Assembly (NCBI RefSeq): GCF_037975245.1
Contig: NC_092570.1
Location: 6,429,001-6,493,000 of the forward strand
From: Apostichopus japonicus
Lineage: Eukaryota; Echinodermata; Holothuroidea; Aspidochirotida; Stichopodidae
Direction: 5' to 3'
DNA: 64,000 nucleotides
The notes beneath the pieces are model-generated. The model made no database searches. It was not told where the DNA came from and saw only the letters and a program-made list of their open reading frames with translations. Positions within the stretch are counted from its first letter, which is position 1. Every line of letters starts with the position of its first letter. Made by a program: the position numbers and the translations under genes. Positions 1 through 64,000 of the stretch are shown piece after piece.

Positions 1-742
1 TCTTGATTTTAACCTATATCCTTTCTGTGTGTGAGTTCAGACATGAATGATAGTTTTCCATATTCAGATGATTCAAATAAGTCTCTGATGAATCGTATTC
101 AACGTTGTATAACATCATGAATCTAAACTATAGCCTTCATTATGACACATTCTCACTAGAACTGAGTGGCACAATATCCCCTCAAGAAAGCTGTTCCAAA
201 ACAACACTCATCTAGGTATAGATATTAGACGTATATAGGAGTAAACACGTACAGAAAAGTTCATGTAAACACAACGTCACTTATAGATCCTGATGGTTTT
301 CTGCATAAAAGTTACCAAATACTAAAGTTCACAATAAAATTTACCAAGGTTACGAAATCTTCCGTCTCTTCTGTTATTTTATGTTAATGTTTTTTAATCG
401 TATTTTTTAGTTAAGGTCCACTAAATAAAATACCCATGCGTACACGACGTTAAACCACAATTTTTTTTTTACAGAAATTGCTCATTAAGAAGCCTAACAT
501 ACAGCACGACAAAAGTCGTTGTACCCTCCAAGCAAATGACGATGAAGATTAAATGTTTGTGATAAATGATATGCATCCGGTTTGAGTTGATGTAGCCTTT
601 GTTAAGGCCTATCGGCCAATTTTTCTTTGCCAAATGCGCTGGGACGATTTTTACTATATTCATCACGCCATGAGCGATTCGTCGAGTGAGTGCGCCGGCC
701 TCTACGCCTTTGGACAAGTGCTGTTATTCATACACACATGAA
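1..742 (+). repeat. 3' flank of a fifth, truncated array unit
   Basis: This stretch is nearly the same as about 7665-8407, the intergenic DNA downstream of the first complete gene. It contains no exon. It is the downstream half of a unit whose gene lies left of the window. Short minus-strand open frames here are not preserved between units. Confidence 0.8.
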
Positions 743-751
743 TAAACAAAC

Positions 752-1610
752 ATACTATCTGTTCCCCTTTTATTTTCGATGCCTTCCACTACCTCACATC
801 AAAGGCTGCGTAAGAGGAAACTGTTAATGGATGAGATGGCTGGGTAGGTGACAACACTATGATTCTATCGCCCCGTCCGGCACCCTCTTACACGTATAAG
901 GCAATGTATTAACAGACAAATCACACCCTCACATCATCCAACAAGCCTCCGCTGTAGACTATACGCCTGTGCTTCTTTTTGAAGTCGAAAGCACTGACAA
1001 TTAAAAGATTTTAATGATTATGTAAACTTAATGTCTTCATATTGGGGATATAACGTTAATACATGCACTTCTATTTTGTAAAGAATAGATAGGCTGTTCT
1101 CTCTCAAAAGTAGCCGTGTAACCGGCAATAATTAGAATTAATTGTAATAGTTGTATTCTTGAGGGAAAAAAAAGTCGTTTCATATGATAAATTTACAATG
1201 ACTTGAAAACAATTGTTGTTCTTTGTTATAAACTTGTTTCAGCAGGGGTCCCTGATCAACTTTTACTACGGTTCGCCATTTCCATAGTAGGATTCTTGGA
1301 GAGGGGTTTTGTATAAAAACAGCATGCGCTGTTTTTTTGTTTTTTTTGGGGGGGGGGGTAATTTGGAGGGGGTGGGGTGGGGGTTAGAGGCAGAAGCCTT
1401 TCTTTCTCTCTTACTCTCTCTCTCTCTCTCTCTTTGATGGAGTAGTGTACTTGAATGTATTTGACAAATAACTTGACTACACTGCGACCTGAGTTATATA
1501 CAGACAGTCGAAACGAACATAAATCGAACCCTTTGGCAAGACTTTTTATGAACAATATTTACTACATATTGTATTATCTATTGTAATAAAAATGAGAATA
1601 AATTTACATT
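752..1610. other. Segment found only upstream of array gene 1
   Basis: The matching positions upstream of genes 2-4 run directly from the ATGAATAAACA block to the pre-promoter block, whereas unit 1 has roughly 850 extra bases. The segment holds a G tract and adjoining GT-rich stretch (about 1347-1384) and a TC microsatellite (about 1411-1433). I recognise no gene or terminal repeats. It could be an insertion in unit 1 or a loss from the other three. Confidence 0.55.
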
Positions 1611-1736
1611 AAAAGGTTCTAAAGAGTAGATAATTCACAGAAAAGTTCCTTTCGCTTCCCCTTTTTCTTTTCTTTTTATGGTTTGGGGAGAGGTGGTGAA
1701 AATCTATTTCCCCTTTCCACATTACAAGAGAAACTT

Positions 1737-1744
1737 TATATATA
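1737..1744 (+). promoter_or_regulatory. TATA box of ependymin-related gene 1
   Basis: TATATATA lies 109 bases before the start codon. It is followed by the ACATCAAAGTA block and a TCATCATCATCAAACCCAC block that are conserved before all four genes. Transcription probably starts about 30 bases downstream, near 1768, giving a leader of about 75 bases. Confidence 0.7.
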
Positions 1745-1845
1745 CATCAAAGTAGCACTCAATTTCACATTTCATCATCATCAAACCCACCAGCTTAATC
1801 GTGCAGAAGTGTTATCTAATTTGATCGACTTGGGGTGAATACGAA

Positions 1846-4800
1846 ATGATATCGCAAAGCATGAAGTGTTTCTTGACTATCGTGGTGTTATATATGGGCC
1901 AAGCAGCCTATGCTACCAAGGCAACACCTGATCGATGCTGCATCCAAGCTGAACAGTTTCAGACTAGCTTTGGTGAGTTTTAATCTATATCTTGTCAAAT
2001 AGATAGAAATCCGAATCAATATATTGACCTATCCCAAAAGTTATAGCAACAGTATAGATAACCTAGTCTAGTACTTTACATATACGGATCGGGCGGAAGC
2101 TGTTTCTGTCAATAAATGTTTAGACAATAATCTAAGGCTGCTGGTGCATTAATGGATTAAGCGGTAAAAAACGAGCTTTTAAACTAATATTACTGACTTA
2201 TTCATAGCGCACGATAGATAATCTTCAATGACCAATGGCAAATTAACGATCATTGTGATAATGTGATAATCTCTCCAGTATGAAAAAGAAACTTGCATAG
2301 TCATATCATAAACAAGCAGAACAGAAAATTTACAATATCTTTCAAAATACTTCATGAATTATGTCGACAAGCTACAGTCGTTCTCGATTCCAGTGGCAAA
2401 TAAATCATTGAGAAGAACCACAATGCCACCAATTGCCCTGCTGTGGCATTCGATAAACACCAACAACAAACCTTGATATCACGTGATCAGATTCGACTTC
2501 TGCAGGGCACAGTTTAATGGACCTACATGACACAGGAACTGGGCCTGCATTACACAGTATGCTGTGCCTGCAGGACACAGCTTACTGGGCCTATATGGCA
2601 CATTTTACCGGGCCTACAGGACACGTTATAATGGGCCTACAGGACACGTTAAACAGAGCCTACATTACACAGCATACTCGGCCTATTGGACACAGTATAC
2701 TGGGCGGACATGACACAGTATACTTGGCCTACAGGACACAGCTTACTGGGCCTATATGGCACATTTTACTGGGCCTACAGGACACGCTATAATGGGCCTA
2801 CAGGACACAGTAAACAGAGCCTACAGGACTGCAGCATACTGGGCCTATTGGACACAGTATACTGGGCGGACATGACACAGTATAATTGGCCTGCAGGGCA
2901 CAAATTGCTAGGCCTACGGGCCCTGCTGGCAGTGAATCATGCAGCCATGGTCAGACACATGTGTATGCTTAAATTTTTCTTTCAGGTGTATTAAAAACAT
3001 CATATGATCAGTACGAAGAAGTACTTCTTACTTGCGCCTTTGATTTCAAGAGTAACCAGTTTGGGTGTGATGTGGACTATGATTCTTACCGAATCAAAAC
3101 ATATCTGCTGGTAGATAAGGTAAGGAGAAACTTTTATTTATTTGATCGACCAGAAAAATCTCATTCAATTAACATTGAAGAAACTTGCTGGTAAACTCCA
3201 GTTCCTCGGATTCGTATCTGTTTGCTTGTTTACGTTTGAGCTACTTTCTTTTTTTTTCATCATGAAGGTTTTAAGTAGGTCAAATACGTTTACTTTGATC
3301 CGGTTAATAAGTCATGCCTGAAACATATTTTATTTTTACATAGACAGTTTCAGAAGGGCTTTACACATTCTCAACTTATTTGCACGAGACATGTAACCAC
3401 AAAAGGTTTTTCTTTACATCGTTAAGAGTTGTTGCGGCCACGTCAAGTTCATTTGTATTTCAGTTATATTTGCTTCTTCTTACCCTTACCATTTTAATAA
3501 TATTCAGTAGTCTGCTTTAGGGGAAATGTTTTTGCTAACCTGTATGCTTCCCGTGCTTCCCTGGAAGGGGAGGTGATACTGATAACATATTCTGAAATTT
3601 CGATAAAAAATAATCATAGAAAGGAACACAAATCAACATGTCGCTCGATTAACAAAACAGATGTTTTCGGAATTGCTAACAGTAAAACAACCAAGTACTT
3701 TATACGATTTTGTTTTCATTATGGCATGGGACATTTATCATTTATGGAAAGGGACACATTTTTGCTTATCCCCACCCAATCGCCTCGGCCGACCCTGGCT
3801 CTGTCTAATCCTGCCTGTACAGTGTCCGTATTGTTTTCTATTGCATAACCAGGACGTTGAGTACATCGTCAGTGAGGATTCAACATGCCTTGTACTGTCG
3901 GCCGATCCAGCTCCTCTCCGATGTGTTCCAGGTAGGAATCTTCATAATCTAGAAAGATGGTCTGCAAACTCTGCAAACGTCCGAAATTTATCTATAGTTT
4001 TCGGCGGTCGTCGACTATTACTTGAGTTTTCTAGGAAAACAGACATAGATCTAGATATAGCTACATTCGCAAGTATGAAATGTTAACAACAACTTTTTGT
4101 CTAAAATCTCCTCCAACTGGTCATGGTATCGTTTGTTGAATACGATTAAGTGGAACGTTCATTCGTTGTTTTCATGCAGTAAAGTTCCTACACGTGGTAC
4201 ATCAGTGGAGTGCATTATTATCCAAGCATGGATTCACGGGGTGTGCCCCCCCCCCCCCCCCTTTCAACCCAAATACACACAAATCACAATCTTGCGTGTA
4301 GACCTTGCGTGTGCAACATTTCACGTTTAGAATTGTCTCCATTTCTTTGAGGGGGGGGGGGAGCAAGGTGGAACCCTTACATAGGGGAATAGTTGGTTTC
4401 AAAGAGCTCAGGGCCATACCCCTTTCTTTGTTAAATTCTGTTATCCAGTACATCGGATGAAGTAAGTGTCTACAGGGACTCTAAGGTCAAGGACTCAAGG
4501 GGGCCAGGAAGGTCACGGAGCCCTTGTGATCAATTCCAAGCTTCTGATTTCGTGTTGTGCATGCCAGGCAAACTTCATAGGGAGGGGAGGAGGCGGCGAG
4601 CAAGGAATGGAATGAAGTATGGCAAATCAAAGCCCCAATTGGTTGCTTTCATGCAGTAAAGTTCCTACACGTGGTACATCGGTGGAGTGCCCCCTTTTCC
4701 AACCCAAATACAACCCAAATAATATGTATGAAGAAGAAAAAACCCTGTCCTTTATTCTTGGAAGAAGCCTATAAGCCTGATTATGATATAATACAGATGT

Positions 4801-6769
4801 CCTGTTTTCTACAAATAAAGAGGCGTGTGTGGTCATTTTCTCCCTCGCTGTCTATAGACACTTTAAACTACGTCACATCTTTCGCTCTCGGGAACCAAGC
4901 TTTACTCGTTGATACATGGACATTCAACAGCTATGACGGGAATGTGGCGTATGTAACTACCGGAAGAAAAGACTGCACACCTGTTTCTATGGCAACCATT
5001 ACAAGAGAGGAAGGCTATCAAGAAGGTGGGTTCTGCACTACTTTTAGTTTTTCGAGAAAAAAAGAAAGATTAATCATCCAAGGAAACAGGATCAAACGTC
5101 GGTTGTTGTTTGGTTTTCGAACAGTAGACCATTCTGGTGATAAAGTAGGCTACTGTATGGAGTGCCGATTGTTTCAAAGCATAACCAAACTGAAATCAAC
5201 ATGTCCAAACTGAAATCGACATATTCAAACTGAAATCAACATGTACAAACTGAAATCGACATGTCTATATTGATGTCGGTATATCCATAGTGATGTCGGT
5301 ATGTTCTTGCCGAAATTGAATTCATCATGTCCAAACTGGTATCAATATACCGAATATAAAATTGACGTATTGGAACTGAAATCAATATAGCCAAAACAAG
5401 AACGCATAACTCAAAATGTCATTACGTTCACTGTTAGCTTTAAGTTCTGTTTTGATTCACTTGGCAAATTTACAGGTGCGCCGAATATGTCAAAACAACG
5501 AAACTGACGTCAATATTTCCAAATGAGATAACGCTATGTCCAAATAAGATATTATAGGGAGGGCTGCCGGTTGCCATAGCATTTTGCGCTCAACTCCTTA
5601 ATGAAAGTTGCATCGCACTTTTACACACGGTACGATAAGGTAGGCTTCCCAGTGGGTGGGATTTGTAATATAACCAGCAACTGGATAGCAAGTAGTAATA
5701 GTTTAGGACATATTGATTTCACTTTTAACATGTCGAACATGTCGATTTCAGTTTGGACATTTCGATTTCAGTTTGGAAATTTCGATTTCAGTTTCGACAT
5801 GTCTATTTCAGTTTGGAATATGTCGATTTCAGTTTTGAAACAATTGGCACTCCGTACTATTGTATTATGATAACAGGTTTGGAGTTACGAGAGAGAGGAA
5901 AAACAATATAAACTTTCTAAAACAATTATAACATGTGCATGTATAGTCCCATCGTATCAAATTAGAGAGAGAAAAAACTCTCATCTCTTGTTTCCTGAAA
6001 GTTGACTGCATTCGGGATTTTACGAATGACGATACTAACCTGTCTCCAATCACTTTCTGCGTCCAACTACATGATGGGAAACGTTTTTGCACTGTTCCCT
6101 CTATTTCACTTTTACTGGTCTAGATCTATCTACATTTAGTCTGGCTTCTACATTCCCAGTCACGTGGTTGAGGGAAATGAGAACGTGTATAATTGAGACA
6201 GGTATGAGAGGAACGAAGTTTAATCTACTATACACTGTTACTGTAGTACTCTACCGCTCTACGTGCTACTGTTACTGTAATCTACTATACTCTGTTACTG
6301 TTATGTAAATCATTCGTGAAAATAATTTGTAAGCAACGCAAACAAGTTGAATGAAGTTCATGATTTGTTCAAATTTCTATCAGGGTTTTCCACAAGTTAT
6401 GGAACAGCCATGAATTTTACCGACTCTGTCAGTGATCCAGACTATTGGTTTGTACCTCCAGCGTCATGCTCTAATGCGACTCAACAGGTAAGTCATCTTA
6501 GGAAATTTGGAGCCAATATCAAAGTAGTATCCCCCAGACCACCCCTCCCACAGCCCCCCCCCCCTCGAAAAAGTCTTCACTCGTCAAAGTCAGCCTAATA
6601 TCGTGTAAAAAGGCTTGTAACTAAAGCATTTTTGTTTTGTTTTGTTATTTGAAGTTACACTTTTTATTTGAAATGTTTTGTTCTCTTCTCGTCTCTATAG
6701 GTACCAAAACCATTTCTCAAACGACTTAATGTCTTGAAACGGCTGCGGGCAGCTACCTTCTTCCTGTAA
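1846..6769 (+). CDS. Ependymin-related secreted protein, array copy 1 (six exons)
   Basis: Exons are 1846-1972, 2986-3119, 3853-3931, 4858-5025, 6384-6487 and 6701-6769. All junctions are GT-AG and the phases (1,0,1,1,0) join into 226 residues plus TAA. Residues 1-23 form a signal peptide ending near AAYA. The mature chain shows ependymin-family landmarks: the CC start (31-32), YLLVDKDVEYIV across the exon 2/3 junction, GRKDC (149-153) and DPDYWFVPPASC (187-198). It has eight cysteines (31, 32, 59, 70, 99, 111, 153, 198), two N-glycosylation sequons (N180, N200) and a basic tail (205-226). Ependymins are secreted, calcium-associated extracellular glycoproteins. In holothurians one has been linked to regeneration, but the role of this copy is unknown. 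The exon 2 and exon 3 variable patches (DYDSYRI, CLVLSAD) differ from the other copies. ATTAAA near 6861 is the likely poly(A) signal. An alternative start is the Met at 1861. The family call is firm. Splice sites are predicted by eye. Confidence 0.85.
2505..2935 (+). repeat. 23-bp minisatellite in intron 1 of gene 1
   Basis: About 18 tandem copies of a 23-bp unit close to GGGCCTACAGGACACAGTAT plus three bases. The units vary (GCATTACACAG, TATATGGCACATTT), which indicates an old array. Because 23 is not a multiple of three and the unit lacks stops in some frames, it generates spurious open frames. The array stops about 50 bases before the exon 2 acceptor. Confidence 0.9.
5156..5856. mobile_element. 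Foldback element in intron 4 of gene 1
   Basis: The left end TATGGAGTGCCGATTGTTTC is the inverted partner of the right end GAAACAATTGGCACTCCGTA. Next to the left end lie tandem ~20-bp units such as CCAAACTGAAATCGACATGT. Next to the right end lie the same units in reverse orientation (CATGTCGATTTCAGTTTGG), so the ends can fold on each other. The middle (about 5400-5720) is unique sequence. Gene 3 lacks the element at the corresponding site near 20,078-20,090. No coding capacity is seen, so this is a non-autonomous element. Confidence 0.75.
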
Positions 6770-8603
6770 AAGACAACGAATTCTCATATCAAGTTTGATT
6801 CGTTGAATCATTTATATCGTAGCTATTTTAGAGCGCAAAAAGAAAAAGAAAAAAAAAACGATTAAAGTAAAGTTAAGTTTGATTATTCTAGTTTTTCTTC
6901 CCGTTAACCGTTGGTGTATTTTCATGTTTTTAGAAACATTTGATGATTTCACTTTTCAGTTTTGACATTCATTTTACAGATAACTCGAATACTTTGTTTT
7001 ATTTACTTTTTTTTAATAGCAGAACGTAATCGATTTCACACAACATCTCTTCCCGCTCCCTCCTGATCATCAACCTTTCTGGGGGGAAATCCTGAATAGT
7101 CCCATAAAAATTGATTTTCTTTTTGAAAGTTATAGTGTAACTAACCTCCTCTTCCTTATCTGGGCATGTCCAGTGCTCTCGACCTTAAATTACGTTGAAA
7201 GTGATTCAAAGTAAGTCTTTAAATAATAATTAACTTTGATTCCTAACGATGTGATTTCATTTTCACATTGCTTTCCATTTCTATTAAAGTAATGTATTCC
7301 TTTATCAATGGCTTACTCTTTCGATAGACACGTTTTGCTTTTTTCGTTTGGTTTCTATAGTCTTACACGTGACTTTTAACATATAGCCTTTCTTTGTGTG
7401 ACAACCAGATGAATGATATCTATCAAAAAAATATTGCCTACTTCGCTCATGCCAAGTTTACTGTATAATTCCGCTGATTTGGTCGAATAAGAAAGTGTCT
7501 CATAATACAAAATGGATGTTTCCTTGTTTTCGTTAATGCTTGTGATTGAAAAAGATTACAATCTGACATTTCTTTCGATACCTTAAATGTATTGTCTTTC
7601 TTATATATATATGGCTTACACTTTTCCTATATTGGTTTTTCCTTTTCCGGTTTCCTTATTTTCTTACTCGTGACTTAAACCTGCATCCTTTTTGTGTGTG
7701 AGTTCAGATGAATGATAGTTTTCCAAATTCAGATGATTCAATTATGTCTCAAATGAATCGTGCTCAACGTTTTATAACATCATGAATCTAAACTATAGCG
7801 GTCATTATGACACATTCTCACTAGAACTGAGTGGCACAATATCCCGTCAAGAAAGCTGTTCCAAAACAACACTCATCTAGGTATAGATATTAGACGTATA
7901 TAGGAGTAAACACGTACAGAAAAGTTCATGTAAACACAACGTCACGTATAGATCCTGATGGTTTTCTGCATAAAAGTTACCAAATACTAAAGTTCACAAT
8001 AAAACTTACCAAGGTTACGAAATCTTCCGTCTCTTCTGTTATTTCATGTTCATGTTTTTTAATCGTATTTTTTAGTTAAGGTCCACTAAATAAAATACCC
8101 ATGCATACACGACGTTAAACCACAATTTTTTTTTTACAGAAATTGCTCATTAAGAAGCCTAACATACAGCACGACAAAAGTCGTTGTACCCTCCAAGCAA
8201 ATGACGATGAAGATTAAATGTTTGTGATAAATGATATGCATCCTGTTTGAGTTGATGTAGCCTTTGTTATGGCCTATCGGCCAATTTTTCTTTGCCAAAT
8301 GCGCTGGGACGATTTTTACTATTCATCACGCCATGAGCGATTCGTCGTGTGATTGCGCCGGCCTCTACGCCTTGGACAAGTGCTGTTATTCATACACACA
8401 TGAATAAACAGACCTAGCATGGCGTAACATAAGAAAAAACGATGACAAATGAGAATGAATTTATATTTATATGAAATGCAAGAGTTGAGAATTCCATGAA
8501 AAGTTACTTTCGTTTTCGTTTTCTTTCGTTTTCTTTTTCTTTATTTTTTGGGTTGGGGAGAGGTGATAAAAATCCATTTCCCCATCCACATTACAAGAGA
8601 AAC
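6770..8603. other. Intergenic DNA between genes 1 and 2
   Basis: Unit-type intergenic DNA. After the ATTAAA signal near 6861 comes an AT-rich spacer that aligns with the spacers after genes 2, 3 and 4. It is shorter than those because an ~800-base block (14,705-15,500 in the next unit) is missing here. No gene or RNA is recognised. Confidence 0.6.
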
Positions 8604-8613
8604 TATATATAAA
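8604..8613 (+). promoter_or_regulatory. TATA box of ependymin-related gene 2
   Basis: TATATATAAA lies 111 bases before the start codon and is followed by the same ACATCAAAGTA and TCATCATCATCAAACCCAC blocks as in the other units. Confidence 0.7.
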
Positions 8614-8714
8614 CATCAAAGTATCATTCAATATCACATTTCATCATCATCAAACCCACAAGCTGAACCGTGCAGCAGTGTTATCTAGTTTGATCGACTT
8701 GGGGTGAGTACGAA

Positions 8715-11700
8715 ATGAAATCGCAAAGCATGAAGTGTTTCTTGACTATCGTGTTGTTATACGTGGTCCAAGCAGCCTATGCTACCAAGGCAACACCTGA
8801 TCGATGCTGCATCCAAGCTGAACAGTTTCAGACTAGCTTTGGTGAGTTTTAATCTATATCTTGTCAAAATAGATAGAAATCCGAATCAATATATTGACCT
8901 ATCACAAAGTTATAGCAACGGTATAGATAACCTAGTCTAGTACTTTACATATACGGATCGGGCGAAAGCTGTTGCTGTCATTAACTGTTGAGACAATAAT
9001 TTATGGTTGTTGGTGCATTAATGGATCAATCTGGAAAACCAAGATTTTAAAACTAATATTACTGAATGATTCATATCGCACGATAGATAATCTATCAATG
9101 ACCAATGGCAAATAAACGATCATTGTGATAATGTGATAATCTGCCCAGTATGAAAAAAGAAACTTGCATATTCATGAAAAATCTACAATATCTTTCAAAT
9201 ACTTCATGAATTATGTCGACAAGCTATAGCCGTTCTCGATTCCAGTGGCAAATAAATCATTGAGATGAACGACAATGCCACAGGACACAGTAAACTGGGC
9301 CTGCAGGATACAGCATACTGGGCCTACATGACACAGTTCACTTAGCCTGCAGGGCGCAGATTGCTGGGCCTACTGGCCCTGCTGGCCGTGAATCATGCAG
9401 CCATGGTCAGACACATGTGTATGCTTAAATTTTTCTTTCAGGTGTATTAGAAACATTATATGATCAGTACGAAGAAGGACTTCTTACTTGCGCCTTTGAT
9501 TTCAAGAGTAACCAGTTTGGGTGTGATGCGGAGAATGGCTTTGACCGATACAAAACATATCTACTGGTAGATAAGGTAAAGAAAAAACTTGTATTATTGG
9601 ATCAACAATAAGAAAAATCTCATTCAATTAACATTGAAGAAACTTGCTGGTAGACTCCATGTCCTCGGATTCGTAATTGCTTGCTTGTTTACCTTTGAGC
9701 CATTTATTTTTTTTCACCATGAAGGTTTTAAGTAGGTATAATGAGTTTACTTTGATCCGGTTAATAAGTCAGGTCTGAAACAAAACACATTATCGCTATT
9801 TTATCATTGACAGTGTCAGCAGGGCTTTGCACATTCTCAACCTATTAGCACGAGACATGTAACCAAAAAGGCTTTTTTTTACATCGTTAAGAGTTGTTGT
9901 GGCCACCTCAAGTTATATTTGTATTTCAGTTATATTTGCTTGTCTTCTTACCCTTTGCCATTATAATAATATTCAGTAGTCTCCTTCGTTATCTATAATT
10001 CTTGCTCTCTGTGGTGACACAAGAGATCCAGCTGAATGGAGTGCCAATTAGGCCCGACGAAAAGGGGTCAGGGTCAATCAGGAGGCTCGGAGAAATATGA
10101 GTTGAAATAATAATTTATTCTATGCTCACAGACTAATTTACAACAAGTAAAGTTGCAGTGTTCAGTGAGCCCGGGACATTTCTCCCAGGGCCCGAAACGG
10201 GCCAGACCGTGCGTTCGACCCCCCGAAACAGCACAGCTGCAGTGGATGTATCCCTTCTTACAAAAGTAAGATGACACAAATGTGCTCTTTCTACCATTAA
10301 AATGGGGAGCCAGCCAGCTGCATATTCAACCCCTCACCCCACTCTTCCACCCTCTATTAGTTCTAACAGTTATGTGTAAGTGATGGCAATTCCTTAAATC
10401 TGTAACGTTAATCGAGCGACATGTTGATTTGGGATCCTTTCCTCGGATTTTTTGATCGATATATCAGAAATTGCTTTTAGTATCAACAACCATTGTAGCG
10501 ATATCTATACATTTTCCCAGATACACTGTGAGGTTGCATACATACAAAGGCTCGATGCTTTCGCATAACTAGACAACGCTAACAAATGACTAAAATTCAG
10601 ATATGTTTCAACGTTTTAAATTCGAATATGAGTTAAGTTATCAGCAAACCAAACTAGAGAAATATTACGAACAGAATCCATGCACTTTTCTGTAAAGAGG
10701 CGACGGAAAAGTTCAGTTACCTAGGAAGGGGGGGGGGGTTGAACGTCGATGGGCACCCGGAATTGCGACTATGCATTGAGGATGAAAACCGCAAAATCGC
10801 CTAAACATCCGAACCAAATGGAACCTTGGTACATTTTGTACCTCAACTCAGTTTTAATTTAATGTATTTCAACAAGACAGTCCCTTTCATATTTTTTTAT
10901 TTAATTTCCAACAAAAGGCATTTCTATTTAATTGTTTTCGTTTGTCTCACCATTTGTAAACAATTTGTCACTTCTTCCTTTCTAAAATGGGGAAAATATG
11001 AGTTTCGTTTTTATTATCGCATGGGACATTTCTAATTCATGGAGAGGGAAACGTTTGATCTTATTCGCAATACATGTGAAAACCGCTAACGTCCTTCATC
11101 CTCCCTCACCCCCATCGCCTCGGCCGACCCTGGTTCTGTATCATCCTGCTTGTACAGTGTCCGTCTTGTTTTCTATTGCATAACCAGGACGTTGAGTACA
11201 TCGTTTATGAGGATTCAACGTGCTATGAACAGCCGGCCAGACCGGCTCCTCTCCGATGTGTTCCAGGTAAGAAAACTTATAATCTAGAAAGATGGTCCGC
11301 AAACTTTGAGATGCGACGTCCGAAATTGATCTATATAGTCGGCGGTCGTCGATATTGCTTGACTTTTTTGGAAAACAGATATCTAGAAATAGCTACATTC
11401 GCAAGTATGAAATGTTAACAACAAATGTTTTTTTTATAAATTACTCCAACTGGTCGTATCGTGTGTTGTCTACGATTCAGTGGAACGTTCATTCGTTGGT
11501 TTCATGCAAGAAAAGTTACTACACGTGGTACATCAGGTGCATTATTATCCAGACACGGATTCAGTGGTTGTGCCCCCCCCCCTCCCCCCCCCTTTCAACC
11601 CAGTCACACACAAAGCACAATCTTGCGTGTAGACCTTGCGTGTGCATTTCACGTTTAGAATTGTATCCATTTCAAGGGGAAGGGGGATATGGGTAGGACC

Positions 11701-13427
11701 CTAACATATGGGAGTGGTTGGCTTGAACGAGATCAGGGACATACCCCTTCCTTTGTTAAATCCTGTTATCCAGTACATCGGGTGAGGTAAGTGTCTACAT
11801 GGACTCTTAGGTCAAGGGGTAGGAAGGTCACGGAGCCTTTGCGAACAATTCCAAGTTTCTGATTTCGCATTGTGCATGCCAGGTAAACTTCATAGGAAGG
11901 GGAGGAGGCGGCGAGCAGGGAATGGAATTAGGTATGGCAAATCGAAGCTACAATTCGTTGCACGTATACACATATGTATGAAGAAGAAAGCAACCCTGCC
12001 CTTCATTCTTGGAAGTAGCCTGTAAGCCTGATTATGATATAATACAGTTGTCCTGTTTTCTACAAATAAAGAGGCGTGTGTGGTCATTTTCTCCCTCGCT
12101 GTCTATAGACACTTTAGACTACGTCACATCTTTCGTTCTCGGGAACCAAGCTTTACTCGTTGATACATGGAAAAAAATCAGCAGCTATGGCGGGGCTGTG
12201 GCGTATGTAACTACCGGAAGAAAAGACTGCACACCTGGTTCTGTGGCTATCGTTAGAGAGGAAGGCTATGAAGAAGGTGGGTTCTGCACCACTTTTAGTT
12301 TTTCGAGAGAAAAAAAGAAAGAAATATTAATCATCCAAGGAAACAGGATCAAACGTCGGTTGTTGTTTGGTTTTCTAACAGCAAACCATTCTGGTGAACG
12401 AGTTTTATTAACAACTACTGTACGGAGTGCCAATTGTTTCAAAACATAACATTTCGATTTCAGTTTCGACATGTCGATTTCAGTTTGGACAATTCGATTT
12501 CAGTTTTGAAAAAAAATTGGCACTCCGTAGTACTGTATTATGGACACAGGTTTGGAGTTACGAGAGGAAAATCAATATGAAGTTTACTAAAAAATATTAT
12601 AACATGTGCATGTTTAGTCAAATCAAATTAGGGAGTGAATAAAACTCTCATCTCTTGTTTCCTGAAAGTTTACTGCATTACGAAGGACGATACTAAACTG
12701 TCTCCAATCACTTTCTGCGTCTAACTAAATGATGGGAAACGTTTTTGCCCTGTTCCTCTACTTCACTTTTAATGGGTTAGATATATTTACCTTAGCCTTC
12801 CTTCTACGTTCCAAGTCACGCGGTTGAGGGAAAGGAGAATGTACACATGTTAATGGAGACAGGTATGAGAGGAACGAAGTTCAATCTACTATACACTGGT
12901 ACTGTATTTCTCAGGCTACCGCTCTACTACTGTTACTGTAATCTACTATACTCTGTTACTGTTATATAAATCATTCGTGATAATAATATGTAAGCAACGC
13001 AAACAAGTTGAATGAAGTTCATGATTTTTTTCAAATTTCTCTAACAGGGTTTTCCACAATTTATGTAACAGCCATGAATTTTACCGACTCTGTCAGTGAT
13101 CCAGACTATTGGTTTGTACCTCCAGCGTCATGCTCTAATGCGTCTCAACAGGTAATTCATCTTATGAAAGTTGGAGCAAATATCAAATTAGTATTCCCCA
13201 CCGCACCCCCCCCCCCAAAAAAAAAAAACTTTAATGAGAGCCGTCACTTGTCAAAGTAAGCCTAATATCGTGTAAACAGGTTTGAAAATAAAGGGTTTTT
13301 GTTTATTTTATTGGAGTATTAATATTTGAAATTTTTTGTTTTCTTCTCGTCTCAATAGGTACCAAAACCATTTCTCAAACGACTTAATGTCTTGAAACGG
13401 CTGCGGGCAGCTACCTTCTTCCTGTAA
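8715..13427 (+). CDS. Ependymin-related secreted protein, array copy 2 (six exons)
   Basis: Exons are 8715-8841, 9442-9575, 11188-11266, 12109-12276, 13048-13151 and 13359-13427, giving 226 residues. Exon lengths match copy 1 exactly (127, 134, 79, 168, 104 and 69 bases). The signal peptide begins MKSQSMKCFLTIVLLYVVQA. Variable patches are ENGFDRY in exon 2, CYEQPAR in exon 3 and KKISSYGGAVAYV in exon 4. The C-terminal 22 residues are identical to the other copies. The second glycosylation sequon is NAS instead of NAT and so is kept. The exon 5 donor is GTAATT, weaker than GTAAGT in the other copies. Intron 1 is the shortest of the set because most of the minisatellite is missing. Intron 2 carries a ~390-base block also found in gene 4. 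ATTAAA near 13,521 is the likely poly(A) signal. Function is as for the ependymin family, and no copy-specific role can be inferred. Confidence 0.85.
9279..9385 (+). repeat. Remnant 23-bp minisatellite in intron 1 of gene 2
   Basis: Only about four units of the 23-bp repeat remain. The right part is nearly identical to the end of the gene 3 array, while the left flank jumps from the CAATGCCAC anchor straight into a repeat. This fits an internal deletion of a longer array. Confidence 0.8.
10010..10400. repeat. Intron 2 block shared by genes 2 and 4
   Basis: The block begins near TTCTTGCTCTCTGTGGTGAC and includes a GC-rich inverted stretch around 10,168-10,204 (CCCGGGACATTTCTCCCAGG, then GGCCCGAAACGGGCC). 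A diverged copy is at about 25,150-25,560 in gene 4. Genes 1 and 3 lack it. It may be a mobile element, but no clean terminal repeats were found. Confidence 0.6.
12421..12529. mobile_element. Minimal foldback element in intron 4 of gene 2
   Basis: A 109-base version of the intron 4 foldback element. TACGGAGTGCCAATTGTTTC at the left pairs with AATTGGCACTCCGTA at the right. Between them are only about three units of the GATTTCAGTTTGGACA repeat. TACTG occurs beside both ends and the corresponding site in gene 3 is empty, so a short target duplication is likely. Confidence 0.75.
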
Positions 13428-15959
13428 AAGACAACGAATTCTCATATCAACTTTGATTCGTTGAATCATTTATATCGTACCTATTTTAGAGCGCAAAAAG
13501 AAAAAGAAAAAAAAAGAGATTAAAGTAAAGTAAAGTTTCATTATTTTAGTTTTCTTACCGCTAACCTTATGTGTATTTTCATATTTTTAGAAACATTTGA
13601 GAATTTCCCAGATAATTTTCTCGAAAACTTTTTTTTTGTATACGGTTTTTTTTTTAAAGTAGAAGAACGTAATCGATTTTGCACAACATCCCTTACCGCT
13701 CCCTCCTGATCATCAACCTTTCTGGGGAATAGTCCCATATAAAATTAATTGTCTCTTTGAAAGTAATAGTGTCGTGTTTCTTATCTGGGCGTAAACAAAC
13801 ATGTCCAGGGCTCTCGATATTAAATTACGTTGAAAGTAAGTCTTTAAATAATAATTTACTTTGATTCCTGGGGATATGTTTTCATTTTCACATTACTTTC
13901 GATTTCTATTAAAGTCATGTACTCCATTATCAATGGCTTACTCTTTCGATATACAATTTTTGCTTTTTACTTTTGGTTTCTATAGTCTTACTCGTGACTT
14001 TTAACCAACAGCCTTTCTTTGTGTGACAACCAGATGAATGATATCTATCAAAAAACTATTGCCTACTTCGCTCATGCCAAGTTTACTGTATAATTCCGCT
14101 GATTTGGTCAGATAAGAAAGTGTGATTGAAAAAAGATTACAATCTGACATTTCTTTCGATATCTTAAATGTATTGTCTTTCTTATATTTATGGCCTACAC
14201 TTTTCATATATTCGTTTTTCCATTTCCGGTTTCCTTATAATCTTACTCGTGATTTAAACCTATATCCTTTCTGTGTGTGAGTTCAGACACGAATGATAGT
14301 TTTCCAAATTCAGATGATTCAAATAAATCTCTGATGAATCGTGTTCAACGTTGTATAACATCATGAATCTAAACTATAGCGTTCATTATGACACATTCTC
14401 ACTAGAACTGAGAAGCAAAATATCCCTCAAGAATGCTCCCAAAAACAACACTCATCTAGGTATAGATCTTATACGTTATAGGAGTGAACACGTACAGAAA
14501 AGGTCATGTAAACGCAACGTAACTTATAGATCCTGGTAGTTTTCGGCCTAAAAGTGACCAAATACTAAAGTTCAGAATAAAACTTTCCGAGGTTACGAAA
14601 TCTTCCGTCTCTTCTTTTATTTTATTTTAATGTTTTTGAATCGTATTGTATTTAAGGTCCAGAAAATAAAATACCCATGCATACACGACTTTCAACCACT
14701 GTTTTTTTTTTACATAGAAGCCTCTTTCGGCTGGTAGCTTACATCAATTTGAAGATCAACAGTTCACCCAAAAGCGTCAACGTACACTATTATGTTTACG
14801 TAGAGTCTTAACGTTATGGAATGAAGTGCCTCATTAATTTTCCGGATTATAAGACATCCTTCAAACTAAAAATACACAGAATTGTGAGCCATTTCTAATG
14901 GTATACGTGGGCGGAATGGAAAACGAAACGGAATCATTATGCATGTGTCTATTAAAAAACAACTTAGTTTCACGAAACAATTTCTTACTGCTCGATTTGT
15001 AATGCTGTGACGTAACATTGCCATCTACAGGAAAGCATACTCCGCACGTATAACGACGTTTTCAAAGTTCCAAGAAATTGAAATGCGGCTTTTAACTGAA
15101 CAAATATACAACTCATATGAAGTAACCGAAGTTTTCATCGATGATCAGTATTAGATTACAGCAAGACTGCGTCTGTCCTTTGGCATTTCACTGGTAGTGG
15201 CACAGACGGGCGATAACACATGGCTTGCCTAACCCAGATACAAGTTTACTAGTACTAACTGATACATATTATAACTACAAAGTTATCATTTTATAAAAGC
15301 TATAGTAAAAACTAGGACTAGCCTAGGCTATATAGCCTAGGCTAGTCCTAGTTTCAATTGATATGATAGGAAAGTAGAATTAAAATCAAGTAATAGTGAT
15401 AACAAACTTTTATTGGTTTTATCTGTTGGGACTGAGATGAAAATCTGCTCTTGCTGTGTACCTATATATGCCCATCTACATATTAAGACACTGCTAATTA
15501 AGAAGCCTAACATAGACCACGACAAAAGTCATTGTACCTTCCAAGATAATCAAATGACGATGAAGATTAAATGTTTGTGGCATATGTAAATGCAACCCGC
15601 TTGAGTTTTGTAGCCTTTGTTAAGGACCATCGGCCAATTTTTCTTTGCCAAATGCGCTGGTCGATCCTTACTTTACATCACACCATGAGCGATTCGTTCC
15701 TGTGATTGCGTCGGCCTCTACGCCTTGGACAAGCGTTGTAATGTAAACACACATGAATAAACAAACCTAGCATGGTGAATGACTTAACGTAAGAAAACCG
15801 ATGCCAAATGAGAAAGGATTTACATTAATATGAAATGTAAGAGTAGACAATTCAATAAAAAGTTACTTTCGCTTTCGCTTCCTTTTCTTTTCTATTGTCT
15901 TATGTTTTTGGTTGGGGAGAAGTGAAGAAAATCCCCCATCCATATTACAAAACAAACTT
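13428..15959. other. Intergenic DNA between genes 2 and 3
   Basis: Unit-type spacer including the ~800-base block (about 14,705-15,500) that is absent after gene 1 but present after genes 3 and 4. It contains a long perfect palindrome (listed separately). Short minus-strand frames such as 15,337-15,525 are broken in other units, so they are not taken as genes. Confidence 0.6.
15309..15354. repeat. 46-bp perfect palindrome
   Basis: Two 23-base arms starting AAACTAGGACTAGCCTAGGC meet with no spacer, so the sequence equals its own reverse complement over 46 bases. The matching place after gene 4 (about 32,650-32,670) has only one arm-like piece, so the palindrome is specific to this spacer. Confidence 0.95.
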
Positions 15960-15973
15960 TATATATATATATA
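15960..15973 (+). promoter_or_regulatory. TATA box of ependymin-related gene 3
   Basis: A (TA)7 run lies 124 bases before the start codon. The leader is longer than in the other units because of additional ATC trinucleotides in the TCATCATCATC block near 16,003-16,020. Confidence 0.7.
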
Positions 15974-16083
15974 CATCAAAGTAGCACTCAATATCACATT
16001 TCATCATCATCATCATCATCAAATCCACCAGCTGAATCGTGCAGCAGTGTTATCTAATTTGATCGACTTGGGGTGAATACGGA

Positions 16084-19000
16084 ATGATATCGCAAAGCAT
16101 GAAGTGTTTCTTGACTATCGTGTTGTTATATGTGGTCCAAGCAGCCTATGCTACCAAGGCAACACCTGATCGATGCTGCATCCAAGCTGAACAGTTTCAG
16201 ACTAGCTTTGGTGAGTTTTAATCTATATCTTGTCAAAATAGATAAAAATCCGAATCAATATATTGACCTATCACAAAGTTATAGCAACGGTATAGATAAC
16301 CTAGTCTAGTACTTTACATGTACGGATCGGGCGGAAGCTGTTGCTGTCATTAACTGTTGAGACAATAATTTATGGTTGCTGGTGCATTAATGGATCAAGC
16401 TGGAAAACCAAGATTTTAAAACTAATATTACTGAATGATTCATAGCGCACGATAGATAATCTATCAATGACCAATGGCAAATAAACGATCATTGTGATAA
16501 TGTGATAATCTGCCCAGTATGAAAAGAGAAACTTGCATATTCATGAAAAATTTACAATATCTTTCAAATACTTCATGAATTATGTCGACAGGCTATAGTC
16601 GTTCTCGATTCCAGTGGTAAATAAATCATTGAGATGAACGACAATGCCACCAATTGCTCCGCAGTGGCATTCGAAAAACGTCAAAACACAAAACAAACCT
16701 TTACATCACGTGATCAGATTCGGCTTCTACAGGGCACAGTATAATGGGCCCACAGGACACAATATACTGGGCCCAGAGGACTCAGGATACTGGTTTTGCA
16801 GGACTATTATAATGGGCCTGCATGACTCAGTATACAGAGCCTGCAGGACACTGTATACTGGACCTACCGGACACATTTTTAGCTTAGGACACAGTATACT
16901 GGGCCTACAGGACACATTATGATGGGCCTACATGACACAGTATACTGGGCATATAGGACACTGTGTACAGCGCCTACAGGGAACAGTATAATTGGCCTAC
17001 AGGACACAGTAAACTGGGCCTGCAGGATACAGCATACTGGGCCTACATGACACAGTTCACTTAGCCTGCAGGGCGCAGATTGCTGGGCCTACGGACCCTG
17101 CTGGCCGTGAATCATGCAGCCATGGTCAGACACATGTGTATGCTTAAATTTTTCTTTCAGGTGTATTAGAAACATCATATGATCAGTACGAAGAAGGACT
17201 TCTTACTTGCGCCTTTGATTTCAAGAGTAACCAGTTTGGGTGTGATGTGGACTATGGCTCTTACCGATACAAAACATATCTGCTGGTAGATAAGGTAAGG
17301 AAAAACGTGTTATTGGATAGACCAGAAAAATTTCATTCAACGAATATTGAAGAAACTTGCTGGTAGACTCCATGTCCTCGGATTCGTATCTGTTTGCTTG
17401 TTTACGTTTGAGCTATTTTCTTGTTTCACCATGAAGGTTTTAAGTAGCTCAAATACGTTTACTTTGATCCGGTTAATAAGTCATGCCTAAAACATAAAAC
17501 ATCGCTATTTTAACATAGACATTGTCAGAAGGGCTTTGAACATTCTCAACCTAATTGCACAAGACATGTAACCACATACGTTTTTTCTTAACATTGCTAC
17601 AGTTTTGTGTAAGTGCTTGCTTTTTTTACAGTTCGCAATTCCTAAAAATCTGTAACTTTAATCGAGCGACATGTTGTTTGTATTCAAGGGCGTAGGAACC
17701 GGGGGGGCTGGGGGGCGCCAGCCCCCCCGGTGAAAAATGTGGAGGGGCGGAAGTATCATTCCGCCCCCCCCCCCGCTTCGCAAGTCAGAAAACCCCTTTT
17801 TCATTTCCAAATGAGAAAAAAATCTCATTTGGAGCACCAAATTGCATCTAAGGCCAGGTGAAAATGCAAAATTATATACAAAATGGAGTGGGTGGGTTGA
17901 AGTGTGCTATATTGCACCAAATTGCATCTGAGGCCACCTGGAAATGCAAAAAAAATCCAAAGGGGAGGGGGACACCCCCTCCTCTTAGACCCCTCCCCCA
18001 GGCCGGCCATCAGTCTTCAGCCCCCCCCCCCACTCAAAAGTACCTTCCTACGCCACTGTTTGTATTTCTTTCTTCGGATTATTTTGATCGATATATCAGA
18101 AATTGCTATCAATATCACCTACCATTGCAGCGATATCTATACATTTTCTCCAATTAACTAAAATTTTGAATACATAAAACGTGATCGATGCTTTCCTAAA
18201 CTAGACTCTCTTGAATTGAAATTTATTAATTTAAGAACAACCTTTGTCTTACTTCGGTTCTCATGTTTCCCACTGCAAATGGATAAATATTCAGACATGT
18301 TTTAACGTCTGGAAAAATTCGAATTCGAACTAAGTTATCTGCAAACCAAACTAGAGAAATATTCTGAACAGAATCCATGCACTCTTCTGTACAGAGTCGG
18401 CAGAAAAGTTCAGTCGCCTAGGAAGGGGGGGGGTGGGAGTACACGTCGGTGGGCACTGAAACTTGCGACTTTGCATTGAGGCAGCAAACCTCAAAGTCAC
18501 CTCAAACGTCCGGACTATACGGAACCTTGGTAAATTCTGTATCTCTACTCATTTTTGATGTATTTTCATAATTTTATATATAATTTCCAACAAAATACAT
18601 TTTCTAAGTAGTTTTGCTCATTTCTCCGTTTGTGAACGATTTGGCACCTCTCCATAACAAAAAGTGGCCAAAGGGTTTTCATTATCGCATGAGGCATTTA
18701 TAATTTATGGAAAGGGACACGTTTGAGCTTATTCACAATACACATGAAAACTTCTAACATCCCCCATCCCCACCAAATCGGCTCGGCCGACCATGGTTCT
18801 GTCTAATCTTGCCTGTACAGTCTCCGCCTTGTTTCTATTGCATAACCAGGACGTTGAGTACATCGTTGAGGAGGATTCAACGTGCTATGAACAGTGGGCC
18901 GATCCAGCTCCTCTCCGATGTGTTCCAGGTAGGAATATTAATAATCTAGAAAGATGGTCCGAAAACTTTGAGATGCGGAAGTTTTCCAGACGTCCGAAAT

Positions 19001-20971
19001 TTATCTATAGTTTTCGGCGGTCGTCGACTATTATTTGAGTTTTCTAAGAAAACATATATAGATCTAGAAATAGCTACATTCGAAAGTATAAAATGTAAAA
19101 CAACAAATTTTAGCAAAACAAACCCTATTACTTGGTCGTACGATTCTTGTGTTGTATACGGTTCATTGGTACGTTCATTCGTTGTTTTCATACAGTTCGT
19201 GGTATAAAGTTCCTACACGTGGTACATCAGTGCAGTGCATTATTATCGAGGAACGGATGCACACCCCTTCTTTTTCAACTCAACCCCACACATTATAGCT
19301 AAATATGCCACAGAGTGCAAAATTTCACGTTTTGGTATTGTATCCTTTTCGTGGGGGCTATGGGTGGGGACCATAACATGGGCGCTTGAACAAACTCAGG
19401 GCCATACCCTGTGCCCTGTTCAATCTTTTGTTAAATCCTGTCCTTTGTTAAACCTGGAGCCTCCGTGAACACTTCCAAGTTGATAAATACCGACATACCA
19501 AGTTTCTGATTCCGTGTTGTGCATGCCAGGCAAACTTCATAGGGGGGGGGGGAGGCGGCGGCGTAGAGTCCTTGGCGTTTCAACGCAGTGACCCTACCTA
19601 AAAGAAGTATTATAAATCGAAACCACGGTTCGTTCCACATATGAAGAAGAAACAGTCATGCCATTCATTCTTGAAATTTAGTTTATAAGCCTGTCTCTAA
19701 CATAATACAAGTGTTCCGTTTTCTAAAAAGAAAGAGGCGTCGTGTATGTGGTCATTTTCTACCTCACTATATAGACACTGCAAAGTACGTCACATCTTTC
19801 GTTCTCGGGAACCAAGCGTTACTCGTTGATGCATGGCAAATCGCCAGCTATTTCGGACCTGTGACGTATGCAACTACCGGAAGAAAAGACTGCACACCTG
19901 GATCTGTGGCTACCATTACAAAAGAGGGTTACTATGAAGGAGGTGGGTTCTGTTGCACATTTAGTTTATTCGAGAAAAAAAGAAAGATTAATCATACAAG
20001 AAAACAGGATCAGACGTCAGGTTATTGTTTGATTTTCTAACAGCAAACCATTCTGCTGAACAAGTTTTATTAACAACTACTGTATTATGGACATACAGGT
20101 TTGTAGGAAAAACAATGTAACTTTTTATAAAACAATTATAACATGTGCATGTATAGTCTTCATCATATCAAATTAGAGAGAGAATAAAACTCTCATCTCT
20201 TGTTTCCTGAAAGTTTACTGCATTCGGGATTTTACGAACGACGATACTAACCTGTCTCCAATCACTTTCTGCGTCTAACTAAATTATGGGAAACGCTTTT
20301 GCACTGTTCCCTCTATTTTACTTTTACTGGTCTAGATCTATCTACCTTAGCCTGGCTTCTACATTCCCAGTCACGTGGTTGAGGGAAATGAGAATGCACA
20401 CATGTTAATGGAGACAGGTATGAGACGAACGAAGTTCAATCAACTATACACTGTTACTGTATTACTGTACCGCTCTACTACTGTTACTGTAATCTACTAT
20501 ACTTCTGTTACTGTTATATAAATCATTCGTGATAATAATATTAAGCAACGCAAACAAGTTGAATGAAGTTCATGATTTTTTTCAAATTTCTCTAACAGAG
20601 TTTTCCACACTTTATGGAACAGCCATGAATTTTACCGACTCTGTCAGTGATCCAGACTATTGGTTTGTACCTCCAGCGTCATGCTCTAATGCGACTCAAC
20701 AGGTAAGTCATCTTATGAAAGTTGGAGCAAATATCAAATTAGTATTCCCCACACCCCCCCCAAAAAAATATCTGTTATTAAAGTCGTCACTTGTCAAAGT
20801 CAGCCTAATATCGTGTAAAGAGGGCTTGTAAATAAAGGGGTTTTGTTTATTTTATTGAAGTATTTATATTTGAAATGTTTTGTTCTCTTTTCGTCTCTAT
20901 AGGTACCAAAACCATTTCTCAAACGACTTAATGTCTTGAAACGGCTGCGGGCAGCTACCTTCTTCCTGTAA
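16084..20971 (+). CDS. Ependymin-related secreted protein, array copy 3 (six exons)
   Basis: Exons are 16084-16210, 17161-17294, 18850-18928, 19775-19942, 20599-20702 and 20903-20971, giving 226 residues with all eight mature cysteines and both glycosylation sequons. Variable patches are DYGSYRY in exon 2, EEDSTCYEQWAD in exon 3 and QIASYFGPVTYATT in exon 4. Exon 4 is the most diverged of the four copies. The exon 4/5 junction codes Glu (G|AG) where the others have Gly (G|GG). Intron 2 contains a hAT-like MITE. Intron 4 is short and lacks the foldback element, so this copy probably shows the ancestral layout there. AATAAA at 21068-21073 is the likely poly(A) signal. Family assignment and expected role are as for copy 1. 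Confidence 0.85.
16728..17096 (+). repeat. 23-bp minisatellite in intron 1 of gene 3
   Basis: About 16 units of the GGGCCTACAGGACACAGTAT-type 23-bp repeat. One unit is truncated (near 16,876-16,890). The last four units match the remnant array of gene 2. Confidence 0.9.
17685..18058. mobile_element. hAT-like MITE in intron 2 of gene 3
   Basis: A 374-base element flanked by the perfect 8-bp duplication TTTGTATT (17677-17684 and 18059-18066). Ends are CAAGGGCGTAGGA and TCCTACGCCACTG, imperfect inverted repeats. It has long C/G tracts and no transposase. The 8-bp duplication and CA..TG ends fit the hAT superfamily. It is absent from the same intron in genes 1, 2 and 4. Confidence 0.85.
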
Positions 20972-23052
20972 AAGACAACGAATTCTCATATCAACTTTGA
21001 TTCGTTGAATCATTTATATCGTAGATATTTTAGAGCGCAAAAAGAAAAAGAAAAAAAGTAAAATTAAAATAAAGTTAACTTTGAATATTGTAGTTTTTCT
21101 TCCCGCTAACCGTTGGTGTATTTTCATGTTTTTAGAAACATTTGATGATTTCACTTTCCAGTTTTGACATTCATTTTACAGATAACTCGAATACTTTTTT
21201 ATATACTTTTTTTAATAGAAGAACGTAATCGATTTTGCACAAAATACCTTTCGGGGGGGGGGGAATCCTGAATAGTCCCATAAAAAATTAATTGTCTCTT
21301 TGAAAATAATAGTGTAACTAATCCCGTCCTTATCTGGGCATGTCCAGGGCTCTCGATATTAAATTACGTTGCGAATGATTCAAAGTAAGTCTTTAAATAA
21401 TAATTTACTTTGATTCCTGACGATATGTTTTCATTTTCACATTACTTTCGATTTCTATTAAAGTAATGTATTCCTTTATCAATGGCTTACTCTTTCGATA
21501 TACACGTTTTGCTTTTTTCTTTTGGTTTCTATAGTCTTACTCGTGACTTTTAACCAACAACCTTTCTTTGTGTGACGACCAGATGAATGATGTCTATCCA
21601 AAAAATATTGCCTACTTCGCTCATGCCAAGTTTACTGTATAATTCCGCTGATTTGGTCGAATAAGAGAGTGTCTCTAATACAAAATGGATGTTTATGTGT
21701 TTTCGTTAATGCTTGTGATTGAAAAAGATTACAATCTGAAGTTTCTTTCGATATCTTAAATGTATTGTCTTTCTTATATATATGGCTTACACTTTTCATA
21801 TATTCGTTTTTCCTTTTCCGGTTTCCTTATCTTCTTAAACCTGCATCCTTTTTGTGTGTGAGTTCAGACACGAATGATAGTTTTCCAAATTCAGATGATT
21901 TAATTATGTCTCAAATGAATCGTGTTCAACGTTTTATAACATCATGAATCTAAACTATAGCGGTCATTATGACACATTCTCACTAGAACTGAGTGGCACA
22001 ATATCCCTCAAGAATGCTCCCCAAAACAACACTCATATAGGTATAGATCTTAGACGTATATTTGAGTGAACACGTACAGAAAATTTCATGTAAACGCAAC
22101 ATAACTTATAGATCCTGATGGTTTTCGGCCTAAGAGTTACCAAATACTAAAGTTCAGAATAAAACTTTCCGAGGTTACGAAATCTTCCGTCTCTTCTCTT
22201 CTGTAAGTTTATTTTAATGTTTTTTAATCGTATTTTTTAGTTAAGGTCCAGAAAATAAAATACCCATGCATACACGACTTTCAACCACTGGTTCTTTTTT
22301 TTTACATAGAAGCCTCTTCCGGCTGGTAGCTTACAACAATTTGGAGATCAACAGCTCACCCAAAAGCGTCAATCCTACACTGTTATGTTTACGTAGAGTC
22401 TTAACGTTAAAGCAATTAAGTGCAATTAATTTTCCGGATTGTAAGACATCCTTCAAACCAAAAATACACAGAATTAAAATCAAGTAATAGTGATAACAAA
22501 CTTTATTTGTTTTATCTGTTGGGACTGAGATGAAAGTCTGCTCTTGCTGTGTACCTATATATGCCCAGCTACATATTAAGACACTGTTAATTAAGAAGCC
22601 CAACATAGAGCACGACAAAGTCCTTGTACCTTCCAAGATAATCAAATGACGATGAAGATTAAATGTTTGTGGTATATGTAAATGCAACCCGCTTGAGTTT
22701 TGTAGCCTTTGTTAAGGACCATCGGCCAATTTTTCTTTGCCAAATGCGCTGGTCGATCCTTACTTTACATCACACCATGAGCGATTCGTTCCTGTGATTG
22801 CGTCGGCCTCTACGCCTTGGACAAGCGTTGTAATGTAAACACACATGAATAAACAAACCTAGCATGGTGAATGACTTAACGTAAGAAAACCGATGCCAAA
22901 TGAGAAAGGATTTACATTAATATGAAACGTAAGAGTAGACAATTCAATGAAAAGTTACTTTCGCTTTCGTTTCCTTTTCTTTTCTATTGTCTTATGTTTT
23001 TGGTTGGGGGAGAAGTGAAGAAAATCCCCCATCCATATTACAAAACAAACTT
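20972..23052. other. Intergenic DNA between genes 3 and 4
   Basis: Unit-type spacer with the ~800-base block also seen after genes 2 and 4 (here shortened by a deletion around 22,480). I find no conserved open frame. Confidence 0.6.
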
Positions 23053-23066
23053 TATATATATATATA
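23053..23066 (+). promoter_or_regulatory. TATA box of ependymin-related gene 4
   Basis: A (TA)7 run lies 115 bases before the start codon, with the same downstream blocks as the other units. Confidence 0.7.
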
Positions 23067-23167
23067 CATCAAAGTAGCACTCAATATCACATTTCATCAT
23101 CATCAAACCCACCAGCTGAATCGTGCAGCAGTGTTATCTAATTTGATCGACTTGGGGTGAATACGGA

Positions 23168-26100
23168 ATGATATCGCACAGCATGAAGTGTGTTTTGACT
23201 ATCGTGTTGTTACATGTGGTCCAAGCAGCCTATGCTACCAAGGCAACACCTGATCGATGCTGCATCCAAGCTGAACAGTTTCAGACTAGCTTTGGTGAGT
23301 TTTAATCTATATCTTGTCAAAATAGATAGAAATCCGAATCAATATATTGACTCATCACAAAAGTTAGCAACGGTAAAGATAACCTAGTCTAGTACTTTAC
23401 TTATACGGATCGGGCGGAAGCCGTTGCTGTAATCGTTGAGACAATAACTTATGGTTGCTGGTGCATTAATGGATAAAGCGTGAAAACCAAGCTTTTAAAA
23501 CTAATATTACTGAATGATTCATAGCGCACGATAGATAATCTATCAATGAACCAATGGCAAACAAACGTTCATTGTGATAATGTGGTAATCTGCCCAGTAT
23601 GAAAAAAAGAGAAACTTGCATATTCAAAAAAATTACAATAGCTTTCAAAATACTTCATGAATTATGTCGACAAGCTACAGTCGTTCTCGATTCCAGTGGC
23701 AAATAAATCATTGAGATGAACGACAATGCCACCAATTGCTCTGCTGTGGCATTCGATAAACACCAACAATAAACCTTTCCATAAGGTGATCACATTCGAC
23801 TTCTACAGGACACAGTTTAATGGGCATACATCACACAGGAACTGGGCCTGCATTACACAGTATGCTGGGCCTACACGACACAATTTACTGGGCCTACAGG
23901 ACACGTTATAATGGGCCTACAAGACACAGAAAACAGAGCCTACAGGACACAGCATACTGTGCCTTTTAGACACAGTATACTGGGCGGACATGACACAGTA
24001 TACTTGGCCTACAGAACACAGCTCACTGGCCCAATATGGCACATTTTACTGGGCCTACAGGACACGTTATAATGGGCCTACAGGACACAGCATACTGGGC
24101 CTATTGGACACAGTATACTGGGCGGAAATGACACAGTATACTTGGCCTGCAGGGCACAAATTGTTGGGCCCACGGGCACTGCTGGCCGTGAATCATGCAG
24201 CCATGGTCAGACACATGTGTATGCTTAAATTTTTCTTTCAGGTGTATTAGACACATTATATGGTGTGTACGAAGAAGGACTTCTCACTTGCGCCTTTGAT
24301 TTCAAGAGTAACCAGTTTAGGTGTGATGTGAAATATGATTTTAACCGATACAAATCATATCTACTGGTTGATAAGGTAAGGAGAAACTTGTATTTTTGGA
24401 TCGACCAGAAAGGTCTCATTCAATTAACATTGAAGAAACTTGCTGGTAAACTCCATGTCCTCGGATTCGTATCTGTTTGCTTGTTTATGTTCGAGCTATT
24501 TTCTACTTTTTTACCATGAAGGTTTTAAGTAGGTCAAATGAGTTTACTTTGATCCCGTTAATAAGTCATGCCTGAAACAAAACACATTAACGCTATTTTA
24601 TCATTGACAGTGTCAGCAGGGCTTTGCACATTCTCAACTTATTTGCACGAGACATGTAACCAAAAAGGTTTTTCTTTACATCGTTAAGAGTTGTTGCGGC
24701 CACGTCAAGTTTCATTTGTATTTCAGTTTTATTTGCTTGTCTTCTTACCCTTACCATTATTATAATATTCAGTAGTCTGCTTTAAAAATGTTTTGCTAAC
24801 CTGTATGCTTCCCGTGCTTCCCTGGAATGGAAGGTGATACTGATAACAACTTCTGAAATTTCGATAAAAAATAATCATAGGAAAGGAACACAAATCAACA
24901 TGTCGCTCGATTAAAAAAACAGATTTTTAGGAATTGCTAACAGTAAAACAACCAAGTACTTTATACGCATAGCTGTAGTAACGTAGATGGTGAGGAAAGG
25001 AGGAAGATGGCTAGGGAAAACGTAAACGAGCACACAGATACGAATCTAAGAACCTGGAGTCTACCAGCAAGTTTCCCTCAGAAGCTCGGTCAGACTTGCC
25101 ACCCCCCCCTCACCCCACCCTGACACTATGCAGTTTCATCGTGATTCGTTATATTAATTCTTGCTCTCGGTGGTAACACAAGAGATCCAGCTGAATGGAG
25201 AGCTATAACTATGCCAGATGAAAAGGGGTCAGGGTCAAACAGCAGTCCCGGAGAAATATGGGTTGAAATAATCATTCATTCTATGCTCATAGACTAATTT
25301 ACAACAAGTATAGCTGCAGTGTTCAGTTGGCCCGGGGACATTTCTCCCCGGGCCCGACCTTGCGCTCGACCTTACCCAGAAACAGCACAGCTGCCGTGGA
25401 TTTATCCCTTGTTTCAAAAGTACGATACCACAAATATGCTCTTTCTACCATTCAAATATGGAGCCAGTCAGCTCCATATTCAACCCCCCCCCCCTCCACT
25501 CTTCCAACCTCTACGTTCCTACAGTTATGTGTAAGTGATTACAATTCCTTAAATCTGTAACGTTCATCGAGCGACATGTTAATTTGGGTTCAATTTGGCA
25601 CTTCTTCATTACAAAAAGTAGGAGTTTTGTTTTCATGATCGCATGGGACATTTATCATTTATGGAAAGGGACACATTTGTGCTTATTCACAAAACATGTA
25701 AAAACCTCTAACATCCCCAATCCCCACCCAATCGCCTCGGCCGACCCTGGTTCTTTATAATCCTGCCTGTACAGTGTCCGTATTGTTTTCTATTGCATAA
25801 CCAGGACGTTGAGTACATCGTTTATGAGGATTCAACATGCTATGAACAACGGGCCGAACTGGCTCCTCTCCGATGTGTTCCAGGTAGGAATATTAATAAT
25901 CTAGAAAAATGGTCCGCAAACTTGAGATTCGGAAGTTTTCCAGACGTCCGAAATTTATCTATAGTTTTAGGCGGTCTTCGACTTTTATTTGAGTTTTCTA
26001 GGAAAACAGATATAGATCTAGATATAGCTACATTCGCAAGTATGAAATGTTAACAACAACTTTTTGTCTAAAAATTCCTCCAACTGGTCGTATCGTTTGT

Positions 26101-29100
26101 TGTATACGATTAAGTGGAACGTTCATTCGTTGTTTTCATGCAGTAAAGTTCCTACACGTGGTACATCAGTGCAGTGCATTATTATCCAAGCATGGATTCA
26201 CGGGATGTGCCCCCCCCCCCCTTTCAACCCAAATACACACAAATCACAATCTTGCGTGTAGACCTTGCGTGTGCAACATTTCACGTTTAGAATTGTCTCC
26301 ATTTCTTTGAGGGTGGAGCAAGGTGGAACCCTTACATAGGGGAATAGTTGGTTTCAAAGAGCTCAGGGCCATACCCCTTCCTTTGTTAAATCCTGTTATC
26401 CAGTACATCGGATGAAGTAAGTGTCTACAGGGACTCTAAGGTCAAGGACTCAAGGAAGCCAGGAAGGTCACGGAGCCTTTGTGATCAAGCTTCTGATTTC
26501 GTGTTGTGCATGCCAGGCAAACTTCATAGGGAGGGGAGGAAGCGGCGTGCAAGGAATGGAATGAAGTATGGCAAATCAAAGCCCCAATTCGTTGCTTTCA
26601 TGCAGTAAAGTTCCTACACGTGGTACATCGGTGGAGTGCCCCCCCATGGGCGGCGATCATGGGGGGACGGGGGGGACATGTCCCCCCAATATTTCAGGTG
26701 GGGGGATATAGTATCTAATATCCCCCCCCAATATTTGGTGGCATAGTTTTTTTTATGCATATGTTTTGTATTTTTTATGATATCGCTAGTAATTTCAAAA
26801 TAGAAAATGCTTAGATGCAACTTACAAGGCCTGGGAAGTGCCATTTCCAGCGATCTGGGAGGCATTTTCGGCCAAATTTTTCTTTTGCGTTTCGCGCCAA
26901 CTTATGGCGCTACAATGGCGCTACAATTAGAAAGTCTGGGTACAAGCTTTGCCCCTCCCTTGGCAAATTCCTCGCAAGGCGCCTGTCTAACCGTGTCACA
27001 ATGTGTTACTATATATGACCGAAAGTAGTTTTTACTTTTTTCTCTCGAAATGAATAGCTAGACACACCGCATCCGTAATGAAATTTGGTTTGCATCTTGT
27101 GTACGAGTGTAGGTACGTACAATCATATATATGATCCACATCGATATGGGTTCACTGGGTTTCCATTTGGCCTGTTTCTTACAAGATTTCTAACCGCAGG
27201 TGCCTAGCCAAGGGCGGGAGGGGGTGAAGGGGGAGACCGCCCTCCCCCCTCGAGCATATTTTTTTGGGTATTTTGAATTTCTATGATATCGAAGTTTTAT
27301 AGTAGCCGTTATAAGAGGTTTTAATATTTGTACACCAATAATTTAACTGTGTCTGAATTTTCGAAAATTCCTTGACCAACATTCTTCATCATACTTCCCT
27401 CTACTCGTGCAATTTTGACCGGTCTGTTAGGGGTTGAGGGGGGGTTTTCTATATTGGTTGTCCATTAGAGGAAATTTTGTGCAACATTATGGGTATGTTT
27501 TGAAGTGAATTTATTATTCAAATTCTGAACAAATAATGGGCTTAAAACCTTGAAAAGTGGGGCTGACGGATATTGTGGGGCGTTACGTAGAATTACCTAC
27601 AAAAGCAATGATCCACAGGAGATGCAATGAGGTCGAACATGATGTGTGACTGGTGACAATCTTGAAAAAAGTTTATGAATGAAAAAAAAACTATTAGGAA
27701 AAACTTGGTTCTCAGGCAAAAGTGTACATCTGGTTGGTCATTTTCAAGCCCGAGAAGTGCCATTTCCGGTGATCTGAGGGGCTATCAAAACCAAAAATTT
27801 TCTTGTACGCTGCGCGCCAACCAATGGTGGCGCTCCGCTTTGATAGTAATTCGCCCGCATCCAAGCAAATATCCCCCCAATATTTGAAACAGATCGCCGC
27901 CCCTGCCCCCCCTTTTTTCCAACCCAAATACAACTCAAATATTATGTATGAAGAAGAAAAAACCCTGCCCTTCATTCTTGGAAGTAGACTATAAGCCTGA
28001 TTATGATATAATACAGGTCTCCTGTTTTCTACAAATAAAGAGGCGTGTGTTGTCATTTTCTCCCTCGCTGTCTATAGACACTTTAGACTACGTCACATCT
28101 TTCGTTCTCGGGAACCAAGCTTTACTCGTTGATACATGGAAATTCAACAGCAATGACGGGAATGTGGCGTATGTAACTACCGGAAGAAAAGACTGCACAC
28201 CTGTTTCTATGGCAACCATTACAAGAGAGGAAGGCTATCAAGAAGGTGGGCTCTGCACCACTTTTAGTTTTTCGAGAAAAAAAGAAAGATTAATCATCCA
28301 AGGAAACAGGATCAAACGTCGGTTGTTGTTTGGTTTTCGAACAGTAGACCATTCTGGTGATAAAGTAGGCTACTGTACGGAGTGCCGATTGTTTCAAAGC
28401 ATAACCAAACTGAAATCAACATAACCAAACTGAAATCGACATGTCCAAACTGAAATCAACATGTCCAAACTGAAATCGACATGTACAAACTGAAATCGAC
28501 ATGTACAAACTGAAATCGACATGTCTATATTGATGTCGGTATATCCATATTGATGTCGGTATGTTCTTGCCAAAATTGAATTCATCATGTCCAAACTGGT
28601 ATCAATATACCGAATATAAAATTGACGTATTGAAACTGAAATCAATATAGCCAAAACAAGAACGCATAACTCAAAATGTCACCACGCTCACTGCTAGCTT
28701 CAGGTTCTGTTTTGATTCACTTGGCAAATTTACAGGTGCGCCGAATATGTCAAAACAACGAAACTGACGTCAATATTTCCAAATGAGATAACGCTATGTC
28801 CAAATAAGATATTATAGGGAGGGCTGCCGGTTGTCATAGCATTTTGCGCTCAACTCATTAAAGTTGCATCGCATTTTTACACACGGTACGATAAGGTAGG
28901 CTTCCCAGTGGGGGGGATTTGTAATATAACCAGCAACTGGATAGCAAGTAATAATAGTTTACGATCGATCATGATTTCGAATTATTTTAACTTGCGCATA
29001 TGGAATCACATACCTTAGTAGGTTAGCTGAACTAGCTAGCTAGCTAGTTACAAAGTACAAATAATAACATTGTCATTAGCCTACACCTGTACAAATAATA

Positions 29101-30695
29101 CAAGATACGTACGTGTAGGGCCGATATATATGGCATGCAGCGTATACCATAACCAGAAAATAAAATGTTCCAGATATTATCTATGAAAGGTAGTCAATGG
29201 TTCACGAATAACAAGTAAGGTAAGGGGCCTAAATGGATTCATCAAAAAGCCAACTTGATGGAACTACTGAGCTAGGAATATTTTGATCTCAGATTGGGCC
29301 TAGGTAGCTAGTACTTACTACTACTGTTGTCTACATGTCATGTCCAGCTCGGGCGCCGAGTACGAAACGCACGTGCTACAAATCATGGAGCTCGGCCCTA
29401 TGCTATGTTACGTACGTACGCCCGTGCCGTGCAGAAATATTTGCGCCCGGGTGCAAATTGCCATGAGAACAGACGTGTTTGGATACCTCGATTTATGTTT
29501 GGACACGTACGCTGCTATCGAGTTGGACTCTTGAAACAAATGGCACGCCAGGCTAGCGTGGAGTGGACTATACAGGAGATGTAGAAACTAGCAAGTATCC
29601 CCGTAATTTTTTAAAGTTCGTTGTCAATCTCGCTTTCACTTTTTGGACAAGCCGACATCGCTTTGAACATGTAGATTTCACTTAGGACGTATTGATTTCA
29701 CTTTGAACATGTCGAACATGTCGATTTCAGTTTGGACATTTCGATTTCAGTTTGGACATTTCGATTTCAGTTTCGACATGTCTATTTCAGTTTGGACACT
29801 ATTCGATTTCAGTTTTGAAACAATTGGCACTCCGTACTATGTATTATGATAACAGGTTTGGAGTTACGAGAGGAAAAACGATATAAACTTTCTAAAACAA
29901 TTATAACATGTACATGTATAGTCTCCATCGTATCAAATTAGAGAGAGAAAAAAACTCTCATCTCTTGTTTCCTGAAAGTTGACTGCATTCGGGATTTTAC
30001 GAACGACGATACTAACCTGTCTCCAATCACTTTTTGCGTCCGACTACATGATGGGAAACGTTTTTGCCCTGTTCCCTCTATTTCACTTTTACTGGTCTAG
30101 ATCTATCTACATTTAGTCTGGCTTCTACATTCCCAGTCACGTGGTTGAGGGAAATGAGAACGTGTACATTTATAATTGAGACAGGTATGAGAGGAACGAA
30201 GTTTAATCTACTATACTCTGTTACCGTTATATAAATCATTCGTGAAAATAATATGTAAGCAACGCAAACAAGTTGAATGAAGTTCATGATTTCTTCAAAT
30301 TTCTAACAGGGTTTCCCACAAGTTATGTAACAGCCATGAATTTTACCGACTCTGTCAGTGATCCAGACTATTGGTTTGTACCTCCAGCGTCATGCTCTAA
30401 TGCGACTCAACAGGTAAGTCATCTTATGAAATTTGGAGCCAATATCAAAGTAGTATCCCCCAGACCACCCCTACCACCGCCCCCCCCCCCCGACTAAAAA
30501 ATCGTCACTTTTCAAAGTCAGCCTAATATCGTGTAAAAAGGCTTGAAACTAAAGCATTTTGTTTTGTTTTTTAATTGAAGTTACACTTTTTATTTGAAAT
30601 GTTTTGTTCTCTTCTCGTCTTTATAGGTACCAAAACCATTTCTCAAACGACTTAATGTCTTGAAACGGCTGCGGGCAGCTACTTTCTTCCTGTAA
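23168..30695 (+). CDS. Ependymin-related secreted protein, array copy 4 (six exons)
   Basis: Exons are 23168-23294, 24242-24375, 25805-25883, 28078-28245, 30310-30413 and 30627-30695, giving 226 residues. The signal peptide carries copy-specific changes (MISHSMKCVLTIVLLHVVQA). Exon 2 reads LYGVYEEG and FRCDVKYDFNRYKSYLL, the most altered exon 2 of the set. Exon 3 has YEDSTCYEQRAE. Exon 4 is almost the same as in copy 1 (KFNSNDGNVAYV, then CTPVSMATITREEGYQEG). All eight mature cysteines and both sequons are kept. The gene spans 7.5 kb against 4.7-4.9 kb for the others, because a 1.26-kb transposon sits in intron 3 and a 1.46-kb foldback element in intron 4. All splice sites remain intact, so I see no sign of inactivation. 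AATAAA at 30791-30796 is the likely poly(A) signal. Confidence 0.85.
23801..24180 (+). repeat. 23-bp minisatellite in intron 1 of gene 4
   Basis: About 16 units of the same 23-bp repeat as in genes 1-3. The internal unit order resembles gene 1 (ATTACACAG and TATGGCACATTTTAC variants) more than gene 3. Confidence 0.9.
25150..25560. repeat. Intron 2 block shared by genes 4 and 2
   Basis: A diverged copy of the block at about 10,010-10,400, including the GC-rich inverted stretch (CCCGGGGACATTTCTCCCCGGG, at about 25,331-25,352). About 200 bases before it (24,960-25,150) are unique to gene 4. Confidence 0.6.
26645..27905. mobile_element. 1.26-kb hAT-like element in intron 3 of gene 4
   Basis: The element begins CATGGGCGGCGATC and ends GATCGCCGCCCCTG, a 14-base inverted repeat with one mismatch. 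Gene 1 has the uninterrupted site (GTGGAGTGCCCCC joined to TTTTCCAACCC near 4,690), which proves insertion. The flanks are C tracts, so the 8-bp duplication is blurred. A near-identical copy is at 38091-39348. Internal segments resemble the smaller MITEs at 35-37.5 kb. Open frames inside are short and not transposase-like, so it is non-autonomous. Confidence 0.85.
28376..29836. mobile_element. Large foldback element in intron 4 of gene 4
   Basis: A 1.46-kb version of the gene 1 foldback element, with TACGGAGTGCCGATTGTTTC at the left and GAAACAATTGGCACTCCGTA at the right. About eight direct ~20-bp CCAAACTGAAATCGACATGT-type units lie near the left end and six inverted ones near the right end. 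The extra length is a unique ~680-base segment (about 28,960-29,640) with GCTAGCTAGC runs and GC-rich sequence that gene 1 lacks. Confidence 0.7.
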
Positions 30696-32910
30696 AAGAC
30701 AACGGAATTCCCATATCAACTTTTATACGTTGGATCATTTATATCGTAGCTATTTTAGAGCGCAAAAAGTAAAAGAAAAAAGGAGATTTAAATAAAGTTA
30801 ATTTTGATTTTTCTAGTTTTTCTTCCTGCTAACCGTTGGTGTATTTTCATGATTTTAGAATATTGGATAATTTCTTTTTCCAGTTTTGACATTCATTTTA
30901 CAGATAACTCGAATACTTTGTTTTATATACTTTTTTTTAATAGAAGAACGTAATCGATTTTGCACAACATCCCTTCCCGCTCCCTCCTGATCATCAACCT
31001 TTCTGGGGAAAATTCGGAATAGTCCCATAAAAATTGATTGTTTTTTTGAAAGTAGTAGTGTAATTAACCTCCTCTTCGTGTTTCTTATCTGGGCGTATAC
31101 AAACATGTCCAGGGCCCTTGATATGAAATGACGTTGACTCAAAGTAAGTCTATAAATAAAAATCAACTTTGATTCCTAACGATGTGTTTTCATTTTCACA
31201 TTACTTTCGATTTCTATTAAAGTAATGTATTCCTTTATCAATGGCTTACTCTTTCGATATACACGTTTTGCTTTTTTCTTTTGGTTTCTATAGTCTTACT
31301 CGTGACTTTTAACAAACAGCCTTTCTTTGTGTGACGACCAGATGAATGATATGTATTTTAAAAAATTGCCAAGTTTACTGTATAACTCCGCTAATTTGGT
31401 CGAATAAGAACATGTTTCATAACACAAAATGGATGTTTCCTTGTTCTCGTTAATGCTTGTGATTGAAAAAATTTTTCTTTTTTCTTTCGATATCTTAAAT
31501 GTATTGTCTTAATTATTTTTGGCTTACACTTTTCATATATACCTTTTTCCTTTTCCTTTTCCTATTTCCTTATTATCTTACTCGTGACTTCCTTTCTGTG
31601 TGTGAGGTCATGCAGACGAATGATAGTTTTCCAAATTCAGATGATTCAATTAAGTCTCTAATGAATCGTGTTCAACGTTTTATAACATCATGAATCTAAA
31701 CTATAGCGTTCATTATGACACATTCTCACTAGAACTGAGTGGCAAATTATCCCTCAAGAATGCTGTTCCAAAACAACACTCATATAGATATAGATCGCAG
31801 ACGTATATTTGAGTGAACACGTACAGAAAAGTTCATGTAAACACAACGTCACTTATAGATCCTGATGGTTTTCGCCCTAAGAGTTACCAAATACTAAAGT
31901 TCAGAATAAAACTTTCCGAGGTTACGAAATCTTCCGTCTCTTCTGTTATTTTATTTTAATGTTTTTTAATCGTATTTTTTGAGTTAAGGTCCACTAATTA
32001 AATACCCATGCACGCACGACGTTCGACCACAGAAATTTATGCATATAGAAGCCACTTTGGGCTTGTCGCTTACAGCAAATAAGAGATCCGAACTGCTCAC
32101 TCAAAAGCGTCAACCTACACTGTAATTGTTACGTATGAGTCTTAACGTTATGCAATGTAGTGCAATTAATTTTCCGGATTGTAAGAGGTTCTTCAAAAAA
32201 ACAAATTTAAAAAAAAGGGGAAAAAAGTGAGCCACTTCTAAGGGTATACGTGGGCGGGATGGAAAACGAAACGGAACCTTTATCATGTTTCTATTAAAAA
32301 ATACTTGGTTCCACGAAACAGTTTCTTACTGCTCGATCTGTACTGCTGTGACGTAACATTGCCATCTACAGGAAAGCATACTCAGCACGTATAACGACGT
32401 TTTCAACGTTCCAAGAAATTGGAATGCGGCATTTAGCTGAACAAATATATATACAACTCATATGAAGTAACCGAACTTTTCATCGGTTAGTATTATATCA
32501 CCGCAAGACTGCGTCTGTCCTTTGGCAGGCCACTAGCAATGACACAAACGGGCGGTAGCACATGGCTTGCCTCTGCTAGATACAAGTTAACTATAGTACT
32601 GACTGATACTGTTATAACTACAAAGTTATCGTTGTATTAAAGTTATAGTAGTAAGCCTAGGCTATATCAAATTGATATGATAGGAAAGTAGAATTCAACT
32701 CAAGTAATGGTGATAACAAACTTCGCTTTTTCTTATCTGTTGGGACTGAGATGATTTTTTTTTTACTGTTTACTTTTGTAGATCTAACTACATCTTAAGA
32801 AATTGCTCATTAAGAAGCCTAACATACAGCACGACAAAGTCCTTGTACCTTCCAAGCAAATGAAGATGAAGATTAAATGTTTGTGATAAATGTATGCATC
32901 CTGTTTGAGT
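30696..32910. other. Last unit-type spacer and right edge of the array
   Basis: This spacer aligns with the spacers after genes 2 and 3. Similarity ends just after the CATCCTGTTTGAGTT motif near 32,895-32,910, and what follows is unrelated to any unit. It marks the array boundary. No exon follows. Confidence 0.7.
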
Positions 32911-32969
32911 TTATAAAGTGATAAATTGTTCTTGTGACCTTGAATCACCGAAGGCATGTTAGAGTAGTA

Positions 32970-33382
32970 CAGGGTTGTCCAACCTTTTACAGAGGAGGGC
33001 CACATGGAATGATTATGATGAAGGAGAGGGCCGCATGAATCCTACAGTACGCTAGATTTTTAGATTTTTTGCCCGAAGCCCAAGGCAACAAAATGTAAGC
33101 ACTGCGCGCGGAGCGCACTGATTTATTTTCCTTCCTGATAAAACAGATGAATAAAGTACAACCGCCCCCCCCCCCCCTCCGCTGAGAGTGTCACACAAAT
33201 TAACTGACCTGTATGCAGTTTTTTGGACCCAGAAGGTTCGAATGATTGATTATATAGCTTCAAATTGTTATCAATAAATCTGCTCACTAAAATTTCGTAC
33301 CGTACAAGCATCTCTGGCGGGCCGGACGCAACCCTGCGGCGGGCCGGACTGTGGCCCGCGGGCCGTAGGTTGGACAACCCTG
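32970..33382. mobile_element. hAT (Charlie-like) MITE at the array edge
   Basis: A 413-base element with inverted ends CAGGGTTGTCCAACCT and AGGTTGGACAACCCTG and a perfect 8-bp duplication GAGTAGTA (32962-32969, 33383-33390). The GGGCCGGACTGTGGCCCGCG core near the right end is typical of hAT-Charlie-type non-autonomous elements. No transposase frame. Confidence 0.9.
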
Positions 33383-33947
33383 GAGTAGTACAATATGCAG
33401 GGAGACTAATTTACAAACTGAAAACAATATAAACTTGTATAAGTCACAACAATGTACTGTGGTAGACTGCTAAAAATGCTGCAATACACGTTTTGTAGGC
33501 CTACGCATCTATGATGGTGCCGTAATTGTCCCATTATAACTTTAAGATTCTTCAATAAAAGCATGCACAGTGTAAAACTTAGAACAGCATGTCAATCACT
33601 TTTATTTAAAAGCCTTTACCATTTTATTTGGGGAGGGGGGGGGGTCTGGTTGAGTTGAGTTGGATATTTTTGGAGAGATTATCTATTTCATATTGACTTT
33701 TAGTATGTATATACTGTACCAGTTTCCACTTGGACAATCTGATACGTCAATTGAAAGCAACCAGAAAGTATCCAAAGACATACGTTTTGGAAGTCTATCC
33801 AAAATTGTTTTGTGTGTTGACCTGTTTTCCAAGCACCTGCATCATCAACATATACACAGGTTGTTCATTACTGTGAGGTACATTTCAGTTACAAATGCAG
33901 CGATTTTTCGAAGATCTTTCACTGTGTTTCAGCTTTTGAAGACTTAA

Positions 33948-34305
33948 AGGCACTGAAGACTCGCCCCAAACCGCGTGCCGCGCTCTGAAAAGGTTAACTT
34001 TCCGTTGCTTGCAAGTGAAGTTTTCTGCTTATCGCTACAAAATGCAGACGGTAATGAAACGTGATACCTTGTTATCATTTATCTAGACCTGAGATGACCA
34101 TTGCTGCTATGTACACTGTGTTGTGGGTATTGACCGCCGCTGTATGAACCGTACGCTAGTGTATAATTACCGAAGGTAGAAAGCTGTGTGCGTATTTTCT
34201 GGGATCGATGGTGGTGTCTAACACTTCTGTTACACCTCATTACTAGGTCAACTAGGTCAGATTACCGGCATGAGACGTTTCTTTTTGCGCGAGTCTTTAC
34301 ACCCT
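33948..34305. mobile_element. TTAA-flanked MITE (piggyBac- or Kolobok-type)
   Basis: TTAA flanks both ends (33944-33947 and 34306-34309). The ends AGGCACTGAAGACTCGC and GCGAGTCTTTACACCCT are inverted partners apart from five central bases. TTAA duplication is typical of piggyBac and Kolobok transposons. Which of the two cannot be decided from a non-coding element. Confidence 0.65.
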
Positions 34306-34309
34306 TTAA

Positions 34310-35110
34310 ATTGCCATAAAAATGTTCAGGATATTTTTTACCTCAACAAAATCAAGTCGACTTGCAGTGTATATCAGTCTTTATCATTCACTGATCATTA
34401 AATTTTGTCTAAGGTGGATATGTGACTCCATTTGAACCCTTCCCCAGCAGTCCGGTATCCAGGCAGGCCCGGGGCCCATATGCCCCTCCGCTTTCAGGCT
34501 AATGTTCTCCCACTCCACCCCTTAATTTGTCCCACTATCATGTGAACAAAAGCTTCACAAATCATACAGCACATGAGTATATTGTGCAGGGTCCTTTAAT
34601 AAACTGTCTGCTACCCAGGGGCTCGATCATTTCTGCATCGGCGTCTCTCCAACTTTTCCCTATAATCAAAATTCGAGTGGTGAACGATGTAGAACGCGGT
34701 TGGCCTAACGTAAGATTGTACAACATTGGCGAACATGCTAGGATTTTTCTTTATCAACAAGTAAGAACAATTTGTAAACAGCGGCTAAATAACCGAGAGT
34801 TGTAATTCGTTTCAACTAGTATATCTAGTTTCCACAAAATTCGAGCCAATCTGGTGCATCAACTGTTTCTATATGTGAAAATGAAAGATCTTTTGACGAT
34901 AGATCAGGATTGATCCGTCGTTACCTCGTTACTATAACGAAGTACATACCCTTTGCATTGTTTTGGGTGTACCAAGATGGCGCGAGCGACCTACAAATAG
35001 CTGCAACGCGTACCGTTGTCAGCAGGTGCGATATTGCTTCTATATGTATACATTTCTGTGCGTTCAACTTGACTACGTCACTGAGTGGAATGAATTAATA
35101 CTGCGGTTGA
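34310..35110. other. Unassigned DNA between MITEs
   Basis: I see no exon, RNA gene or clear repeat. A GC-rich patch near 34,463-34,492 could be a transposon fragment. Confidence 0.4.
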
Positions 35111-35118
35111 TCTATTAA

Positions 35119-35439
35119 CAGGCGCGTAGCCAAGGGGGGGGGGGCGAAGGGGGCAGCCGCCCCCCCCCCCCCTTGAGCATATTTAAAAAAACATTTTTTT
35201 AATGTTTTTATGATATCGCTAGTAATTTCAAAAGAGAAAATGCTAAGATGCAACTTAAAAGGCCTGGGAAGTGCCATTTCCAGCGATCTGGGAGGCAATT
35301 TCAGCCAAAATTTTCTTGTACGCTTCCTGCCAACTTATGGTGGCGCTACGCTTAGATAGTATGAAATGCCGTATCTACGGCTCTGAAAATTTTTCGACAT
35401 TTTCGCCCCTCCCTTGGCAAATTCCTGGCTACGCGCCTG
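35119..35439. mobile_element. hAT-like MITE, small family copy A
   Basis: A 321-base element with ends CAGGCGCGTAGCCAAGG and TGGCTACGCGCCTG and a perfect 8-bp duplication TCTATTAA (35111-35118, 35440-35447). The left part has a long G/C foldback. No coding capacity. Confidence 0.92.
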
Positions 35440-35809
35440 TCTATTAATATACACATAAGGAAGGCTTTCGACCTGCTACAATGAGTTTTGAAAACAACCT
35501 GAAAACGACGAAAGTCCATTACCCATCATCAATTTGTTATGACACATTATTCATTTTTAAAACTATTTATTAACTTATCATAAAAAGTAATGTTTAATTC
35601 CTTTGACCATAATAAGCTTACGTAGAAAACTTTCATACACCATACGGTACAGTCAGTCCCAGCGCGCGAGTTGATGAGCTCAGAGAGCAGTTTTCTTGTA
35701 GCTCCGCCCCCAAAATTTGGCCAGACGTATGAATTTCGCGAATCTGCTTGAGACCTACCCCTCTGGTTTAAGTGTTTGAATAAGGCAAAAGAAGGCGTCT
35801 CTAGCCACC

Positions 35810-35817
35810 ATGACGCG
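35810..35817 (+). CDS. Candidate first coding exon of the zinc-finger/Ulp1/PHD gene
   Basis: GCCACCATGACGCG followed directly by the consensus donor GTAAGT places a strong Kozak start eight coding bases before a splice site. A GC-box-like GCTCCGCCCC at about 35,701-35,710 and a small CpG-rich stretch lie upstream. Joined to the acceptor before 42,883, the eight bases read in frame into the next exon (M-T-R-I-M-D-D). That frame agreement has a one-in-three chance of being accidental, so this is a hypothesis. No other recipient exon is visible between. Confidence 0.35.
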
Positions 35818-36324
35818 GTAAGTTGAATCTCACAACTTTTATTTTCGTAATAAAACAGTAAACAATTCTATTTTTTGTCGTACTTGCTTATAAATCTCCA
35901 TTGTATTTGGCGCCTTTTAACATGGCTTCAAAAAAGTGCGGTTAAACTTGCCGTGAACTTGACTTCGTTACAGGAGAAAAATGCACATATTTGGCAAAAT
36001 TGGATAGATTAGACAATGTTCTTTTCATTGATACTAAATTCGCGAGTGGAAATGCCCTATTCTTGTCAATAATCAACGTATAAACTTACGGCAAAACACA
36101 GCGCTATATAATACACATGTTAGGACTTTGTATTGGACCTGCGTGTACACGTAATGATGTACATTGCTTTAGTTCGTGACAAACGCTCATGTCAACCTAT
36201 AGTGTACACAACTCATACTTCATAGTCATTATTTTACTACAGCCCTGAAATATAGAGCAGAAAATGCTCATCTTCTTTCAACACAGTATGCAAGCTCTGA
36301 AGATGAAGTGTAGCCTAGAAAAAA

Positions 36325-36655
36325 ATAACCCCACCCTAACCACGGCAAAATACCACCATATTTCAATGTTAATCTGTGGTACACTACCAAAATTTGACGG
36401 GTATTTTGGTCCTATGGATGAGGTTTACCACAGGATTTCCATAGTTTCATACCACAATTTTACCATGGTTTTTTTTTCTATTTCATCTTCACCATGGTTT
36501 TATCTCAAATTTACTCATGTGGACAATGGCATTACCATAGTTCTACCCAAATTAACCACAATTTTACCCTTAAGCTGTACTAATTAGTTTTACCCTAATT
36601 GTACCATGGATTTACCTTAATTGTACCACAGGTTTACCCTAAATTTACCAGAGTT
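36325..36655. repeat. Degenerate TTACC-type tandem repeat
   Basis: Many loosely spaced variants of TTTACCATGGTT, TTTACCCTAATTGTACCA and ACCACAATTTTACC follow one another about every 20 bases. It looks like an old, diverged minisatellite. No function is suggested. Confidence 0.6.
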
Positions 36656-36760
36656 GTTTCCCTGCTTGTCTTAATTATAATCAGTACATCACAAATTACC
36701 TTACATTTCACCCATTGGTGGAGTGTATCATAATTGGCCTATTTGATATATTATTGTATT

Positions 36761-37051
36761 CAGGCGCGTAGCCAAGGGGGGGCGAAGGGGGCAGCCGCCC
36801 CCCCCCCCCCCTTGAGCATATTTTTTACAAATTTTTTTAAGGTTTTTATGATATCGCTAGTATTTTCAAAAGAGAAAATGCTAAGATGCAACAAACAAGG
36901 CATGGGAAGTGCCATTTCCGGCGATCTGGGAGGCATTTACAGCCAAAATTTTCCTTTACGCTTCGCGCCAACATGGTGGCGCTACGCTTAGTTTGCAATG
37001 CCGAATCTACAGTTTCGCCCCTCCCTTGGCAAATTCCTGGCTACGCGCCTG
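36761..37051. mobile_element. hAT-like MITE, small family copy B
   Basis: A 291-base relative of the element at 35119, with the same ends and the perfect 8-bp duplication ATTGTATT (36753-36760, 37052-37059). Confidence 0.92.
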
Positions 37052-37242
37052 ATTGTATTCAAGTACTTTTTAACTGTTTGACAAAATTTTCCTGCCATTC
37101 CTGGACTTGCCGTCCTACTGCTTTACCTCAAGTCTTTACATAGTGTTTAAAAAGTTTTATGTTATATGAACGAGGAATAAAGAGACCAAAAAATGTTTTG
37201 TCATTCTTAAAAAAAGAAGTCCCACAAAGCTGACCTCATCGT

Positions 37243-37539
37243 CAGGCGCGTAACCGCCCCCCCCCCCCCCCTTGAGCATATTTTTTATTTTATTTTTCAA
37301 TGTTTTTATGATATCGCTAGTAATTTCAAAAGAAAAGATGCTAAGATGCAACTTAGAAGGCCTGGGAAGTGCCATTTCCAGCGATCTGGGAGGCATTTTC
37401 AGCCAAAATTTTCTTGTACGCTTCGCGCCAACTTATGGTGGCGCTACGCTTATATAGTTTGCAACGCCGTATCTACGGCTCTGATAGTTTGCCTAGACAG
37501 TTTCGCCCCTCCCTTGGCAAATTCCTGGCTACGCGCCTG
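37243..37539. mobile_element. hAT-like MITE, small family copy C
   Basis: A 297-base member of the same family with the perfect 8-bp duplication CTCATCGT (37235-37242, 37540-37547). The left end has lost the AAGG...GGGGCAG part that follows the terminal repeat in copies A and B, so the G arm of the foldback is missing. Confidence 0.92.
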
Positions 37540-37547
37540 CTCATCGT

Positions 37548-38082
37548 GCCGGTGCCAGAGTGGCAACCACTGTTTTTCAGTGGGTGAATTAGAGCTTTGT
37601 GTGGCCATTTGTAACCAAAAATGCCCTCTCAGGTGTCATATTTAATTGCCTGTTGTATAATCTGCATGTTTCCACAAAACTAGTTATATGCTTGAAAATA
37701 TACCCAGTACAAAGTGCCCTGTCTAGATACAATCAAGGCTCCATAGGCTGATTACTATATAGCTACCCCATATACCATTTCAAGAGGGTGAATTTGAAGG
37801 GGCACTGGCAGGGATTGTATTCTTTGCAGTGGCAGGGCTTGTACTTGGTAGAGCAGCAGGATGGGTCCATCTTCATGAGAGTCTCTAAATAAAATTACTG
37901 CTGGTGATAAATGCAAACCAGTGTGGAGTGTCTGGTTGTACAGCTAGTACTGAGTACTGCAAGTAGCGATTGTTACGACATGGCATTGCTTGCATGTGTT
38001 GGCAGTGGGTATTTCATGATCTGCAGGCGTTCTTAGTGCCCCTACCCACACAGCAAAATAATTTCACTGCCATGAGTAGTTC
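37548..38082. other. Unassigned DNA
   Basis: Nothing recognised. There is no open frame of note and no repeat with clear ends. Confidence 0.4.
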
Positions 38083-38090
38083 CACTTATC

Positions 38091-39348
38091 CATGGGCGGC
38101 GATCATGGGGGGGGGACGGGGGGACATGTCCCCCCCAATATTTTAGGTGGGGGATATAGTATCTAATACCCCCCCAATATTTGGTGGCATAGTTTTTTTT
38201 AAGCATATGTTTTGTATTTTTTTATGATATCACTAGTAATTTCAAAATAGAAAATGCTTAGATGCAACTTACAAGGCCTGGGAAGTGCCATTTCCAGCGA
38301 TCTGGGAGGCATTTTCGGCGAAAATTTTCTTTTGCGCTTCGCGCCAACTTATGGTGGCGCTACAATTAGAAAGTCTGGGTACAAGCTTTGCCCCTCCCTT
38401 GGCAAATTCCTCGCAAGGCGCCTGTCTAACCGTGTCACAATTTGTTACTATATATGACCGAAAGTAGTTTTTACTTTTTTTTCTCGAAATGAATAGCTAG
38501 ACGGACTGCATCCGTAATGAAATTTGGTTTGCATCTTGTGTATGAGTGTAAGTACGTACAATCATATATATATATATGATCCACATCAAAATGGGTTCAC
38601 TGGGTTTCCATTTGGCCTGTTTCCTACAAGATTTCTTAACGCAGGTGCGTAGCCAAGGAAGGGGGATGAAGGGTGGAGACCGCCCTCCCCCTCGAGCATA
38701 TTTTTGTGGTATTTTCTATGATATCGAAGTTTTAAAGTAGCCGTTATAAGAAGTTTTAATATTTGTACACCAATAATTTAACTGTGTCTGAATTTTCGAA
38801 AATTCCTTGACCAACATTCTTCATCATACTTCCCTCTACTCGTGCAATTTCGACAGGTCTAGTAGGGGCTGAGGTTTTTTTTTATACTTTTTATATTGTC
38901 CATTGATGAAATTTTGTGCAACATTATGTGTATGTTTTGAAGTGAATTTATTATTCAAATTCTGAACAAATAATGGGCTTAAAACCTTGAAAAGTGGGGC
39001 TGACGGGTATTGTGGGGCGTTACGTAGAATTACCTACAAAAGCAATGATCCACAGGAGCTGCAATGAGGTCGAACATGATATGTGACTGGTGACAATCTT
39101 GAAAAAAGGTTATGAATGAAAAAAAAAACTATAAGGAAAAACTTGGTCCTCAGGCAAAAGTGTACATCTGGTTGGTCGTTTTCAAGCCCGAGAAGTGCCA
39201 TTTCCGGTGATCTGGGGTGCTATCAAAACCAGAAATTTTCTTGTACGCTGCGCCCCAACCAATGGTGGCGCTCCGCTTAGATAGTAATTCGCCTGCATCA
39301 AAGCAAATGTCCCCCCCCCCCAATATTTGAAACAGATCGCCGCCCCTG
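38091..39348. mobile_element. 1.26-kb hAT-like element, second copy
   Basis: Nearly identical to 26645-27905 over its whole length. It begins CATGGGCGGCGATC, ends GATCGCCGCCCCTG, and has a perfect 8-bp duplication CACTTATC (38083-38090, 39349-39356), which fixes the ends of the family. High similarity between the two copies points to recent movement, driven by a transposase elsewhere. Confidence 0.92.
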
Positions 39349-39356
39349 CACTTATC

Positions 39357-42296
39357 ATTCGATGTTATCAATTCAATTCCATTAGTTCTATCACGCTTAG
39401 TTAAAAAGCATTTCGAGCAACGCGTACCAACGTGGAACGCGACATTCACCACTTTACTCGTAACCTGTATTCGTAACCTAAATTCGTGTGCGCATATATT
39501 TGCTGTGAACTTGCAGACTCCGTTACAGAATGATTTGAAGAGAAATGGATACTTATTCGTGATAATGAAGTTTTTCCAGCGTATATATTAGTTTTCAAAA
39601 TTGGAAATGGTGATATCATGTCAAAAAAAAGCATTTTTCTAAACAGTTCGAAAGTGGTTAATGTACGTTCGAAAAATACGGCCAAATTCCCTTTCCACTC
39701 CTTTTTTGTGTCTTTTGTCGATAACTATTGGATTAAACATCTTTCCTTCATCAAATTCAATTATTACCAGACCTATACATTGGTATAATGACTGAGAAAT
39801 TGACCTTCGAAAATGGTAAGCTTTACCTCATTAAATATTAACGAGGAGTGACGTCTAGAAACGCCGTGCATATTCTACAAGAAAAGAAAGCACTTTTCGC
39901 ACCTTTGGGGACTGACTGGGTAGTCATGTGAGTAAACGGTGTTGTAATAGTTTCATCTATGGATGCCTTTACACGCGGCTAGAAGTACCATTTTCCAATA
40001 ATTAATCTTCACCATGCCAGTTTTTGTGTATGGAATCATTGGGCCGATCGAAATTAAATACACAGAGAAAATTCATTATTCGATCATTTTGAAATTCGTA
40101 ACCATGTACCAAAATAATTACAATGGGTAGGCCTACGTACGTAACACTTAATTGAACGAGCGACGGAAGGGTCTTTGTTAAGAAATGAAACTAGCGCGCA
40201 AAGTTATATCGATCTGAAAGTTGCAAAAGAAAAACGCACGTCAAGCACATGTTAGCGGTATGCACGATTACGGAAAAGCTTTTGACATTGCAAATGTTTG
40301 GTATGGGACTAAATTCAAGCAGCCACCCCCCCCCGCCCGCCCCCACGCCTCCCCTCCGGTCTAGTCATTCCGATTATGTCCCGGACTGTCATGAAGAGCC
40401 GTAGCCACAGTGGAGATGGGAAGATGTCCCCATCCCCAATGAAAATATTTAAAACATTTTATTCCAACTTTTGGCCTTTAAAAATTAAATACTTGGTACT
40501 ATACGTTATAGTTAAAAATCTGAAAATGATAGCACCATTTTGCATCTAATAAATTTTTCATTGACCCCTCCACGGACACACATCAACCAAAATCTGTGTC
40601 TGTCAAAATCGAATTGAATACTGGTTATGAATCTGATGGAAACTAGGCCTTTTTACTAAAAGAACTGATAATAACTCAATTATTCACATCCTTCAAACAT
40701 AAGCGGAGCAGGAAACCTTCACATGTCACTCACAGGACACCGTATACTGTCATTGGCGTTATCCATCAGCGATCAGGGGTTACAGCGCTAGCTCCATCCT
40801 CAGCGCACTAAATATTCATATATCATAGGGGGGTTAACACCTATGTATTTCTTTATCCAGCTCCATCCTGAACGCACATTAAACCCCACCCACATTATTT
40901 AAACCACGCCTATATCTCCAGTCTCAGCACACTCCTTATGTCACTCAAAGGTTTCCCCCGCCTTTATATGTTAATTTCACCTCTCGCGCTCACTTCAAAA
41001 AGTGGCAGACGACCAACTGTTCAACGCACAACCAATTAGCCTAACGGTACACTTCATCGCTCGCTGCTGTACAAACCATATACAGTATCATTAGACCTAC
41101 GATGTGAAGAGGCCTAAGTTAGATAATAATCTTTGCTAGTTACGAGCTTCGCTTTACCTGGGGATACGCAGAAGTTGGACAAATATCATCCAGCAAGCCC
41201 CATACGAAAAGTCCAGATGTTAAGAGGTTGTACTGTAAGTACAAGGCCTAAGTAGTACAATTCAACTCGGTGGGTTACAATTAATAACATAGCCTAGGCC
41301 TAGCCTATGCCAGGCTAAGTTAAGTTTAATTAGTCTTACTCTTAGTAACAGAAAACTAATACTGAAATCAAATTTATGCTAGCCTATTACTACTACTAGT
41401 AGAGGCCGGCCCCCTATCAACAATACTACTTTCATTTCTCCAGTGAGTCCAGTCCCAAGATTAGGCTTATGAAATATGATAATAGTCCCAACTTCCCCAA
41501 TGTTATGTTATATTGTGTCAGACTTAGCTTTACGTTTTTGGTAAAACTAGTCATCAACTAGGCCTATTGCTATTGTCATACTCATACTGGGCCACTTATG
41601 TTACGTTAGGGCCTGCCTTGATTAGGACAGGATTGTGCACTCCATTTCACAGCCCACAAGGGCTGTGAAAATTTTTCCACTATTTAATAAATGGCACAAG
41701 GCCAACAGGTGGTTTAAGGCTATATTCACTGGTTTCCAAATTTTCAAGTGTGATCAGAGCTAGCACAATGTAAAGCACTGCAATAATGCTTAGGCCTATA
41801 GGCCTATGTGAAGTCCAATTTGAAATTGGTTGTTCTCAGAGCCAATACCCAAATTAACCATGTGTATCACTTCTGATGAAGATGGATTTATTTTGGCCTT
41901 ACTGCCAAGGTGAATGTGCTGCTGCAATTATCATCATCAAATAAAGATATCAACTTCATTGGCACTTGGTGCTTTCAAGAGTTTCTTAATAATCATTAAT
42001 TACTCTTACCACAGTGGTGGAACCGTTGATATTTCTGAGGACTCACCTACAGTAAAGTGGTAATAATGTATTTAAATTTACATTGCACCTTTCTTTCCCA
42101 TTAGAGTGTGTGCAAGTTTTTATAGGCTCTATGTATTTTACCACACACCAGTTTTTTTTTATATCATAGATAGAAAGATAATTATCAGTTGTAGATATCC
42201 TGCAACAAAAATGTTGATGAAGGTAATGTTATGTTACCTTCACTTTGAGACCTTCACAGCCAGCGGTGTAGATCTTCACTTATTGGTGGTAAATGG
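39357..42296. other. Unassigned DNA, possible promoter region
   Basis: No coding exon is recognised. A stretch near 40,880-41,050 has CACCC-type and TATA-like motifs. TGTACT followed by GTAAGT near 41,229-41,240 could be the donor of a 5' untranslated exon of the downstream gene. An 11-bp hairpin (TTTCACAGCCC, loop ACAA) lies at 41,645-41,670. C-rich tracts occur near 40,325-40,345. Confidence 0.35.
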
Positions 42297-42304
42297 AGTA
42301 CTGG

Positions 42305-42684
42305 CAGTGGCGGACCGGCCACACAGGCATTTGGGCAATGCCCGGTGGGCTGGGGAACCTGGTAGAAATTACAGCCCATTTTCACACTTAGCTAACAGAA
42401 TACAGATGGGCTGTGTCAAAAAATATTTTTTAACTTTGGGAATCAGCTCATGAAAAATTATTTTTTGGTCATTTTAAAAGGATTATTGTAACCTACAAAA
42501 TTGAGAAATATAGCAACATTTTGCAACTTCAAAAACCTTTCAATGGGGAGGGTTTCCCCCTCCCCTTAGACCCCTCCCCAGGAAAGCAATCACTATGTAT
42601 TCAGCATATCAATAAATAATGGGCCGGTCTAGGTGGAAAATGCCCGGGAGGGGGGGGGGGCGGTTAAGACCCAGTCCGCCCCTG
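42305..42684. mobile_element. hAT-like MITE
   Basis: A 380-base element with ends CAGTGGCGGACCGGCC and a matching GTCCGCCCCTG, and a perfect 8-bp duplication AGTACTGG (42297-42304, 42685-42692). The internal CCCTCCCCTTAGACCCCTCC stretch resembles the element at 17685-18058, so the two may be related. No transposase. Confidence 0.9.
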
Positions 42685-42886
42685 AGTACTGGCATACTGT
42701 ACCTTGGGATACATGCAGCACTTGATGTGGCAACAGAGTTTAGATATATTCGTGCAGTTCGAAGACATTTTGTATGGAAAGCAGTGTTCAAATTTACACA
42801 TGCATCAATCCCCCTTCCTTGGCACGATGTGTTGAATTTAACTTAACCAATTTCTGCTCTCCTTTATTTGTGTACCCCGTAGAATC

Positions 42887-45800
42887 ATGGATGATGACCT
42901 GCAGCTGTTCGCATGTTCTTTGTGTGATGTCACCACTCTGACAAGAGCGTCTCTACTTTGGCATAATCGATGCTGTCATTTGCAACCATCAACTGCATAT
43001 CAAGGTACTGATTGTTAGTTATTTTCACTCTTTAACATTGAGTTATTGAAATTGAATGTGTCTTGAGTATATTACAGTAAGTAGAATTACACATACAATT
43101 TTAATAGGTGAACCATACAGTAGGATCACTAATGATCCATTCTCTGTGGCGGGTGTCCCAGTCAGAGCCACAGTACCTTGCACAAAGGATTTTAAACCAG
43201 GTCTCACACTCCAATTACGTTTGATACAACCAAGAAGCAGAGAGAGGGGAATTTCCAGAGAGTTGGCTGTTAATACAATTGAGCAATGAAAGTACAATTA
43301 GGGCAGATTTATGACTGTACAGGTCAATAACATATCAGTAGATTGTCCACAATGGTGAAATTATTTTATGATTTTCACATGCTTTGTCACCTCCCACAGA
43401 GAAAACGTGCAGAGAGTCGAAGTTAATTTAGTAATAAAGAAGGAAAAATTTGTTTTGTTGAACATGTTGGTAAGAACAAGTTTGCTTGTGGAAAGCATCA
43501 ATGATGTTCAAAACTTGTTACAATTGTTCATTACAAGAAATATTGGGAGTCAAGAAAGAAACACATACTGACTTTAATGCATTGGATACTTTATTTGCTT
43601 AATGTAAGGAACCGAAAAAGGTGTAGCTGGTTTGATGAAAGTAAAAGCTGTAAGTTATCTGGTTACTCCTCAAGTTGTATCAGTTATGCCATAACAATCT
43701 GTTCTGGTGATGTAGCTTATCCTACAGGTGGTTCAATTCCACTGGCAGATCATTGACTGAGGCTTTCTGTATACTTCAAAGGGCAGTTTAACCTGTGTTA
43801 ACAATTTTGTTGCTTTATGAAGAACATTATTCACTAGCTACTTTTAAAATTCAAAATGTTATTGAAGCTTTCATATCTCTTGTGGATAACTTATTAAGCA
43901 CAACACTGCAAAAAATCAAATAAAATTATGTTGAAAGGTCAATAACGTATCTCACGAAGGTTATGACGTTGGTCTTCATTCAGGAACTACATTAACCCTC
44001 CTCTGTAACAGATCCATTACAATGGAAACCGCCTCTTGGTTCAAATATAAGATAATGTATTTTTATTTAATTTCTTAAAATCAGTACTCACTGTTTTCAT
44101 GTCTCTTAGTAGTCGGAGAAACTGTCTCTAATTACAGTATATATGCTATAGTTGAGGTCACTACAGCAAATCTTTAAACTCTGCAGTGTTACATGGACAG
44201 AGGTCCTGGTTTGGGGTGGGTTGGGCGGGATGAGTTTGAATGACCAGAGCCTGCTTTTCTCTCTAAAGCTATTGCTTAATTATATTAATAAAGTTCAGTA
44301 GCAAAGTGCTAAGAACCTACAGTAAGCAACATTGGCAATGTTGCCATCAATAGTTATTTGGGAAGTATGAAGTAGATTGTTCATTTGATTCCAGAGTTAT
44401 CGATAAATGGAGGGGAAAAAATAGTTATTTTGGTTTCCATTACAATATTAGTTTGCATGAAAAATGAAACTGGGCCATATGTTATACTGGACACTCCTGC
44501 TGCAACGGTCACCCTTACATGTGTAGTTTTGTACGTAACGTGAATGCGTGAACCATGACTTTCATGCAAGTTGAACTGAAGATTATTTTTTCACATGAAC
44601 TATTTTTCACAAGCCAAGGCTAATCTTTCCTTGTTCAATAATAGATAATTTATCCCCTTTAGAAGTGCCAACTGGATGACAAATTAATGTTTAAGGAGCT
44701 AAAAAATATGTGGATGTACATGTATCTTGCCCATTTTATTGGTTTTGATGATATTCCAAACCTTTGCATTCATGATGGCGTATGTGTGCGTATTTGTGTG
44801 TGCGTTTTTGATGGCCAGCTTGTAAGCACAGTATATATCTGAAGAAGGGAAGGTTGAACCAATTTCATATTGAGTGTGTGAAAGTACCACATTAAATACA
44901 AGAAGCCTATTATTTCTTATGGAGGTCCAAGGTCATTTGGGGTCACCAGGGGTCAAATTGTGAAAATCTTGTGAACATGATATCTCAATAAGAGAAGCTT
45001 GGGCAGATCTCATTTCAGGACAGCATGTGTCATTGTGAATGTTTGGTTGTCACATCACACTGCTTTTCACTGTATTACTCAGATCAAGTATGTTGTACAC
45101 CCTCACTATACCCTCAGAACACAAAATTGGATAACTTGTATGAATGAAACTAATTATGTTTGACAGTTTCATATGATTGAAAGAACATATAAAGGAATTA
45201 GGAAAAGGTGTATGCGTGTCCCTTTAACTCAGTTATGTTTCTCTTACACTGAAATATATACAGTTATAAAATCAAAAGTAAAAATCATGGGTACTGTTAA
45301 TGTAGTCACTTTTCAATCATGTACGTCAAGGTTACTTCATCACAAGCCTTGCACTGAGTGACTTGAGAATTGGGCTCAATGACTTGGGACTTGCCTTTAT
45401 AAAGAGCTTGTTGACACCTCTGCCTATGAGTACTGTTTCGACCAAAAGAAACGGTAAACACTCATAGATAAACTTAAGAAAATCCAAAATGCTGCTGCCA
45501 GACTTGTAACAGGTATATACTTCCAAATATGATCATATAAAACCCGTCTACATAACTTGCATTGGCTTCCAGTTAGAGATCGAATATCTTATAAGATTTT
45601 TTACTCACTTTTAAATGTATTTACAATATTGCACCGCAGTACCTTTGTGATTTAATTTCATACACTCCCTCTAGACCGTTGCATTCCTCGTCCCGTCTGC
45701 TTTTAACTGTCCCTAACATAAGAACTGCAAAATTTGGACTGAGATCTTTTAGCTATGCTTCACCAGTTTTATGGAATTCACTCCCTGAGGTTTTAAGAAA

Positions 45801-48800
45801 AATTGAATAACCCTTTTTAAATCAAACTTAAGACTCATTTATACTTCAAAGCTTATAATATCTGAATTCTTTTATGTATTATTATTTCTGTGGTTTGTCC
45901 ATGGTTTTATATTATTCTTATTATATTCTTACATATTATTGTTTTATTCTTCATTGTGTAAACTGCATATGAATATATATATTTTATAATATTTGCGCTG
46001 TATAAGGAACCATAATAATAATTATAGTAAACTTGTACTGATGTGACTACCTAATCATCCGTGACCAAAAAAAAGAATAGGTTGTTACTACATAAACATG
46101 CTACCTTAGTGCAGGGCGAGATGGCGAATAAGGAGGCTATAGGTGAAGTTGCATGGCAATAACATAAATGATTGATATTGTGATATATGAGCAAGTTATA
46201 TATATTACCAATATGTTATGATGAACATTTACACTGAACAACACTATCACAAGTTTTAAATTAATGTGTACATATCATCTTTCCAGATTCTACAGTCAGT
46301 TCCAAAGAAGAATTTGGTGAAAAATGTGCTGTTGCTAAAGACGATTGCTTCCTGTGCCAATTCAGTGATGGGAGGCCCTCAAGACAAAAAAGACACATGT
46401 TGTGTCACTGGATGAGTAAAAGTAACGTAATTTTCAATGGTATTACCTGTTTCCTATGTAAGAAAAATCACAACCAATCAAATACTGCTTCAGCAAATAT
46501 TCATCATTTTCATTGCTTCATTTGTGACAAGACAATTCAAAGAAGAATAGACTTTGAGAAACATTTGTGTAAGTGCTGGAAAGAGTTTGGGTACCCAGCA
46601 ATCATAGAACATGCAAGACAAAACACTTTCTCCGAAGTCAAAAACTCAGAGATAAGAGGAAGTACTGATAATTCTCCTAAACAATGTAATGAACACATGC
46701 CAACGATACAGCACACACAAACAAAACGATCTCAAGTGCAATCCGAGGACATCCTTGAACCGAAATGGAACCAAAACAAAAAAGAAACTGAAGAAGTCAA
46801 AGAACCCAAGAAGACAGTCAGAAACATCCAAGAAATTATATCATGTGATATTTGCCAAGGTAAAATTCAACGATGTAGTCTCAATCGCCACTTGCGTACC
46901 AAACACAACACTGACACCACTATCTATGGAATTTGTGTAGACAGTGCATCTGCACTATATATGGTGCGTAAAACAACCAAGGGGTTAAACTTCCCCTGCC
47001 ATGTCCAAAAACAAGCATGTGGTACTGAGAACGCATTGAGGTGCGAGTTAAACGACTGCATCAGTGCAGCAGAAGTTGCCTCCAGATCTGGTTACCAGTC
47101 CTTTGAATGTCAACATCTAGAAAGAGCTTCCAAAAGTCTACCGGAACCATCACCACTTTGCCTTGAAGACGACTCGTTAATGTTGCTGTCCAGTACAGGA
47201 AAATACAAACTTTTTACAGATTCATCAGTCAAGGAAGCAATCAAATTGAGAGACAATGCCACAAGAAGTCATTGTCAACCAGTCATTCAGTTCCCTTGTC
47301 AACCCCGAGATAGATTCCAACATTTTTCAGTTTATGAAGGGCATGTGCACAATTATTGTCGTCTCAAGCGATGCGTTGTCTCAGTAAATACGTGTGATCA
47401 TACACTAGACTGTTCCTGTTGTCGACGTAAGCAGTCCTGTTTACACAAGTGTATGGTGTTATGGTTCCTAATGCAAAAAGGATCAGGTGAACTGCCTATA
47501 TTCAGTGATGTAGCTCAAGATGATGAAACCAACATTCCAGATTTTGAAGATGAGAATGTATCTCTACCTTTGGGTATTTCAAAAGTTGTGTACCCCCCTG
47601 ATGATGAGGATCTGGTCAAACGGATGACTTCATATTTACTTCAAAAGAAGAAGTGTCCACATCCACTACCTGCAGATTTAAAGAGAAGAGAAAACATTCC
47701 ACAGCTTTTTGTACCATCCGAAACAATTTGTCAGTTTTGTAATGTGCCTTTGACACAACCAATTCTTGTCACAAATAAGGCAAAAGTTTTTACACTACGT
47801 GGACTTAAGTTAAATGTATCAACCTATGTGAAGTTGTGCTCTAAATGCAACTTACCTTACAGATATCAAGAAACAACAGATGGCATACATAATTATAACG
47901 ATTTATTTCTCTTGACGTATGAAGTTCTTGACATTTTGGAGCAAAGCATCTCCTGCCATATTGCGATTGGCAGTCAGGTAGAGTGTCTTAATAAAGCTCT
48001 AAACATTAATCTAAATTCTGCAACTGTACTAGGGGCCTATTTACACTTTGCTGCCATGTGTGAAAGAAAATATGACTTTTTCTGTGTAATTTGTGGTCAT
48101 CATCCACCAATACTCATCATGGATTTGGACAAAAAAGGAGCATTTCACTGCGACAACAGCCAAATGAACCTTCCTGAGGAAACTCCAGAAAGTGATGTGG
48201 TGGATGCAGATGCATTCTGGCAGAATGTTGACATGCACCAAGTTGCCAGCGGTCTTTTAAAAAGTGGAGTAAAGAATCCCTTTCCAGTCATTGCAGGATA
48301 TGAAAATTGGGCTCCCTATATATCTCCACACAGCAGGAAATCTAATATAGTAAACAATACAGAGCATCAGAAGGTTTGTAGATCAACCGGCCAATTGGAA
48401 GAAGAGGCTCACAACATGCCTGAAGAACGTTTACTTGAACTGATGTATAATAGCACCACCAAAACTGTCAAAGACCTAGGGAAGGGGTTGGGCATTAACG
48501 GCATAACACGAATGTCCAAATCAGATGTCATACAGAAAATACAACAGGCAATTACAAATGATGAGTCCAAGTTCAACAAGCTGTTTACAAAAGCCTGGGG
48601 GAGTTCTGGTGGCTGGGCCTCAATCGTTTGCCCCCATGGTATTGTATATGCTGTTAAGTTTATTGTAAGGGCAGAAAGCCCTAGAGATTATGTCGATATG
48701 TTGTCAAGTATGAAGTTCCTGCCAAACATTGTTATTGTTGATATGCCACATATGGTGGTTGCACATGCTAAAAAGAGATACCCGGCTATGTTTCATCCTA

Positions 48801-50419
48801 ATGAAGGCCGATTAGCCCCTTTCACAGAAACAAACATGAAATGGGCCAAGAAGCGGGAGCTGGTGGTAGACTTACCTTGGTTACAGAACAACATGTGCCT
48901 TTCAGATCCAAAGAATGGTCAGCACCCTGTGACAGGATCTACCGAGCACTACTGCTTATTCGACAGGCTGCATGAAAATAATTCTAAGAAAGAAGCAGAA
49001 ATTTTGAGAAGAATCACACATGTGCCACAACTAAATGGTTACATCAACACACAAGTTGTTGAGCAGCTACATCAGGAGCTCAACAGGAATAATCATTTTC
49101 TCACACAAATGAATGCAGCGAGACACATTTTTATGTTTCGCAATGCTTTGGATCTCCACAATAATGAACTGAATGAAAAGAAAGCAAGCATGGTACAGCA
49201 AAAGACAGGTTACAATTTACAGTTGAATGCATTTGGGAGAGTGGAGCTTAGTAATCACATTGCAACAACCACTCAAGAGGTCAGATGTTCAAATGTTTTC
49301 CATCAGGCATTTACAGGTGATAACAACTCAGATGTAGAATCTTACAGTGGAGACATACCTTCAGTGACAGGCACAGCAGCTGCACAAGAATCAGTGTCTA
49401 ATCATACATCATCATCAACCTCAGCAAGTACTTCAGCTGACCAACCAAAAGATTCTTCGACTGAAACCTCATCAAAACAACCTTCCCCATCACATATCTC
49501 CCAGTCGCATACCAAAGACAGCTACACGTACACCGTTGAGGCCGATGAACTATCTGTCATAGATTTGACTGGTCCAGAGGCATCTGAGCTTCCAGATGAC
49601 ACAAGTTATCGCAGTGTGTGGATTCCCTCACTGTATCTTACCCAAGTTGAGCTAGGAATTCTAAACAGAAAAGAGTGCTTAACAGACACAGTAATAGAAG
49701 CAGGCCAGATCCTACTTAAGAAGCAGTTCTCATATATCTGCGGTTTACAGCCACCATGCTTGTCTCAGTCGCCATATGGATTTGATGTTCAGCCAGGGGA
49801 ATTTGTCCAAATAATCCACCTTCATTTCCATTGGTTGACATTGTCGACCATTGGGTGTCAACCGTCAGAGATTAACGTCTATGACAGCATGCAGTCCAAC
49901 AATTATTCTCAAGTGTTGAAGAAGACAGCGGCATCATTAATGCTAAGCAAAGAGAACCAGATAAAGTTCAACATCATTAATGTTACGCAGCAGAAGGATG
50001 GCACATCATGTGGAGTTTATGCTTTGGCATTTGCATCAGCGCTGTGTCTGAAAATAGATCCATCAGAACTAATTTTTGATCATGCACGCATGTATTGCGA
50101 TTTGAAAAAATGTCTTGAAATCGGACAAATGGGCTTGATTGGAGCGGATAGAAATCGAAGGAAAATTGTTAAAGTAATCCGATCTTTTACTACGAAGATA
50201 TTCTGTACTTGTAGATGTCCAGACGACGGAAATCTGATGATGGAGTGTATTGCTTGCAAAGAATGGTTCCATGAAGAGTGTGTTGGCCACATACCACTTG
50301 GAAATTTCATCTGCAGACTTTGCCGGAAACGTAGAGTTGATGCAAAAGAAGACAATGCTGTGAAGAAAAGAAGAAAAATTCAAGAGACCAATCAGGAACT
50401 GGACACTCTCAAGAAATAA
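42887..50419 (+). CDS. Zinc finger, transposase-derived (HMGXB3/KDZ-like), Ulp1 protease and PHD-finger protein
   Basis: Exons 42,883-43,004 (start codon 42,887; acceptor CCCCGTAG before it) and 46,287-50,419 (acceptor CTTTCCAG) join in frame into about 1,416 residues. In order: C2H2 fingers at 10-31 and 60-80, further C2H2/C2HC-type fingers at about 94-136 and 226-246, and a cysteine cluster with CSCCRRKQSCLHKC (about 415-428). A second C-x2-C pair of clusters lies at about 521-560. A SAP-like helix pair is at about 753-795. A DDE-like core has candidate acids D652/D654, D858 and E965 and the landmarks VDMPHMVVAH and HPVTGS. A SUMO-interaction motif VIDLT is at 1130-1134. The Ulp1/C48 protease has H1221, D1239, Q1275 and C1281 (DGTSCGVYAL). 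A C4HC3 PHD finger follows at 1348-1385, then a basic nuclear signal KKRRK. The core resembles HMGXB3-like proteins and KDZ/Zisupton transposases. It could be a domesticated nuclear SUMO protease or an intron-bearing transposon gene, since no flanking inverted repeats are visible. The family match is from recall, not a search. Confidence 0.7.
44930..44955 (+). promoter_or_regulatory. Three AGGTCA-type half-sites in DR4 spacing
   Basis: AGGTCA-tttg-GGGTCA-ccag-GGGTCA: three direct half-sites of the nuclear-receptor type, each four bases apart. DR4 spacing is preferred by thyroid-hormone- and LXR-type receptors. They lie in the intron of the zinc finger/Ulp1/PHD gene. The stretch may belong to an interspersed repeat, so a regulatory role is only possible. 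Confidence 0.3.
45365..46015 (+). mobile_element. CR1/Jockey-type LINE, 3' fragment
   Basis: Translation across frameshifts gives the end of a non-LTR reverse transcriptase: KLKKIQNAAARLVTG (45,470-45,513), LHWLPVRDRISYKI (about 45,559-45,600), and YASPVLWNSLPEV (about 45,753-45,790). It ends in an ATAATAATAATTATAG-type tail. It is 5'-truncated and inactive, and sits in the intron of the zinc finger/Ulp1/PHD gene in the same orientation. Confidence 0.85.
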
Positions 50420-50420
50420 A
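50415..50420 (+). other. Poly(A) signal overlapping the stop codon
   Basis: AATAAA spans the TAA stop (50,417-50,419) of the zinc finger/Ulp1/PHD gene. If used, the 3' untranslated region would be only about 15-30 bases. No other AATAAA follows until about 52,946. Confidence 0.4.
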
Positions 50421-51301
50421 ATTGCATACTGTCAACTAAACAGAAGATTGCAGATGTAAACATCGATCAATAGAATTGCATTTGATTCTGTTTTCTCTGA
50501 CCCTTCACAAAACCTTGCTGTTCTGGCCAAGTGGAGATGGGTGGTTCATCTATGCAACGATGATACCCTTGGGGTAGCATTTGTTGACTCCACTTATCCA
50601 GATGATTTTGATTACATTTTTCTGAATGGGGCATCTCTGACTGATAACAAACACATGTACAAAATAATTGTTCACAAGATAGTCCATGCATTTGTGGTGA
50701 TGAATGGATATTTCAATACTACTGCATATGGCAAGCAGTTTTAATGATTTGTAGCTTGCAAGAAACTTCCACTTGATATGACAGACACAATATTGGACCC
50801 CACAATAGTTCTAGGTGCGACCTAAAATGAGGATTGATAGTATCAGTAAGAGGATCAGAACCTTCACTAACATTGGCCACACTTAGTGATGTTGCTGAGG
50901 CTTGTTAACCTAGACCATACAGTATGTTGTGTATTGGTTAGATTGATACAGTAGGTCTGGGAGGAGTGATGGGGGGGGGGGGAGGGAGGAAATTATTGGT
51001 AGTACATATGAGTCTTGTTTGAAATGGACCGTGATGCCATTTGGGAGGTATATAGCCTAGCTAGTACCCAGTAGTGATACAAATATAAGAAATAGTACGC
51101 TATATGAAGGACAAATGAGTGATTGTAGAATGACCAAAGCAGCACAGATTTAAAACCTGATGTTTACTATAAAGTGTTCAAAATGTTAAATACCCTCAAA
51201 TGGATCAAAGTTGGATATCCTGTACCATGACTAATATAAGTTTTCTTGCAACAAATCATTGTACTTGAAGGGGTAACATATTCATGTAATCACAGTATCT
51301 G
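50421..51301. other. Unassigned DNA downstream of the Ulp1/PHD gene
   Basis: Possibly 3' untranslated or intergenic sequence. It contains a G tract near 50,969-50,981. Short open frames on both strands (50,467-50,744) show no domain and no splice context. Confidence 0.4.
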
Positions 51302-52559
51302 CCCATACAAAAAAGTCCTGCAGGAATCCTGCAGGAATCCTATAGGATTCCTGTATATGGAACAGGATTCCTTACAAATGGAGATTGAACTATACACCAC
51401 TAAGTGTTAGAAACTTGATTTATTCATTGTAAAGCAGGATTCCTTTACAAAAATGCATGATTCTTGAATTCACTATAAAAACTCTACCTTCACATGCAAG
51501 CAGAAATCCTTCAGCCACAGTCTGGAATCCTTCATACACATGCAGGATTCTTTCATTTACGTACAAGAATCCTTCATATGCATGCAGGATTCCATGATGC
51601 ATGTACAGGAATCCTTCATAAGCATGCAGGATTCCTTTATTTATGTACACGAGTCCTTCATATGCATGCAGGGTTCCTTAATACACATACAAGAATCCTT
51701 CGTACAAATGTAAGAATCCTTCATTAACCTACAAGAATCCTTCACTCAGCCTATACACATGCAGGAATCCTTCATACACATATAGGGATCCTTTATACTC
51801 ATGATTTTTAAAAGACTGTGCAAGATATTTTACATGATTGTACAGGATTCTGGAGTCAATATGCAGGGATATTAACAGGATTGTGCAGGATTTTTTAAAA
51901 GTGTATGCAAGATAATTTACAGGATCGTACAGGACTTTTAAAAGTTTATGCCCAAATATTACAAGATTTTTACATGAATTTTAAAAAGCTATGCAAGACA
52001 ATATACAGCATTGCACAGGATTATTAAAAGATTTGAAAGATAATATACAGGATAGTACAGGACTTTTAAAAGACTATGCTTGATAATATACAGGATTGTA
52101 CAGGGCTTTTGAAAGATTATTCAAGATAATTTACAGGATTGTACAGGATTTTGAAAGACTCTATGCAAGATAATATACAGGATTGTACAGGACTTTTGAA
52201 AGACTATGCAAGATAATTTACAGGATATAACAGGACTTTTGAGAGACTATGCAAGATACTTTACAGGATTGTAAAGGACTTTTAAAAGTATATGCAAACA
52301 AATTACAAGATTTTACATGAATTTTAAAAGTTTATGAAAAATAATATACAGGATTGTACAGGACTTTTTTGTCATGCATAATCTTTGAATAGTCCTGTAC
52401 AATCCTGCAAATAATCATGCATAGTCCTTTAAAAATCCTGCAAACTTTCCTGTAGGAGTCCTTCATAAATCCTGCAGGATGTGGCCAAATCCTGGCATAA
52501 ATCCTGCAAAAAATCCCACAGGATCCTGCCGGATTTTATGCAGGACTTTTTTGTATGGG
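51302..52559. mobile_element. Inverted-repeat element filled with a ~21-bp minisatellite
   Basis: The ends are a perfect 21-bp inverted repeat starting CCCATACAAAAAAGTCCTGC. The left interior has about 12 units of a 21-bp repeat (GGATTCCTTCATACACATGCA type). The right interior has ~43-bp units (CAGGATTGTACAGGACTTTT plus AAAAGACTATGCAAGATAAT). Near the right end the motif reverses strand (AGTCCTGTACAATCCTGCA), so the element can fold. No coding capacity. I could not define a target duplication. Confidence 0.75.
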
Positions 52560-53338
52560 TGACTGAGTTGCAGGCAGGAAGCAAAATTCACTGAAGGAAT
52601 TAACAGCTAGGTCATGTATTAATTAATAAGAGTAAGGCAAAGTGCATGAAAGGATTTTAACAGATTTTACCAAAAAGATCTAGCCATGGGAGTACAGTGG
52701 GCTACATTTAAATCTCAGCTAAATCAAGACTAATTAACATTTCTACCTTAAAGGGGAATGGGGTGGTAGAAGGAATGAAGGTGAGTGAACTTTTGGCTGT
52801 ACAATTGAGGGACTCCATTATTTTCTCTCTATTTGGCCACCCTAGTTGTAGTAGTACTGAAAAGTACCACTAGTACTGTAGTGTAGGTTGGCTATCACTC
52901 TGTAAATGTTATCAGCTTGCCTGCATGAGTCATTCAATGTATTTTGAATAAAGTTAGTCCAAATTTAGTACTATCCATACAACAAAACGTGATATACATT
53001 GATTACCGGGGCTTAGCAGGCTTCGTGAAACTACACACCACACACTTCTATATAAGGCCAAGAGTAGCTAATCGTTGGTAGCCGCAAAATATCCTGAAGT
53101 ACGAATAAATAGCTGAAGTTGTGACGATAGTACCCCTACAGAATCCATCTCGGCAATCCCGGGCCTAAAAGTCAAAAATTGTGGCCGAAATAACCATTCT
53201 GACCCCAGAAATACTGAAGCGGCAACCTCAAACATGGAACGTCTCCCCTGAAATACAAATTACAACACTAAACCATTAAACTGCTATTTTTATTACCAAA
53301 TTGGCAAAATCAGCAATTTTACCTAAACTGCATTGCCC
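52560..53338. other. Unassigned DNA
   Basis: No gene recognised. AATAAA near 52,946 could serve as a distal poly(A) signal. A TATATAAGG motif is at about 53,050. Confidence 0.35.
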
Positions 53339-53340
53339 TA

Positions 53341-53456
53341 TGGCAAGCCGTTTTAGCATTTACCTCGTTGCTCTACTTAATTGGAACTAAAATAATACTT
53401 AAGTGGAATTAATTCTACCGGTAGAATAGCGAGGTAAATGTTAAAACGGCTTGCCA
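53341..53456. mobile_element. 116-bp TA-flanked MITE (Tc1/mariner-like)
   Basis: The arms TGGCAAGCCGTTTTAGCATT... and ...AATGTTAAAACGGCTTGCCA form a 27-bp inverted repeat with one mismatch, ending at CCTCG. TA flanks both sides (53,339-53,340 and 53,457-53,458), as expected for Tc1/mariner-type elements. No coding capacity. Confidence 0.8.
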
Positions 53457-53458
53457 TA

Positions 53459-54185
53459 TTGCCCACAAAGATTCCAAGTGTTAAAGTTGCCGAGTCCAGG
53501 GCCTTTTCAACATACTAACTCGGGGGGGGGGGGGGGCTTTCAGCCAGTCCCCTCCAATCCCCCATCAGTTGGATCACTCCCCACTCCCAGTAAGACTTTT
53601 TAACCAAATTTTGAGATAAAATGTCAAAATTGTGATATGAACAGTCAACATTTTGAGATAAAAGGTCAACATTTTTAATTTAATGTCAAAATTTAGAGAT
53701 TTGGGAATACTTTCTTTCTCTCCTATGGCCCTATATGAAGACAGAAATTGTCAACGTTTTATTGTGCCTAAAATGTTCTATATAGTTCATATGCTTGGCG
53801 ACACTCGGATTTGTGGTGGCATTCGACTCTGTACCGACGTGTCATGGTCATGATGGTCCTGCTTTTGAGAAATGCCCCCCCCCCACCCCACTAACAATTT
53901 CTTAAAAGGAGGGCCCTGTTTCAGACCCATGTTATTCAGCTGTGCTTGAAAATGTTTGGTCGAACTGTTTTAGTAAAAAGGTTTGCTCTTTCCCAGCTTG
54001 TTTTCCTTTTCTTTTCTTTTTGTTAGTTTTGGCAAACATTCCTAAACGGATTTTTTTAAAGAGCTCTATGGCACTATTTCGAATATGTTTGTGGGAGGTA
54101 TAGTCCTGATAGAGTAAAGAGGTCGTCAATTATAAATCATTTAAAAGATGTTGGCTAAGGTCATTCATAACATTAGTTTTATTAT
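53459..54185. other. Unassigned DNA with short GAGATAAAAGGTCAACATTT repeats
   Basis: A G tract near 53,522-53,537 is followed by two or three loose copies of a ~30-base TTTTGAGATAAAAGGTCAAC motif (53,610-53,700). No gene is seen. Confidence 0.4.
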
Positions 54186-55151
54186 ATTTTATTGATAGCA
54201 CTTGGATCAAACGTTACTGTACGATTTACATGGTCCATGGACAAATTTCTTCGGAACTATAAGAGCTTGAAAAGCAGTTTGTTTCACTGTAACTGCATCA
54301 AAAGCGATATAAGCATTCAAAATAAAGTTGTTAGTCAGGTTGTTAAAGGGTTAGTGTCAAATCTCTTTTTATAATCCAACTGAACATAACGGACCACGGT
54401 AATCAATCTTTGTTTCCTTACATTCGTATCAATGTAAGTTTTTAAATGAAGCTAAAAATGTCAAGTTTGTGAGTGGCCTTCTCGAAGGCCAAGGGAGACC
54501 TTTAACTTTTCACAATGTTTACAGTATATTAAATATGCCAAAGTTTCCTTTTACCATCTATACTGGATTAATTAATGCGATTCCTTTGTACTGGCGTCGA
54601 GAGTATGGTCAGAATTGTAATTTCCACAATTTTAATATGATTGAGCTGGATAACGTCATAAATTCCATCGCTATTTTCCAATGTGTTTATTCTCGATATT
54701 TGGATATAAGAAGATTAGAATAAATTTCACAGTTTACCCTGGGCAACAGAATATTTTCAGTTCAAACCTTTAAATAGAATAATTGGGACCTATAAGATTC
54801 TTCACATATGGGAAAATGAGACTCTCCAAACTGTACCTTTTTTGTGATATTCAGGTTGCAAGTATATATAACATCTGTTCTGGGAGTGTAATGTACCATC
54901 CTCTTTTATTTTAGGAGTTGAGGTGACATGTTCATCAGCAATCCTTATTCACAAAGAAGGATATCCTATTGGTTTTGTTTTTCGTGTTGATGTCATCTCA
55001 CCAATACAATATTCTTATTTTGCATATGAAGCATTTCATTTTCCAATGTAAATTGAACAAGTGTGTTCCTGTAGTAAATGAGTTTCTCTATCAACTTAAA
55101 TTTAAAAGAAAGCGTACAGAAGTACATCGGCACAAAACATTGATATCGTAA
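54186..55151 (+). mobile_element. Decayed L1/Tx1-type LINE ORF2, C-terminal fragment
   Basis: Several frames separated by frameshifts resemble the C-terminal part of an L1/Tx1-type ORF2 protein. They are: KFVSGLLEGQGRPLTFHNVY with NAIPLYWRREYG (about 54,450-54,605); a cysteine-bearing CKYI..HLFWECNV patch (about 54,857-54,900); and ILHMKHFIFQCKLNKCVPVV (about 55,014-55,075). No reverse-transcriptase core remains. The element is inactive. Confidence 0.6.
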
Positions 55152-55905
55152 TATTAATAATAGTAACTTCATGCAGCTTAAACAAGCCTTCGGGACATGC
55201 GATTCCCTCTGCCAGTAATTTTCTTTTATTGATTGTGTTGTTTATTTGAAGCATCTAGTATTAAATTATGATATTGGTTGTTAATTTGAATCCCGAGTTA
55301 TCAAAAATGGAGCCAAAAAGAAGAAGATTTAATTGAGGTTAAATTCATATTCATTCAGAGTTCTTGGAACTGCATGGTTTACTAGAGTTAAAGAGGGGGT
55401 GCACTGTGGTGTAGCAATTTCACTTTGTCATCATTGTTAAGTGATAGTATTCTATTGTTGATTTAACACATTCCATTGACGTTAATGAGTTATGTTCTAA
55501 GTACCTTTTTCAAGCTAGGCCTATATTGCACAAGCACAATTCTGTGAGTTAATCAGTTTGTTATATGTTATCATACAGTGTTGTTCAATCCTCGAAAGTA
55601 AAAGGATTGTGTATAATTCATTCTTGTTCTGTCGAGCTATTATATTCTATTTTTAAGGTATTTTGTTAATTCTAATCGTATAAAGACATATAGCCCCCAT
55701 ATAGATAATTGAGAGTGATGAAGGCTAACAATTTTAATTAACACTGGTCCGATGTCGGTGATAAGTTTTTTAAGAGGAAGGTAAAATAAAGGGACATTTG
55801 ACATGCCGTCTTGTATTTTGACTGAATTCTTATTGTTCTTTCTGTCTTTAATGATTTTGCAATTCAAAAGGGTAAATACAATCTTAAATTTGGTCGAAGT
55901 TATCG
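55152..55905. other. Unassigned AT-rich DNA before the satellite
   Basis: Nothing coding is recognised. Similarity to the satellite begins abruptly near 55,906-55,912. Confidence 0.4.
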
Positions 55906-58900
55906 CGGAACAGAATGTATTTAATAGACTTGACAATAAATATGTAGTCCATTTAGGGTCATACATTATCTCAATAATTGTTAAAAAAAGCTTAAAGTTG
56001 GTCAAATGTCGCAATTTTTATGATTCCATATACTAAAATGCCGTATTGAGCTGCCCTGAGGTGGAGCTGGGTTTTAACCCCGAAAAACACCCTAAATGTG
56101 CATCAATGAAGCTGAAATAAATACATAGTGTATTTAATAGACTTGACAATAAATATGTAGTCCATTTAGGGTCATACATTATCTCAATAATTGTTTAAAA
56201 AAAGCTTAAAGTTGGTCAAATGTCGCAATTTTTATGATTCCATACTAAAATGCCTCATTGAGCTGCCCTGAGGTGGAGCTGGGTTTTAACCCCGAAAAAC
56301 ACCCTAAATGTGCATCAATGAAGCTGAAATAAATACATAGTGTATTTAATAGACTTGACAATAAATATGTAGTCCATTTAGGGTCATACATTATCTCAAT
56401 AATTGTTAAAAAAAGCTTAAAGTTGGTCAAATGTCGCAATTTTTATGATTCCATACTAAAATGCCTCATTGAGCTGCCCTGAGGTGGAGCTGGGTTTTAA
56501 CCCCGAAAAACACCCTAAATGTGCATCAATGAAGCTGAAATAAATACATAGTGTATTTAATAGACTTGACAATAAATATGTAGTCCATTTAGGGTCATAC
56601 ATTATCTCAATAATTGTTAAAAAAAGCTTAAAGTTGGTCAAATGTCGCAATTTTTATGATTCCATACTAAAATGCCGTATTGAGCTGCCTTGAGGTGGAG
56701 CTGGGTTTTAACCCCGAAAAACACCCTAAATGTGCATCAATGAAGCTGAAATAAATACATGATGTATTTAACAGACTCGACAATAAATATGTAGTCCATT
56801 TAGGGTCATACATTATCTCAATAATTGTTAAAAAAAAGCTTAAAGTTGGTCAAATGTCGCAATTTTTATGATTCCATACTAAAATGCCTCATTGAGCTGC
56901 CCTGAGGTGGAGCTGGGTTTTAACCCCGAAAAACACCCTAAATGTGCATCAATGAAGCTGAAATAAATACATGATGTATTTAATAGACTTGACAATAAAT
57001 ATGTAGTCCATTTAGGGTCATACATTATCTCAATAATTGTTAAAAAAGCTTAAAGTTGGTCAAATGTCGCAATTTTTACGATTCCATATACTAAAATGCC
57101 GTATTGAGCTGCCCTGAGGTGGAGCTGGGTTTTAACCCCGAAAAACACCCTAAATGTGCATCAATGAAGCTGAAATAAATACATGATGTATTTAACAGAC
57201 TCGACAATAAATATGTAGTCCATTTAGGGTCATACATTATCTCAATAATTGTTAAAAAAAGCTTAAAGTTGGTCAAATGTCGCAATTTTTATGATTCCAT
57301 ATACTAAAATGCCGTATTGAGCTGCCCTGAGGTGGAGCTGGGTTTTAACCCCGAAAAACACCCTAAATGTGCATCAATGAAGCTGAAATAAATACATAGT
57401 GTATTTAATAGACTTGACAATAAATATGTAGTCCATTTAGGGTCATACATTATCTCAATAATTGTTAAAAAAAAGCTTAAAGTTGGACCAATGTCGCAAT
57501 TTTTATGATTCCATACTAAAATGCCTCATTGAGCTGCCCTGAGGTGGAGCTGGGTTTTAACCCCGAAAAACACCCTAAATGTGCATCAATGAAGCTGAAA
57601 TAAATACATGATGTATTTAACAGACTCGACAATAAATATGTAGTCCATTTAGGGTCATACATTATCTCAATAATTGTTAAAAAAAAGCTTAAAGTTAGTC
57701 AAATGTCGCATTTTTTATGATTCCACACTAAAACGGCGTATTGAGCTGCCCTGAGGTGGAGCTGGGTTTTAACCCCGAAAAACACCCTAAATGTGCATCA
57801 ATGAAGCTGAAATAAATACATGATGTATTTAACAGACTCGAAAATAAATATGTAGTCCATTTAGGGTCATACATTATCTCAATAATTGTTAAAAAAAGCT
57901 TAAAGTTGGTCATAAGTCGCATTTTTATGATTCCATACTAAAATGCCGTATTGAGCTGCCCTGAGGTGGAGCTAGATTTTAACCCCGAAAAACACCCTAA
58001 ATGTGCATCAATGAAGCTGAAATAAATACATAGTGTATTTAATAGACTTGACAATAAATATGTAGTCCATTTAGGGTCATACATTATCTCAATAATTGTT
58101 AAAAAAAGCTTAAAGTTGGTCAAATGTCGCAATTTTTACGATTCCATACTAAAATGCCGTATTGAGCTGCCCTGAGGTGGAGCTGGGTTTTAACCCCGAA
58201 AAACACCCTAAATGTGCATCAATGAAGCTGAAATAAATACATAGTGTATTTAATAGACTAGACAATAAATATGTAGTCCATTTAGGGTCATACATTATCT
58301 CAATAATTGTTAAAAAAAAGCTTAAAGTTGGTCAAATGTCGCATTTTTATGATTCCATACTAAAATGCCGTATTGAGCTGCCCTGAGGTGGAGCTGGGTT
58401 TTAACCCCGAAAAACACCCTAAATGTGCATCAATGAAGCTGAAATAAATACATGATGTATTTAACAGACTCGAAAATAAATATGTAGTCCATTTAGGGTC
58501 ATACATTATCTCAATAATTGTTAAAAAAAGCTTAAAGTTAGTCAAATGTCGCATTTTTTATGATTCCACACTAAAATGCCGTATTGAGCTGCCCTGAGGT
58601 GGAGCTGGGTTTTAACCCCGAAAAACACCCTAAATGTGCATCAATGAAGCTGAAATAAATACATGATGTATTTAATAGACTTGACAATAAATATGTAGTC
58701 CATTTAGGGTCATACATTATCTCAATAATTGTTAAAAAAAAAGCTTAAATTTGGTCAAATGTCGCATTTTTATGATTCCTTACTAAAATGCCGTATTGAG
58801 CTGCCCTGAGGTGGAGCTAGATTTTAACCCCGAAAAACACCCTAAATGTGCATCAATGAAGCTGAAATAAATACATAGTGTATTTAATAGACTTGACAAT

Positions 58901-61900
58901 AAATATGTAGTCCATTTAGGGTCATACATTATCTCAATAATTGTTAAAAAAAGCTTAAAGTTGGTCAAATGTCGCAATTTTTACGATTCCATACTAAAAT
59001 GCCGTATTGAGCTGCCCTGAGGTGGAGCTGGGTTTTAACCCCGAAAAACACCCTAAATGTGCATCAATGAAGCTGAAATAAATACATAGTGTATTTAATA
59101 GACTAGACAATAAATATGTAGTCCATTTAGGGTCATACATTATCTCAATAATTGTTAAAAAAAGCTTAAAGTTAGTCAAATGTCGCATTTTTTATGATTC
59201 CACACTAAAACGGCGTATTGAGCTGCCCTGAGGTGGAGCTGGGTTTTAACCCCGAAAAACACCCTAAATGTGCATCAATGAAGCTGAAATAAATACATGA
59301 TGTAGTTAACAGACTCGACAATAAATATGTAGTCCATTTAGGGTCATACATTATCTCAATAATTGTTAAAAAAAGCTTAAAGTTGGTCATAAGTCGCATT
59401 TTTATGATTCCATACTAAAATGCCGTATTGAGCTGCCCTGAGGTGGAGCTAGATTTTAACCCCGAAAAACACCCTAAATGTGCATCAATGAAGCTGAAAT
59501 AAATACATAGTGTATTTAATAGACTTGACAATAAATATGTAGTCCATTTAGGGTCATACATTATCTCAATAATTGTTAAAAAAAGCTTAAAGTTGGTCAA
59601 ATGTCGCAATTTTTACGATTCCATACTAAAATGCCGTATTGAGCTGCCCTGAGGTGGAGCTGGGTTTTAACCCCGAAAAACACCCTAAATGTGCATCAAT
59701 GAAGCTGAAATAAATACATAGTGTATTTAATAGACTAGACAATAAATATGTAGTCCATTTAGGGTCATACATTATCTCAATAATTGTTAAAAAAAGCTTA
59801 AAGTTGGTCAAACGTCGCAATTTTTATGATTCCATATACTAAAATGCCGTATTGAGCTGCCCTGAGGTGGAGCTGGGTTTTAACCCCGAAAAACACCCTA
59901 AATGTGCATCAATGAAGCTGAAATAAATACATAGTGTATTTAATAGACTTGACAATAAATATGTAGTCCATTTAGGGTCATACATTATCTCAATAATTGT
60001 TAAAAAAAAGCTTAAAGTTGGTCAAATGTCGCATTTTTATGATTCCATACTAAAATGCCGTATTGAGCTGCCCTGAGGTGGAGCTGGGTTTTAACCCCGA
60101 AAAACACCCTAAATGTGCATCAATGAAGCTGAAATAAATACATAGTGTATTTAATAGACTTGACAATAAATATGTAGTCCATTTAGGGTCATACATTATC
60201 TCAATAATTGTTAAAAAAAGCTTAAATTTGGTCAAATGTCGCAATTTTTATGATTCCATACTAAAATGCCGTATTGAGCTGCCTTGAGGTGGAGCTGGGT
60301 TTTAACCCCGAAAAACACCCTAAATGTGCATCAATGAAGCTGAAATAAATACATGATGTATTTAACAGACTCGACAATAAATATGTAGTCCATTTAGGGT
60401 CATACATTATCTCAATAATTGTTAAAAAAAAAGCTTAAAGTTGGTCAAATGTCGCAATTTTTATGATTCCATACTAAAATGCCGTATTGAGCTGCCCTGA
60501 GGTGGAGCTAGATTTTAACCCCGAAAAACACCCTAAATGTGCATCAATGAAGCTGAAATAAATACATAGTGTATTTAATAGACTTGACAATAAATATGTA
60601 GTCCATTTAGGGTCATACATTATCTCAATAATTGTTAAAAAAAGCTTAAAGTTGGTCAAATGTCGCAATTTTTACGATTCCATACTAAAATGCCGTATTG
60701 AGCTGCCCTGAGGTGGAGCTGGGTTTTAACCCCGAAAAACACCCTAAATGTGCATCAAAGAAGCTGAAATAAATACATAGTGTATTTAATAGACTAGACA
60801 ATAAATATGTAGTCCATTTAGGGTCATACATTATCTCAATAATTGTTAAAAAAAGCTTAAAGTTGGTCAAACGTCGCAATTTTTATGATTCCATATACTA
60901 AAATGCCGTATTGAGCTGCCCTGAGGTGGAGCTGGGTTTTAACCCCGAAAAACACCCTAAATGTGCATCAATGAAGCTGAAATAAATACATAGTGTATTT
61001 AATAGACTTGACAATAAATATGTAGTCCATTTAGGGTCATACATTATCTCAATAATTGTTAAAAAAAAGCTTAAAGTTGGTCAAATGTCGCATTTTTATG
61101 ATTCCATACTAAAATGCCTCATTGAGCTGCCCTGAGGTGGAGCTGGGTTTTAACCCCGAAAAACACCCTAAATGTGCATCAATGAAGCTGAAATAAATAC
61201 ATGATGTATTTAACAGACTCGAAAATAAATATGTAGTCCATTTAGGGTCATACATTATCTCAATAATTGTTAAAAAAAGCTTAAAGTTAGTCAAATGTCG
61301 CATTTTTTATGATTCCACACTAAAATGCCGTATTGAGCTGCCCTGAGGTGGAGCTGGGTTTTAACCCCGAAAAACACCCTAAATGTGCATCAATGAAGCT
61401 GAAATAAATACATGATGTATTTAATAGACTTGACAATAAATATGTAGTCCATTTAGGGTCATACATTATCTCAATAATTGTTAAAAAAAAGCTTAAATTT
61501 GGTCAAATGTCGCATTTTTATGATTCCTTACTAAAATGCCGTATTGAGCTGCCCTGAGGTGGAGCTAGATTTTAACCCCGAAAAACACCCTAAATGTGCA
61601 TCAATGAAGCTGAAATAAATACATAGTGTATTTAATAGACTTGACAATAAATATGTAGTCCATTTAGGGTCATACATTATCTCAATAATTGTTAAAAAAA
61701 GCTTAAAGTTGGTCAAATGTCGCAATTTTTACGATTCCATACTAAAATGCCGTATTGAGCTGCCCTGAGGTGGAGCTGGGTTTTAACCCCGAAAAACACC
61801 CTAAATGTGCATCAATGAAGCTGAAATAAATACATAGTGTATTTAATAGACTAGACAATAAATATGTAGTCCATTTAGGGTCATACATTATCTCAATAAT

Positions 61901-64000
61901 TGTTAAAAAAAGCTTAAAGTTAGTCAAATGTCGCATTTTTTATGATTCCACACTAAAACGGCGTATTGAGCTGCCCTGAGGTGGAGCTGGGTTTTAACCC
62001 CGAAAAACACCCTAAATGTGCATCAATGAAGCTGAAATAAATACATGATGTAGTTAACAGACTCGACAATAAATATGTAGTCCATTTAGGGTCATACATT
62101 ATCTCAATAATTGTTAAAAAAAGCTTAAAGTTGGTCATAAGTCGCATTTTTATGATTCCATACTAAAATGCCGTATTGAGCTGCCCTGAGGTGGAGCTAG
62201 ATTTTAACCCCGAAAAACACCCTAAATGTGCATCAATGAAGCTGAAATAAATACATAGTGTATTTAATAGACTTGACAATAAATATGTAGTCCATTTAGG
62301 GTCATACATTATCTCAATAATTGTTAAAAAAAGCTTAAAGTTGGTCAAATGTCGCAATTTTTACGATTCCATACTAAAATGCCGTATTGAGCTGCCCTGA
62401 GGTGGAGCTGGGTTTTAACCCCGAAAAACACCCTAAATGTGCATCAATGAAGCTGAAATAAATACATAGTGTATTTAATAGACTAGACAATAAATATGTA
62501 GTCCATTTAGGGTCATACATTATCTCAATAATTGTTAAAAAAAAGCTTAAAGTTGGTCAAATGTCGCATTTTTATGATTCCATACTAAAATGCCGTATTG
62601 AGCTGCCCTGAGGTGGAGCTGGGTTTTAACCCCGAAAAACACCCTAAATGTGCATCAATGAAGCTGAAATAAATACATGATGTATTTAACAGACTCGAAA
62701 ATAAATATGTAGTCCATTTAGGGTCATACATTATCTCAATAATTGTTAAAAAAAGCTTAAAGTTAGTCAAATGTCGCATTTTTTATGATTCCACACTAAA
62801 ATGCCGTATTGAGCTGCCTTGAGGTGGAGCTGGGTTTTAACCCCGAAAAACACCCTAAATGTGCATCAATGAAGCTGAAATAAATACATGATGTATTTAA
62901 TAGACTTGACAATAAATATGTAGTCCATTTAGGGTCATACATTATCTCAATAATTGTTAAAAAAAAAGCTTAAATTTGGTCAAATGTCGCATTTTTATGA
63001 TTCCTTACTAAAATGCCGTATTGAGCTGCCCTGAGGTGGAGCTAGATTTTAACCCCGAAAAACACCCTAAATGTGCATCAATGAAGCTGAAATAAATACA
63101 TAGTGTATTTAATAGACTTGACAATAAATATGTAGTCCATTTAGGGTCATACATTATCTCAATAATTGTTAAAAAAAGCTTAAAGTTGGTCAAATGTCGC
63201 AATTTTTACGATTCCATACTAAAATGCCGTATTGAGCTGCCCTGAGGTGGAGCTGGGTTTTAACCCCGAAAAACACCCTAAATGTGCATCAATGAAGCTG
63301 AAATAAATACATAGTGTATTTAATAGACTAGACAATAAATATGTAGTCCATTTAGGGTCATACATTATCTCAATAATTGTTAAAAAAAGCTTAAAGTTAG
63401 TCAAATGTCGCATTTTTTATGATTCCACACTAAAACGGCGTATTGAGCTGCCCTGAGGTGGAGCTGGGTTTTAACCCCGAAAAACACCCTAAATGTGCAT
63501 CAATGAAGCTGAAATAAATACATGATGTAGTTAACAGACTCGACAATAAATATGTAGTCCATTTAGGGTCATACATTATCTCAATAATTGTTAAAAAAAG
63601 CTTAAAGTTGGTCATAAGTCGCATTTTTATGATTCCATACTAAAATGCCGTATTGAGCTGCCCTGAGGTGGAGCTAGATTTTAACCCCGAAAAACACCCT
63701 AAATGTGCATCAATGAAGCTGAAATAAATACATAGTGTATTTAATAGACTTGACAATAAATATGTAGTCCATTTAGGGTCATACATTATCTCAATAATTG
63801 TTAAAAAAAGCTTAAAGTTGGTCAAATGTCGCAATTTTTACGATTCCATACTAAAATGCCGTATTGAGCTGCCCTGAGGTGGAGCTGGGTTTTAACCCCG
63901 AAAAACACCCTAAATGTGCATCAATGAAGCTGAAATAAATACATAGTGTATTTAATAGACTAGACAATAAATATGTAGTCCATTTAGGGTCATACATTAT
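55906..64000. repeat. 211-bp satellite array, continuing past the window
   Basis: About 38 head-to-tail monomers of 209-214 bp occupy all the sequence to the right edge. Every monomer carries GAGCTGCCCTGAGGTGGAGC (or a one-base variant), CCCCGAAAAACACCCTAAAT, GAAGCTGAAATAAATACAT and GTCCATTTAGGGTCATACAT. Differences between monomers recur in a set order, for example GCTAGATTTTAACC in the monomers starting near 57,938, 58,783, 59,415, 60,474, 61,531, 62,163, 63,008 and 63,640. That is higher-order organisation. A 64-codon minus-strand frame is open in most monomers but is not evidence of coding. Confidence 0.97.

Follow-up and report, generated by a model that had tools for sequence, protein, structure and literature searches.

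A gene with SUMO protease and PHD finger domains in a large, probably KDZ-related DNA transposon of Apostichopus japonicus

Does a gene that joins zinc fingers, a putative transposase core, a SUMO protease domain, and a PHD finger in one chain belong to a transposon, or has the host kept it as a chromatin regulator? The original prediction left this as a choice between the two for a locus in a stretch of 64,000 nucleotides of the Apostichopus japonicus genome, the whole of which is here called the window (table 1). The predicted junction 43004/46287 between the two exons keeps the frame and gives a protein of 1416 amino acids without a stop. The locus is very probably the principal gene of a large DNA transposon of the cut-and-paste type, which we call related to KDZ (Kyakuja-Dileera-Zisupton) and not a strict member of KDZ/Zisupton, because the Pfam KDZ core profile has no match in it.

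Table 1. Features of the locus; positions are those of the window unless given on C10
Feature	Position	Strand	Remarks
Whole transposon	C10:6469771-6494422		24,652 bp; ends 1.4 kb beyond the window
Transposon, part inside the window	40771..64000	+	to the window end
Left 8-bp target site duplication CCATCAGC	40763..40770	.	8/8 bases equal to right copy
Right copy of the target site duplication	C10:6494423-6494430		outside the window
Left terminus GATCAGGGGTTACAGCGCTA	40771..40790	+	
Terminal inverted repeat, 13 bp ATCAGGGGTTACA	part of left terminus		inverted within C10:6494409-6494422
Exon 1	42887..43004	+	ATG 42887; 39 codons and one base; one C2H2 finger
ORF	46265-50419	+	1384 codons stop to stop; longest of the window
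Exon 2	46287..50419	+	bulk of the protein
Three C2H2/C2HC-type fingers of exon 2	46346..46906	+	read by eye
SWIM-like CxC..CxH zinc motif CSCCRRKQSCLH	47411..47446	+	by eye
CxC4 domain PF18717, associated with KDZ transposases	47690..47950	+	41.6 and 30.8 bits, cut-off 26.9
Weak Rho_N/SAP-like helix pair	48470..48556	+	below cut-off
Candidate transposase core	48602..49150	+	D826, D900, E933 proposed as DDE; weak
SUMO-interaction motif (SIM) VIDLT	49556..49570	+	ORF residues 1098-1102
C48/Ulp1 protease domain	49607..50134	+	H1189, D1207, Q1243, C1249
PHD finger C4HC3	50198..50332	+	F/Y-M-W cage-like residues
Relict SprT-like domain	50466..50822	+	out of frame with the gene, stops
Tandem repeats of 42-43 bp, behind the gene	51525..52368	+	
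211-bp satellite array, inside the element	55916..64000	+	43.8 copies; continues to C10:6494185

An inserted unit with inverted repeats and target site duplications

The gene lies in an inserted unit with terminal inverted repeats (TIRs) and 8-bp target site duplications (TSDs), as in Zisupton, and this unit is present in several copies. Perfect TSDs, with sequences specific to each copy, flank 7 of the 11 copies of which both ends were examined; in a control with seven short copies, an 8/8 match occurred in 0 of 57967 shifted comparisons. The four copies without a perfect 8-bp TSD include a near-identical one on C8, in which the terminal motifs of both ends are damaged; its ends show a 6-bp repeat that may be due to chance.

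The protein encoded by the C8 copy is 99% identical to that of the window, with a frame broken behind the C48 domain. Relatives on C15, C4, and C5 share 43-55% identity with the window protein. Those on C15 and C4 (both about 55%) each lie inside their own perfect 8-bp duplication, with an open frame on C15 and one in-frame stop on C4, and the two elements, which occupy different target sites, share 99.1% identity over 17.4 kb. A relative of exon 1 is present in both (43% over 30 amino acids, E about 6e-6), and none was found at C5. The genome also holds many decayed copies, as well as shorter derivatives that have their ends and the 211-bp satellite array in common with the long element. When viral contigs were scanned with the family alignment, 46 stretches fit a pattern and none was confirmed as a relative.

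The array was present in all four long copies read (C10, C8, C15, and C4), as would be expected if the copies had spread as segmental duplications driven by the satellite and not by transposition; the copies end at the TIRs, however, and the seven with perfect duplications each carry a sequence of their own, which makes such a spread extremely improbable. Satellite counts from the genome search are unreliable lower bounds, since the window's own array is absent among the matches listed.

Domestication of a KDZ-type transposase as a host chromatin regulator would fit the long open frame, the retention of exon 1 in relatives, and the low dN/dS between the C10 and C8 copies (0.225, from 1292 codons with 14.5 synonymous and 12.5 non-synonymous changes, without the PHD part, which lies behind the break in the C8 frame); in the C48 part there were one synonymous and no non-synonymous changes. 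Between C15 and C4, with two synonymous and four non-synonymous changes, selection was not seen. Against domestication, TIRs and an exact TSD bound the unit in which the gene sits, a second copy is nearly identical, two relatives occupy other target sites, and decayed copies are numerous, so that we regard this origin as very improbable. Given the TIRs, the TSDs, the several copies, the decayed copies, and the short derivatives, we read the locus as a transposon, and of the two options originally left open the host regulator is dropped. The prediction had added that many near-identical copies with TIRs would make this an ordinary transposon, which is mostly the case; yet with an SprT-like domain and a PHD finger in a KDZ-type element, and with its satellite cargo, it is not a wholly ordinary one.

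Domain content of the transposon protein

At least four DNA-binding-type fingers had been predicted. Four can be read by eye, of which exon 1 holds one and exon 2 the other three (CFLC..H..H, CFIC..H..C, and CDIC..H..H), but the Pfam scan of the window protein gave no finger match, and a weak match to the CTCF fingers in the PDB (E 0.3) is the sole outside support. The SWIM-like motif, which the original prediction did not name, has its C and H residues invariant in all three aligned members. The CxC4 domain scores over the Pfam cut-off and is absent from the whole-protein scan of the window protein.

The DDE-like transposase core is the only predicted part that was not confirmed. Pfam scans of the window protein, the sister proteins, and the domains alone gave no transposase match; the KDZ core profile (PF18758), likewise absent from all of these scans, had 41 matches in the genome, all outside these copies. 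Compared with the motifs of five canonical KDZ copies, the core reached Z values of 2.4 and 1.9 (200 column shuffles each), with the best shuffle exceeding the real alignment both times (31.9 vs. 25.4 and 29.9 vs. 23.9), and its likeness to these motifs is suggestive only. D826, D900, and E933, which come from three sequences in weak alignments that some shuffles beat, are candidates only for the DDE residues. For the C48-PHD part and the core, AlphaFold models from the single window sequence had low pLDDT (34.7 and 36.6) and were set aside.

The canonical SIM (VIDLT) of the original prediction stands; the C8 copy has a SIM as well and the C15 copy two, and none was found in C5 or the partial L006 linker. 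The Ulp1/C48 protease with its four catalytic-type residues was likewise recovered: PF02902 scores 22.0 bits (E 1.6e-4, cut-off 20.7) on the whole window protein and 27.4 bits (E 3.5e-6) on the domain alone, and H1189, D1207, Q1243, and C1249, in Ulp1 order, are invariant in all four aligned family members. Alternatively, the domain could be an acetyltransferase of the YopJ type, or a different member of this protease clan, without SUMO-removing activity; PF03421 does match here, at a score under its cut-off (E 1.5e-4 in the window), and in C5 it does so better than C48 (E 0.0017 vs. 0.016). In the window and in L006, however, C48 beats PF03421, in the window with a score over the cut-off; a family profile run against the PDB places SENP1 (E 5e-5 over the whole chain and 0.003 over the aligned part) and SENP5 first; and a SIM adjoins the domain in the window, C8, and C15 copies, though not in C5. 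We therefore consider this alternative unlikely; an active SUMO protease is plausible.

The predicted intact C4HC3 PHD finger is upheld by its eight ligands, invariant in all three aligned members, and by a phmmer match to the PHD finger of PHF2 (E 1.8e-6). The Pfam PHD profile gave no match in the window protein and reached its cut-off in one of the three sister proteins that carry the region.

Overlooked in the prediction was a C-terminal SprT-like metalloprotease domain of the SPRTN/GCNA type in the sister copies, with HExxH...H and matches to PF10263 of 27.9, 24.4, and 34.2 bits when the domains are scanned alone (two of three over the cut-off of 25.6); in whole-protein scans it stays below the cut-off (24.8 bits in C15, 17.1 in C5). 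SPRTN was matched weakly in the PDB (E 0.07). The window copy has lost the domain, while the remainder of its frame is still open, and in the relict the Glu of HExxH is replaced (HKIVH). A genome search with PF10263 gave two matches (C14 and C12:2806871), neither of them C15 or C5; at C14:11019997 lies an SprT exon that looks GCNA-like by eye and that can be aligned with the transposon domain only over 12 residues around HExxH.

Likeness to known systems and a possible role

The original Zisupton paper is said to describe zinc fingers and a C-terminal Ulp1 domain, and the window protein, with its fingers and C-terminal Ulp1 SUMO protease domain, would be alike in both. The element also shares with Zisupton/KDZ the CxC4 domain, the 8-bp TSDs described for Zisupton in PMC12730594, and the multi-exon gene described in PMC9297572. 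It differs in that the Pfam KDZ core is missing, PHD and SprT-like domains are added, and the whole measures 20-25 kb with satellite arrays. The KDZ guess of the prediction is favoured by the CxC4 domain and the TSDs but finds no backing in the core profile. In the literature searched, a KDZ-type element with SprT was not found.

Through their SprT-like domain the sister copies resemble the DNA-protein crosslink proteases GCNA/ACRC and SPRTN, which are host repair proteins not known to carry a transposase, C48, or PHD part and in this differ from the transposon protein. GCNA is placed at crosslinks by its SIMs (PMC7782752). The domains suggest a division of labour in which the N-terminal fingers would bind the element ends and subterminal repeats, the putative DDE core (D826, D900, and E933) would cut and join with an 8-bp stagger, and the PHD finger would anchor the complex to chromatin methylated at H3K4. 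The SIM together with the C48 domain would locate SUMO on proteins at the site and take it off, be these proteins the transposase itself or host factors of silencing or repair, and in the longer sister proteins the SprT-like metalloprotease may remove transposase or host protein that is held tightly on the DNA, allowing repair to be completed.

We tentatively suggest, as a possibility with the balance still against it, a lineage that combines a SIM, a deSUMOylase, an H3K4me reader, and an SprT-type crosslink protease in one transposase chain, serving transpososome disassembly and escape from SUMO-based silencing in the germ line, a counterpart of the host SIM-SprT protein GCNA. If the parts act as read, one transposon protein would hold both arms of SUMO-linked DNA-protein complex removal; transpososome clearance would be tied to the SPRTN/GCNA pathway, and the system would allow one to test directly why Ulp1 domains are retained in unrelated transposases.

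Ulp1 domains in transposases are already known, as is Ulp1 with PHD in Ginger1, where Ulp1 lies behind the transposase and one of the families listed in PMC2836005 has both. Ginger1 is described there with a Gypsy-integrase core and 4-bp CCGG/CCGT-type duplications, against the candidate KDZ-type core and 8 bp of the window element; Pfam scans of the window and sister proteins gave no rve, and the Gypsy-type integrase core (rve, H2C2) of Ginger1 was not found. A Ginger-type locus of the same genome (C16:7079 kb), which does have an rve/H2C2 core, matches the window C48 domain and the first half of the PHD finger at 38% identity. Related Ulp1-PHD stretches occur in two unrelated transposon groups of one genome.

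Copies, ends and divergence of the element

The gene in the window belongs, near certainly, to a transposon. The original prediction had left two options, a transposon carrying this machinery or a chromatin regulator kept by the host, and the first is borne out by multiple copies, shared ends and perfect 8-bp target site duplications (TSDs) in 7 of the 11 copies in which both ends were read (the window copy on C10, the copies on C8 at 30.17 Mb, C15 and C4, and seven short ones). The genome searched comprised 671,581,487 bases in 35 contigs, and the left 1.5 kb of the element as query gave 47 matches, many with an identical start base. The perfect TSDs flank the C10, C13, C19, C8b, C17, C15 and C4 copies, those of C15 and C4 being located at one common offset within a 31 by 31 offset search; the shifted control for the seven short copies gave 0 of 57967 comparisons. 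One of eight TSD bases agrees in the C11 copy and none in the C16 copy; for C12 none agrees at the fixed offset, and six of eight do by eye when allowing for a left end one base shorter. The C8 copy at 30.17 Mb has no perfect TSD, and its terminal motifs are damaged at both ends. The seven short copies (4.1–9.1 kb each) look non-autonomous as judged from sequence, because none appears in the protein-search list, in which 34 of 78 candidates were scored.

The window and C8 copies share 98.97% DNA identity across 9.6 kb; in C8, 1303 codons of the protein frame are open, and the frame is disrupted downstream of the SUMO protease domain (C48). Measured from their ends, the C15 and C4 elements span 20.2 and 22.5 kb and are 99.1% identical across 17.4 kb, with the protein frame open in C15 and interrupted by one stop in C4. 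The C4 element carries, close to its left end (C4:9590556-9596060), about six near-identical 917-bp tandem units, of which the C15 sister has about two (a 1838-bp match). Comparison of C10 with C8 gave a dN/dS of 0.225 across 1292 codons; C15 and C4, with 2 synonymous and 4 non-synonymous changes, are too close to judge selection, and between the families synonymous sites are saturated in most regions. The C10–C15 dN is 0.22 for the core, 0.32 for C48, 0.30 for the PHD, 0.59 for the finger part and 1.1 for the linker.

Features of the window copy and of a Ginger-type locus
Feature	Position	Strand	Remarks
Predicted exon 1	42887-43004	+	joined to ORF, 1416 aa
ORF	46265-50419	+	1384 codons
211-bp satellite array inside transposon	55916-64000, on to C10:6494185		43.8 units
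Ginger-type gene	L040:3769-6327 (C16:7079 kb)		H2C2 and rve integrase, cysteine-rich stretch, C48, changed PHD-like part

Domain composition and probable relationship to KDZ elements

Sequence comparison found a relative of exon 1 in the C15 and C4 copies. Several predicted domains were recovered: four C2H2/C2HC-type fingers were read by eye where at least four had been proposed, together with one SWIM-like motif; C48 scores above the Pfam cut-off; the PHD finger has PDB matches to PHF2, SPP1 and DIDO1; and the SUMO-interaction motif was recognised as such. The DDE-like transposase core is supported by no profile, so that the domain reading overall is only partly confirmed. The cage-type PHD residues F/Y, M and W are retained in the window, C15 and C5 copies, and the window PHD would presumably bind H3K4me3, given its likeness to the matched PHDs. 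The roles of the added domains are those that we infer.

The proposed KDZ assignment held in part: CxC4 (PF18717) is above cut-off in the six-frame scan of the window copy (41.6 bits) and in the core segment scanned alone (30.8 bits), and is not listed for the window protein in the whole-protein Pfam scan. The transposon is thus likely KDZ-related; strict membership is not claimed because the KDZ core profile fails. A canonical KDZ match (PF18758) lies at C8:30191396-30192523, ~6 kb from the C8 copy. Zisupton is described as lacking a DDE transposase (PMC3706591) and, later, placed among DDD/E superfamilies (PMC9587614). Within a limited body of literature that does not include the original Zisupton and first KDZ papers, no paper mentions a KDZ transposon together with Ulp1 and PHD, although KDZ, transposon and PHD co-occur in PMC7641404 and PMC12510652; nor does any mention KDZ, transposase and SprT together, and the titles and abstract openings listed show no KDZ element with SprT.

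C48–PHD and SprT-like parts in other loci

The window C48–PHD was compared with 18 loci (L040, L041, L042 and 15 of the 51 genome C48 matches, L050–L064); 14 of the 18 gave no match. In L040 and L042 the similarity covers C48 plus the first half of the PHD, at 38% (E 2e-40 and 1e-38). L041 belongs to the transposon's own family and is decayed, and L056 matches weakly (E 6e-4). L040 is of Ginger type, as it has rve and H2C2 integrase domains; in its PHD-like part, which Pfam does not list, the His is altered. Ulp1 with PHD is published for Ginger1, and Ulp1 for Mutator (PMC2836005); the window transposon likewise combines C48 and PHD. A common donor, or exchange between the two transposon groups, would explain the matching stretches, a picture that the 36 C48 matches outside the comparison could alter.

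Beyond the PHD, the C15 (1596 aa) and C5 (1733 aa) frames continue into a SprT-like domain with the motif HEMVH or HEMAH, which is also present in the C4 copy. With the C15 and C5 domains as tblastn queries against 11 targets, it was found in six (the window, the C8 copy L001, L006, L039, L041 and L044), in all of them disrupted by stops or frame changes. HExxH is retained in L039, L006 and L041; its position reads HKIVH in the window and C8, and QEMVH in L044. The domain was not found by tblastn in L012 and L017 (sequence outside the genes), L040, L042 (the locus with the closely similar C48) or L043, which stops short of its copy's C-terminus, a C-terminal match lying at C12:5600592. The domain in C15, C5 and C4, together with the broken remnants in 6 of 11 targets, indicates that SprT was most likely the final part of the ancestral chain and that the window lineage lost it. 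A SprT exon at C14:11019997-11020101 (L065), GCNA-like by eye (HELCHA..GHG), is not of the transposon family.

Tandem repeats

The 211-bp array has 18.6 units in the C8 copy, 16.4 in C15 and 10.4 in C4, and the window and C15 arrays are ~75% identical. A two-unit query gave 124 genome matches, including every one of the ten further copies whose two ends were read, a count that is unreliable because the window's own array is absent from these matches. One 23-bp minisatellite unit recurs in three window arrays (2503-2902, 16727-17096 and 23803-24158).
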